Source of the DNA: a virus
Reading direction: 5' to 3' (one strand)
Virus record (IMG/VR): IMGVR_UViG_3300023184_000331
Location: 1 to 34,220 of that record
Length of the DNA stretch: 34,220 nucleotides
Shown here: positions 1-34,220 of the stretch, piece after piece
How positions within the stretch are numbered: position 1 is the first letter of the stretch
Layout of the letters: each line of letters opens with the position of its first letter
The notes under the pieces: generated by a model
Databases searched by the model: none
The model's input: the letters and a program-made list of their open reading frames with translations, nothing else
Told to the model about the DNA's origin: nothing
Position numbers and translations under genes: made by a program

Positions 1-631
1 CCGCTGGGTAGTTTGTGAATTTCTTTTGCCAAGCGTCACTATCAATATAAGGCCAAACCATGGCCACTTGTTCTGTACTTAATTCGCTTAGAAACTTTTG
101 TCCAGATTCTGAATTATAAATCACCCAGGGTGAGATACGTCCGGCAGTGACAGCATAGCACAAGGCATTCGTATTGCCATAGCGCATCCAGTCATGTGCA
201 GGATTGCCTGTTTCCTCTGCCCAACGCATGCTGTGTTCTATTGCACGGGCCAAGGCATCGTCTACGGCTTCCACACGCAAGTATTCTATCAAGTACTCTG
301 TGTACACATTGTCACTGCACCAGTGATCAATCTTTTTTTGTGCTTTCAACAACCAGGTCATGAAACGTGGGGGCGCAATCACATGAGTGTTTACACAATA
401 GTTCCCAAACTTGACAAATGCTCGATAATAAGGGCTGTCACAAAAGTCATCATGTGTTTTGTTTTTTGCTGAGCCTTGCATGGTTTCATAGAACCGGATG
501 TAGGCTTGAAATCCCATGCGTACCCCTGCTTCATCCCGAGCCAAGCGTCTACGTTTGGGCTCACATGAATGCACCAACAGTGACGTTTCTTTAATAAACG
601 TTTTCTTGCAATACTCACATGTGAATGTCAT
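1..631 (-). CDS. Zinc-finger protein of unknown function, cut by window edge
   Basis: The frame is open from an ATG at 631 to the window edge, at least 210 residues, so the C-terminus is missing. The N-terminus holds a compact CCHC finger (Cys5, Cys8, His21, Cys23, in CEYCKKTF...VHSCE) followed by a basic stretch KRRR. The rest is rich in Trp, Tyr and charged residues and has no motif I recognise. The start overlaps the upstream stop as ATGA (628-631), so it is translationally coupled to the gp62-like gene. A nucleic-acid or protein-binding role is inferred from the finger only. A smaller overlapping minus-strand frame at 391-618 is out of phase and looks spurious. Confidence 0.8.
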   Translation of the reverse strand, partial: MTFTCEYCKKTFIKETSLLVHSCEPKRRRLARDEAGVRMGFQAYIRFYETMQGSAKNKTHDDFCDSPYYRAFVKFGNYCVNTHVIAPPRFMTWLLKAQKKIDHWCSDNVYTEYLIEYLRVEAVDDALARAIEHSMRWAEETGNPAHDWMRYGNTNALCYAVTAGRISPWVIYNSESGQKFLSELSTEQVAMVWPYIDSDAWQKKFTNYPA

Positions 632-1074
632 TTTTTATCATTACCGGCAGATTTGTTGTAGGCGTCAATTTCTTTTTGGGTTGTGATCTGTGCCATGACA
701 TCTATTTCGTCATCTTTGTATGTGGGATACATGGCCATCAAGGCCTTGCGTTTGGCCGACAGTCCTGCTTCTTTCTTGCGTGGAGCAATCCATGGATGTC
801 TTGGTGTGCCTAGTCCGGGACTTACGCTTGTGGCCATGAGCCATTGCAGTTTGGGGTGCCTGCCCACATTAAAGAAGTGTTTGTTAAGATAGTGATTACA
901 ACTTTGCACATAGTATTCTTGCAATTCGCGGTTGCCTTCCACAGCCGAGCCCCAACGTATCATGAGATAGTTTGAAAACTTTTTCTTTTCTTCTGCGGTG
1001 AGTTCGTCGTAGAATGCTCTATTCTTGCGATCAAATTGTCGCATCTCGTTGGCAATGTTCAGTTTGTCACTCAT
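628..1074 (-). CDS. Probable clamp-loader small subunit, gp62-like
   Basis: A 148-residue protein. The central pattern (FSNYLMIRWGS near residue 33, then YY..SCNHYLNKHF, HPKLQWL and a later H.WI) resembles the small clamp-loader subunit gp62 of T4-like marine phages, as I recall that family. T4 gp62 is somewhat longer (187 aa). In T4 the protein joins gp44 to load the gp45 sliding clamp. No gp44 or gp45 lies in this window, so the match rests on the sequence pattern and on nearby uvsW. The start overlaps the upstream gene by 8 bases and the stop overlaps the next ATG. It could be another conserved T4-like protein. Confidence 0.5.
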   Translation of the reverse strand: MSDKLNIANEMRQFDRKNRAFYDELTAEEKKKFSNYLMIRWGSAVEGNRELQEYYVQSCNHYLNKHFFNVGRHPKLQWLMATSVSPGLGTPRHPWIAPRKKEAGLSAKRKALMAMYPTYKDDEIDVMAQITTQKEIDAYNKSAGNDKK

Positions 1075-1366
1075 TAGTTTTACTCAATTGGTAAATCATT
1101 ATAGCACGTTCCAATGCATCTTGTAAAGTGGGATTGGTTCTTGCCGCACGACGAATGTCGCCCCAAAGTTTGTTTTCCATTAGGTGATCATGCAAGGGTT
1201 TGCCGTCCTGGGTTCTTGAGTCATAGTCAATTTGGTGACCAGTTATGGGATCATAGCCGTAGCCCACTAAGATACGGTCAGTAGGATCAGCACCCGACTC
1301 TCGAGCATACACTTCATTACCCACACGCTCGTAGATATATGTTGCATCAGGTTTGAGTTGCCCCAT
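1067..1366 (-). CDS. Conserved small phage protein, unknown function
   Basis: A 99-residue soluble protein. The ATG at 1366 was chosen because it forms a TAATG overlap with the upstream stop; a TTG two codons earlier is less likely. The N-terminus (GQLKPDATYIYERVGNEVYA) has the look of a conserved small protein of T4-like phages that I have no function for. The middle is polar (DPITGHQIDYD) and the C-terminus forms a predicted helix (ALERAIMIYQLSK). It sits between the 166-aa unknown and the gp62-like gene in a fully overlapping operon. Confidence 0.75.
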   Translation of the reverse strand: MGQLKPDATYIYERVGNEVYARESGADPTDRILVGYGYDPITGHQIDYDSRTQDGKPLHDHLMENKLWGDIRRAARTNPTLQDALERAIMIYQLSKTNE

Positions 1367-1866
1367 TACCAAGCCTTGTTGTAGTCCACAATCTCGCAGT
1401 TGCGGCTAACATCTTTTACAAAGTACACACAGTCAGGTTCGGGATCATCATTTAAGGGCACAGCCAACATCTGGCCGTTCTTGAGTTTGGGTGCGTACCA
1501 GTTGACTTCATGATACACATCCAAGATTTCGATGTCGGGGAAACTGGGCCTGTAACTTGACAACGGGTTGAATTGAAATACTCTAAAGCCTCTGTCATTG
1601 ATACTGGTCAATGGTAGCACTTCCAAGTCACCAATGTCGGGTTCACCTATCAGTATCTGCCAGTCCATGGGCATTTTGAGAGTTTGTGTTCCTATACGCA
1701 ACACCAGGGCCGGCGCATTAAACGATTCTAAAAAGATCAAGGGAATAAAATGATAGTCTGGGTCTGCTGGATTCGAATTGTCTAGTATAGCAAAACGCAT
1801 GTCATCAACTTCTTCGGGCAGTTGATTTAGGTCGTAGTAGGTGTTGTCAAGTGTTAATATTCGCAT
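1366..1866 (-). CDS. Conserved T4-like hypothetical protein
   Basis: A 166-residue protein with a compact, aromatic-rich sequence and no membrane segment or signal peptide. Stretches such as PMDWQILIGEPDIGDLE, LPLTSINDRGF and EVNWYAPKLKNGQ look strongly conserved in type, but I know no function. It is the first gene of a four-gene minus-strand unit. A near-consensus promoter ends only six bases before the ATG at 1866, which leaves no room for a Shine-Dalgarno sequence. The message would therefore be leaderless unless translation starts at Met23. The upstream methyltransferase-like gene ends at 1898, inside that promoter. Confidence 0.75.
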   Translation of the reverse strand: MRILTLDNTYYDLNQLPEEVDDMRFAILDNSNPADPDYHFIPLIFLESFNAPALVLRIGTQTLKMPMDWQILIGEPDIGDLEVLPLTSINDRGFRVFQFNPLSSYRPSFPDIEILDVYHEVNWYAPKLKNGQMLAVPLNDDPEPDCVYFVKDVSRNCEIVDYNKAW

Positions 1867-1872
1867 GTTGTT

Positions 1873-1901
1873 ATAATACAGGATTTAAAACTAAAAGTCA
1901 A
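1873..1901 (-). promoter_or_regulatory. Sigma70-type promoter for the 166-aa gene
   Basis: On the minus strand a -35 TTGACT (1901-1896) and a -10 TATTAT (1878-1873) are separated by exactly 17 bases. Six bases (AACAAC) separate the -10 from the ATG at 1866. Transcription should therefore start at or within a base of the start codon. The -35 overlaps the 3' end of the methyltransferase-like gene. Confidence 0.7.
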
Positions 1902-2488
1902 GATCTTTTTTTCATAATCACGCCACAATCTGTGGTCCATTCCAGAACTTCATAACCTTGGGACAGCAAGTAAATCACACAAGGTCCACATTTACCAATC
2001 CAACAATCATTAAATTGGTATGTGTCATCAAACATTACCATGGTATTGTCGTGAAACAATGATTGTAATGCTAGTAGTTGTTTCATGTGTTCAATCTGGC
2101 AATTGACATTATTCATCTCAATTCCTTGTCTAGCATACTCAGCGATTTGTTTTTTGGTTATATCGCGGGTGGCAATTTCTCTTATGTCATATGTGTAATC
2201 AAAATTATCCAGATATACCAATGCAATATCTGTGTGCCTGGACGCAAACTCCCGGGCCCATGCACTGCCTGGTTGCACCACAAATTCAACATTGTCAAGG
2301 GTGTCTTGTAATCTAGTTTTAGCGTCATCTGACAAATCAACCGAGATCAATTTGGTTCCATGTTCCTGTGCCAAGTTTGCCAGTATCGTTGTACTACCTT
2401 CAAATCTGTCACTTCCAATCTCGACAAACACACCAGAAGTTTGCTTGGGCATGTGTTTTTTAAGTCGCTCAAAAATCTGTGTGCCCAT
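1898..2488 (-). CDS. Class I SAM methyltransferase-like protein
   Basis: A 196-residue protein if started at 2488, where ATG overlaps the uvsW stop as TAATG; an ATG at 2506 would add six residues. Visible motifs are a glycine-rich SAM-type loop (FVEIGSDRFEGST, residues 21-33), an acidic strand end (ISVDLS, 49-53), YLDNFDYTYD (92-101) and MFDDTYQFND (152-161). The last two resemble the metal-binding DD motifs of TylF/cephalosporin-hydroxylase-like methyltransferases. The same layout appears in the protein at 7741-8376. The C-terminal third is rich in Cys (residues 162, 167, 170, 188). The substrate is unknown; a link to the glycan cassette is possible but unproven. Confidence 0.6.
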   Translation of the reverse strand: MGTQIFERLKKHMPKQTSGVFVEIGSDRFEGSTTILANLAQEHGTKLISVDLSDDAKTRLQDTLDNVEFVVQPGSAWAREFASRHTDIALVYLDNFDYTYDIREIATRDITKKQIAEYARQGIEMNNVNCQIEHMKQLLALQSLFHDNTMVMFDDTYQFNDCWIGKCGPCVIYLLSQGYEVLEWTTDCGVIMKKRS

Positions 2489-3957
2489 TATGCTATCTTC
2501 ATCCATTCCAGTTTTTCTGCTGAGAATGGATAGTTGGCTTCTTTATAGAACTGTTTGCGTTTGGTCAAGTGTCGTTTGGCAAACTTACAGGTACTGGTTA
2601 TGTCCCAAATTTGCACATGATCTTTGTCTTCTGCTTTTCTTATGCCGCGGCCAATACTTTGGATAACACGGACAAAACTTTTGCCGGGTTCAATAAGAAC
2701 CAAATTAAAAATCCTAGGGATATTAATACCCACAGCGGCAACACCATAGGTAGCCACAATAATCTTATCAGTGCTGTCTGCAACTTCATCATATTCATCT
2801 TGACGGTCTTTTGCTTTGGTCGCTCCGCTCACAAACACCGCACGATCACCCAAGCGTTCTACTAGAGCATGCCCTGCGGCTACCCGGTCTACAAGCACCA
2901 GTGTGTTGCCTGTTTCATTTACCTTGCGGATTAATTCGGCCATGGTATCCAATCGGCCCGACTCTTCAAGCAAGTATTTAAGTTCTGATTGGTACTCTTT
3001 ATACTCCACGTGATCCACCAACTGCACAATGTTCACGTGACAGTTGGCCAATACACCTTGCTGTTGCAGTTCATTGGCACTGAGACGCCCAATTACAGGA
3101 CCCAGTCCTACTAGTAATGCTTGGCTCTCGAACTTCTCTTTGGGTATGGTTCCAGTCAAACCCCAGCGAATTGGCACTCTAGCCATTACACCTGTCAGCA
3201 GGGTTTTGAGTGCATCTGCCTTGGCCATGTGTACTTCGTCTACAATAACACATACCACACCTTCCAAGAACTCGCCAATGGTTACTTCGCCTGTGCCGGC
3301 TTTGGTGTTCTTTAACAAGACATTCAAACTTTGCCAGGTGCAAATGGTATGTGTGCGTCCATATTCTTTTCTATCGCCAAAGAACACACCTACATCTTGC
3401 TCCATGTTGATGTAGTCTTTTTCTGTTTGTGTTACCAAACTCTTGTTGGGCACAATAACGATTGAGCGTCCATATGGTGTGACTGCATTTGACAACGCCG
3501 CTGTCATTATGGTTTTACCAGCACCTGTGGCAACTTCTTGTAGGCATTGAGGGTTGGCCAGGAAGTTGTTTACAATGTCAACTTGATAGTCCCGCATGAT
3601 GATGGGTTCACCAACAGCAGGGTGTCCTTTGGGCCACTTGATATGTGCAAAAGAGTCTTCACGCACTTGTTCAAACGCAAATGTGGTTGAGTATTCGCGT
3701 TGATCATCTAGTTCAATATCATAATCAAATTTTTCTAATATGGGAATGATCTCGGGCAGTAAGTTTGTGTAAGTGCTACCGCCCAGTTGAAAGTAACTGA
3801 CCTTGCCATCCCAGCGTCCTAGTCTAACTGCGGGCAGGTAACGGGCATAGGGCACATCATATTTGAAAGCATTAACCAAGGCCTTGCGCACATCCAAATC
3901 CAGGCCCTCCAACTTGATGTTGACTTCGTCCTTAATTTGTATTGTGCATCTTTTCAT
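2488..3957 (-). CDS. uvsW: UvsW-type superfamily 2 RNA-DNA/DNA helicase
   Basis: A 489-residue protein, close to T4 UvsW (503 aa). Helicase motifs are clear: motif I ATGAGKT (143-149), motif II DEVH (240-243), motif III-like LTGT (about 267-270) and motif VI QSIGRGIR (433-440). The N-terminal 120 residues fit the UvsW substrate-binding domain (LPAVRLGRWDGK). In T4 UvsW unwinds branched DNA and R-loops and helps switch from origin- to recombination-dependent replication. The start at 3957 makes an ATGA overlap with the gene upstream; an in-frame ATG at 3981 would overlap it by 28 bases and is less likely. UvsX, UvsY and gp32 elsewhere in the window complete the recombination set. Confidence 0.92.
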   Translation of the reverse strand: MKRCTIQIKDEVNIKLEGLDLDVRKALVNAFKYDVPYARYLPAVRLGRWDGKVSYFQLGGSTYTNLLPEIIPILEKFDYDIELDDQREYSTTFAFEQVREDSFAHIKWPKGHPAVGEPIIMRDYQVDIVNNFLANPQCLQEVATGAGKTIMTAALSNAVTPYGRSIVIVPNKSLVTQTEKDYINMEQDVGVFFGDRKEYGRTHTICTWQSLNVLLKNTKAGTGEVTIGEFLEGVVCVIVDEVHMAKADALKTLLTGVMARVPIRWGLTGTIPKEKFESQALLVGLGPVIGRLSANELQQQGVLANCHVNIVQLVDHVEYKEYQSELKYLLEESGRLDTMAELIRKVNETGNTLVLVDRVAAGHALVERLGDRAVFVSGATKAKDRQDEYDEVADSTDKIIVATYGVAAVGINIPRIFNLVLIEPGKSFVRVIQSIGRGIRKAEDKDHVQIWDITSTCKFAKRHLTKRKQFYKEANYPFSAEKLEWMKIA

Positions 3958-4817
3958 TCTATTGTTGCCTGTTGTACCCATTGCCGTTCGGCGATCTGGG
4001 CAAGTAATTGTTCCTGGTCGCCATTGTTGATTAAATCTGCAACTGGCAATCTCATGGGTCTCGCTTGTGTATTATACACACTTGTGATGTTGTGAGCAAG
4101 GAAAAAGTCACAATGTTCATCGATATACTTTTGTATTTTGCCGTACTTGAGTTCAAGATCTTGTTCTGAAAACTGCACATTAAAATCGGCACTGTAGTGA
4201 CTGAATGGTCTAAATGCTTCGCCACTGATGTACTTATCATTGTCATTGGCTAGATCTTCTGTGGTTTTACCAATCTCACAATAGTTAAGATATACTGTGC
4301 CAAATGTTATTTGAGACTCACTATATCGATCTTGCAGATGTAAATCAAGTTTGTGTGTCTTGGGCATGCCATACCAAGTACAAACAAATCTTGGCGTGGT
4401 TTTAACAGCCACACTTTCACATCTATGTACGGCCAGGTTAAGTTCGGCTAGAGCCTGCCTAACCAAGTCCGGAGCACGACGCCAATATTCACTATGTTGT
4501 TGGTCTAGTAACCCGTGATGTTGTTCAAATATGTTATGCATGTAGTTGAGACAGTCTTGGGTGTACTCAAACGGCCGCTGTATTATGACTTGATGTGCGT
4601 TGATTGTGGCAATGCATTGTTGAATGTACTCTACTGCACGGTGTTGCTCTTGCTCAAGGGTACCAAACCCATAAAATCTATTGGGGTGGTCCAAGGGATA
4701 ATGGCCGCGGGCTTGCATGCGTTCTACCCATAATTCTGCTACAGGTGTTGAACGTATTTGAAATTTGAGTGTTAGATCACCGTCCGTGCCCAAACGGATC
4801 ACAAGATGTTGAGGCAT
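3954..4817 (-). CDS. Hypothetical protein, 287 aa, co-transcribed with uvsW
   Basis: I do not recognise this family. The protein is soluble, rich in His, Gln and Tyr, with no signal peptide or membrane segment. The N-terminal part reads as a beta-strand-rich region (LVIRLGTDGDLTLKF) followed by helices; RFYGFG (48-53) and CTWYGMPKTHK are striking short motifs. It is the first gene of the uvsW unit and ends in an ATGA overlap with uvsW, which suggests a role near recombination or replication. A promoter ends six bases before its ATG, so the message should be leaderless. No Shine-Dalgarno sequence is seen. Confidence 0.75.
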   Translation of the reverse strand: MPQHLVIRLGTDGDLTLKFQIRSTPVAELWVERMQARGHYPLDHPNRFYGFGTLEQEQHRAVEYIQQCIATINAHQVIIQRPFEYTQDCLNYMHNIFEQHHGLLDQQHSEYWRRAPDLVRQALAELNLAVHRCESVAVKTTPRFVCTWYGMPKTHKLDLHLQDRYSESQITFGTVYLNYCEIGKTTEDLANDNDKYISGEAFRPFSHYSADFNVQFSEQDLELKYGKIQKYIDEHCDFFLAHNITSVYNTQARPMRLPVADLINNGDQEQLLAQIAERQWVQQATIE

Positions 4818-4823
4818 AATAGC

Positions 4824-4852
4824 AGTATATACTTATTGTATCAACAAGTCAA
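4824..4852 (-). promoter_or_regulatory. Sigma70-type promoter of the uvsW unit
   Basis: On the minus strand, -35 TTGACT (4852-4847) and -10 TATACT (4829-4824) have a 17-base spacer. The gap from the -10 to the ATG (4817) is six bases, as at 1873-1901. The first bases of the -35 are shared with the T-tract of the terminator immediately upstream. Confidence 0.75.
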
Positions 4853-4884
4853 AAAAACAGGTACCTTTTTTAAGGGTACCTGTT
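4851..4884 (-). terminator. Rho-independent terminator of the AAA ATPase operon
   Basis: A perfect 10-bp inverted repeat (AACAGGTACC at 4856-4865 and GGTACCTGTT at 4875-4884) encloses a 9-base loop. On the minus strand the stem runs into TTTTTTT (4857-4851). It lies just after the last tiny ORF of the AAA ATPase unit and just before the uvsW-unit promoter. Confidence 0.9.
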
Positions 4885-4890
4885 ATAAAA

Positions 4891-4918
4891 CCCGGGCCGG
4901 AGCCAACCAATGCCCGGG
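4891..4918 (-). terminator. Second hairpin, possible weak terminator
   Basis: A G+C-rich 7-bp stem (CCCGGGC 4891-4897, GCCCGGG 4912-4918) has a 14-base loop. On the minus strand TTTTAT follows. It precedes the stronger terminator at 4851-4884, so the two act in tandem or this one protects the 3' end of the message. Confidence 0.55.
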
Positions 4919-4931
4919 GAAATTCTAAAGG

Positions 4932-5033
4932 TTAAATCTTGCGCACAATATATCCTTCAATTCGGTAGTATTCTACTTCGTCCATGTTGTCTGTTGTGAA
5001 CAACAAAAAGTCACCTTCATAAACTTCGTACAT
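4932..5033 (-). CDS. 33-aa acidic small protein
   Basis: A short ORF that starts in a TGATG overlap with the stop of the 57-aa gene (5033-5035) and stops at 4932. It is acidic and rich in Tyr, Glu and Asp (starts MYEVYEGDFLLFTT, ends YIVRKI). No motif is known to me. Support comes from tight coupling to the gene upstream, an intact frame that fills the space, and a terminator directly downstream. Function is unknown. Confidence 0.6.
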   Translation of the reverse strand: MYEVYEGDFLLFTTDNMDEVEYYRIEGYIVRKI

Positions 5034-5206
5034 CAGTAGGTTTCCTTTACCAAAGTATATTCATCTGCGGGCCATTTGGATTTAAACTCTTCCGATCGAA
5101 CATATTCATTGTATGCTTTGGCATCAAAAAACGTCTTGCGAAAAACTGCTTTGTACTCACCTTTGAGCGTGATTGTTAGGTAAATGCTTTTTGCTTTTCC
5201 TGCCAT
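5033..5206 (-). CDS. 57-aa small basic protein
   Basis: The ATG at 5206 has a good ribosome site (GGAG, six-base spacer); a TTG four codons earlier is unlikely. The protein is a soluble, mixed-charge sequence with beta-like start (KSIYLTITLKGEYKAVF) and a helical second half (AKAYNEYVRSEEFKSKW). It is the third gene of the unit that begins with the AAA+ ATPase, one base after the stop of the 30-aa membrane peptide. I know no function; small early proteins of this type often act on host targets, which is only inference here. Confidence 0.65.
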   Translation of the reverse strand: MAGKAKSIYLTITLKGEYKAVFRKTFFDAKAYNEYVRSEEFKSKWPADEYTLVKETY

Positions 5207-5207
5207 T

Positions 5208-5300
5208 TCAATCTCCAAAAACTAAAATTATAATTGCTAAAAATAATGCCCAGCCTGGGTTTCCTAACATCAGCAACATTAAGGCACCTATCCAAGCCAT
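5208..5300 (-). CDS. 30-aa single-pass membrane peptide
   Basis: The ORF begins one base after the AAA+ ATPase stop and ends one base before the ATG of the 57-aa gene, so it fills the gap exactly. Almost the whole peptide is hydrophobic (GALMLLMLGN, then WALFLAIIILVF) and could form one or two short membrane segments. A Gly-Asn-Pro-Gly turn sits in the middle. No ribosome site is evident, so translation is probably coupled to the ATPase. Function is unknown. Confidence 0.55.
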   Translation of the reverse strand: MAWIGALMLLMLGNPGWALFLAIIILVFGD

Positions 5301-5301
5301 A

Positions 5302-6324
5302 TTAGGCACTCTTCATACAAGTTGTTTCTGCCAGGCGTTTCCAGTTCAACACTGACATCTTGCGCAAGTCTGCAATTTTCAGCGCCATACGCAGGCTCAA
5401 TTCACGCAAACGGTCCTTGTTTGTCAGCATAAAGTCAATGATGTCGTCTTGAACAGCCTCATCAAACTCGTAGTCTTGGAACAAGACACCGTCTTTGGCA
5501 ATCTGTTTGATACGCAACAATTTGTCACGTTGTGAATCCAGTGTAAGGTCTAGATAGTGACAGCGTGATTGCAATGCGTCCAAGTGATCACGCAATTTTT
5601 GCGATTTCATTTGATCAAACTTAAGGTTGGTAATAAAGATTACCGAGCCTTTGAATTCGAATCGATCTGGAATGCCTTCACGACGCAGGGCACTACTTTC
5701 GCTCAACCAGGAAATAGTGCGTTTCTTGCCCGAGTCCAATGCACCTTTCAGCAAGTTAAGAGCAACATCATCTAGCAAAATGCTATCACAGTCGTCAAAT
5801 ACAATGACACAATTTGAATCGGAGTACTTGTAAAGTGTTTGGAACAAGCCGATTGGGGTAGCCGAACCTTTTACAACTTCGGCACGTAGACGCTTGCCTG
5901 CCAGTTTGTCAAACAAACATGCCTTTTCAATCTCAGTTTCAACGCCAAAACTCTTGCCCACACCCGGAGGGCCTGACACAATCATTGCACGGATGTCACC
6001 GCTCACAGTGGCCTTGGTCATTTCTGTAAGAATGTCAAAACGCTCACGTATGCGATTCATTGCGTCCTCGTCAGATTCTGTCACAAGAACTGATTTTTCA
6101 AAATGCACTGTATTGTCTTTTGTCATGCCGTTAGTATACTCTATATCTGAAGGGTTGTCAACTGTAATACGGATTGTAGGGGCAAAGCCGGGAAACTGTC
6201 CTTCATTTTGGACTGTGACGTACCCACCTTTTTTACCAGTTTGAAATCCTTTTACAAGAGTAAAAGAAACATCTTGCACGGGTTGGTTGCGATACACACC
6301 ACGTAAAACTCGAATTGCACTCAT
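5302..6324 (-). CDS. AAA+ ATPase
   Basis: A 340-residue protein with a clear P-loop GPPGVGKS (118-125), Walker B VIVFDDCD (173-180), and sensor-1 ITN (231-233). About 100 N-terminal residues form a separate, beta-rich domain. It lacks the clamp-loader signature (VEKYRP) and a zinc site, so it is not gp44. The ATPase module resembles those found as solitary AAA proteins in T4-like marine phages; the target is not known. It has a strong ribosome site (AAGGAG, six-base spacer) and its own near-consensus promoter. It heads a unit with the 30-, 57- and 33-aa ORFs, ending at the terminator at 4851-4884. Confidence 0.8.
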   Translation of the reverse strand: MSAIRVLRGVYRNQPVQDVSFTLVKGFQTGKKGGYVTVQNEGQFPGFAPTIRITVDNPSDIEYTNGMTKDNTVHFEKSVLVTESDEDAMNRIRERFDILTEMTKATVSGDIRAMIVSGPPGVGKSFGVETEIEKACLFDKLAGKRLRAEVVKGSATPIGLFQTLYKYSDSNCVIVFDDCDSILLDDVALNLLKGALDSGKKRTISWLSESSALRREGIPDRFEFKGSVIFITNLKFDQMKSQKLRDHLDALQSRCHYLDLTLDSQRDKLLRIKQIAKDGVLFQDYEFDEAVQDDIIDFMLTNKDRLRELSLRMALKIADLRKMSVLNWKRLAETTCMKSA

Positions 6325-6370
6325 AGTTGGCTCCTTTTTGTGCGGGTTAAAATTAACTGTCTATGCTTAT

Positions 6371-6421
6371 ATTATAGCAAATGACCATTTAATGGTCAAG
6401 TACTACAAAAGTATTACTTTT
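6371..6421 (-). promoter_or_regulatory. Strong early-type promoter with upstream box (AAA ATPase)
   Basis: On the minus strand: -35 TTGACC (6399-6394), 17-base spacer, -10 TATAAT (6376-6371) preceded by TTTGC. A 22-base box (6421-6400) abuts the -35; it contains AAAAGTAATACTTTT, which is a palindrome around one base, and a second GTAGTAC 11 bases on. The same box precedes the promoters at 6662-6712 and 6966-7016. The stop codon of the 73-aa gene lies in the box. Confidence 0.85.
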
Positions 6422-6635
6422 GTGTGATTTCATCAACTTTTTGCTCATATTCCAAGCGACTCAGTACTACTTGATACATGCAATATATCAAAAATGTAAT
6501 ACTTCCTATTGCAAGTAGATTAGTCAATTCTTTTGCAGTTAAAGTTGCAAACAAAAGTTGTATACCAACTGCAATGGTGGAAGTTACAACAAGAATGCCT
6601 GCTGTCTGTAATGCGGCTTTGAGTTTTAGATTCAT
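6414..6635 (-). CDS. Small two-span membrane protein, 73 aa
   Basis: The protein has two hydrophobic segments, about residues 12-31 (TAGILVVTSTIAVGIQLLF) and 40-60 (LLAIGSITFLIYCMYQVVL), joined by a short polar loop, and a charged C-terminus (SRLEYEQKVDEITQK). An inner-membrane location is likely. It is a single-gene unit with its own strong promoter and a ribosome site AAAGGA four bases before the ATG. Early, highly expressed small membrane proteins of phages often alter host envelope functions or exclude other phages; nothing in the sequence proves this here. Confidence 0.75.
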   Translation of the reverse strand: MNLKLKAALQTAGILVVTSTIAVGIQLLFATLTAKELTNLLAIGSITFLIYCMYQVVLSRLEYEQKVDEITQK

Positions 6636-6661
6636 ATATTCCTTTGTTTCTTTATGTGTAT

Positions 6662-6712
6662 ATTATAGCAAAAGGCCGATTAGTTGTCAATTACACTAAA
6701 AGTATTACCTTT
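6662..6712 (-). promoter_or_regulatory. Strong early-type promoter with upstream box (73-aa gene)
   Basis: On the minus strand: consensus -35 TTGACA (6690-6685), 17-base spacer, consensus -10 TATAAT (6667-6662) preceded by TTTTGC. The upstream box (6712-6691) carries AAAGGTAATACTTTT. The TAA of the upstream 76-aa gene is part of the box, at the same place as in the 6371-6421 copy. Confidence 0.88.
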
Positions 6713-6935
6713 GGAAATCAACTAAACGCTGAACAAGAATGCCATGCTCTGCGTCCATTTCCTCGTGACTGAGATAGAAGTCTGTGGTGGGGTCATAATA
6801 ACGTCCTTCTCGAGGATCATAATACAACACACGACCGCTTGCATATTTAAAGGGACCTTCAAGCCCTTTGCGAGGACCATATTTTTGGCGCATTAAATCT
6901 GTTTCAAAACGATCTGCAATTACCTTGTAGCCCAT
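6705..6935 (-). CDS. 76-aa small early-type protein
   Basis: A soluble, Tyr- and Arg-rich protein. The middle (ASGRVLYYDPREGRYYDPTT) holds a repeated YYDP motif, residues about 38-41 and 46-49, typical of a short beta-hairpin. I do not recognise the family. Ribosome site AAGGAG lies six bases before the ATG at 6935 and the gene has its own strong promoter, so it is likely made early and in quantity. Its stop codon is embedded in the promoter box of the next unit. Confidence 0.7.
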   Translation of the reverse strand: MGYKVIADRFETDLMRQKYGPRKGLEGPFKYASGRVLYYDPREGRYYDPTTDFYLSHEEMDAEHGILVQRLVDFQR

Positions 6936-6965
6936 CTGGCTCTCCTTTTTGCTCTGTATGCCGTA

Positions 6966-7016
6966 ATTATAGCAAAATGGAAATTATTGGTCAAGTACTA
7001 CTCTAGTACTACTTTT
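6966..7016 (-). promoter_or_regulatory. Strong early-type promoter with upstream box (76-aa gene)
   Basis: On the minus strand: -35 TTGACC (6994-6989), 17-base spacer, -10 TATAAT (6971-6966) preceded by TTTTGC. The upstream box (7016-6995) carries two copies of GTAGTAC, 11 bases apart. The stop of the glycosyltransferase gene falls right at the outer edge of the box. Confidence 0.87.
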
Positions 7017-7741
7017 TATTGCCACAGTTGTTGCACTAAAGGGTCGTGTACATCTGCGGGTTTTGGGTTGCCGTGGAACACTACCACACTGGTGTCAGGC
7101 TTGATTTTTACCCCGGTACCTGGTTTGAGATGTTTTCTTTTTGCAAAATCATATCCACCATCAAGACACTGCCAACGAAAACTTTCAAAACGAAAGTCAT
7201 CTGCAAATCGTCGTTGATTTACATTTAGCATCGCCCCCAAGTAGTCTTGATCTCCGGGATAACTTTTGATTGTGGCTTTGAAATCTGCTTGCGAAAACCG
7301 ATCCCATATCCAACCGAATCGATCAACATTGAACCACATCATGCTGGAATTCATTGTGACTGTATCTCTGCGTTGTAGGTATCTGAAGTCTCTAATGGTC
7401 CAAAGATAGTCTGTGCTGAGTTCACGCACCCAGTCAAGTTGATTTGCAATCACAACATCTAGATCAAAATATAACATATTACCCGCAAAGTATTCGGGAT
7501 TGAACAACTGCATTTTGTACCACCAAGATCGCTTGGGTCCGCTTATGCCCCAGTCTTCTAGGATGTGTTTGACCATGTGTGGTGGTACTGATCTATCATG
7601 TTCTGTATAAACATGCAAGCGTACCTCTGCTGTTAAATGGCGACACAACATATTGTACAAGTGTTCTACATACCGCCAGTCATAGCCTGATCCATGGATC
7701 ACACAGGCACAGTCAATGCGTCCAGGATTCTTTTTTGACAT
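7016..7741 (-). CDS. GT-A fold glycosyltransferase
   Basis: A 241-residue protein. The metal-binding DxD is D93-L-D95 in NMLYFDLDVVI, and the following N-terminal GT-A layout (RLHVYTEHD, WWYKMQLF) fits GT8/GT32-like enzymes that use nucleotide sugars. PGDQDYLGAML and the closing VVVFHGNPKP (His near the C-terminus) are also typical of this group. It starts as TAATG overlap with the methyltransferase upstream and is the last gene of a three-gene minus-strand unit. Sugar and acceptor are unknown. It probably works with the other glycan-cassette enzymes. Confidence 0.78.
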   Translation of the reverse strand: MSKKNPGRIDCACVIHGSGYDWRYVEHLYNMLCRHLTAEVRLHVYTEHDRSVPPHMVKHILEDWGISGPKRSWWYKMQLFNPEYFAGNMLYFDLDVVIANQLDWVRELSTDYLWTIRDFRYLQRRDTVTMNSSMMWFNVDRFGWIWDRFSQADFKATIKSYPGDQDYLGAMLNVNQRRFADDFRFESFRWQCLDGGYDFAKRKHLKPGTGVKIKPDTSVVVFHGNPKPADVHDPLVQQLWQ

Positions 7742-8376
7742 TAGAATTGAAAGATAATTTGATATTCGTCGTAAATGGGCAAATGGCCTTGACCGTACAA
7801 ATAGTCAACTATACGACTGCCTTTTCCGGTTCGTCGATTGTTGTTGACCCAGCGCGAGTTGTCGTCAATTGCTACCACACAACCCGGACGAATGTTGGGT
7901 TGTACTGTTAAGAATTCATTTAAATGATGCTGGGCACTGGCCGTGTCATCGTTCCAATCAACATCGTAACTGTCCAGATAAAACAAGTCCACTTGATCCA
8001 AGTCAGTTTGCTGTTGTAGCCAAGCCACGCTGTCACTAAGTGCAACCGAAAAGTTTGTGCTTGCAATGCTATTACGTGCGGCTTCACAAGCCTGACTGTC
8101 TATGTCTACACTACGCATTTGGCCGCCGTACAAGTCCACAAACTCTGTGAACAATCTAGCACTTTGTCCATCCATCCAGTTACCCGGTGTTCTCAGTGTG
8201 CCTGTTTCCACAATGTTGAAATTGCTTTGTTTTTGATTCAACAACAATCTAAAAATGATGTCAAAGCCCACAGCACGATTGTACATGCCGTCCACAAGAA
8301 CCCCTTGTGTTCCGTCAAACCGAATGTTCAACAAAGGGTAATAGATTCGTCTGTAATGGTCAAGCCAGGTATTCAT
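7741..8376 (-). CDS. SAM-dependent methyltransferase-like protein
   Basis: A 211-residue protein. Motifs are NIVETGTLRTPGNW (54-67, SAM loop), RSVDID (88-93, acidic residue binding the SAM ribose), DLFYLDSYDVDW (130-141) and VVAIDDNSRW (167-176). The order and the DD pair match TylF/macrocin O-methyltransferase or cephalosporin-hydroxylase-like folds, and parallel the protein at 1898-2488. Start and stop both overlap neighbours (ATGA at 8373-8376, TAATG at 7741). A sugar O-methyltransferase role is inferred from the flanking transferases. Confidence 0.68.
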   Translation of the reverse strand: MNTWLDHYRRIYYPLLNIRFDGTQGVLVDGMYNRAVGFDIIFRLLLNQKQSNFNIVETGTLRTPGNWMDGQSARLFTEFVDLYGGQMRSVDIDSQACEAARNSIASTNFSVALSDSVAWLQQQTDLDQVDLFYLDSYDVDWNDDTASAQHHLNEFLTVQPNIRPGCVVAIDDNSRWVNNNRRTGKGSRIVDYLYGQGHLPIYDEYQIIFQF

Positions 8377-9227
8377 GTGTTTGTTTCCAGTGCTGGTGCC
8401 AGTCTACTTATCCATGTGCCTCGACGCAGTTCATCTAAAGTGTACTCTGTGTGACAAACTTGTACCAACCAAGTGTCTCGATCTCGAGTGTAAGGTTGTT
8501 CAATTTCCCCAAAACTCATGCCCACAGGATATGCCAGACTACTTGGTGCTACCACAGGACGCACTCCGGCTATGGCCGCTTGTATTCCCGGGCCTGAATT
8601 GTAGTTTACTAGGGCATGACAGTCATAATGCATATCAAAACTGTCATAAGTGTTGGGCACTCGGTTGGGTGTTTCTATAGTGACGCCTGCAGGTAAATTG
8701 TCAAATGCCATTCGACAACGTGGATGTGGGCGCACGGTGACGGGACGATCTGTTGAATTCCGGAGTATTTGTAGTGTGCTGTGCAACCAGTCCGACATGT
8801 TCAAGCCAGACACTTGTAAACTGCGATCGTGTTGCAAGGCCACAATGATGTTGGGTTGAGAGTTGAATTGTGTGGCCAAACTGATTTTTAATTTCCGGGG
8901 TCGATCCCAATCCAAATTGACATGGTTTCCGTAGTAGCCGTCTGCTGTGATATTGTTCACAGCAATCTTCCAGGTGTCGCCACGATACAATGCCCCAATT
9001 TCAATTATGATCACTGGCCGACCTTGAGATCTATAATGTTCATATACTGCTTGATTGGCTGCCATCCGACCTGCCCACAATACACTCCAAATGACGGCGG
9101 CATCCGAAGTCATTGAGTTTTCTTGTGTTTGAATGCCACGGGCCTGTAAACAGTCTAGTACTGCACTCATGACTGGTTTGGAATTTTTTGCACATTGTAA
9201 AGGAAAATAGGCTATGTTTTTGATCAT
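8373..9227 (-). CDS. GT-B-like glycan transferase, family X member 1
   Basis: A 284-residue protein, one of four related proteins in the cassette. It has RPHP (166-169) and the NYNSGPGIQAAIAG segment (208-221), the RPHP...NS...A..G pattern of GT-B enzymes related to capsule and CDP-glycerol transferases (KpsC/KpsS-type). The N-terminal half has AVIWSVLWAGRM and PVIIIEIGALYRGDTWKI. It begins 12 bases from the divergent gene at 9240 and its stop overlaps the methyltransferase downstream as ATGA. No obvious ribosome site or promoter of either class is visible in the short gap. Confidence 0.65.
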   Translation of the reverse strand: MIKNIAYFPLQCAKNSKPVMSAVLDCLQARGIQTQENSMTSDAAVIWSVLWAGRMAANQAVYEHYRSQGRPVIIIEIGALYRGDTWKIAVNNITADGYYGNHVNLDWDRPRKLKISLATQFNSQPNIIVALQHDRSLQVSGLNMSDWLHSTLQILRNSTDRPVTVRPHPRCRMAFDNLPAGVTIETPNRVPNTYDSFDMHYDCHALVNYNSGPGIQAAIAGVRPVVAPSSLAYPVGMSFGEIEQPYTRDRDTWLVQVCHTEYTLDELRRGTWISRLAPALETNT

Positions 9228-9239
9228 AAGTAATTTTTA

Positions 9240-10040
9240 ATGAAGTACACTGTAATTACCACGTTTAACGAGTCGGGCTATAAACAATATGGCCAACGCA
9301 TGATTCAAACTTTCTTGCAAACATGGCCTGCTGAAGTCACCCTTGTGGTGTATGCAGAAGACTGTGCCATTGAGGAAACTGCACCTAATCTTGTGGTGCA
9401 TGATATTGGCATAGCAGATGCACTAACCACATTTAAAACTGCCTGGGCAGGTGTACCACGTGCCAATGGAGATGTCAGTAGCGATCCTGTTCGTAGCAAA
9501 AGAAAAGATTCCGGTAAAGGATTCAAGTGGGACGCTGTGCGTTTTGCTCACAAAGTCTACTCAATATTCCACTGTGCCAGAAGTATCTCAACTGATTGGT
9601 TAATATGGATGGATGCGGATACTGTGTGCCACAGCACTATTACTCTGGCAGACCTAGACCGCTTGTGTCCCCCAGATCGAGACCTGTGCTTTCTGGGACG
9701 GCAAGGCAAATACTCAGAATGTGGCTTGTATGCTATGAATCTCACAAGACCCAGTATAAAAACTTTCTTGCAAAAGTTTCAACGCATGTACGACGATGCT
9801 GAACAGGGAATATTTACACTCAAAGAGTGGCACGATAGTTATGTGTTTGATGATGTACGAAAACAATGTAATCTTGTTGAACTAGATTGGTCTGCACATT
9901 TGATCACAGGTGAAGGCCATCCGCTAATTAACTCGGAATGGGGTGCATACTTGGATCACCTTAAAGGTGCCAGAAAAGATCAGGGACGTAGCAAGCGAGA
10001 GGATCTAAAAGTTCCGCGTACAGAAGCGTATTGGCAATGA
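9240..10040 (+). CDS. GT-A type glycosyltransferase, first gene of plus-strand cassette
   Basis: A 266-residue protein. The DxD motif is D125-A-D127 in WLIWMDADTVC. The N-terminus (KYTVITTFNESGYKQYG) is the first strand and loop of a nucleotide-sugar-binding fold. A charged insert (SDPVRSKRKDSGKG, about 81-94) is unusual. It is the first gene of the seven-gene plus-strand block and ends in an ATGA overlap with the next gene. No ribosome site better than TAAG is seen before the ATG. The sugar transferred is unknown. Confidence 0.72.
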   Translation: MKYTVITTFNESGYKQYGQRMIQTFLQTWPAEVTLVVYAEDCAIEETAPNLVVHDIGIADALTTFKTAWAGVPRANGDVSSDPVRSKRKDSGKGFKWDAVRFAHKVYSIFHCARSISTDWLIWMDADTVCHSTITLADLDRLCPPDRDLCFLGRQGKYSECGLYAMNLTRPSIKTFLQKFQRMYDDAEQGIFTLKEWHDSYVFDDVRKQCNLVELDWSAHLITGEGHPLINSEWGAYLDHLKGARKDQGRSKREDLKVPRTEAYWQ

Positions 10041-10840
10041 CTTGGATATTCTTAAACAAAAACAATGCAGACGAGTACATTGAAATGTTTGCTGCCGGAT
10101 CACAAACAGTGCCCACTTGTTTAGAAACATGGTGTTACGAAGACAGTGATGCCCCACTTGTGTTGCGTGGCATCATGAAACACAAGATAATCAAGCGTTG
10201 TTGGGCGGATCAAAGACCGTTTTATTACATGGACTCAGGCTACTTGGGCAATAGACCCAGCATGGCCAATCCCAATGGTTGGAAGTTTTATCACAGGATC
10301 GTACCAAACAATCTACAACATGGTGCTGTGATTGATCGGCCTGCAGATAGACTACAACGATTAAACGTACGGATTAGACCCAGACAGAATCACTGCCGAG
10401 ACATACTCGTAGTCGCTCCTGACGAAAAGCCTTGTACGTTCTACGGTATCACACTAGACGAGTGGTTAAAGACCACAACGGATACTATCCGGCAATATAC
10501 TGATCGTCCCATACGCATGCGAGAACGTCCTGCGTCAAGATGGGATAGAAAAACACAACGACCCGAAGAGTGGTTGAACAATGTGCATGCTATAGTTACA
10601 TTCAATAGCACAGCCGCAACAGAAGCAGTACTAGCCGGCATTCCTACTTTTGTCACAGCACCTGCCAACGCCGCAACACCTGTGAGCAATACAGATTTAA
10701 GAACAATAGAAACACCTTGGTTCCCGGATAGTGACCAGGTATATAAGTGGGCTTGCCACTTGGCGTATGGACAGTTTCATACTACAGAACTGGCCAATGG
10801 TACCGCAGCCGCAATACTCAAGGAGACTCAACATGCGTGA
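10037..10840 (+). CDS. GT-B-like protein, family X member 2 (altered RPHP)
   Basis: A 267-residue protein; ATG at 10037 overlaps the preceding stop as ATGA. It shares with the 15013-16014 protein the block VLRGI, YYMDSGYLGN (63-72), YHRI..N..Q and RP.DRL..LNVR. The NS-motif region (FNSTAATEAVLAGIP, 189-203) is intact but the RPHP position reads RERP (162-165), so the usual histidine is lost. The C-terminal IETPWFPDSDQVYKWACHLAYGQF also matches the 15013-16014 protein. It may be a transferase with a changed active site, or a binding partner. Confidence 0.65.
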   Translation: MTWIFLNKNNADEYIEMFAAGSQTVPTCLETWCYEDSDAPLVLRGIMKHKIIKRCWADQRPFYYMDSGYLGNRPSMANPNGWKFYHRIVPNNLQHGAVIDRPADRLQRLNVRIRPRQNHCRDILVVAPDEKPCTFYGITLDEWLKTTTDTIRQYTDRPIRMRERPASRWDRKTQRPEEWLNNVHAIVTFNSTAATEAVLAGIPTFVTAPANAATPVSNTDLRTIETPWFPDSDQVYKWACHLAYGQFHTTELANGTAAAILKETQHA

Positions 10841-11483
10841 ACATTATGGATGGCAATTTCCTGACTTTGAAACACACTTGCCACGGATGATAAAGAAAAG
10901 TGTGGACAAAGGCTTGCCACCTGAATATCAAATTGCTGTACGACGTCGCAGTATTGAGTTATGTAAAAAACGAGATGTAGCATTGGACATTGGTGCCAAT
11001 GTAGGTTTATGGAGCCGTGATCTTGTGAAAAGTTTTGGCCGTGTGATAGCATTTGAACCTGTTGGTATATTTAGAGAATGTTTGGAACGTAATGTAACAG
11101 GAGATAACTTTGAAGTGCGCCCTATTGCACTAGGCGATCAGGATACCCAGGGCACCATGATCATTACCGAAGACAACTCTGGACACAGCCATCTTGATCC
11201 TGCCACTATGGGCACTGGTGATGTACAAGTTGTTCGTCTTGATAATCTAAACTTTCACGACATAAGTTATATCAAAATCGACTGCGAAGGCTATGAATAT
11301 CGCATACTGCAAGGTGCCGAACAAACAATTCGACGTTGTAGACCCGTTGTGGTAATAGAGCAAAAACCACATGATGCTTACAGCAAACAATACGGACAGT
11401 TTGCGGCTGTTGGATTACTGGAAGATTGGGGCATGATCCGACTGGATCAAGTGCGTGATGATTGGATCATGGGATGGCAATAG
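10833..11483 (+). CDS. FkbM-family methyltransferase
   Basis: A 216-residue protein. The ATG at 10833 has a strong AAGGAG and overlaps the preceding stop by eight bases. Motifs: LDIGANVG (51-58), the SAM-binding loop; AFEPV (73-77); and YIKIDCEGYEYRILQGAE (146-163), the FkbM signature. FkbM enzymes are O-methyltransferases acting on sugars or other small hydroxyl compounds. In this setting methylation of a glycan is the natural guess. It is the third gene of the plus-strand block. Confidence 0.85.
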   Translation: MREHYGWQFPDFETHLPRMIKKSVDKGLPPEYQIAVRRRSIELCKKRDVALDIGANVGLWSRDLVKSFGRVIAFEPVGIFRECLERNVTGDNFEVRPIALGDQDTQGTMIITEDNSGHSHLDPATMGTGDVQVVRLDNLNFHDISYIKIDCEGYEYRILQGAEQTIRRCRPVVVIEQKPHDAYSKQYGQFAAVGLLEDWGMIRLDQVRDDWIMGWQ

Positions 11484-12220
11484 GCGATTCTAAATTTATC
11501 AGTGTGTTACTACCCACAAGAAAAAGAACAAAATCTGTTGAAAAAAGTGTTCGAAGTTTGCTCGATCTTGCAACAGATCCCACAAGGATTCAAATTGCTA
11601 TTGCATATGATAATGATGATTTCGAAAGTCACAAATATTTCACTGGCAGTGAGTGGAAAGCATTTATAGAATCTTATGGTGCAGGACACGGTGTTTTTGA
11701 ATGTGAACCATGGGGTTACGAATACCTTGAGAAATATTATAATTTGATGGCTGTACATACATCTAGTGATTGGTTGTTAGTATGGAATGATGATGTTGTT
11801 ATGCTTTCCCAAGGATGGGACCAGGCGCTCTGGGAGATTAAAGATTTTATTGGAATGGTTCATATGGACTGTAATACAAAAATTAGATGGCCAGTCCCAG
11901 GATCAACATTATTCCCAATTGTTCCTCGTGCCTGGGTTGATTTTTTTGGTTGCATAACAGGAGGACCTTGTTTAGATTCTTGGATCGCTGAAATTTGTCA
12001 TAGTGCGGGTACTGCAAAAAGTATTAATGCTAACGTATTTCATGATCGTGCAGACGTTGCTGGAAACAACAATGACGAGACATATCAAGACACCAAAAGA
12101 CTCAGGGTAACAAATAAAAAAGTTTACAAAAGTGATGTAATGAAGCAACTGCGAGATGAATGGACCCAACGATGGATTAAATATTCAGATGAAAACAAAA
12201 ATAATCACACTAAAAAATAA
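11474..12220 (+). CDS. GT2-like glycosyltransferase, A+T-rich
   Basis: A 248-residue protein starting at the ATG at 11474, which overlaps the FkbM stop by ten bases. The GT-A features are VLLPTRKRTKSVEKS (11-25), IAIAYDNDDF (41-50) and WLLVWNDDVVML (100-111), where NDD replaces the usual DxD. GPCLDSWIAEICHSAG and the HDRADVAGNNNDETYQ tail resemble phage-encoded glycosyltransferases. The gene is clearly richer in A+T than its flanking cassette genes (11581-11640 has 17 G/C in 60 bases by hand count), with AAA and ATT codons common, which suggests separate acquisition. It overlaps the next gene by 32 bases. Confidence 0.7.
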   Translation: MAIGDSKFISVLLPTRKRTKSVEKSVRSLLDLATDPTRIQIAIAYDNDDFESHKYFTGSEWKAFIESYGAGHGVFECEPWGYEYLEKYYNLMAVHTSSDWLLVWNDDVVMLSQGWDQALWEIKDFIGMVHMDCNTKIRWPVPGSTLFPIVPRAWVDFFGCITGGPCLDSWIAEICHSAGTAKSINANVFHDRADVAGNNNDETYQDTKRLRVTNKKVYKSDVMKQLRDEWTQRWIKYSDENKNNHTKK

Positions 12221-12881
12221 TGCGCTGTCTGAGAGAGTATCTAAAGATTGCATCGAGCAGGCTACAAAGTTTGGGATGTCTGTTGAGGTATTTGACGCTG
12301 TAAACGGGTTTGATGCAGCCGGGCATCTAGAATTATTAGATATAAAACCGTTGGGAAAATTTAAAAAAGGTAGAGTTGGAGTAGTTGGGTGTTTGCTAAG
12401 TCATTACTATTTGTGGCTGGATTGTATCAAAGACAATGTTCCGTATGTTATCCTGGAGCATGATGGTTATTTCGTTAGGCCATTACCAGAAAATATTTTA
12501 GATTTGTTTGATGATATTATCAAATTGGATGCTGGTAATCCTTACAAAGATTCTTACGAGCAGTGGTTAGTTGAACACGAAAATGACAGTCCATCAACTT
12601 GGACTATCAACGACTATGAAGGCGGTGGAGGGAATCACGAAACTGGTGCTGGATGGAATACTATAGGAGCTTATGCTTACATTATTAAACCACATGCGGC
12701 AGAAAAAATAGTAGCATGGGTTAAACAGAATGGTTTTCTCCCAACTGATCATTTGTTAGGCACAAAAATTATAAACATAACTCACTACAAACCCACCATT
12801 GCAAGATTACATCCATATTATGCAATAGATGGCAACATCAAAAAGATGTCGACCACAATGAATTTGGAAAAAATGTTATGA
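12189..12881 (+). CDS. Glycosyltransferase family 25-like protein, A+T-rich
   Basis: A 230-residue protein. The start at 12189 (MKTKIITLKN) begins at the family's first strand; an earlier frame start at 12156 would add residues with no family look. GT25 (LPS/procollagen galactosyltransferase-like) features are FDAVNGFDA (35-43), GVVGCLLSHYYLW (64-76), where the S-H pair is typical, and VILEHDGYF (87-95) in place of the usual ILEDD. NTIGAYAYIIKPHAAEKI also fits the family. Codon use is A+T-rich like the preceding gene (12481-12540 has 16 G/C in 60 bases). It likely adds a hexose to a lipopolysaccharide-like acceptor. Confidence 0.75.
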   Translation: MKTKIITLKNNALSERVSKDCIEQATKFGMSVEVFDAVNGFDAAGHLELLDIKPLGKFKKGRVGVVGCLLSHYYLWLDCIKDNVPYVILEHDGYFVRPLPENILDLFDDIIKLDAGNPYKDSYEQWLVEHENDSPSTWTINDYEGGGGNHETGAGWNTIGAYAYIIKPHAAEKIVAWVKQNGFLPTDHLLGTKIINITHYKPTIARLHPYYAIDGNIKKMSTTMNLEKML

Positions 12882-13549
12882 GTCCGTACTATTTAGAATC
12901 AGTTAGGTTAGGCCGTGAGTTCCAAGAAAGCAACAAAGCCTGGGCAGGATACGATGTTGTAAAATATCAAAAAAAGATCAAAGAATTGGTAGATCACTAC
13001 AGTGCCCGGACCATACTAGACTACGGTTGCGGCAAGGGACTGCAATACCAAGAACGACTACCGTATGGCGGCAGCATCGGGCATGAATTGCCAGAATCTG
13101 AGTGGAAAACATTTGACGAGTATCTGGGTGTGACTGTGTACAAGTATGATCCTTGTGTGGCAGGCTTTGAGCAACTGCCTCCTGAGGGTACTAAGTTTGA
13201 TGGTGTTATTTGTACACAGGTGTTGAACAGTATACCCGATGATGACATGGTCTGGGTGCGTGAAACATTAGAAAAATATGCCATAAAGTTTTGCTTCATT
13301 GGTCTAAATTTCCAACGAGAAGCCAAAGAGAAAAAGACCATGTATGATTCCAAGTTTTTTCGAGAGCCTCGCACTAGAGAGTTCTTTCGCAGTTATTATC
13401 AAGATTGGTCAGGCAGTGATCTATTCTGGTGGTGGAAAGATCGTGGACACTATCCCGAATGGATAAACGATCAACTTAACGGAACTTGGACAGATGTTCC
13501 TAGCGTATGGACTGGCAAGTACAAATATGTAGAGGTAAACCACAGATGA
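12878..13549 (+). CDS. SAM-dependent methyltransferase
   Basis: A 223-residue protein starting in an ATGA overlap with the GT25-like gene. The SAM loop ILDYGCGKG lies at residues 46-54. FDGVICTQVLNSIPDDD is the motif that follows the adenine-binding strand. The C-terminal part is unusually rich in Trp and Phe (SGSDLFWWWKDRGHYPEW). Base composition returns to that of the rest of the cassette. A second, smaller methyltransferase follows directly, overlapping by four bases. Confidence 0.72.
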   Translation: MSPYYLESVRLGREFQESNKAWAGYDVVKYQKKIKELVDHYSARTILDYGCGKGLQYQERLPYGGSIGHELPESEWKTFDEYLGVTVYKYDPCVAGFEQLPPEGTKFDGVICTQVLNSIPDDDMVWVRETLEKYAIKFCFIGLNFQREAKEKKTMYDSKFFREPRTREFFRSYYQDWSGSDLFWWWKDRGHYPEWINDQLNGTWTDVPSVWTGKYKYVEVNHR

Positions 13550-14103
13550 TTATAGATCCCAAATATCAAGAGCAGTTGGCTACCATGCACAAACAAGGGA
13601 AATTTACCCACGGTAGTAAAGTTATTAAAAAAGTAAGGCCTTTTTTAAATCAATATAATCCCACCAGCGTATTAGATTTTGGCTGTGGACACGGTGCGTT
13701 GATGGCTAGTATACAACAGGCCTATCCTGACATGCGAGTAGAAGGCTACGATCCCGGTAATCCTGCACACCATCGTATGCCCAAACGTTCATTTGATGTT
13801 GTGGTCAGTGCTGATGTGCTTGAACATATTGAACCCAATCACTTGGCAGAAACATTACGTATGATCAGTGACAAAATAATTGTTGCAGGTTGGTTTAGAA
13901 TTGCTTGTTATCCTGCAAAAAAACATTTACCAGATGGTCGCAACGCTCATTTAATTGTGGAGTCACCAGACTGGTGGCGAGAACAACTGCTGGACAACAT
14001 GGATATTACCATTGCGTCAGAAGTGATCTCTGTGTTTGACAAAAGCCACACGTGGCCCGACGTTGTGGGCCACAACTATGATGTTGTGGTAGAAGCCAAG
14101 TAA
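13546..14103 (+). CDS. SAM-dependent methyltransferase, class I
   Basis: A 185-residue protein. The ATG at 13546 overlaps the previous stop as ATGA and follows AGAGGT; an earlier in-frame start at 13507 would lie deep inside the upstream gene. The SAM loop VLDFGCGHG is at 42-50, with EGYDPG as the acidic strand end and FDVVVSADVLEHIE the following motif. It is the last gene of the plus-strand block. Its final 28 bases overlap, tail to tail, the end of the minus-strand gene at 14076-15020, with no terminator between. Confidence 0.76.
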   Translation: MIIDPKYQEQLATMHKQGKFTHGSKVIKKVRPFLNQYNPTSVLDFGCGHGALMASIQQAYPDMRVEGYDPGNPAHHRMPKRSFDVVVSADVLEHIEPNHLAETLRMISDKIIVAGWFRIACYPAKKHLPDGRNAHLIVESPDWWREQLLDNMDITIASEVISVFDKSHTWPDVVGHNYDVVVEAK

Positions 14104-15020
14104 GGCTGAAACTTTTGCCAGATGCGTCCTGCCTGTGCATCTGCATCCGACCAGTGTGCGGCAGCCAAATCATATAGCCATTGCTCTCGTGTAAATATTG
14201 CGGGTGATTCAATTTGAGCAATATCTTGATTGGCCACTGCCCATGCCACGCAACTCACATCATCCGCAAACACAGGTATTCCAGCACACACAGCCGCCAC
14301 ACTTGCACTGCTGTTAAAGAACACCGCGGCATGAGCACCATTTAAGTTGTCTGCTAATTGAGTGTTTACAGGGTCTGCGACTATAATGCTGGTGATTTCA
14401 TTATTTTGTCTTTTGTACCACTTGTGAAAATCATCTGGTCTATAATCTCCTGGATGAGGACGTATTATGATCTGGCGTTGAGTATGTTGTCGAATTTGTC
14501 GAATTTTTCCATTAAGCCATTCCATAGGATCTAATGCTTTCATAGAAAAGCCGCCGTCACGTTGCATACAAATCAAGATATGTCCTTGAGGATTTGATCG
14601 TGGTGGTTGTAATTCAATGTGTAGTGCCTGGCGGATTTCGTCCCACTTGCTCGAGTCGCTGTTATGATTAGCATATTCAGCACGGTCGTAGAACGGTCCA
14701 TTCAAACTGTAGCGTAGATATCTACTGCCGTCGTCTGTGTACTTCCAGCAACTGGCATCAATACACATGGTATCGAGTCCACGTCTACGCTGTTCTGCTA
14801 TGATTTCTTTGCGTAAGGCAATGTTACGCCCGCCTGTGTTGGTAGTTGCCCAGCCCAACATTACCGCTAATCGACCGGGCGTGTAAACATAATCATGCTC
14901 TACCCGCACCAGTCCTCCAGAACTAGCAACACCTGTGGCAAAACTTTCAAGACATTGAGTTTTGCGTGTGTGCTTTTTTACATTGGCCACACTGGAAACG
15001 TAAACAACACAATCAAGCAT
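14076..15020 (-). CDS. GT-B-like glycan transferase, family X member 3
   Basis: A 314-residue protein with RPHP (187-190, IIIRPHPGD) and FFNSSASVAAVCAGIP (234-249), the paired motifs of GT-B capsule/teichoic-type transferases. LNGPFYDRAEY and WLNGKIRQIRQHTQRQ resemble the same region in the other members. It starts inside the end of the upstream gene (8-base overlap) and ends overlapping the plus-strand methyltransferase. This is one of two members, with the one at 8373-9227, that keep the RPHP histidine, so it is likely the active type. Confidence 0.68.
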   Translation of the reverse strand: MLDCVVYVSSVANVKKHTRKTQCLESFATGVASSGGLVRVEHDYVYTPGRLAVMLGWATTNTGGRNIALRKEIIAEQRRRGLDTMCIDASCWKYTDDGSRYLRYSLNGPFYDRAEYANHNSDSSKWDEIRQALHIELQPPRSNPQGHILICMQRDGGFSMKALDPMEWLNGKIRQIRQHTQRQIIIRPHPGDYRPDDFHKWYKRQNNEITSIIVADPVNTQLADNLNGAHAAVFFNSSASVAAVCAGIPVFADDVSCVAWAVANQDIAQIESPAIFTREQWLYDLAAAHWSDADAQAGRIWQKFQPYLASTTTS

Positions 15021-16014
15021 TGTTTAATATGCGCCAGGCAGTACCATCACGCATTTCCACTTCTGTAAATTGACAGTATGCCATGTGTCGTGCCCAGGCT
15101 TCCACTTCGTCTATGCTGGGAATACGTGGGTTTTCTATTTCACTAAGACTTTGACTGCACAAAGGTGCCGCGGCATTGGGACCTAGTGTGATAGCAGGTT
15201 TGCCGTGTAACAGTGCTTCACCAGCGGCAATGCTGGAGAATGTGACCAAGCAATGTACATCACGATCCAGCGCCATTTCCATGGTGTCATTGTTAACTCT
15301 GGTACTGCGGCCTTGTTTGGTTCTTACGATAACAGGTCTGTCAGAGTACTTTTTGATTTCTTCTTGTACATTAGTCAACCAATCTTCTAAAATAATATCA
15401 TAGTTGTTCAACAGTTTTTGACTAGGGGGTGCAATAAGAATATTTGTGCCTCGACGCATTTTCTTTGGTCTGACATTGGTTTTTTCCAGTCTATCCCAGG
15501 GACGTTCTACAATGTCTCCAAACCATTGTACATCGTTTCGGGTAATGCGGTGGAATGTTTTTCTTTTACCATTGCCAAAGTAACCGGTGTCTATGTAGAA
15601 GAAATCTCTCCCGGCTGCTCGACATGCTTCCATTTGTTTGCGTTTGGTAATACCACGCAACACAACAGGACCTGTTGTGAATTCTTCTCGGGCCCAGGTA
15701 CTGATTTGTCCCCCAGCACCTTGTACAAAACTTCGTAGTACAGGATCGTACATGTGTCCTTTTCTTTCGTATCTGTATTCGCTGTCTGTACTTACTATGT
15801 TGTTAACAGGCAATGCCGCCAGTTGTTCACTCAATGTTTGAAGTGTAATACCGTAAGTAGATCCTGCTGGGTCCACACGATACTTCAATATGTTATCAAA
15901 TATTTCTCGTATTTCTGGCACTACCTGATCTAACACATGCGGTTCAGGTGGCGCAGGGGGTTCTAGCACTGGAGGCGGAATATAAGATGACTCGTCTTCC
16001 TGTTCCCAAATCAT
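15013..16014 (-). CDS. GT-B-like protein, family X member 4 (altered RPHP, proline-rich N-terminus)
   Basis: A 333-residue protein. The ATG at 16014 overlaps the upstream stop as ATGA, and AGAGG lies eight bases before it; an earlier ATG at 16065 would overlap by 55 bases. Residues 11-25 are a proline-rich linker (YIPPPVLEPPAPPEP) not seen in the others. The shared block FYIDTGYFGN (139-148) and the RP.DRL segment match the 10037-10840 protein. The RPHP site reads RTKQ (231-234) and the NS motif reads FSSIAAGEALLHGKP (259-273). The histidine is therefore missing here as well. Confidence 0.66.
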   Translation of the reverse strand: MIWEQEDESSYIPPPVLEPPAPPEPHVLDQVVPEIREIFDNILKYRVDPAGSTYGITLQTLSEQLAALPVNNIVSTDSEYRYERKGHMYDPVLRSFVQGAGGQISTWAREEFTTGPVVLRGITKRKQMEACRAAGRDFFYIDTGYFGNGKRKTFHRITRNDVQWFGDIVERPWDRLEKTNVRPKKMRRGTNILIAPPSQKLLNNYDIILEDWLTNVQEEIKKYSDRPVIVRTKQGRSTRVNNDTMEMALDRDVHCLVTFSSIAAGEALLHGKPAITLGPNAAAPLCSQSLSEIENPRIPSIDEVEAWARHMAYCQFTEVEMRDGTAWRILNNA

Positions 16015-16700
16015 TCTATCAACCTCTGCTGGCAATATTCTGTCAATATACGCTCTCGATGCCATTCGTCCGCCATGGGAGTATCAGCAAACTCATGAAA
16101 GCATGGAGTGCCCAAGGTATAGTGCAAGAGCTTGGCCGCGGGGTTTGGCCCGTATTCATCGGGCAACCAATTCCATTCTGGAGGTAACTCGCCTATGCGG
16201 TCATCATCTAACCACGTGAAGCGGTGGAGTTCACTACCTGTGGCCTGTTGTATAAATCCAGGCATGAGTTTACGATTGGGAAAACTGTTGCAGTTCCATA
16301 GTATCACACTGGACCAGTTTTTTCTAGGATAGTCTTCGTTTGGTGATCCAAGATATTTCACAGGCATTCGAGTCTTGTAATCATGTTTGACCACTTGTAC
16401 ATCTTTACTCATGTCTCTCAGTGCCCAAAGTTCTGCAATGTCGCCACGCACAATCATGTCGCCATCTATAAAGATAGCAGATCCTGTAAATCCCATCAGG
16501 TACGGTACTAAAAATCTTGTGTAGATAAAGTGATTGCTACCGTCAGTGTGCGTTTCATTGTAGTCCTTGAACAAGTTAAGTGCTACTGGTACTATACTTA
16601 CAGGCTTGCTGGCATGTCTAATAATGCTGTTGACACAGGTGTGATAGGCTATGGCTTCACGCGGATCATAGCCGATGAAGATTGGTATAATGTCTTTCAT
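16011..16700 (-). CDS. GT8-like glycosyltransferase
   Basis: A 229-residue protein. N-terminal PIFIGYDPREAIAYHTCVNS (6-25) and the D79-G-D81 in AIFIDGDMIV mark a GT-A retaining enzyme of the GT8 type. YPRKNWSSVILWNC and the closing LLHYTLGTPCFHEF supply the later family motifs, including the histidine after the second strand block. It overlaps the cupin gene (ATGA) and the family X gene downstream. In function it probably transfers a hexose from UDP- or GDP-sugar to a glycan. Confidence 0.8.
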   Translation of the reverse strand: MKDIIPIFIGYDPREAIAYHTCVNSIIRHASKPVSIVPVALNLFKDYNETHTDGSNHFIYTRFLVPYLMGFTGSAIFIDGDMIVRGDIAELWALRDMSKDVQVVKHDYKTRMPVKYLGSPNEDYPRKNWSSVILWNCNSFPNRKLMPGFIQQATGSELHRFTWLDDDRIGELPPEWNWLPDEYGPNPAAKLLHYTLGTPCFHEFADTPMADEWHRERILTEYCQQRLIE

Positions 16701-17035
16701 CGGCGTTCTATGTCCTCTTCAACACAATTCTCACCGTACTGTATTTCAATCAGTTTCAGCGGTTGATCCGTTTCGTTGCACAACATGTGCCATTGATTTT
16801 TACCGATACAAATGTATTCATGCACACCATATGTACCCACTAAGTCATGATCGCTTGAACTGTCTAAGGTGTAGACTGCGGCTTCACCTTCGGCTACAAA
16901 CCAAAATTCTGCACGTTGATCATGGCGTTGCATACTCAAACAGGTTTTGGGCATGACCGTTAGTTCTTTGAGTTTGGTATGTGTGCCTACTTCGTGCAAC
17001 ACATGATAATATCCCCAAGGGCGTTGTGTTTTCAT
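16697..17035 (-). CDS. Cupin of the type II mannose-6-phosphate isomerase type
   Basis: A 112-residue single cupin. The start at 17035 (MKTQRPWGYYHVL) is the family N-terminus; an in-frame start at 17140 would run into uvsY. The first cupin motif, LSMQRHDQRAEFWFVAEG (33-50), keeps Q36, H38 and E43, but the common H after E is F here. The second has QWH (His83). ManC/type II isomerase C-terminal domains interconvert mannose-6-P and fructose-6-P. It may supply the cassette with a mannose precursor, or act only as a sugar-binding cupin. A TAAATA element lies five bases before the ATG. Confidence 0.75.
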   Translation of the reverse strand: MKTQRPWGYYHVLHEVGTHTKLKELTVMPKTCLSMQRHDQRAEFWFVAEGEAAVYTLDSSSDHDLVGTYGVHEYICIGKNQWHMLCNETDQPLKLIEIQYGENCVEEDIERR

Positions 17036-17040
17036 GCAGG

Positions 17041-17047
17041 TATTTAC
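17041..17047 (-). promoter_or_regulatory. T4-late-like -10 element (GTAAATA) before the cupin gene
   Basis: The minus-strand heptamer matches the TAAATA core of T4-type late promoters. Its TAA is also the stop codon of uvsY, and only five bases separate it from the cupin ATG at 17035. If used, it would start a nearly leaderless message for the glycan genes. Confidence 0.45.
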
Positions 17048-17496
17048 ACCTGGATGTCTTCCATCCCAGCAGTTCTTAGTCGCACCACGTGCCCCATTTG
17101 CCACTGCTTGGTATCTAGTCCTTTGAGTATGCCTAACCAACGATTGCGTAGGTATGCTACTTCGTTTATGAGAGTTTCGTAATCAATAACTTCATCTTCA
17201 CCGTCCACGTACTTTTCAGCATCTCTACTTGTGAGAGCACGGGCATAACCTTCTAGATATTTTTGGAAATGTTTCCTACGTATCTTACGTAACTGTATGT
17301 TGAGGTAGTTTAGTACTGCTTCAATCTCTTGCAGTTGGTTATATCTAAACTCAGTTATGCCGGGCAAGGCCGTGATATTCTTTTCTACTAGGCCTGAGAT
17401 CTTGCAGTCCTTTTTGGCATCTTCAAGTTCACGCTCGTAGTGAGCGATAAAGTCTGGAATTGCACCTAAGCTGGCAACTACGCGGCTATACCACAT
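17044..17496 (-). CDS. uvsY: UvsY-like recombination mediator
   Basis: A 150-residue protein, near T4 UvsY (137 aa). The C-terminal half (SRDAEKYVDGEDEVIDYE, then LINEVAYLRNRWLGILKGL and MGHVVRLRTAGMED) matches the form of UvsY in T4-like marine phages as I remember it. UvsY loads UvsX recombinase on gp32-covered single strands. Position supports it: it follows uvsX and a small acidic gene in one overlapping unit (TAATG start at 17496), with gp32 upstream. The protein is helical and strongly charged. Confidence 0.82.
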   Translation of the reverse strand: MWYSRVVASLGAIPDFIAHYERELEDAKKDCKISGLVEKNITALPGITEFRYNQLQEIEAVLNYLNIQLRKIRRKHFQKYLEGYARALTSRDAEKYVDGEDEVIDYETLINEVAYLRNRWLGILKGLDTKQWQMGHVVRLRTAGMEDIQV

Positions 17497-17753
17497 TAGT
17501 TTTCCCAGTCTTCGTCTTCTTCCTCTTCGTACTCATCTTCTTCCTCTTCCACATAGTCCTTGTCATTGTCAAGGTATGCGGTCAGCGCACGTTTGATGTC
17601 TGAGTCGCCTTTGAAAGCGTCACGAATGTCTTCCACGTCGGAATCATTGTCCATCAAGATTTGTATCACAGTTTCGGCGGCTTCGGCACGATCCACTGTG
17701 TTTACAAAACGCTTGAGTTCGCCCCAAATTTCACTTGCTATTGATTCACTCAT
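17496..17753 (-). CDS. Small protein with very acidic tail, between uvsX and uvsY
   Basis: An 85-residue protein. Residues 1-66 are helical and mixed in charge. The tail VEEEEDEYEEEEDEDWEN (about 68-85) is almost all Glu and Asp. The tail recalls acidic C-terminal arms of single-strand-binding proteins that recruit partners, and the gene overlaps both uvsX and uvsY. A regulatory or DNA-mimic role within the recombination set is an inference only. I do not recognise a named family. Confidence 0.68.
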   Translation of the reverse strand: MSESIASEIWGELKRFVNTVDRAEAAETVIQILMDNDSDVEDIRDAFKGDSDIKRALTAYLDNDKDYVEEEEDEYEEEEDEDWEN

Positions 17754-18804
17754 CAGTTGTTTCCTCCGGAGTACTTACCTCTGCTTTCTGATTTCCAAAA
17801 TCTGCCATGACCTTGTCCAAGCATGAATCATCGTTCTTTTCCCAGGCCTTGCGGAACTTCTTGATAATTTCGCCGTCGCTTGTGGTAAACACTAGACTGT
17901 TGCCTTCACGCTTGAGCATTTCTTTTTTCTCAATCAAGTCCACAAGACCTGAATAAGGGCTCATGCCTGTTGTGTAGGGAATCTTGACCTGCACACCTTC
18001 AAAAGGTTTGGCATAGCGTGTTTTCATAACTTTACATCCAGCACGGATACCGTTTACTTCGGATACTTTGTTGCCGTCTTCATCTTCTTTAAGTTTCATC
18101 TTTTTCATAGCAACAACAATACTTGATGCATAGATAAAGCCTTGGCCGCCACTAATCTTGTCATCTGGGTCAAACATGTCTTGTGAGGCGTAGGTGTGAT
18201 TGGTACACACCAAGCCCACATTGTAACTACCAAACATGTTCACACAGTTGCGAACAAGTGCAGTGAGTGCTTTGGGTTTGCGACCCAAGTCACCTTTCAT
18301 TTCACCTGCGTCAAACTGGTTAACGTCTGTAGGTGTCAACAACATACCAAGTGAGTCAATAACAAACATAACTTTGGGACGCTCGCCTTCAGCAAGTGCT
18401 TTGTAATCGCTCATGAATGTGGAGATTGTTTTGGCCACATCGTCAATCATGGCCATGCTTAATTTGAGCAATTTGCTTTCACTGGTATCAACACCAAGTG
18501 CTTTGAGCCAGTCTTCATCTAATGCGTTTTCACTGTCAATCAACACAACAAAAATGCCTTGCTCTTGTGCATTCTTAACAATGTTGCCGGAACAGATGTA
18601 ACTTTTGCCAGCACCAGAGTCTCCGGCAAACACAGTGACCTTGCCTAGAGGAATACCTCGATTGAAGTCTCCTGAGATTAGGTAGTTCAAGGCATAGTTG
18701 CCTGTAGAGATCCAGTCAGTTGGATCGTTGAAGCCTATTGAAAGACCATCAATACTTTTTGTAATTTCACGTCTAAATTTACTGACGTCAAAGGGTTTAC
18801 CCAT
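17746..18804 (-). CDS. uvsX: UvsX RecA-like recombinase
   Basis: A 352-residue protein, somewhat shorter than T4 UvsX (391 aa). Walker A is GDSGAGKS (61-68), Walker B is VMFVID (145-150), and the intervening LIDSENALDEDW (88-99) is the catalytic Glu strand. The NHTY and ISGGQGFIYASS segment belongs to the DNA-binding loop region of RecA-like proteins. The enzyme drives strand exchange in recombination-dependent replication with UvsY, gp32 and UvsW, all present. It lies after the gp32 terminator and has its own possible promoter; AAAGAGAG precedes the ATG. Confidence 0.93.
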   Translation of the reverse strand: MGKPFDVSKFRREITKSIDGLSIGFNDPTDWISTGNYALNYLISGDFNRGIPLGKVTVFAGDSGAGKSYICSGNIVKNAQEQGIFVVLIDSENALDEDWLKALGVDTSESKLLKLSMAMIDDVAKTISTFMSDYKALAEGERPKVMFVIDSLGMLLTPTDVNQFDAGEMKGDLGRKPKALTALVRNCVNMFGSYNVGLVCTNHTYASQDMFDPDDKISGGQGFIYASSIVVAMKKMKLKEDEDGNKVSEVNGIRAGCKVMKTRYAKPFEGVQVKIPYTTGMSPYSGLVDLIEKKEMLKREGNSLVFTTSDGEIIKKFRKAWEKNDDSCLDKVMADFGNQKAEVSTPEETTDE

Positions 18805-18818
18805 TATATTCTCTCTTT

Positions 18819-18847
18819 CATATATCTTAAAATATTTTCTAATTCAA
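18819..18847 (-). promoter_or_regulatory. Possible sigma70-type promoter of uvsX
   Basis: On the minus strand a -35 TTGAAT (18847-18842) and a -10 TATATG (18824-18819) have a 17-base spacer. Each hexamer has four consensus bases, so it is weaker than the early promoters. It lies between the gp32 terminator and the uvsX ATG, where a promoter is needed if the terminator works well. Confidence 0.4.
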
Positions 18848-18857
18848 CAACAGTCAT

Positions 18858-18889
18858 AAAAAAAAGTAAGGAAGTTTCCTTCCTTACTT
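18858..18889 (-). terminator. Rho-independent terminator after gp32
   Basis: A perfect 10-bp stem (AAGTAAGGAA 18864-18873, TTCCTTACTT 18880-18889) closes a 6-base loop. On the minus strand it runs into a T-tract (18863-18858), eight bases after the gp32 stop. T4 gene 32 is likewise followed by a strong terminator. Confidence 0.92.
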
Positions 18890-18897
18890 AGTTTGCA

Positions 18898-19887
18898 TTA
18901 CTTCTGCTGTCTCGCACGAATCATTGCCAAGATATCTTCAGCCTTTTGTGCTGGCTTTGCGGTCGATACTGGTGCTGAAGCGGCTGGCGCTTCTTCGTCA
19001 TCAAAGTCACTTGCTGGTGCAGACACTTTGAGTGCTGGCTTGGCCACTGGAGCAGGTGTGTCTTCATCTGCGGCTGGCGCTGAAGATCCACCAGCAGGTG
19101 CTTGTACACCAGCAGGACGGAAGTATTGACCCCAACGCTCTGTGTCATATGGTTGACCATCAACTGATGCTTCAAACATCTCTTTGATAACCTTCAACTC
19201 AACATCAGTTGGCTTCTTGGGCAAGAATGTGCTCAAGTCAAATAAGCCATGTGCATCAACAGCCGCTTGTTCTGCTTCGGTCAGTGCTGACTCTTTACGT
19301 GCCCACTTTGATCCATTGTAGTCAGCGAAACCGCCTTTGGCACCTTTGCTGATACGGAAGTCCAAGCCACGCAAGTAGTCTGTTGGCAATTCTTCCAACT
19401 CAGGGTCCATCAATGCGCCCTTGATAGTTGTAAAGATTTGTGGACCAATGATGAATCTGCGAATGGGATTCTCTGGTGTTTTGTCATCGCCCAGTGGGTT
19501 TTCACGCACAAAGCCTTGGAAGATGTAACTGCGTTTCTTCCAGTACTTACGACCCATGTCTTCAAGGCTCTTGTCCTTGAACCAGGTGCGTACTTCTGCA
19601 AGGATTGGACATGCCTCACCCCACATTTCCACGCAAGGTACTTGTACCATAACTTGCTTGGATTCCATCTCTCCTTTGATGCCATTGAAAGGCAAACGAA
19701 TCATTGCTCGTTCTTGCCAAAAGAAAGTGTTTTTACTGTTACCGTCAGGGAGGAAACGTAGTGTGGCAGAACTGCCTTCTTCCATGTTCCAGTGCGGATA
19801 AATTGAGTTGTCGCCACGTTCGGTAGATTGCCCACCTTTTGATTCTGCTGCCTGCAGTCGTGCGCGGATTTCTGCTAATGATGCCAT
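18898..19887 (-). CDS. 32: Single-stranded DNA-binding protein gp32
   Basis: A 329-residue protein, close to T4 gp32 (301 aa). The N-terminal 25 residues (LAEIRARLQAAESKGGQST) form the basic cooperative LAST-type arm. The OB-type core begins near YPHWNMEEGSSATLRFLPDG (30-49). Only two cysteines (C85, C93) stand where T4 has a His/Cys3 zinc site, so zinc binding may be lost or altered. The C-terminus is Ala/Pro-rich with a modestly acidic patch (SDFDDEEAPAAS) and a basic end (MIRARQQK). It is set alone between a structured leader and a strong terminator, as a highly expressed, self-regulated gene would be. Confidence 0.88.
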   Translation of the reverse strand: MASLAEIRARLQAAESKGGQSTERGDNSIYPHWNMEEGSSATLRFLPDGNSKNTFFWQERAMIRLPFNGIKGEMESKQVMVQVPCVEMWGEACPILAEVRTWFKDKSLEDMGRKYWKKRSYIFQGFVRENPLGDDKTPENPIRRFIIGPQIFTTIKGALMDPELEELPTDYLRGLDFRISKGAKGGFADYNGSKWARKESALTEAEQAAVDAHGLFDLSTFLPKKPTDVELKVIKEMFEASVDGQPYDTERWGQYFRPAGVQAPAGGSSAPAADEDTPAPVAKPALKVSAPASDFDDEEAPAASAPVSTAKPAQKAEDILAMIRARQQK

Positions 19888-20072
19888 ATTGTGTTGCCTT
19901 TCTATGCGTTAATATGATTTTAAAATTTAAGTCTTGCTTAAATGCTGCCTACAAGGTTATTTTAACACAGCCTGTCTGTGTAGTCCTACCTTTACGGTAA
20001 GGAATTTTGCCTAACTAGTTGTTTACGGAAGTGTGCGCTACTACGCACACTTCTTTCATGTGTTTATTTATA
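19888..20072 (-). promoter_or_regulatory. Structured 5' leader of gp32
   Basis: The longest gene-free stretch in the window (185 bases). On the minus strand it holds a 10-bp hairpin (20028-20037 with 20044-20053, loop 6) without a T-tract, a 6-bp stem CTTACC/GGTAGG with one G-U pair (about 19985-20001), and an ACACAG/CTGTGT hairpin (19965-19970 with 19976-19981). AAAGG lies before the ATG. T4 gp32 represses its own translation through a 5' pseudoknot; these stems are candidates for a similar control. No sigma70 promoter is evident. Confidence 0.5.
20065..20072 (-). promoter_or_regulatory. T4-late-like promoter element TATAAATA before the gp32 leader
   Basis: The minus-strand octamer is an exact match to the T4 late -10 consensus. 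It lies directly after the 740-aa gene and about 180 bases upstream of the gp32 ATG, so it would give gp32 a long structured leader. Confidence 0.6.
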
Positions 20073-22295
20073 TTATTTGAGCAAAGCCAAGGATTTTATT
20101 CTTGCCAAAGTGGCATCGCCTTCTCGAGACTCGTAGTATGAGCCTGTGATTGCGGCATTGTAGTTTATTGGATCATCGTGTTTGCTCTCACGTGTGTCTT
20201 GAGCAATATTGTCGTATCCCATCATTTTACTGGCTTGATCCATGACCTGCATGACCATTTTAGGATCTTTAAGTTCACCAGCACGGGCTTTGTCCATTAT
20301 GAATTTATAAGGTTTTTGTACTCGTGGATCACCACCGTTGACAACTGAAGGTTCCAATTTTTGTAATGACTGTATGTAATGAGATACACCCATGCCGTTT
20401 TGGGCCATTTTATACATCATCCATATGTTGGCTAACACCCCTGACGAAGTATCAGCCTGAGTAAAATCTAATGCTCGTTCAGGTCCCATATGGGAGTAAC
20501 TATCATCTCTATTCAGCCCGTCAGCATACACAGTTTCGCCTTCATCCATGGTTTCATACATGCCACCGCACTCGGCCAAGCCGTGTTCTGGACAGTACTC
20601 ACCTTCGGCTGTCATGTTGCATGAGCCGCTTTCGGTAGTGACAGGCATGGCCACAGGAGCGATTAGATTTTCGTTTACACCTAGTTCTTGCCCTAACCGA
20701 TCGCTGATCCAGTTGTAAGGATCGCCATCACGTGCTTTGGCCACACCATAAGGCATTTCACCATTGTCACTGTAGTAATCATACAAGGCATGGTATAACT
20801 CATCATTAAGATCGCCGTCGGCTTCAAAGTTTTTAACTTCGTGTTTGAAACGACCCAGAATATGTTGCAATGTTTCACCGGCGGAGTCCATCAAGCGACT
20901 TTCTGCCACTGGCAGTCCGGCCAAGTTGCGAATGCTGTTGATGTCTTCAAATGTGGCCAGGTTGTCGCCTTCTGCTACAGGTTGTTGTGGCGCAGGGTTA
21001 GGTGGCACACCAGCGTCAACAGGAGCAGTTGCGCCTGTTTGTGGTTCAGCAGGATTGCCAGGAGCAATAGGCTCGGGTAACTCAACACCCAGTTCGGCCA
21101 GTCTATTCATGACTTCTGTGTCGTTCCAGGCATTGGCTCGTGGATCTTGATCAGCAAGAGCATGCAGTCGATCAAACAATTCGTCGTCACCCACCAAATC
21201 ATACAGTTGTTCTGTTGCGTTGGTTGCATCAGGACCAACAATGAGTTCTTTGGTCATGAGTGTTTTTAACTTGTCCAATTGCTCAGGAGTTTCTGGCAAT
21301 GTCCATGTACCTTCTGCTAGATTGTTAATCCAGTTTTCAAAAATATCTGCTTCTTTCATTTCATTTCCTCTTTGCTGAATCTTGGCCAGCAGTGGTAATG
21401 CCGCTTCAATACGGCTGTCTATACTCTGTTCGATAAACAAAGTCTTGATGTTGTCCACAACACCTTCTTGTTCATTGATCGTAGCAGGATGCCACGATTC
21501 AAAATACTTGGCATAGCCACGACCTGTAGCCATGTGCTTGAGATTCTCACGTAAGGTTTGATAGTATGCTTGTGCTTCTGTTACCAATTCTTGTGTGACA
21601 CCTTCTAGGATGCGATTTGCACTTGCTCTATTGAAACGGCTCAGCACAGCAATTTCGTTTACTGTTTCTGAGATGTGGCAACCGCGAATGTCGTATGGCT
21701 TGCCGCCTTGGCGCACATGTTCCAACATGGCTCTGGCGCCTGACAGGCTCTTGAAACCCAGTTTAAACTTTTCACCTTCGGCGGTTTCGATGAACATCCG
21801 GTCAATGTGACGATAACGTGCATCACCTTCGCCCAAGGGCTGGCTGTGTACAATTTGTAAACGTGCTTGAGTAGGCTCGCCTGCGTAACTGACTTTTCGT
21901 GTGCCATAGTAGCCTTCAAACAAGCCTTCTTGAATGGCGGCCATGCCTTGCATGGTGTGCTTGAGTTGGTTGATGTCTGCTATGCTGTGTGTCCAACGAT
22001 TGCTTGTGGCCTTTTGGTTCAAGTGCTGTAGGAAATCAAAGAATTCTGATTTGTCATCGCCTTCCATGGTGCGACCCAGGTTGTCCCCGTACATGATCTT
22101 CATCTCGTTATCCGAGTCCAGTACAATAACCATTGTGCCGTAATTCTTGCCCGAACCTGCAATATAATCAAATGTGAATGTTTTGGCATCTTCTGCGTCA
22201 GAGGGCTTACCCATGCGATCCAGCATTTCAGGGTGATAATTGCGTGTAGCCAGCAAATCCAGCAGTTGTTGTGATATAGAGTTCGTTGTTGCCAT
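20073..22295 (-). CDS. Large probable virion protein, 740 aa
   Basis: I cannot assign a T4 homologue. The N-terminal 250 residues look folded and conserved in type (DARYRHIDRMFIETAEGE, FKLGFKSLSGARAMLEHV, GKPYDIRGCHISET). A proline/alanine-rich linker lies near 410-440 (PEPIAPGNPAEPQTGATAPV). A Cys/His cluster, C-x8-C-x2-H-x4-C in CNMTAEGEYCPEHGLAEC, may bind metal. No signal peptide or membrane span is seen. Position right after terminase gp17 within the late region, and a TAAATA element before it, suggest a structural or internal virion protein. The short motif SIRNLAGLPVAES recalls LREMAGIREA near the end of the 841-aa protein. Confidence 0.7.
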   Translation of the reverse strand: MATTNSISQQLLDLLATRNYHPEMLDRMGKPSDAEDAKTFTFDYIAGSGKNYGTMVIVLDSDNEMKIMYGDNLGRTMEGDDKSEFFDFLQHLNQKATSNRWTHSIADINQLKHTMQGMAAIQEGLFEGYYGTRKVSYAGEPTQARLQIVHSQPLGEGDARYRHIDRMFIETAEGEKFKLGFKSLSGARAMLEHVRQGGKPYDIRGCHISETVNEIAVLSRFNRASANRILEGVTQELVTEAQAYYQTLRENLKHMATGRGYAKYFESWHPATINEQEGVVDNIKTLFIEQSIDSRIEAALPLLAKIQQRGNEMKEADIFENWINNLAEGTWTLPETPEQLDKLKTLMTKELIVGPDATNATEQLYDLVGDDELFDRLHALADQDPRANAWNDTEVMNRLAELGVELPEPIAPGNPAEPQTGATAPVDAGVPPNPAPQQPVAEGDNLATFEDINSIRNLAGLPVAESRLMDSAGETLQHILGRFKHEVKNFEADGDLNDELYHALYDYYSDNGEMPYGVAKARDGDPYNWISDRLGQELGVNENLIAPVAMPVTTESGSCNMTAEGEYCPEHGLAECGGMYETMDEGETVYADGLNRDDSYSHMGPERALDFTQADTSSGVLANIWMMYKMAQNGMGVSHYIQSLQKLEPSVVNGGDPRVQKPYKFIMDKARAGELKDPKMVMQVMDQASKMMGYDNIAQDTRESKHDDPINYNAAITGSYYESREGDATLARIKSLALLK

Positions 22296-22302
22296 GGTAG
22301 TA

Positions 22303-22309
22303 TATTTAG
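22303..22309 (-). promoter_or_regulatory. T4-late-like -10 element (CTAAATA) before the 740-aa gene
   Basis: The minus-strand heptamer includes the TAA stop codon of gp17 and ends seven bases before the ATG at 22295. It fits the late-element series seen across this region. Confidence 0.5.
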
Positions 22310-23895
22310 CGCATCATTGCAATGAACGGGAATGGTTCAATTATGTTGTCTGTGTGGTCTTTTAGGTAGGAATTTAAATCTGCGTGGTATGATTGTAGCA
22401 ACATCAGCATTCTAGTGGCCAGCAACCCGGCCATCACAAGATCGTCTGTTTCCCCAATTTTGGCCGCGTAACTAGAGCCAGCAGCCACAAAAGTTTTTAG
22501 TTCTGATATCAAGGGCTTTGAGTACAATTTCATACGTCCAGATTCAACTAGCACTTTGAACTTGTTGCAGGCCACAATCTTGCTCTTGTTGGTTGTGGTA
22601 AATCCCTTGCGGATTCTACGTCCGTTTGAACTTTGTACTGAGTTGTCGCTGAGGAAATAACCTGGAATATTTTCTTCGCCATATTCTGCAATAGAGATGA
22701 GTGCGGCTTCGCCTAGGGTATTATTTTCCACTGAGTAATAGATCTTCTTCTCGTCCCGGACCACCGAGTGTATTTCTTTAATTACATCTGCTAAGATTTT
22801 AATCTGTGTGGGCACATCAGTTTTGTTATGACGCCACTCGGCCACTTGCTCTGTAGTTTCTGCTTCAAATACTTGTATGGCTGAAGGATCACCACCCGTG
22901 CCTAGGCTTGGGTCAAGGGCCACAATATACATTTTGTCTCGATCAACAGGCTTGTACCAACGCACCTGTCCCGTTTTGTGGGTGGGTTCTTGGCCTTCTA
23001 GTTCCAGCAGTTTAATAGGCGAGATCAATGTTTCGTCATTGATAACAAAGTCACAGTCCATCTCTCGACGGAAACGTTCGTCTCCTAATTGGCTGCGCTG
23101 TTCTGCGGCCCATGCATCATCACGGTCTGGATGTTCGCGCCAGAATGCTCTAAATGCTTTGAAGCCGTTGATGCCCAAGCCATCTGGACGTGGATTACCA
23201 AACTCATCTTCAATCTTGTTAGCACCCTTCCAGATATAGGCAAACTGATCTTCGTCTGAGTTTGGTGTGCTTGTGATAATTGCTTTACCACCAGTTGATA
23301 GTGTAGGTGTAATACTAGTCCAAAACTCTTTGGCAATTGTGGGTCTCACAAAGGCAAACTCGTCTAGATACAGCAAGGTAATACTCATACCACGACCGGT
23401 ATTTTCAGTTGTGGTTTGACTTACAATACGCGAACCGTTGTCAAATTCTAAACTACCTTTGTTGTAACTTGTGGCGCCTGCACGTATGTGATTGGGACAT
23501 AGTTCATAAGCATAGCGAATACGTTGCATGATCTCTTGTGCGCCCAGATATTTGTGTGCCGCAATAAGAATAGTTGCGTCAGGCACAAACATAGCATACC
23601 ACAACAGGTATCCTGCGGCCGAAGTTGACTTGCCGGTTTGTCGAGGCATCAATGAGATTGAGAAACGATTGGTGTGATAATTTGCAATCAGTCGCTTTTG
23701 ATATTCAAAAGCATGGTACAACATCTTGCCCCTGACTGGATGTTGAATATGAAAAAAGTTGTCCATGAAGTACATGGGTCCGGTCACAGGATCTGCGCAC
23801 CTAGCAAAGTCTTCAAGTTCTTGTTCAGAGAATGTTTCTTTGCGGTGTGGTGCTTTGACCAACACTGTGTCTAAGGTATTTTTTGCGCCAATCAT
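22306..23895 (-). CDS. 17: Terminase large subunit gp17
   Basis: A 529-residue protein (T4 gp17 is 610 aa). The ATG at 23895 follows GGAG by eight bases and overlaps the upstream stop as ATGA; a GTG six codons earlier lacks this. ATPase motifs: Walker A RQTGKST (85-91), Walker B LLYLDEF (174-180) with catalytic Glu, and the coupling motif TSTPNS (208-213). Nuclease motifs: Asp328 in VALDPS, Glu390 in SVENN, and the ETDDLVMA pair (483-490). The enzyme drives DNA packaging and cuts the concatemer. In T4 gene 17 follows gene 16; here gp16 lies about 7 kb upstream. Confidence 0.95.
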   Translation of the reverse strand: MIGAKNTLDTVLVKAPHRKETFSEQELEDFARCADPVTGPMYFMDNFFHIQHPVRGKMLYHAFEYQKRLIANYHTNRFSISLMPRQTGKSTSAAGYLLWYAMFVPDATILIAAHKYLGAQEIMQRIRYAYELCPNHIRAGATSYNKGSLEFDNGSRIVSQTTTENTGRGMSITLLYLDEFAFVRPTIAKEFWTSITPTLSTGGKAIITSTPNSDEDQFAYIWKGANKIEDEFGNPRPDGLGINGFKAFRAFWREHPDRDDAWAAEQRSQLGDERFRREMDCDFVINDETLISPIKLLELEGQEPTHKTGQVRWYKPVDRDKMYIVALDPSLGTGGDPSAIQVFEAETTEQVAEWRHNKTDVPTQIKILADVIKEIHSVVRDEKKIYYSVENNTLGEAALISIAEYGEENIPGYFLSDNSVQSSNGRRIRKGFTTTNKSKIVACNKFKVLVESGRMKLYSKPLISELKTFVAAGSSYAAKIGETDDLVMAGLLATRMLMLLQSYHADLNSYLKDHTDNIIEPFPFIAMMR

Positions 23896-25022
23896 ATGAT
23901 CAACTCCGGCCACAGTCGTGCAAACTCACCTGCCTTATCTGGGTGAAACACAGTTTCATTGTCTTGAATGTGTTTATGAAACTTTTGTTGTATCACAGGA
24001 TTATCTTTTGTTTGTTTATATTTTTCCAATGCTTGGTCAAAGAACTGACGTTCAGCATCAGTAGCGATACCCATAGCATAAAAACGAAGAATTTCTTCAC
24101 TAGCCAATCCGGCCACTTTGGGACCATGCAAAAATGGATCAAGATAGTCAGGCTGAAACAAGTTTTGCCACAGTACTGTGGTACCAGTATCTTGAGCAAA
24201 CTGCCTAAATTCACAAAGATGTGTAGCACTATAAATGTTATACACTGCGTGTATGCCTCCCCAATGTCCGTTGTCGCGCATGAGATATTTAACTGTTTGT
24301 AGATTGTGTTGTAACAACTGCCAACTGGCACCATGGCGCACATATTCTAATCTATCACCAGTATTATCAAAACTCATACTCCAGCCCACGTTACGACGTT
24401 GCGTAAGTTTTTGAAATATTCGGTTCTTTTCTAAATCTACATTCATGTTTGTGATCAAGGTCACAATAGCAGACTCAGGGATAACTTCTAACAAACGTTC
24501 ATTCTCGGGCAATAACAAAGGTTCACCGCCTACCATGGCCACTTCGTGTATGTGTTCACGATGCTGGTCCAGGAAGTCACACACCTGTTGATAGTAGGGT
24601 CTTGTACCAGATCGAAATGGCACGCTTTTGATGCTGGCCCACTTGCTGGAACACTCAGGTCCACAATAATTACAACTCAAATTACAAGTTGTGTTCCAAC
24701 GTACATCAAAAATCACAGGATAGTGATAGCGATCACCGGCTGTGGCATAATCAAAATCGGGGTTCACGTTGTTGTGCCAAGTACGTTCTGAATCTGCACC
24801 AAAACGTTCGGACTTGACACAGTTGCTACAATATTCATGTGGCTTTCCTTGTGCCAGACTAGCACGTATCTCAGTCATGAGATCTGTGTTAAGTATTTCT
24901 TCTATTGTGTTGTTATTGAGGTTGCCCAGCATGTTGGGGTTGCCAGCACAACATGTTTTGACATTGCCTTGGGGATTGATATGCAGGCCACGCCAGGGTG
25001 CCGCACAGTAAAAATTGCTCAT
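23892..25022 (-). CDS. Radical SAM protein with twitch/SPASM-like cysteines
   Basis: A 376-residue protein. The CxxxCxxC cluster that binds the SAM-cleaving [4Fe-4S] centre is C113, C117, C120 in CNLSCNYC. MVGGEPLL (163-170) is the SAM-binding GGE motif. Upstream cysteines C6, C24, C25 and the pair C65/C68 suggest a second cluster in an N-terminal twitch/SPASM-like domain, whose opening CAAPWRGLHINPQG is typical. Such proteins are found in phages of marine and freshwater bacteria; substrates are unknown, and peptide or sugar modification are the usual roles. It overlaps gp17 by four bases and so is made with the packaging motor. Confidence 0.88.
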   Translation of the reverse strand: MSNFYCAAPWRGLHINPQGNVKTCCAGNPNMLGNLNNNTIEEILNTDLMTEIRASLAQGKPHEYCSNCVKSERFGADSERTWHNNVNPDFDYATAGDRYHYPVIFDVRWNTTCNLSCNYCGPECSSKWASIKSVPFRSGTRPYYQQVCDFLDQHREHIHEVAMVGGEPLLLPENERLLEVIPESAIVTLITNMNVDLEKNRIFQKLTQRRNVGWSMSFDNTGDRLEYVRHGASWQLLQHNLQTVKYLMRDNGHWGGIHAVYNIYSATHLCEFRQFAQDTGTTVLWQNLFQPDYLDPFLHGPKVAGLASEEILRFYAMGIATDAERQFFDQALEKYKQTKDNPVIQQKFHKHIQDNETVFHPDKAGEFARLWPELII

Positions 25023-25026
25023 GTAG

Positions 25027-25033
25027 TATTTAC
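25027..25033 (-). promoter_or_regulatory. T4-late-like -10 element (GTAAATA) before the radical SAM gene
   Basis: The minus-strand heptamer stands four bases upstream of the ATG at 25022. No ribosome site fits in the gap, so the message would be leaderless or the element is not used for this gene. Confidence 0.42.
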
Positions 25034-25058
25034 ATGTCCAATTTTACAGCACAATTAT

Positions 25059-25142
25059 TCACACAGGACTGTAAGGGTTACGAAAACGATCGTAACCATC
25101 ATCTTCTGGATACACTGGATAGTTGTTGGGGTTATTCTGCAT
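25059..25142 (-). CDS. Possible 27-aa Pro/Tyr/Asn-rich small protein
   Basis: A short frame that starts within the last codons of the nuclease gene (11-base overlap) and ends 36 bases before the radical SAM gene. It is rich in Asn, Pro, Tyr and Asp (MQNNPNNYPVYPEDDGY...). Its composition recalls short proline-rich virion proteins such as the 56-aa protein at 27057-27227. An 8-bp inverted repeat in the middle may account for part of the pattern instead. Coding status is uncertain. Confidence 0.35.
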   Translation of the reverse strand: MQNNPNNYPVYPEDDGYDRFRNPYSPV

Positions 25143-25947
25143 TTCGACCACACCGGGCACGTTTGGCATTTGTGAGTGCACCAAAATCCACTGGCCACTC
25201 TTGACCTGGTTGTAGTTCTCGAGCGCCTGCTGGGTAAGCAAATTTAACACCGGCTGTGATTTCAATTTGGCTAACCGGCAGCCGGAACTTGGTCAAGTCA
25301 TTGCCTAAATTAACATAGGGTTTGGTATGTGGGAATGCCCAACCAGCAATCTGTTTGGTTTGATTGTTGATTACAATTTTGTAAAAGCCGTGTGGTACAA
25401 CAACGCCGTTGCCGATTGATTCATCACCAGGTCCGTAGAACGCACCCACATAGATTGTGTAGGGTTGATTGAGTTGTACTGCCCAACCACGCACACTTGT
25501 TTCCAACAGTTTCCAGATACCGCGGTTTAAACTTCCGTGTTGCGGATACATATTGGTCATTAGGAATGATTCATACTCTACTTGTGCTGACCAACTCAAG
25601 TCACCGTCAGGAGCGGCATGTCCTTTATCGTAGCCTGTGCCAGCGTAGTCATCTGGTCGGGCACCACCCTGGACGCTTTGATCAGCAACAAAAGCATTGG
25701 TACGTGGGAAGCAACCTAGTGCGTTTTGTGGTAGTAATGTATATGCCACATAGGCAGGAATCTTTACAGGAGCATCATATGCCACAAGATAGGCTTCGCG
25801 GCAGATGGGTTGCACAGCACGTTTGACTGTGGCAAATCCATAAGGTGAGTGTACTGCACAGGCCTGTGGGGGATTAGGGGCTCGTTGGTCCCAGGCATGT
25901 ACCAGTCCTGCTGTGACCAGCAAGACCACGGTTAATATTTTTTTCAT
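25132..25947 (-). CDS. Exported DNA/RNA non-specific endonuclease (NUC1 family)
   Basis: A 271-residue protein. Residues 1-18 form a signal peptide (KKILTVVLLVTAGLVHA, cleaved before W19). The catalytic motif YDKGHAAPDGD (106-116) matches the DRGH motif of Serratia-type nucleases with D-K in place of D-R; His110 is the general base. Asn141 in LNRGIW is the magnesium ligand and TNMYPQ (131-136) precedes it. Four cysteines (30, 49, 79, 266) could form disulfides after export. It lies among virion genes behind a TAAATA element, so it is likely made late and placed in the periplasm or particle. It could degrade competing or host-released DNA. Confidence 0.9.
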   Translation of the reverse strand: MKKILTVVLLVTAGLVHAWDQRAPNPPQACAVHSPYGFATVKRAVQPICREAYLVAYDAPVKIPAYVAYTLLPQNALGCFPRTNAFVADQSVQGGARPDDYAGTGYDKGHAAPDGDLSWSAQVEYESFLMTNMYPQHGSLNRGIWKLLETSVRGWAVQLNQPYTIYVGAFYGPGDESIGNGVVVPHGFYKIVINNQTKQIAGWAFPHTKPYVNLGNDLTKFRLPVSQIEITAGVKFAYPAGARELQPGQEWPVDFGALTNAKRARCGRNAE

Positions 25948-25972
25948 TGTGTAGCCTTTTGTAATATGCTAC

Positions 25973-25979
25973 TATTTAG
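25973..25979 (-). promoter_or_regulatory. T4-late-like -10 element (CTAAATA) before the nuclease gene
   Basis: The minus-strand heptamer lies directly after the stop codon of the 126-aa gene and 25 bases before the nuclease ATG. A ribosome site (AAAAGG) fits between, so a normal leader is possible. Confidence 0.55.
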
Positions 25980-26360
25980 TTAGTAACCCTTGAACGGCTT
26001 GACTGTGCTTTGTGTGTTTACCAAGGCCGGTTCTAAACTATTTGGGGTACTGATTTGTATTTTTTCAGCAGATAACCCAGACATTTTCAATGCTTGGTCA
26101 ATAATTGGTTCAACGCTGGCATTGAATCCACCAATCACAGCATCTTCGCCAAATGCCGCTTGTGCTGACCACTCAGGCATGTTGGGTATTGGATCTTGTG
26201 TGCCGGCATCGCTACGGGCTCGGGCCATGGCCACACCCAAGCGATATATTTTGTACGGATCACTAGATGGTACACCGGGCAACACAAACACATGGTTCAT
26301 GGGATCTGCTTGCTCTGGCGGCAAAGTTGCTTGTTCAGTGATAAATTCTCGGGCTCTCAT
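25980..26360 (-). CDS. Putative internal head protein with capsid-targeting-like N-terminus (copy 2)
   Basis: A 126-residue protein. The first nine residues MRAREFITE end in I-T-E, the (I/L)xE type of site cut by T4 gp21 protease, and resemble the T4 internal-protein targeting peptide MKTYQEFIAE. The rest includes YKIYRLGVAMARARSD and a C-terminal FKGY. The gene upstream has the same plan (MRAQEFVVE ... VGFKGYR), so the two look like diverged duplicates. The start overlaps the upstream stop as ATGA. Packaging into the head and cleavage on maturation are inferred. Confidence 0.7.
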   Translation of the reverse strand: MRAREFITEQATLPPEQADPMNHVFVLPGVPSSDPYKIYRLGVAMARARSDAGTQDPIPNMPEWSAQAAFGEDAVIGGFNASVEPIIDQALKMSGLSAEKIQISTPNSLEPALVNTQSTVKPFKGY

Positions 26361-26728
26361 CGGTACCCCTTGAATCCCACCAAAGGGCTTGTCTTGTGTA
26401 CTGTTGGATGTTCTTGACTTCTTGTATCACCATTATTCAAGTCACGATGTGTTGATCCCACGGCCTTGAAGGCCTGGTGCATCATTTTTTCTTCAACATC
26501 TGTATACGGTGCCGCAAGGTTGTTTCTACCTACCCACGATTCACTGTCAACTGTGACTGGTGCATCTGTGCCGTCAGCCATGGCCACTGCCATCATGATA
26601 CGATTGAGTTCATATGTGCGATCAGCACGTTCGTTGTCCACAAAGGTATGCAAGCCCACTGTTGCATTTTGCAAACGTTTGCTTATGTGACCTTTTTTGT
26701 GTTCAACCACAAACTCTTGTGCTCGCAC
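26357..26728 (-). CDS. Putative internal head protein with capsid-targeting-like N-terminus (copy 1)
   Basis: A 123-residue protein that starts with GTG at 26728, two bases after the upstream stop; the match of MRAQEFVVE to the following paralog supports this start. VVE is close to the (I/L)xE cleavage type. The middle, YELNRIMMAVAMADGTDAPV, parallels YKIYRLGVAMARARSDAG in the paralog, followed by WVGRN and AAPYTDVEEKMM. It is rich in His, Arg and Asn with no membrane segment. A packaged internal protein is inferred from the N-terminus and location. Confidence 0.68.
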   Translation of the reverse strand: MRAQEFVVEHKKGHISKRLQNATVGLHTFVDNERADRTYELNRIMMAVAMADGTDAPVTVDSESWVGRNNLAAPYTDVEEKMMHQAFKAVGSTHRDLNNGDTRSQEHPTVHKTSPLVGFKGYR

Positions 26729-26730
26729 AA

Positions 26731-27057
26731 TTAACTCGATGTTGAACCGTACACGCCAGACTGTGCTGATGTGGCAGTACCTATTGCTGTGGCACTAAAC
26801 ACAGTACCAGTAATGCTCAGATAATTACCTGCGCCAACATAGTATTGTTGTACAGTATTTCCCGGAACCACAACAGAATTTGCGTACAGGTTGCCAGTTG
26901 GCATACTAGTGTTTACAGGAACACCATTGGCCTGTATGTATTGTGTCTGTGTTTGGATAACTTGAAAATTCACTGTGGCAAGAGTTGTGGCAATTTCCAC
27001 CTTGTCAGTGGTCCAGAGAACGTTTGATCCAGTATTAACAACTTGAACGGCAGCCAT
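26731..27057 (-). CDS. Small beta-rich structural protein, 108 aa
   Basis: Low in charge, rich in Thr, Val, Gln, Ala and Gly, and lacking Cys, which suits a surface or decoration protein. The segment VVVPGNTVQQYYVGAGNYLS followed by SITGTVFSATAIGTA has the alternating pattern of a beta sandwich. The start overlaps the 56-aa gene's stop as TAATG. I do not know a T4 counterpart; a virion role is inferred from composition and neighbours. Confidence 0.65.
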   Translation of the reverse strand: MAAVQVVNTGSNVLWTTDKVEIATTLATVNFQVIQTQTQYIQANGVPVNTSMPTGNLYANSVVVPGNTVQQYYVGAGNYLSITGTVFSATAIGTATSAQSGVYGSTSS

Positions 27058-27227
27058 TATTTCGAGTCCTTGGGTGGTTCACTCACAACTGGTTGAAACA
27101 AGTTGCGTGATTGATCCAACACACCCGGAATGTATACCGGTTGTTGTTTGTAACCGCCAGTGGCTGGACTGTGTGGATTGATAACAGGAGGTGTTGTCAA
27201 TGCTGTGGTAAAAGGTTGTGTGCTCAT
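27057..27227 (-). CDS. 56-aa Pro/Thr/Gln-rich small protein
   Basis: An intact frame between the 841-aa and 108-aa genes, with one base between the upstream stop and its ATG and a TAATG overlap downstream. The sequence is disordered-looking and proline-rich (TALTTPPVINPHSPATG, then YKQQPVYIPGVL), and ends PPKDSK. No motif is recognised. Tight packing supports that it is coding. A virion or scaffold accessory role is only a guess from its place. Confidence 0.65.
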   Translation of the reverse strand: MSTQPFTTALTTPPVINPHSPATGGYKQQPVYIPGVLDQSRNLFQPVVSEPPKDSK

Positions 27228-27228
27228 A

Positions 27229-29754
27229 TTATGCTTTCATAAAACGTTGTAGTTCGGCCATCAAACTTTCAGCAACTTTTTTGTCGCCGGCTGCTTTTTT
27301 GTCATCAACTGCTTTTTCGATAGTTTCTTTTTTGTTGCCGTCGTTGTCAACGTCAGGGAAGTCTGGCTTTTTGGCTTCTCGAATACCGGCCATCTCACGC
27401 AAGCGATGCAAATCATCTGCACCCATGCGTTCTTCTTGGCCTGCAATTACAGGAATAGTTGTTTGACCAGTTGATTTAGGACCATTTAATCCACCTGAAT
27501 ATTCAAAACTATCTTGTGCTGTTTCGGTGTTGGTAGGATAGTCTGGACTGTTTTGACTCACAACATCATCTCCGTATGCTTCGTCAACTGTTTCGCAACC
27601 GCAGTCTTCTTGACCACATGCATCGCACACTTCGCTGTCATCGTGTTCGTGACCATGATCTCCCATGGCTTGACGAATTTGATCAGCAAGTGCCTCTGCA
27701 CCTTCAGCATCCATTGTGCCATTTACTTCAATTGCACCAGGATGATCTAGATCGGCACCACCTTCGATATGTGGGTAATCGTGTCCGCCTAGACCGGCGT
27801 TTTTCAACAATTCGCCCAGTTTGAGTGCATCATCATCTGTGGCAGTAACAGTCACGCTCTTGCTTGGTCCGCCTGTGGCGTCGGTGTTCATGTTCATGCT
27901 GATGTTCATGCTTTCACGAATCATGGTTTCAAGTTCATGATTCATAGAGTCATAAATGCCTTGTCCAAAACCAAAGCCACTTGATGCTGTGGGGGTGTCA
28001 GTTCCGCCTGCTTCTTTGACTTTCTTTTTCTTTTCATCGTACTCAATGTCTTTGGCTACCTTCTTGCCGGCTTTTTCTGCCTTGTCATCTTCTGCGCCAC
28101 GCTTTGCACCATGAATGCCATCTTTCTTTTTCTCATCATACTCGATGTCTTTGGTCACTTTTTTACCTGCACGTTCAGCGCGGTTGTCACGCTTGGTAGT
28201 TTTTTCTTCGCCCATGGCCATTTCTTCATCGTCCTCTTGATTCTGCATGTAGTCATCCACAGCAGTCATCATGCCTTCAATCTTGGCCAACTTGGCTTGT
28301 ACCCATTCTGGCAAGTTGTCGTTGTCGCCCAGCACTTTCTGCAAGGCCTGTGCATGACGCACAATAGTCTTGATGTCGTCTTTGGCCATTTCGCCTTCTT
28401 GGTCGTACTCGCCACGATCAGTGATGTCAAGATCGTCCTCATTGGTTTTCTTTTTGCTGTATGCAGTACGATCGGTCTTGCGTGATTTTGCTGTGACACG
28501 TTCTTGACGTGGACCACTTGCACTCTTGGGGCGACCACGTCCGCGCTTTTCACCTGCGGCTGGCTCATCACTATCAGCACCTACTGAGTAACCTGTGTTG
28601 GGATCAACTCTGCGTGTTACTCTACGACCACCTGGAATTTCTTGTGTGTCATGTTTGTCGCCGTGTGTGACATCACCAACTCGGCGAGCACCCATGCGGC
28701 TCTTGACGTCTTTTTCCATTTCGTCCCAGCCTTCGTCCATGTCTTTTTTCACAGATTTGGTTCTAACCACAGCCGAGTGAAAGTTTTTCTTGTCAGCAGA
28801 TATCTTGTTGTTGTATTTTTGAGCAAAAGACGTGGCACTGTCTTTGTCAGGGAATGTTTTCAGCAAATCATAATCAGCACCACCTGCTCTATCACCTTTT
28901 GTCTTGTGATATACATAGAACTGACCAGCACCTTCATCGGCCACTTGCTTGTTGCCGCCTTTGCGCAACATAGCAAAGTCGTTGGCATCTAGTCGGCCAT
29001 TCTTGTTCATGTCAATTTTCTTTTGCTTGGGACTGAGTGCGCTCTTAATTGCTTCTGCGGCCACATCACCCAACATTTCGTCAACTTCTTTTTTGGCGCC
29101 GGCAATTCTATCTGCAAAGTTTGGCTTCTTGCCTGTTTGTGGCACGCCCATTTTCTTTTGTAGGTCTCGGCGCATGTCTTCGTCTGAGCCATGACCTAAT
29201 TTATTCAAAACTTTATTACCCACTTTCTTCACAGTGTCCATGACACCTGCTTCTTTTACAGGATATGTTCGGCCATCCACTTTAAAAGAGTCTTGATGAT
29301 TTGCCTTGGCCTTGACCAATTCACCTGAGAATTCATTGCCTTCGTCTGTCATGCCCTGACTTTCTTTGGGATGACGCAGTTTGTTTAGTACGGCACCTGC
29401 CACACGCTCACCGGCTGCTTTGGAGCCATAACGCTGGCCAGCATCCTTGGCAATCTTCTCAAAATTCTTGCCTGGCTTGCCAATGTCTTGGCCGGCACGT
29501 GCCTTCTTGGCCGAATAATCACCCGAGGCTTCTTCTACAGAATCCTTGTACTTGTTGTACTTGTCACGAATTGGATCCAGACTCTTGCCTTCACGGCCTG
29601 CTTTGGCCAGGGCTTGCATGCCCGCTTTGCCATACTTCTCATAGCCCTTGGCTGCACGACTCATGTCACGCTCGTTCAATTGCTTGTGAGTGGTTTCTGG
29701 CTTCTCGCGAATGCTATTCAACTTGTCGTTAAGATTGTAGAAAAAATTGTCCAT
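27229..29754 (-). CDS. Large charged virion-associated protein with AT-hook and EF-hand-like loop
   Basis: An 841-residue, highly charged protein, mostly Lys, Asp, Glu and Gly. In order: SIRE (14-17), a possible (I/L)xE cleavage site; repeated basic helices to about 230; DMNKNGRLDAND (248-259), a good EF-hand-type calcium loop; KRGRGRPK (403-410), an AT-hook core that binds the minor groove; two copies of AGKKVxKDIEYDEKKK (529-544 and 562-577); CDACGQEDCGC (710-720), a possible metal site; and DVDNDGN (801-807), a second Asp-rich loop. An internal DNA-associated head protein or prohead core component is the best guess. It has an exact TATAAATA late element. Confidence 0.75.
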   Translation of the reverse strand: MDNFFYNLNDKLNSIREKPETTHKQLNERDMSRAAKGYEKYGKAGMQALAKAGREGKSLDPIRDKYNKYKDSVEEASGDYSAKKARAGQDIGKPGKNFEKIAKDAGQRYGSKAAGERVAGAVLNKLRHPKESQGMTDEGNEFSGELVKAKANHQDSFKVDGRTYPVKEAGVMDTVKKVGNKVLNKLGHGSDEDMRRDLQKKMGVPQTGKKPNFADRIAGAKKEVDEMLGDVAAEAIKSALSPKQKKIDMNKNGRLDANDFAMLRKGGNKQVADEGAGQFYVYHKTKGDRAGGADYDLLKTFPDKDSATSFAQKYNNKISADKKNFHSAVVRTKSVKKDMDEGWDEMEKDVKSRMGARRVGDVTHGDKHDTQEIPGGRRVTRRVDPNTGYSVGADSDEPAAGEKRGRGRPKSASGPRQERVTAKSRKTDRTAYSKKKTNEDDLDITDRGEYDQEGEMAKDDIKTIVRHAQALQKVLGDNDNLPEWVQAKLAKIEGMMTAVDDYMQNQEDDEEMAMGEEKTTKRDNRAERAGKKVTKDIEYDEKKKDGIHGAKRGAEDDKAEKAGKKVAKDIEYDEKKKKVKEAGGTDTPTASSGFGFGQGIYDSMNHELETMIRESMNISMNMNTDATGGPSKSVTVTATDDDALKLGELLKNAGLGGHDYPHIEGGADLDHPGAIEVNGTMDAEGAEALADQIRQAMGDHGHEHDDSEVCDACGQEDCGCETVDEAYGDDVVSQNSPDYPTNTETAQDSFEYSGGLNGPKSTGQTTIPVIAGQEERMGADDLHRLREMAGIREAKKPDFPDVDNDGNKKETIEKAVDDKKAAGDKKVAESLMAELQRFMKA
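28022..28172 (-). repeat. Diverged tandem repeat in the 841-aa gene
   Basis: Two 16-residue units AGKKV[TA]KDIEYDEKKK are 33 residues apart in the protein (529-544 and 562-577). The coding DNA has diverged at many third positions, so the duplication is old and kept by selection on the protein. Confidence 0.7.
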
Positions 29755-29778
29755 GTTGGGTTCCTAAGTAATATGACT

Positions 29779-29786
29779 TATTTATA
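29779..29786 (-). promoter_or_regulatory. T4-late-like promoter element TATAAATA before the 841-aa gene
   Basis: An exact minus-strand match to the T4 late consensus, ending 24 bases before the ATG at 29754. The TAA at its centre is the stop codon of the HNH gene, so the element would have existed before, or been rebuilt at, the insertion site. Confidence 0.7.
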
Positions 29787-30438
29787 CGCCTTTCGATACT
29801 TTGCAGTTATCACCGTGCCACTTGGAGTAGTTTGCAGTATCACAAATTTTATTACAATGCGGACAAGTTTTTTTAATTTGAGAAGGGTGGTTTCCGTTTG
29901 CTACTCTTTTTAAATTGTTAGCAGGCCCAACAAATACGCATTTACCAGCGGCTAACTGACGCAAAGATGCTTGTTTGATTTTTTCTTGTACTTTGGGGTC
30001 CGAGGAGCCCTTGCCTGCGGCGTGTAAATCTGATGCCAGGCTTGTTCCATCAGACCGTTTCTGCAAGTTATGTGTGCCATTGGCAACTCGTTTAGTATTA
30101 GTTGGCCTAACATAGTTCTCTACAAATTCTTTACTTTGAAATTGGTGCTTACCTTGCTCAACTAATAACTTTTGTAATCTACTTGCTTCTTTTGATATTT
30201 CTTGTGGGGTTTTATTCATTCTTGAAAATATCCGAGCACACGCTTCATAATCACCCTGTGCATAATGTATATCATAATGCTCTTGTATAGTGAGCGCCAC
30301 TAGATTCAGCGGATCATTATTGGTATGATCTCCATCTTTGTGATGTATTTCGTAAGTTCTACCACTCGAGTCTTTTGGGATTGGGCCATTGTGGATTATG
30401 TAAGATCGTCTATGATCTTTAAGATGATAAGTAGGCAT
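29782..30438 (-). CDS. HNH homing endonuclease with NUMOD3-like repeats and C-terminal zinc finger
   Basis: A 218-residue free-standing endonuclease. The HNH motif is YEIHHKDGDHTNN (29-41) with PLNL and HYDIHY (54-59). Two KRVANGxH segments (116-123 and 177-184) are NUMOD3-like DNA-binding repeats. The C-terminal finger uses C192, C195, H208 and C212. Such genes cut related phage genomes lacking the insert and spread by repair. It stands between two virion genes and is preceded by a structured leader. AAGGAG lies eight bases before the ATG at 30438. Confidence 0.92.
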   Translation of the reverse strand: MPTYHLKDHRRSYIIHNGPIPKDSSGRTYEIHHKDGDHTNNDPLNLVALTIQEHYDIHYAQGDYEACARIFSRMNKTPQEISKEASRLQKLLVEQGKHQFQSKEFVENYVRPTNTKRVANGTHNLQKRSDGTSLASDLHAAGKGSSDPKVQEKIKQASLRQLAAGKCVFVGPANNLKRVANGNHPSQIKKTCPHCNKICDTANYSKWHGDNCKVSKGV

Positions 30439-30444
30439 GCTGAT

Positions 30445-30493
30445 TGCTCCTTCAAGCGTTAGAGCAGTTGGGGATTACCGTCCCGCGAACTGC
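30445..30493 (-). promoter_or_regulatory. Alternative RNA hairpins in the HNH leader
   Basis: On the minus strand, GCAGTT (30493-30488) pairs with AACTGC (30469-30464) around an inner GGGA/TCCC stem. TGCTC (30466-30462) can instead pair with GAGCA (30449-30445), covering the last three bases of the ribosome site AAGGAG (30452-30447). The two stems share 30464-30466 and cannot both form, so the leader could switch translation on and off. Confidence 0.5.
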
Positions 30494-30498
30494 ACCTA

Positions 30499-30505
30499 TA
30501 TTTAC
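30499..30505 (-). promoter_or_regulatory. T4-late-like -10 element (GTAAATA) before the HNH leader
   Basis: The minus-strand heptamer lies two bases after the stop of the 201-aa gene and about 60 bases before the HNH ATG. A message from here would begin just at the first hairpin of the leader. Confidence 0.5.
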
Positions 30506-30506
30506 C

Positions 30507-31112
30507 TCAGCCCTTTGGGTGTGCGCCAGTGGCTGGCTTGGGTTGACGCTTGATCGTGGTCATGGGGCTCTTGTTACCCATTGGCAAATCATTTGTGGTT
30601 TTAGCAGGAGGTGTCTTGCCCCCGGCCACGGTAAAGTTACTACGGTATGCATTCTTTAACACTTCGTGATCATAAGGACCAGTTGCATAGTCTTTCTTGA
30701 GTGCTCGTTGTTCTGCATCAGGGGCAGGATAAGGTGAGTCCAACAAGTCTTTATTTTCGTCTTCAATCTTGTTGTTTTCAATATTGAGACTGTCTTCATA
30801 GCCGTCTGTGTTCATCACAATGCGATTGGGATCCAGGCCCAACAACTGTGCCAGTTGTTTGATCTGTGGTTCAATGGCTGGATACTTGAATTCCACATCC
30901 ACAATCTTCATGGGCTGATTGGGAAACGCTGGAAAATCAGGGATCACTCGACGAACTGGTGTGCTCTTGGCATCTGACATTTTGACAACGTCAAATTGAG
31001 CGCACTTGTCTCGAAGTTCTTTAAAAAAGCCATCAGGTACATCACCAACTACTTTGATACGGTAGTTGTATGTACGTTCGCTTTCGGCTAGGTATTTTGC
31101 AAATGGTTTCAT
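30507..31112 (-). CDS. Putative internal virion protein with capsid-targeting-like N-terminus
   Basis: A 201-residue protein. The start MKPFAKYLAESERTYNYR carries L-A-E at residues 8-10, a good gp21-type cleavage site, and resembles internal-protein targeting peptides. After the site, ERTYNYRIKVVGD begins a folded domain up to about residue 105 (VEFKYPAIEPQIKQLAQLLG). The C-terminal third is disordered and basic with many Pro and Lys. ERTYNYRIK proteins occur in other T4-like phages of this type as unknowns. It is located between gp16 and the HNH insert, and has its own late-type element. Confidence 0.68.
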   Translation of the reverse strand: MKPFAKYLAESERTYNYRIKVVGDVPDGFFKELRDKCAQFDVVKMSDAKSTPVRRVIPDFPAFPNQPMKIVDVEFKYPAIEPQIKQLAQLLGLDPNRIVMNTDGYEDSLNIENNKIEDENKDLLDSPYPAPDAEQRALKKDYATGPYDHEVLKNAYRSNFTVAGGKTPPAKTTNDLPMGNKSPMTTIKRQPKPATGAHPKG

Positions 31113-31130
31113 ATTCAGTATCCTGTTGTA

Positions 31131-31138
31131 TATTTATT
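31131..31138 (-). promoter_or_regulatory. T4-late-like -10 element (AATAAATA) before the 201-aa gene
   Basis: The minus-strand octamer has one mismatch to TATAAATA, includes the TAA stop of gp16, and ends 18 bases before the ATG at 31112. CAGGAT between them may serve as a ribosome site. Confidence 0.55.
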
Positions 31139-31640
31139 CTTTTTGTGCGTTTTGGCCTTTGCCAATGATGCGTTCCAGCAAATCGTTACGGCTCAAGACC
31201 ACTCCGTGTGCTACCTGTGCGGCGGCTATGCCTTCGGGATCTTTGGCATCCAGGGCTTGCTGTTGTTGATCCAGGCGCATTTTCTTCATCTGCAGATCAA
31301 TCATTTTGAGTTTCTTGTCCAGTTTGGCTGTTTTGGCTGTGATAGCATGGCCCAGCATGTTTGATGCTACTGAAAAGATTTCGCTGGCAAATCTTGAATC
31401 GACTTGAAAACCAAGATCCATTAAATCCTTGTAACTGCCAGTGGCCAAACCAGCAAGTTCATCCATTTCGGTGTCTGTGGCTTCAAGTCCACGCACAGCA
31501 GGCAACGCACCATCAACTTTGTCAATGGCGTCATCTAGTGCTTGTAGGGTTTGTCTATTGGTAGGAAGATCGGGCAGAGCGATGTCTACTTCTTCTGGAG
31601 TAGGTGGGAGATCAAAAAGGTCTTCAAGTTTGCGTGTCAT
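31134..31640 (-). CDS. 16: Terminase small subunit gp16-like
   Basis: A 168-residue protein, the same size as T4 gp16 (164 aa). The N-terminus (LEDLFDLPPTPEEVD) resembles small terminases of T4-like marine phages. A helical region (SRFASEIFSVASNMLGHA, then a coiled coil KLDKKLKMIDLQMKKMRLD, about 105-125) fits the oligomer-forming core. The protein recognises the packaging substrate and stimulates gp17. It follows gp4 by 16 bases. It is parted from gp17 by about 7 kb and nine genes, unlike in T4. Confidence 0.75.
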   Translation of the reverse strand: MTRKLEDLFDLPPTPEEVDIALPDLPTNRQTLQALDDAIDKVDGALPAVRGLEATDTEMDELAGLATGSYKDLMDLGFQVDSRFASEIFSVASNMLGHAITAKTAKLDKKLKMIDLQMKKMRLDQQQQALDAKDPEGIAAAQVAHGVVLSRNDLLERIIGKGQNAQKE

Positions 31641-31644
31641 GCCA

Positions 31645-31652
31645 ATATTTAG
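31645..31652 (-). promoter_or_regulatory. T4-late-like -10 element (CTAAATAT) before gp16
   Basis: The minus-strand element lies between the gp4 stop and the gp16 ATG (31640), with four to five bases from its end to the ATG. This would give a nearly leaderless gp16 message. Confidence 0.45.
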
Positions 31653-31656
31653 TGGC

Positions 31657-32088
31657 TCACGCTCGACCGTTGTGAAACATGTCCTGTTCAGTAATAACTC
31701 TAAATGTGAGTCCGTTGCGTCGAGCCCATTTGGTCGCCGCGTCCCACTTACAGTAGTTGATGGCTACTATAGTGCGGTCTCGGCTGTTCATTTTTGACTC
31801 AATCACGCTTTGCTTTTTGGGTTTGATTTCAATCAGTTCGGCCCGCATTTGATTGTTTTTGGTACGGTATGTGATCAAAAAATCTGGGATATACTGTGTC
31901 ATCTTGCCTGTGAGTGGATGACGATAAGGAATGGCAATGCTTTCGCTAGCCCATTGTAAAATATGATCGTTTGAGTCTAGGAATCGCATAAATGACAATT
32001 CCCAACCCGATCTGTAGCGGGGCTCACCGTTGCCCACATACTTGGCACGGTTGACCACAGTGTATGTGCCTTGTGCCCAGTGTGCCAT
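31657..32088 (-). CDS. 4: Head completion protein gp4, TnsA-like nuclease fold
   Basis: A 143-residue protein (T4 gp4 is 150 aa). RYRSGWELSFMRFLD (25-39) carries Glu30; YIPDFLI has Asp69; and AELIEIKPKK gives Glu87-x-Lys89. Together these make a restriction-endonuclease-type E...D...ExK site, as in the TnsA N-domain and gp4 family. In T4 gp4 acts with gp50/gp65 products to finish the DNA-filled head before tail joining. It starts in a TAATG overlap with the 120-aa gene. Its nuclease activity may trim DNA ends at the portal. Confidence 0.88.
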   Translation of the reverse strand: MAHWAQGTYTVVNRAKYVGNGEPRYRSGWELSFMRFLDSNDHILQWASESIAIPYRHPLTGKMTQYIPDFLITYRTKNNQMRAELIEIKPKKQSVIESKMNSRDRTIVAINYCKWDAATKWARRNGLTFRVITEQDMFHNGRA

Positions 32089-32450
32089 TATTGTACTACG
32101 TTTCTAGCTGCGTAGTAGTTGGGTGCTACTGGTATGCCCACGCCCAACAACGTGGCGCGACTTCTAATGCTGTTGAGATAATAGGCCATGTTGATGTTGA
32201 GGTCCAGTTGCTCACCGCTGGCCTGAAATGTTTGCAACAGGGTCAACGGTGGGATATTTGTATCTTGTGCCACTCTAAACAAACTCACAGTGAAGTTGTC
32301 TGCGGCTTGTTTTGTGGTCATCACACTCTTGAAATAACTATTGACCACATCATAATCGCCCACAGGAATGTTCACATCATATTCATAGAATGTGTCAAAC
32401 ACTCGCACAGTTTGATCTATATTGTAATTGGTATAGTTAATGCTGGCCAT
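32088..32450 (-). CDS. Conserved virion-cluster protein, 120 aa
   Basis: The ATG at 32450 gives MASINYTNYNIDQTV; a TTG two codons earlier is less likely. Motifs that look conserved are FDTFYEYDVNIPVGDYDVV, NSYFKSV and MAYYLNSIRS, with a run of helices between. It is soluble, with few charges, and fits a small connector or tail protein. I cannot match it to gp53, which normally sits near gp4 in T4-like phages. It lies between the tube-fold protein and gp4, overlapping the latter as TAATG. Confidence 0.65.
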   Translation of the reverse strand: MASINYTNYNIDQTVRVFDTFYEYDVNIPVGDYDVVNSYFKSVMTTKQAADNFTVSLFRVAQDTNIPPLTLLQTFQASGEQLDLNINMAYYLNSIRSRATLLGVGIPVAPNYYAARNVVQ

Positions 32451-32456
32451 ATGCAA

Positions 32457-33599
32457 TTAGTTAGTTGGGGGTGTGGGTGGAGTAGGATAATACATACCAC
32501 TTGAGCGCCCAGGAATCTGACGCATGGCAGCCGGTACAGCACCTTTGACCACACTGGTGCCCAGGGCCACTGCTTCATTCACTGCAATACTCTTGAGATT
32601 TTTGTTTTTAAACGTATTGTAAGTTGTGCCGGCTTTTTGCACAGCACCAATGATGCCCAGTGGTCCACCACTTTGCAAATCTTCAATAATACCTCCAGCG
32701 GCATCCAACAAACCACCTTGCCCCATGAAGTTGGCGCGACTGCCAGGTCTTGAAATTGGACTTAGTGTTTGGTCGTAGTGAGAGGGATCAGCAAAGCCCT
32801 TGACATTTTGATCGGGTCTAGGTCGTCCCACTGCACCTGCATAGTATTTCACAGTTTCATAAGCAATGGTCATGGTGTTTTGCATGGTGCCAGCACCTTC
32901 GCTGTAGTTGTATTGGTCATGAGCCCAGTTAGTAATTAACGGATTGACCAATACATAAGTTGCTGTCTTGTGTTGGTCCATGCCCACAATCTGAATGTCA
33001 AGAAAAAACGGAGCCTTGCCACTCGGTCCAGATGTACCATCGTTGTAGGCTTCGCCAATGTATCCCCAATCGTTAACATTGCCCACACGTTCGTTGTTGT
33101 AAATGTCGCGAATATTGTACCCAAAGCCTGTGACTTTGTTGGCGCTTTCACCAAGACTGCCGTTGTTGCCGTTGGCTAATACTTCATTGTAACTTTGACT
33201 GGCATCTTTGTAATAGTAGTTGTAATAGGCATACCACATCTTGCGTACATTGTCGCCAGAGTCGTCGTGGAATGTGATTGTTACTGGATCATAATTGATC
33301 TTGGTTTGCACCACACGCTTGCGATTGTATTGATTGAGAGTTTCGTTGGCAATTGTGAACTTGGGTAGGTCCACAGTTTTGACCACATAACTTAATGACG
33401 AGTTGCCTGTGACTCCAAGATAACTGGCCAGGCCTGGAACACCTGCAAAGTTAAGAGTGAAACTAACGTGAAAAAGGAACTTGTACCGAGGTTTAAGTTC
33501 AAATGAGTTGGGAGTAAAAACTTTGCTTGCGTGAGTATAATCACGCAAGGCATTGACTTCAGTAAACCCTTGCCAGAATTGTTGACCAAATGTTGGCAT
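32457..33599 (-). CDS. Tail-tube-fold baseplate/tube protein, gp48- or gp54-like
   Basis: A 380-residue protein. Residues 40-240 have tube-fold features: YKFLFHVSFTLNF, VDLPKFTIANETLNQYNRKR, and the late strand MTIAYETVKYYAGAVG, which parallels the end of gp19. PVTITFHDDSGDNVRKMWYA is the typical strand-turn-helix between them. The C-terminal 120 residues are Gly/Pro-rich and likely extended. In T4, gp48 (364 aa) and gp54 (320 aa) share this fold and start the tail tube at the baseplate; the size fits gp48 better. It lies directly downstream of gp19 with AAGG before its ATG. Confidence 0.6.
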   Translation of the reverse strand: MPTFGQQFWQGFTEVNALRDYTHASKVFTPNSFELKPRYKFLFHVSFTLNFAGVPGLASYLGVTGNSSLSYVVKTVDLPKFTIANETLNQYNRKRVVQTKINYDPVTITFHDDSGDNVRKMWYAYYNYYYKDASQSYNEVLANGNNGSLGESANKVTGFGYNIRDIYNNERVGNVNDWGYIGEAYNDGTSGPSGKAPFFLDIQIVGMDQHKTATYVLVNPLITNWAHDQYNYSEGAGTMQNTMTIAYETVKYYAGAVGRPRPDQNVKGFADPSHYDQTLSPISRPGSRANFMGQGGLLDAAGGIIEDLQSGGPLGIIGAVQKAGTTYNTFKNKNLKSIAVNEAVALGTSVVKGAVPAAMRQIPGRSSGMYYPTPPTPPTN

Positions 33600-33609
33600 T
33601 GCCTAGCCC

Positions 33610-34220
33610 TTAGGCGCCTAGGCCAACACCTGTTACTGAACCACCGATGGTACGTCCAAGTCCTGTGGCAATAGCGCCAATACCACCATCATTGACTGAT
33701 GTCTTGACTTGTGCGGCGTTGTCATAAGCAATGTTTAAGTTGATTGTAACGCCTTCGTTGGTACCATAGTTGAGTTCACCGTAGTCAGCACCCTTCAAGT
33801 AGCAACCATACAATTCCCACTGTTCAAGAACTGTGGGTGTGTCTGCGCCATTGCCACCATCAAGAATTTGAATTGTGGTCATGAACTTGTAGTCAATACC
33901 GGCTGCGGCCGACGCTTGTTCCAAGAAGTCCAACTGCTTCTGCATTTGTTCACCAACCAGTGTCATGACACTTCCTGATGCGTCATCACGTACTGAGCAT
34001 GCGATGTCAGCCCAGGTGTGACGTCCGGCCAACTTCAATGTTGAGTTGTAAATTGGTAATGCGATTTCTTCAAATGTTAGATTGGGTCTAGCCACGCTGA
34101 CAACTTGTTTGGTCATTTCTGTGGTTTCGTTAGTTACCCCAAAATTTTGAAACAATACTCTAAATCTATATTTGAGTTTGGGCATCAACAGGCCCTGTGC
34201 GCTCGCGGATTGATCGCTTG
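33610..34220 (-). CDS. 19: Tail tube protein gp19, N-terminus outside window
   Basis: The frame is open from the window edge (34220) to the stop at 33610, at least 202 residues. An ATG at 34185 and a TTG before it exist, but the residues upstream (SAQGLL before MPKLKYRFRVLFQNFG) have no stop, and the cyanophage-type gp19 extends further N-terminally, so the true start is probably outside. Markers are LAGRHTWADIACSVRDDASG, LVGEQMQKQLDFLEQASAA, LDGGNGADTP and WELYGCYLKGADYGELNYG, the tube signature. It polymerises into the tail tube within the sheath. Confidence 0.88.
   Translation of the reverse strand, partial: SDQSASAQGLLMPKLKYRFRVLFQNFGVTNETTEMTKQVVSVARPNLTFEEIALPIYNSTLKLAGRHTWADIACSVRDDASGSVMTLVGEQMQKQLDFLEQASAAAGIDYKFMTTIQILDGGNGADTPTVLEQWELYGCYLKGADYGELNYGTNEGVTINLNIAYDNAAQVKTSVNDGGIGAIATGLGRTIGGSVTGVGLGA

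Follow-up and report, generated by a model that had tools for sequence, protein, structure and literature searches.

Gene content of the locus

The window, that is, the whole stretch of 34,220 nucleotides analysed, is a 34-kb fragment of an uncultured, large, freshwater T4-like phage that infects bacteria, and T4-like core genes lie on the same contig; a relative collinear with it is a 332-kb contig. Positions 7016-17035 contain 14 genes, comprising five GT-A-type glycosyltransferases, four GT-B-type paralogs, four methyltransferases and one cupin, all of which are present with open frames; families were assigned mainly by Pfam and PHROGs profile searches. The locus is bordered on the left by a phrog_1250 ATPase gene (5302-6324, minus strand; phrog_1250, 6e-82) and on the right by uvsY (17044-17496, minus strand; phrog_231, 1.5e-13), and both borders recur in relatives. 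Profile searches with each enzyme, which a preliminary description of this DNA had proposed, confirmed most families with Pfam or PHROGs, and its list of GT8, GT2-like and GT25-like transferases, an FkbM enzyme, three further methyltransferases and a cupin within about 10 kb is borne out by profile, fold or motif. Frequencies given below refer to 34 distinct complete relatives, a partly selected sample.

The constant left-end gene (7016-7741, minus strand; phrog_1962, 1e-20; 33 of 34 relatives) encodes a GT-A-type glycosyltransferase distantly related to PmgQ of P1 (~25% identity, 3e-9). Another GT-A transferase, with a DAD motif, opens the plus-strand block (9240-10040; 30 of 34 relatives); its Pfam match to GT2 is weak (PF00535, 0.016), and its AlphaFold model (pLDDT 92.6) matches GT-A enzymes of the GT6 and glycogenin types (E 4e-8). 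The product of the highly variable gene at 11462-12220 (plus strand), with zero Pfam or PHROG matches, is probably a GT2-like transferase, judging by inspection of its LPTRKR and NDD motifs; homologs occur in 1 of the 34 relatives and once in the relative G001. The remaining two are a variable GT25 glycosyltransferase (12156-12881, plus strand; PF01755, 2.7e-12; 11 of 34) and a constant GT8 glycosyltransferase (16011-16700, minus strand; PF01501, 2e-7; phrog_28018, 5e-39; 33 of 34).

Among the methyltransferases, the variable enzyme at 7741-8376 (minus strand) matches Methyltransf_24 (PF13578, 1.1e-5) and phrog_24975 (1e-40) and is found in 3 of 34 relatives. The FkbM-family methyltransferase (10830-11483, plus strand; PF05050, 4e-19; TIGR01444, 4.6e-26, above cut-off; 27 of 34) likely starts at the ATG at 10830, the mechanical ORF beginning at 10731. 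Two SAM-dependent methyltransferases are also encoded on the plus strand, at 12878-13549 (phrog_24759, 2.5e-11, with Pfam methyltransferase models under cut-off; 15 of 34) and at 13507-14103 (PF13489, 5e-12; 23 of 34), the latter being homologous to gp130 of Caulobacter phage CcrColossus (41% identity, 2e-21). S-adenosylmethionine synthetase is encoded within the locus of some relatives and S-adenosylhomocysteinase, far above the curated cut-off, within that of another; these genes inside the loci strengthen the earlier idea of a phage-encoded methylated-glycan pathway, which is well supported. Radical SAM proteins were undercounted when CxxxC motifs were counted, and homology was taken instead.

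The rightmost gene of the locus encodes a mannose-6-phosphate-isomerase-type cupin (16697-17035, minus strand; PF01050, 1.2e-20). In relatives, a nucleotidyltransferase domain is fused to the N-terminus of the cupin, and comparison with the relative L008 revealed a clean 417-bp in-frame deletion in the window. The window cupin is the remnant of a nucleotidyltransferase-cupin fusion; a split of the cupin gene had been suspected and was ruled out by the precise loss of the partner domain. The donor of the fused nucleotidyltransferase may be of the NDP-heptose or NDP-polyol type.

The GT-B paralog family

The four GT-B-like proteins, grouped in the preliminary description by RPHP/NS motifs, are true paralogs by alignment, but RPHP itself is kept only in the two encoded at 8373 and 14076. 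These are paralog a (8373-9227, minus strand; a constant gene, 33 of 34 relatives), assigned by its predicted fold, and paralog c (14076-15020, minus strand; 33 of 34), assigned by family alignment and motif. RPHP is replaced by RERP in paralog b (10031-10840, plus strand; 28 of 34), which aligns with the family and weakly matches DUF6716 (3.6e-4), and by RTKQ in paralog d (15013-16065, minus strand; family alignment; 29 of 34). In the relative L207, the GT8 and paralog d genes are fused.

The AlphaFold model of paralog a (pLDDT 92.7) has a predicted fold that appears nearest to CMP-Kdo transferases: Foldseek matched it to WbbB (3.8e-9) and KpsC (4.8e-7), and its best 24 PDB fold matches are all Kdo transferases, with modest alignment quality. 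Compared with WbbB (GT99), KpsC (GT107) and KrkA, paralog a shows a GT-B fold match (E 4e-9 to 1e-4), and an HP-type motif is present in two of the four phage paralogs, whereas there is no significant sequence match and TM-scores to the query are only 0.38-0.52. The family has no significant match to Pfam or PDB sequences, and PDB profile searches with three constant families gave zero matches. PF05159 (Capsule_synth), searched in eight relatives, reached at best 12.3 bits in one relative against a cut-off of 20; tblastn gave zero matches for paralog c and a single weak match for paralog a. Bacterial KpsC relatives sought for a profile-profile test yielded two weak Capsule_synth matches unrelated to the phage GT-B family, so the link to Kdo transferases is one of fold only. 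The donor of the GT-B proteins may be a Kdo-like acid. A bacterial origin of the paralog a family was considered and rejected; the GTDB matches are phage contigs misbinned with bacterial genomes, or short fragments of the locus, as shown by the other locus genes present on all of them and by the UvsW or UvsY homologs on most of the longer ones.

Conservation among relatives

In nearly all relatives, the locus occupies a single genomic position, after uvsY and before the phrog_1250 ATPase and uvsW, and same-position homologs of the enzyme set were found in 33 of the 34. When relatives were recruited by UvsY only, 32 of 34 informative loci carried the set in place. The end genes are constant and the central genes variable. 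For 12 of the 14 locus genes, all but 11462 and 12156, whose relatives are too distant for the test, non-synonymous change is far rarer than synonymous change, and most comparisons give a dN/dS of 0.04-0.14. Because of this conserved position in both samples and the purifying selection, the presence of the enzyme set is not due to chance. These data also bear on the idea, put forward for cyanophage LPS genes (PMC3037559), that such clusters are passenger or "stuffer" DNA without dedicated function. Large phages do hold many dispensable genes, the locus is missing from one relative (L045), and a nucleotidyltransferase domain is gone from the window; the low dN/dS, the retention in UvsY-recruited loci, the constancy of end genes and gene order, and the occurrence of the module in other lineages all argue against it. 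The selection analysis largely refutes this explanation, which we consider very improbable.

Proposed function and acceptor of the glycan

The locus may be an island dedicated to glycan assembly in a large, lytic phage of the T4-like kind, with a phage virion protein as the likeliest acceptor, a reading to which we give about an even chance. We infer a single glycan product, with its transfer order, donor sugars and acceptor, as follows. A short oligosaccharide would be assembled by soluble transferases out of activated sugars supplied by the host and, in larger relatives, partly by the phage, with caps or decorations added by the four methyltransferases. Its attached core would be the work of the constant set, namely GT8, the GT-B paralogs, two further GT-A enzymes and, in most cases, FkbM. 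Inter-phage recombination of the variable central genes would alter its outer sugars and methyl groups. The acceptor would be a tail, fibre or capsid protein of the virion.

The resemblance to O-antigen synthesis pointed out in the preliminary description is limited. No initiating sugar-phosphate transferase, flippase or polymerase of a Wzx/Wzy system is present among the Pfam matches of the cassette proteins, and none of these proteins has a convincing membrane segment, their top hydropathy stretches fitting buried strands. Regarding the gtr cassettes by which temperate phages convert host serotype, neither GtrA and GtrB nor their membrane-bound transferase were found among the locus profile matches, and no integrase was seen in the window, where T4-like replication genes are present.

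The preliminary description left virion, DNA and host surface side by side as targets; the evidence leans toward the first, speaks against DNA modification of the known types and leaves remodelling of host lipooligosaccharide (LOS) or LPS a lesser but real possibility. T4-like phages are the classic case of DNA modified by sugar, glucose in T4, and the locus could likewise attach a methylated glycan to the phage genome as a hypermodification. This precedent, the position amid recombination genes, the strong promoter-like sites that come after the locus and the SAM-cycle genes recruited by some relatives would fit such a role. The thymidylate-synthase family includes dCMP and dUMP hydroxymethylases; a gene of this family was found in none of eight relatives (96-332 kb, perhaps incomplete), in a search that did find its positive controls. 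A TET/JBP search matched neither the eight relatives nor any positive control, and a QueC-type search gave at most weak, partial matches in two of the eight. Judging from these perhaps incomplete sequences, hydroxymethyl-DNA handles of known kind appear to be lacking in the relatives, and DNA modification is improbable.

LOS core synthesis typically uses GT8, GT25 and Kdo-transferase-like folds, so the enzyme types are not decisive on the acceptor. The cytosolic transferases might instead add sugars and methyl groups to the lipid A-core at the inner membrane face before export, remodelling the host LOS/LPS core during infection and so keeping out superinfecting phages or keeping progeny from re-adsorbing to debris. 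In addition to the enzyme types, the relative G001 encodes an HldE/HldD-like set (PfkB and epimerase families, with the nucleotidyltransferase read from sequence) and a GalE-like epimerase, and recombinational diversity suits variable host surfaces. Pelagimyophage GT8 clusters have been proposed, without test, to modify the host O-chain (PMC7029224). This explanation is weakened by the sharing of one core set among phages of Caulobacter, Pelagibacter and freshwater hosts, whose core sugars should differ, by the several lineages that hold part of the set adjoining or within virion genes, and by the little gain that slow surface change offers a lytic phage. We regard it as possible but rather unlikely.

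The genomic neighbourhood of related modules favours virion decoration. The enzyme set recurs in different versions across unrelated phages, often next to particle-building genes. In Caulobacter jumbo phages, a tail protein gene is followed on the same strand by GT-B, GT-B, GT8 and methyltransferase genes and then by lysis genes; CcrBL1 has a matching layout, judged by position. In the cultured jumbo siphophage CcrColossus, gp126-gp131 (annotated as hypothetical proteins, sugar transferase and methyltransferase) contiguously include two GT-B homologs, a GT8 and a methyltransferase, a smaller set than that of the window, directly after tail genes. In the podovirus ctDrO704, the major capsid gene and an SU10-type adaptor flank a methyltransferase and a GT8, an arrangement kept in L241, L269 and L290, and the module of podovirus ct7QV12 lies directly upstream of terminase and portal genes. 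Virion genes (tail, adaptor, terminase) thus neighbour the module in three other lineages, and this recurrence suggests that the set may coat the virus itself. Against virion decoration, the locus lies amid recombination or nucleotide genes, not virion genes, in the window clade and pelagimyophages, and no T4-type late promoter (TATAAATA) occurs close to it; the neighbourhood support is guilt by association, and the virion-context lineages carry only part of the set.

Somewhat more tentatively than for the window itself, we propose a transferable virion-glycosylation module common to T4-like jumbo phages, pelagimyophages, Caulobacter jumbo siphophages and small podoviruses, which would be based on the uncharacterised Kdo-transferase-like GT-B family and make polymorphic methylated glycans, with a phage SAM cycle in some. 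The role of "LPS gene clusters" in large aquatic phages has been debated since at least 2010, the candidates including stuffer DNA, a changed host surface and protection of DNA; the present locus shows at least one of them to be an old, modular unit under selection. The unit is common to cultured phages of Pelagibacter and of a laboratory strain of Caulobacter, in which acceptor and sugar are directly measurable. If virion coating is true, polymorphic glycans would be an overlooked trait of phages that abound in fresh and marine waters, with effects on how they adsorb, decay and are recognised. The GT-B family would offer new transferases.

Comparison with known systems

T4-like cyanophages (PMC3037559) and pelagiphages (PMC7029224) were already known to carry large sugar gene clusters; set against T4 itself, the preliminary description is right that the sugar genes are far more than the usual number. 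A megablast search of the locus against annotated phages gave zero matches. The locus belongs with these phage-encoded glycan synthesis clusters, because it consists of contiguous glycosyltransferases and modifying enzymes and because the cultured pelagiphage Mosig (EXVC030M) encodes homologous enzymes: two FkbM proteins, the 9240 GT-A, GT8, two GT-B paralogs and the 7016 glycosyltransferase in one block. Unlike the uvsY-uvsW site of the window locus, the Mosig block lies beside nrdB and RuvC; it lacks two of the four GT-B paralogs and includes a sulfotransferase, and GT25 and the cupin were not found in it. The T4-like cyanophages P-SSM2, S-SSM7 and S-SM2 likewise carry long runs of sugar genes, their LPS/O-antigen-like clusters lying near hli03, phoH and tRNAs (PMC3037559). 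What sets the window locus apart is its fixed site between uvsY and uvsW, its purifying selection and an uncharacterised GT-B family as its basis. In mycobacteriophages, sugars have been observed on capsid and tail tube subunits (Freeman 2023, as cited in PMC12619734); in both cases phage-encoded transferases would act on the particle, as a far larger, putative set in the window. Identity with the moraphages, published as a lineage distinct from T4 families and with four core transferases, was considered on the basis of that description and is not assumed. Phage "LPS gene clusters" were thus known before, and the present locus is an unusually well-defined new version.

Gene content of the locus

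The enzyme set that the preliminary description had read at 7016-17035 corresponds by family evidence to the 14 genes present there, between uvsY and a phrog_1250 ATPase gene, with small corrections only. FkbM and three or more further methyltransferase-like enzymes had been named, and the total is four with FkbM counted. The four proteins described as RPHP-type GT-B-like (paralogs a to d, genes at 8373, 10031, 14076 and 15013) do form one paralogous family, with 23-27% identity to the first member in an alignment of the four, but the RPHP motif is kept in only two. The GT2-like label needs similar refinement: the 9240 transferase is weakly GT2 by sequence, its confident model (pLDDT 92.6) finds its matches among GT6- and glycogenin-type GT-A enzymes, and the 11462 gene carries the label by its motifs, a search for a family match having returned none. 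Just past its left boundary, in front of two small genes and the ATPase gene, sit three promoter-like sites of sigma-70 type (6399-6371, 6690-6662 and 6994-6966, minus strand); all are near-perfect (11-12 of 12) and have TG before the -10 element.

The confident model of GT-B paralog a (pLDDT 92.7) has its best matches among the CMP-Kdo transferases WbbB, KpsC and KrkA (E from 3.8e-9), with modest TM-scores. The family falls outside Pfam Capsule_synth, and profile searches of the PDB gave no match; as modelled, it resembles Kdo transferases in fold without counting as one of them. The G003 relative (L207:1324-2988, minus strand) encodes GT8 and paralog d as one fused protein of 554 residues, which ties the two activities together.

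Most relatives encode the cupin as the C-terminal half of a fusion about 250 residues long; the N-terminal half is a nucleotidyltransferase that carries an HxGH motif. The best models for this half are rfaE domain II (1.7e-22, below cut-off) and a general cytidylyl/adenylyltransferase domain (over cut-off), and among its relatives in the PDB are ethanolamine-phosphate and glycerol-3-phosphate cytidylyltransferases. Compared with L008, the window has a 417-bp in-frame gap that removes this half, and three loci (L111, L087 and L051) lack both halves. Since G001, a collinear relative contig, encodes elsewhere a separate HldE/HldD-like set and a GalE-like epimerase, heptose-type donors are possible.

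Conservation and methylation

IMG/VR loci were recruited in two independent ways, by UvsY and by the GT-B family (n=157). Among 34 distinct contigs spanning UvsY to the ATPase, a sample partly selected by GT-B, the GT8, paralog a, paralog c and 7016 transferase genes are each present in 33, the 9240 transferase in 30, the cupin and paralog d in 29 each, paralog b in 28 and FkbM in 27; the two phrog_24759 methyltransferases occur in 23 and 15, GT25 in 11, the 7741 methyltransferase in three and the 11462 gene in one. The ends of the locus are therefore constant and its centre variable. The 34 UvsY-recruited loci with at least 3.5 kb downstream give a fairer count, because the other sample was partly picked by GT-B family: 26 carry the window-like version, six a diverged version in opposite orientation, one another arrangement and one (L045) none. 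At this near-empty site (L045:2590-3611) only about 1 kb separates UvsY from the ATPase gene, occupied by one 183-residue ORF and a gene homologous to the small 6414-6635. Between the window and L082, synonymous-site difference is 1% in paralog a, 8% in the 7741 gene and 34% in UvsW and the ATPase gene, an unevenness that points to recombination within the locus. Almost every comparison gave a dN/dS of 0.04-0.14, a strong suppression of non-synonymous change; these comparisons cover the genes other than 11462 and 12156, whose relatives were too distant. In GTDB, genome bins labelled Neomarinimicrobiota, Verrucomicrobia, Pelagibacter and Rickettsiales contain large phage contigs (L199-L203, one of 335 kb), all of which carry a marine version of the locus, most with UvsW or UvsY homologs.

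Four relatives (L093, L134, L143 and L154) have a cluster-15 gene within the locus, which in L134 encodes a complete S-adenosylmethionine synthetase. The adjoining gene in L154 is an S-adenosylhomocysteinase (TIGR00936, 595 bits, where the cut-off is 498), with a homolog in L143. Because methyl-donor supply and removal of the inhibitory by-product thus adjoin several methyltransferases, heavy methylation by the locus has good support. Radical SAM proteins are encoded inside the locus in L105 and L096. Outside it, the methyltransferase-like gene 1898-2506 (minus strand) is related to the 7741 gene via phrog_24975.

The phage carrying the locus

The window is a virus record of 34,220 bases, classed as a linear fragment, with a T4-like gene set: a UvsW-type helicase, UvsX and gp32-like proteins (each by its own sequence), the phrog_1250 ATPase (6e-82), a UvsY-like protein (1.5e-13), tail tube proteins and a large terminase, which shares no more than about 51% identity with that of any annotated phage. 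Between the tail tube genes and the gene at 628, G001 (331,654 bases) is collinear with the window, with 95% identity in UvsX and 83% in terminase, and the phage is therefore probably similar in size. A Twitch-domain radical SAM protein (23892-25022, minus strand; NF033640, 7.5e-62, over cut-off) overlaps the terminase gene start and has more than a dozen further homologous ORFs in G001. Near the terminase gene, 25132-25947 (minus strand) encodes a DNA/RNA non-specific endonuclease (PF01223, 2e-37), conserved in G001 (80%), whose N-terminal stretch resembles a signal peptide; a putatively exported nuclease is odd in a phage. The T4 late promoter TATAAATA occurs at only two sites in the window, perhaps by chance, 20065-20072 and 29779-29786 (-), at the ends of genes 20073-22295 (structural-type, phrog_13484) and 27229-29754/29782-30438. 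The GalE-like epimerase and HldE/HldD-like set of G001 lie at 195-243 kb (L177-L180), together with other sugar and metabolic genes: DegT aminotransferases, GTP cyclohydrolase I and radical SAM proteins.

The acceptor and related modules in other phages

Modification of phage DNA is improbable: no thymidylate-synthase-family gene was found in eight relatives of 96-332 kb, where controls worked, and TET (searched without a positive control) and QueC searches gave no support. The host surface, less probable than the virion but a serious rival, is kept in view by enzyme types that fit LOS core synthesis and by the argument for host O-chain change made for pelagimyophages, which have GT8-rich clusters (PMC7029224). 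A virion acceptor is given about an even chance, on the strength of the operon context seen in other lineages and of a set shared across different hosts; the remaining probability falls to other acceptors or to more than one.

Large LPS gene clusters of unknown function, possibly "stuffer DNA", are reported in cyanophages P-SSM2 and S-SSM7 (PMC3037559), and four core transferases in moraphages (PMC12619734). A literature search, with most subscription papers outside its reach, found no description of the locus or of its constant position, nor of the SAM-cycle genes and the module shared with Caulobacter phages. In the cultured Pelagibacter phage Mosig, a single block contains two FkbM homologs, a sulfotransferase, homologs of the 9240 (profile, 8e-46) and 7016 (3e-40) transferases, a GT8 homolog (45% identity) and two GT-B paralogs (2e-37 and 6e-25); such blocks adjoin nrdB and RuvC in many marine contigs. 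P1 PmgQ, annotated with a putative morphogenetic function, is a distant relative of the 7016 transferase. Module parts adjoin virion genes in three lineages, not in the window's clade or Mosig. In Caulobacter phage CcrColossus, gp127-gp130 (two GT-B homologs, GT8 and a methyltransferase) come directly after the gene for a large tail protein and the small gene gp126, endolysin and holin follow, and CcrPW and CcrBL1 share this layout. Podovirus ctDrO704 has a methyltransferase and GT8 between the major capsid and SU10-type adaptor genes, an arrangement kept in three further contigs, and ahead of its terminase and portal genes podovirus ct7QV12 has a GT9, a 9240-type transferase, a methyltransferase, a GT-B and an aminotransferase.

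Follow-up and report, generated by a model that had tools for sequence, protein, structure and literature searches.

Do the short N-terminal peptides of three small proteins mark them as internal head proteins of an uncultured T4-like freshwater phage? The DNA analysed here (the window) comprises the 34,220 bases of one virus record. It encodes two tail-tube proteins, a T4 gp4-like head-closure protein, a terminase large subunit, and gp32-like, UvsX-like and UvsY-like proteins, which identify it as a fragment of a T4-like phage. An earlier note on this DNA had singled out three minus-strand ORFs, here A, B and C, whose N-termini recall the capsid-targeting peptides (CTS) of the T4 internal proteins (IPs). 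All three ORFs are present with the claimed N-termini (Table 1), and A's ATG overlaps B's stop codon, the two genes sharing 4 bases. The T4 peptide quoted for comparison, MKTYQEFIAE, is correct for ipII and ipIII. The T4 ipI N-terminus is MKTFKEFTSTTTPVSTITE↓A, and its removal yields a 76-residue mature form (95 minus 19).

Table 1. Features of the window (window positions; ↓, predicted cut).
Feature	Position	Strand	Description
A	25980..26360	-	126 aa, tagged, MRAREFITE↓QAT...; predicted mature form 117 aa; C-terminus ...STVKPFKGY
A tag, residues 1-9 (MRAREFITE)	26334..26360	-	predicted capsid-targeting peptide, predicted cut after E9
B	26357..26728	-	123 aa, GTG start, paralog of A, MRAQEFVVE↓HKK...
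B tag, residues 1-9 (MRAQEFVVE)	26702..26728	-	predicted tag
C	30507..31112	-	201 aa, tagged, MKPFAKYLAE↓SER...; ortholog of PA5oct gp282
C tag, residues 1-10 (MKPFAKYLAE)	31083..31112	-	F4, Y7, L8 and E10 in the T4 IPIII CTS register
D	27229..29754	-	841 aa; follows C and precedes the small genes; corresponds in position to PA5oct gp281
E	26731..27057	-	108 aa, untagged, between D and B
F	27057..27227	-	56 aa, untagged, between D and B
Head-closure protein (T4 gp4-like)	31657..32088	-	phrog_218, 1.3e-38; virion-module landmark syntenic with PA5oct
Terminase large subunit	22306..23913	-	phrog_36964, 1.2e-116; downstream landmark

Several other genes of the window were recorded. An HNH/intron-like homing endonuclease gene (29782-30438; phrog_12324, 2.2e-33) lies between C and D and is absent from this place in phage PA5oct. 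Directly downstream of A is a nuclease gene (25132-25947; phrog_14168, 1e-34) with a signal-peptide-like N-terminus; copies about 80% identical occur in the related records G001 and G002, and none was found in G003. The radical-SAM gene between terminase and nuclease (23892-25022) has copies 69-74% identical in G001-G003. Positions 9240-14103 form a block of plus-strand ORFs that run against the direction of the virion genes, and the adjoining minus-strand ORF 7016-7741 matches a glycosyltransferase (phrog_1962). The exact T4 late-promoter word TATAAATA occurs only twice in the window, at 29786 and 20072 (both minus strand), one copy preceding D's start by 32 bases. In the window, G001 and G003, C is preceded at a distance of 25-26 bases by a form with one mismatch. 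A, B and most tagged genes have no such word upstream, so we make no argument from these words.

Relatives of A and C were confirmed in 165 and 207 IMG/VR stretches, respectively, and A was compared at 116 loci. The longest relatives measure 300-347 kb. The gp23 of one of them, G003, shows 65.6% identity to the gp23 of Pseudomonas phage PA5oct and its relatives, and 61-66% to the gp23 of other cultured jumbo phages. A megablast search of phages with 10 kb of the window gave no match. Pfam and PHROG searches returned no family for A, B or C, and no relative of A or B was found in cultured phages. Membership of A in a known family was rejected on these grounds.

The tags proved to be conserved. 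Among 122 distinct N-termini of relatives, all but one variant ended in (I/L/V)xE, the ending that the earlier note had pointed out in the window. The strict motif [FY][ILV]xE was found in 43/43 non-redundant relatives of A, 47/49 of B and 34/34 of C. The two exceptions of B read EFMAE and EFVIQE; in the second, one residue has been inserted and IxE is retained. A relaxed motif covered 49/49. The peptide ends in a gp21-type motif in all three families of this clade, with V, and once M, used besides L and I. Residue x of (I/L/V)xE is free in A and B (entropy 2.1-2.5 bits, eight or more residues); the Glu is invariant.

A and B are related over their whole length. Their profile-profile alignment (hhalign, 99.9%, E 2e-33) included the tag and the SPVxxFKGY C-terminus, which bears out the proposal that these neighbours are diverged paralogs with a common FKGY end. 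The central R..MA.A motif ascribed to them held in part: a shared central block exists (Y.L...M..A..DGT), but its arginine does not align between A and B. Their tag, MRAxEF(I/L/V)xE, has a constant R-A-x-E-F core. Set against the T4 CTS, it is one residue shorter; EF(I/L/V)xE matches, F6 corresponds to F7, and there is no aromatic counterpart at position 4. Identity to relatives was 56-84% for A and 44-64% for B, compared with 61-74% for the tail tube. A and B thus diverge like, and no more than, the tail and other virion-module genes. The AlphaFold model of A (pLDDT 55) was too poor to interpret. Two more A/B paralog types with the same tag (about 126-132 aa) were observed at L266, L267, L268 and L269, which brings the family to three copies per record. 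They end in SPVxxFxG(Y/F) and had no PHROG match, and the one type searched against the phage collection had no match there.

C carries the closest likeness to T4. For T4 IPIII to be packaged, its first ten residues are enough; mutagenesis showed that positions 4 and 7 mainly set targeting and positions 8 and 10 set processing, and gp21 cuts after (L/I)xE (PMC9026906). In the C family, F4 is constant in 33/34 members (Leu in one), and Y7, L/I8 and E10 in 34/34; positions 3, 5, 6 and 9 vary. The constant positions are exactly those of IPIII targeting and processing. C is unrelated to A (hhalign 2%) and shares only the tag with A and B. Orthologs of C were found in PA5oct (E 2.8e-12), Phosso and Vibrio phage 2.275.O. 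The PA5oct ortholog, gp282, is syntenic with C and annotated as virion-detected by ESI-MS/MS, which supports the view of C as a virion protein; gp281 bears the same annotation. The order common to PA5oct and the window is two tail-tube genes, a small structural gene, head closure, the next gene, gp282/C, gp281/D and terminase. Only the window has the HNH gene, F, E, B, A, the nuclease and the radical-SAM gene. D contains 7 [ILV]xE[AGSN] sites versus 2.4 expected, a modest excess (shuffle fraction 0.0095).

PA5oct gp282 starts MKSFRDYYDAS. It retains both targeting positions (F4, Y7) and has lost positions 8 and 10, and by the T4 rules it is predicted to be packaged yet unclipped. This pattern fits the finding in T4 that targeting can be retained when processing is lost. 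The Phosso ortholog likewise keeps MKxFxxY without (I/L)xE, so cleavage would not be universal in this family. The model of C (pLDDT 63 overall, about 80 in residues 11-100) suggests that residues ~14-107 form a probable ferredoxin-like (S6/ACT-like) domain, followed by a low-confidence tail from ~126. The fold matched ribosomal S6 and ACT domains with Z scores of 7-8; it is a common one and therefore gives no function. The best viral structure matches were uncharacterised phage proteins, one from Agrobacterium phage Atu_ph07.

The A/B-type tag is not confined to A and B. A DNA pattern for MR[AS]xEF(hydrophobic)xE matched 47/50 related records, in almost all cases at the neighbouring B-A pair, and additional sites matched as well. 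The reversed control pattern gave 0 matches in the 50 records and 0 in a later set of 19 records. When N-terminal residues were shuffled, motif N-termini averaged 0.14 or fewer per genome, compared with 6 observed in G001 and 8 in G003. The DNA under the tag varies synonymously, which argues that the peptide is under selection. The distinct tagged proteins that match neither A nor B number at least 13 (66-335 aa), counted from 14 "other" matches, one of which was not distinct. Among them are several with weak-to-moderate matches to GNAT and one with a weak ParB-like match; the majority have no assignment. Several tagged accessory proteins of G001 and G003 are encoded in islands beside large multi-module proteins.

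Two of these large proteins adjoin tagged cargo genes: one of 1243 aa (G001 55341-59072, L188) and one of 1396 aa (G003 231624-235814, L215). By eye, they show signatures of a nucleotidyltransferase (SGSNAG...HSDIDLH), a zinc metallopeptidase (HELTH) and possibly an amidoligase, and they resemble polyvalent proteins. As a separate observation, unrelated proteins continue alike past the Glu of the predicted cut (ENASVGATSSGSVATV, ETASAGASSAGGIASV and, in gp23, ENASAGSTAAGNIATL), as if sharing a mature N-terminus. Similar post-cut peptides are located at G001 62030-62230, in PA5oct gp281 and at gp23 N-termini. A generic (hydrophobic)xE N-terminus was not enriched among the virion-detected proteins of PA5oct (3/90 vs 12/295, P = 1). 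Predictions should therefore be made with specific tags, and not with any (hydrophobic)xE start. A literature search for the tag or the seam peptide described below returned nothing relevant.

A protease of the required type is encoded by relatives. We found gp21 (PF03420) in 11/21 and gp23 (PF07068) in 14/21 of them. Among them is G009, in which A shows 84% and C 86% identity to the window's proteins. The window itself holds neither gene, and we infer both from relatives such as G009. The comparison with gp23 cut sites advised in the earlier note gave a matching predicted site in the relatives' gp23, TRKYLKE↓NAS, at the place of FLTE↓AEI in T4.

Taken together, A, B and C are probably internal head proteins: their N-terminal peptides would direct loading, gp21 would remove these peptides, and the mature proteins would be ejected along with the DNA. 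Each would carry a capsid-targeting peptide of 9-10 residues, which would bind the prohead scaffolding core, so that the protein is enclosed at shell formation. A gp21-type protease would then cut after the Glu of (I/L/V)xE and free the mature protein among the packaged DNA. The mature proteins would leave the head with the DNA at infection. C would use the T4 IPIII register, and A and B the clade-specific variant MRAxEF(I/L/V)xE. In related phages, the A/B-type tag would also load a changing set of unrelated proteins.

The N-terminal helix may instead serve for docking or as a structural part of virion proteins that undergo no cleavage, with LxE conserved for binding. The PA5oct and Phosso orthologs of C, which lack the cut motif, are in keeping with this, and gp282 is still annotated as virion-detected. 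The free residue x, the invariant Glu and the IxE-restoring insertion variant in A and B, however, are what a protease motif would be expected to show, and relatives encode gp21. We consider an uncleaved element unlikely.

Loading of A, B and C would also be compatible with the role suggested in the earlier note, that of injected restriction or defence inhibitors. The model for this role is the CTS-loaded T4 IPI, which inhibits a type IV restriction enzyme (PMC3012670). The A/B tag is also found on unrelated proteins, some with weak GNAT- or ParB-like matches, domains of a kind proposed for injected effectors (PMC5512222). T4 internal proteins, however, are accessory, basic and poorly conserved (PMC9026906). 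A and B are core genes, occurring in nearly every relative (tag in 47/50 records) and diverging no more than virion-module genes. Mature A is acidic: the computed mature pI values are 4.75 for A, 8.27 for B and 7.71 for C, versus 9.0-9.7 for the T4 IPs, and none of the three has a family match. An IPI-like defence role for A, B and C was thus unsupported, and we judge it improbable. Constancy, virion-gene-like divergence and the acidity of mature A fit a core role better than strain-specific inhibition. A and B are probably constant head contents that act in the head or in early infection independently of the host strain, and not dedicated restriction inhibitors. The variable tagged accessory proteins outside the window are better candidates for counter-defence or effector functions than A, B and C. 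Resemblance by chance or by common descent, without any targeting function, could account for the tag shared by the paralogs A and B alone, but it is very improbable given that C and at least 13 further tagged proteins are unrelated to them and that the shuffled and reversed controls gave next to no matches.

A second recurrent sequence was found in the relatives. The 21-mer GAGCAAGGTGTGGCGGAAGGC, which encodes EQGVAEG in large proteins, occurs in at least 120 viral stretches. In 80 loci examined (L371-L450), 90/90 copies were in the same frame and inside long ORFs. These loci contain 161 other GVAE junctions, 113 of which use GGTGTGGCGGAA, against ~1% expected from codon use. Among the junction pairs, 35 had the same left flank with different right flanks, and 30 showed the reverse. 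In many freshwater phages, the word is found repeatedly, and in frame, where modules of large proteins meet; its flanks are unrelated and its codons identical. The 21-mer or its 16-bp core is located at 59581 and 60366 in G001 and at 213194, 213509, 245787 and 245967 in G003; the window has no copy of the 21-mer. gp21 was encoded by 10/19 of the records tested. VAE↓G within EQGVAEG is a gp21-like site, and the word looks like a recombination seam that carries a protease site. Cargo loading may be modular in these phages: MRAxEFhxE would load unrelated proteins, and seam-recombined multi-module proteins would be cut by gp21 at VAE↓G into injected modules. We put this forward as a tentative possibility.

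For most of the genes in uncultured jumbo phages, no function is known. The tag is common to many unrelated proteins of the giant relatives and can therefore be used to predict head contents, so that raw sequence yields a testable list of the proteins that these phages bring into the host. C agrees with T4 mutagenesis position by position, and one of its orthologs is predicted to be targeted without being processed; this provides clean experimental predictions.

The tags of A, B and C are best compared with T4, as a variant of its known type of head targeting. Like the CTS of IPI, IPII, IPIII and Alt, they are short, follow M-K/R-...-F/Y-(I/L/V)-x-E and end in a gp21-type (L/I)xE site. C shares the exact IPIII register (4, 7, 8, 10), and the T4 trait of one peptide on unrelated mature proteins recurs here in the tagged proteins described above. 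The A/B tag differs in its length, in lacking the aromatic residue at position 4 and in its constant core. Beyond the tag, no sequence similarity of A, B and C to the T4 IPs was found. A and B differ from these as core genes, A as an acidic protein, and all three are not strongly basic. PA5oct (Wroclawvirus, Arenbergviridae) has an ortholog of C with F4 and Y7 and has gp281 in the place of D, but gp282 lacks the (I/L)xE site, and terminase directly follows gp281, without F, E, B and A between. The tagged accessory proteins of the relatives, with weak GNAT- or ParB-like matches and a position beside multi-module proteins, recall the polyvalent proteins (Iyer et al. 2017, PMC5512222). The part of that article considered here describes no targeting tag for them, and A, B and C differ from the proteins described there as single small proteins without such domains. 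The inner-body and ejection proteins of phiKZ and SPN3US are also head contents with propeptides that a gp21 relative cuts after Glu (PMC9026906). phiKZ, however, uses an (S/A)xE motif with several sites per propeptide, whereas the phages described here encode gp21 and gp23 of the T4 type.
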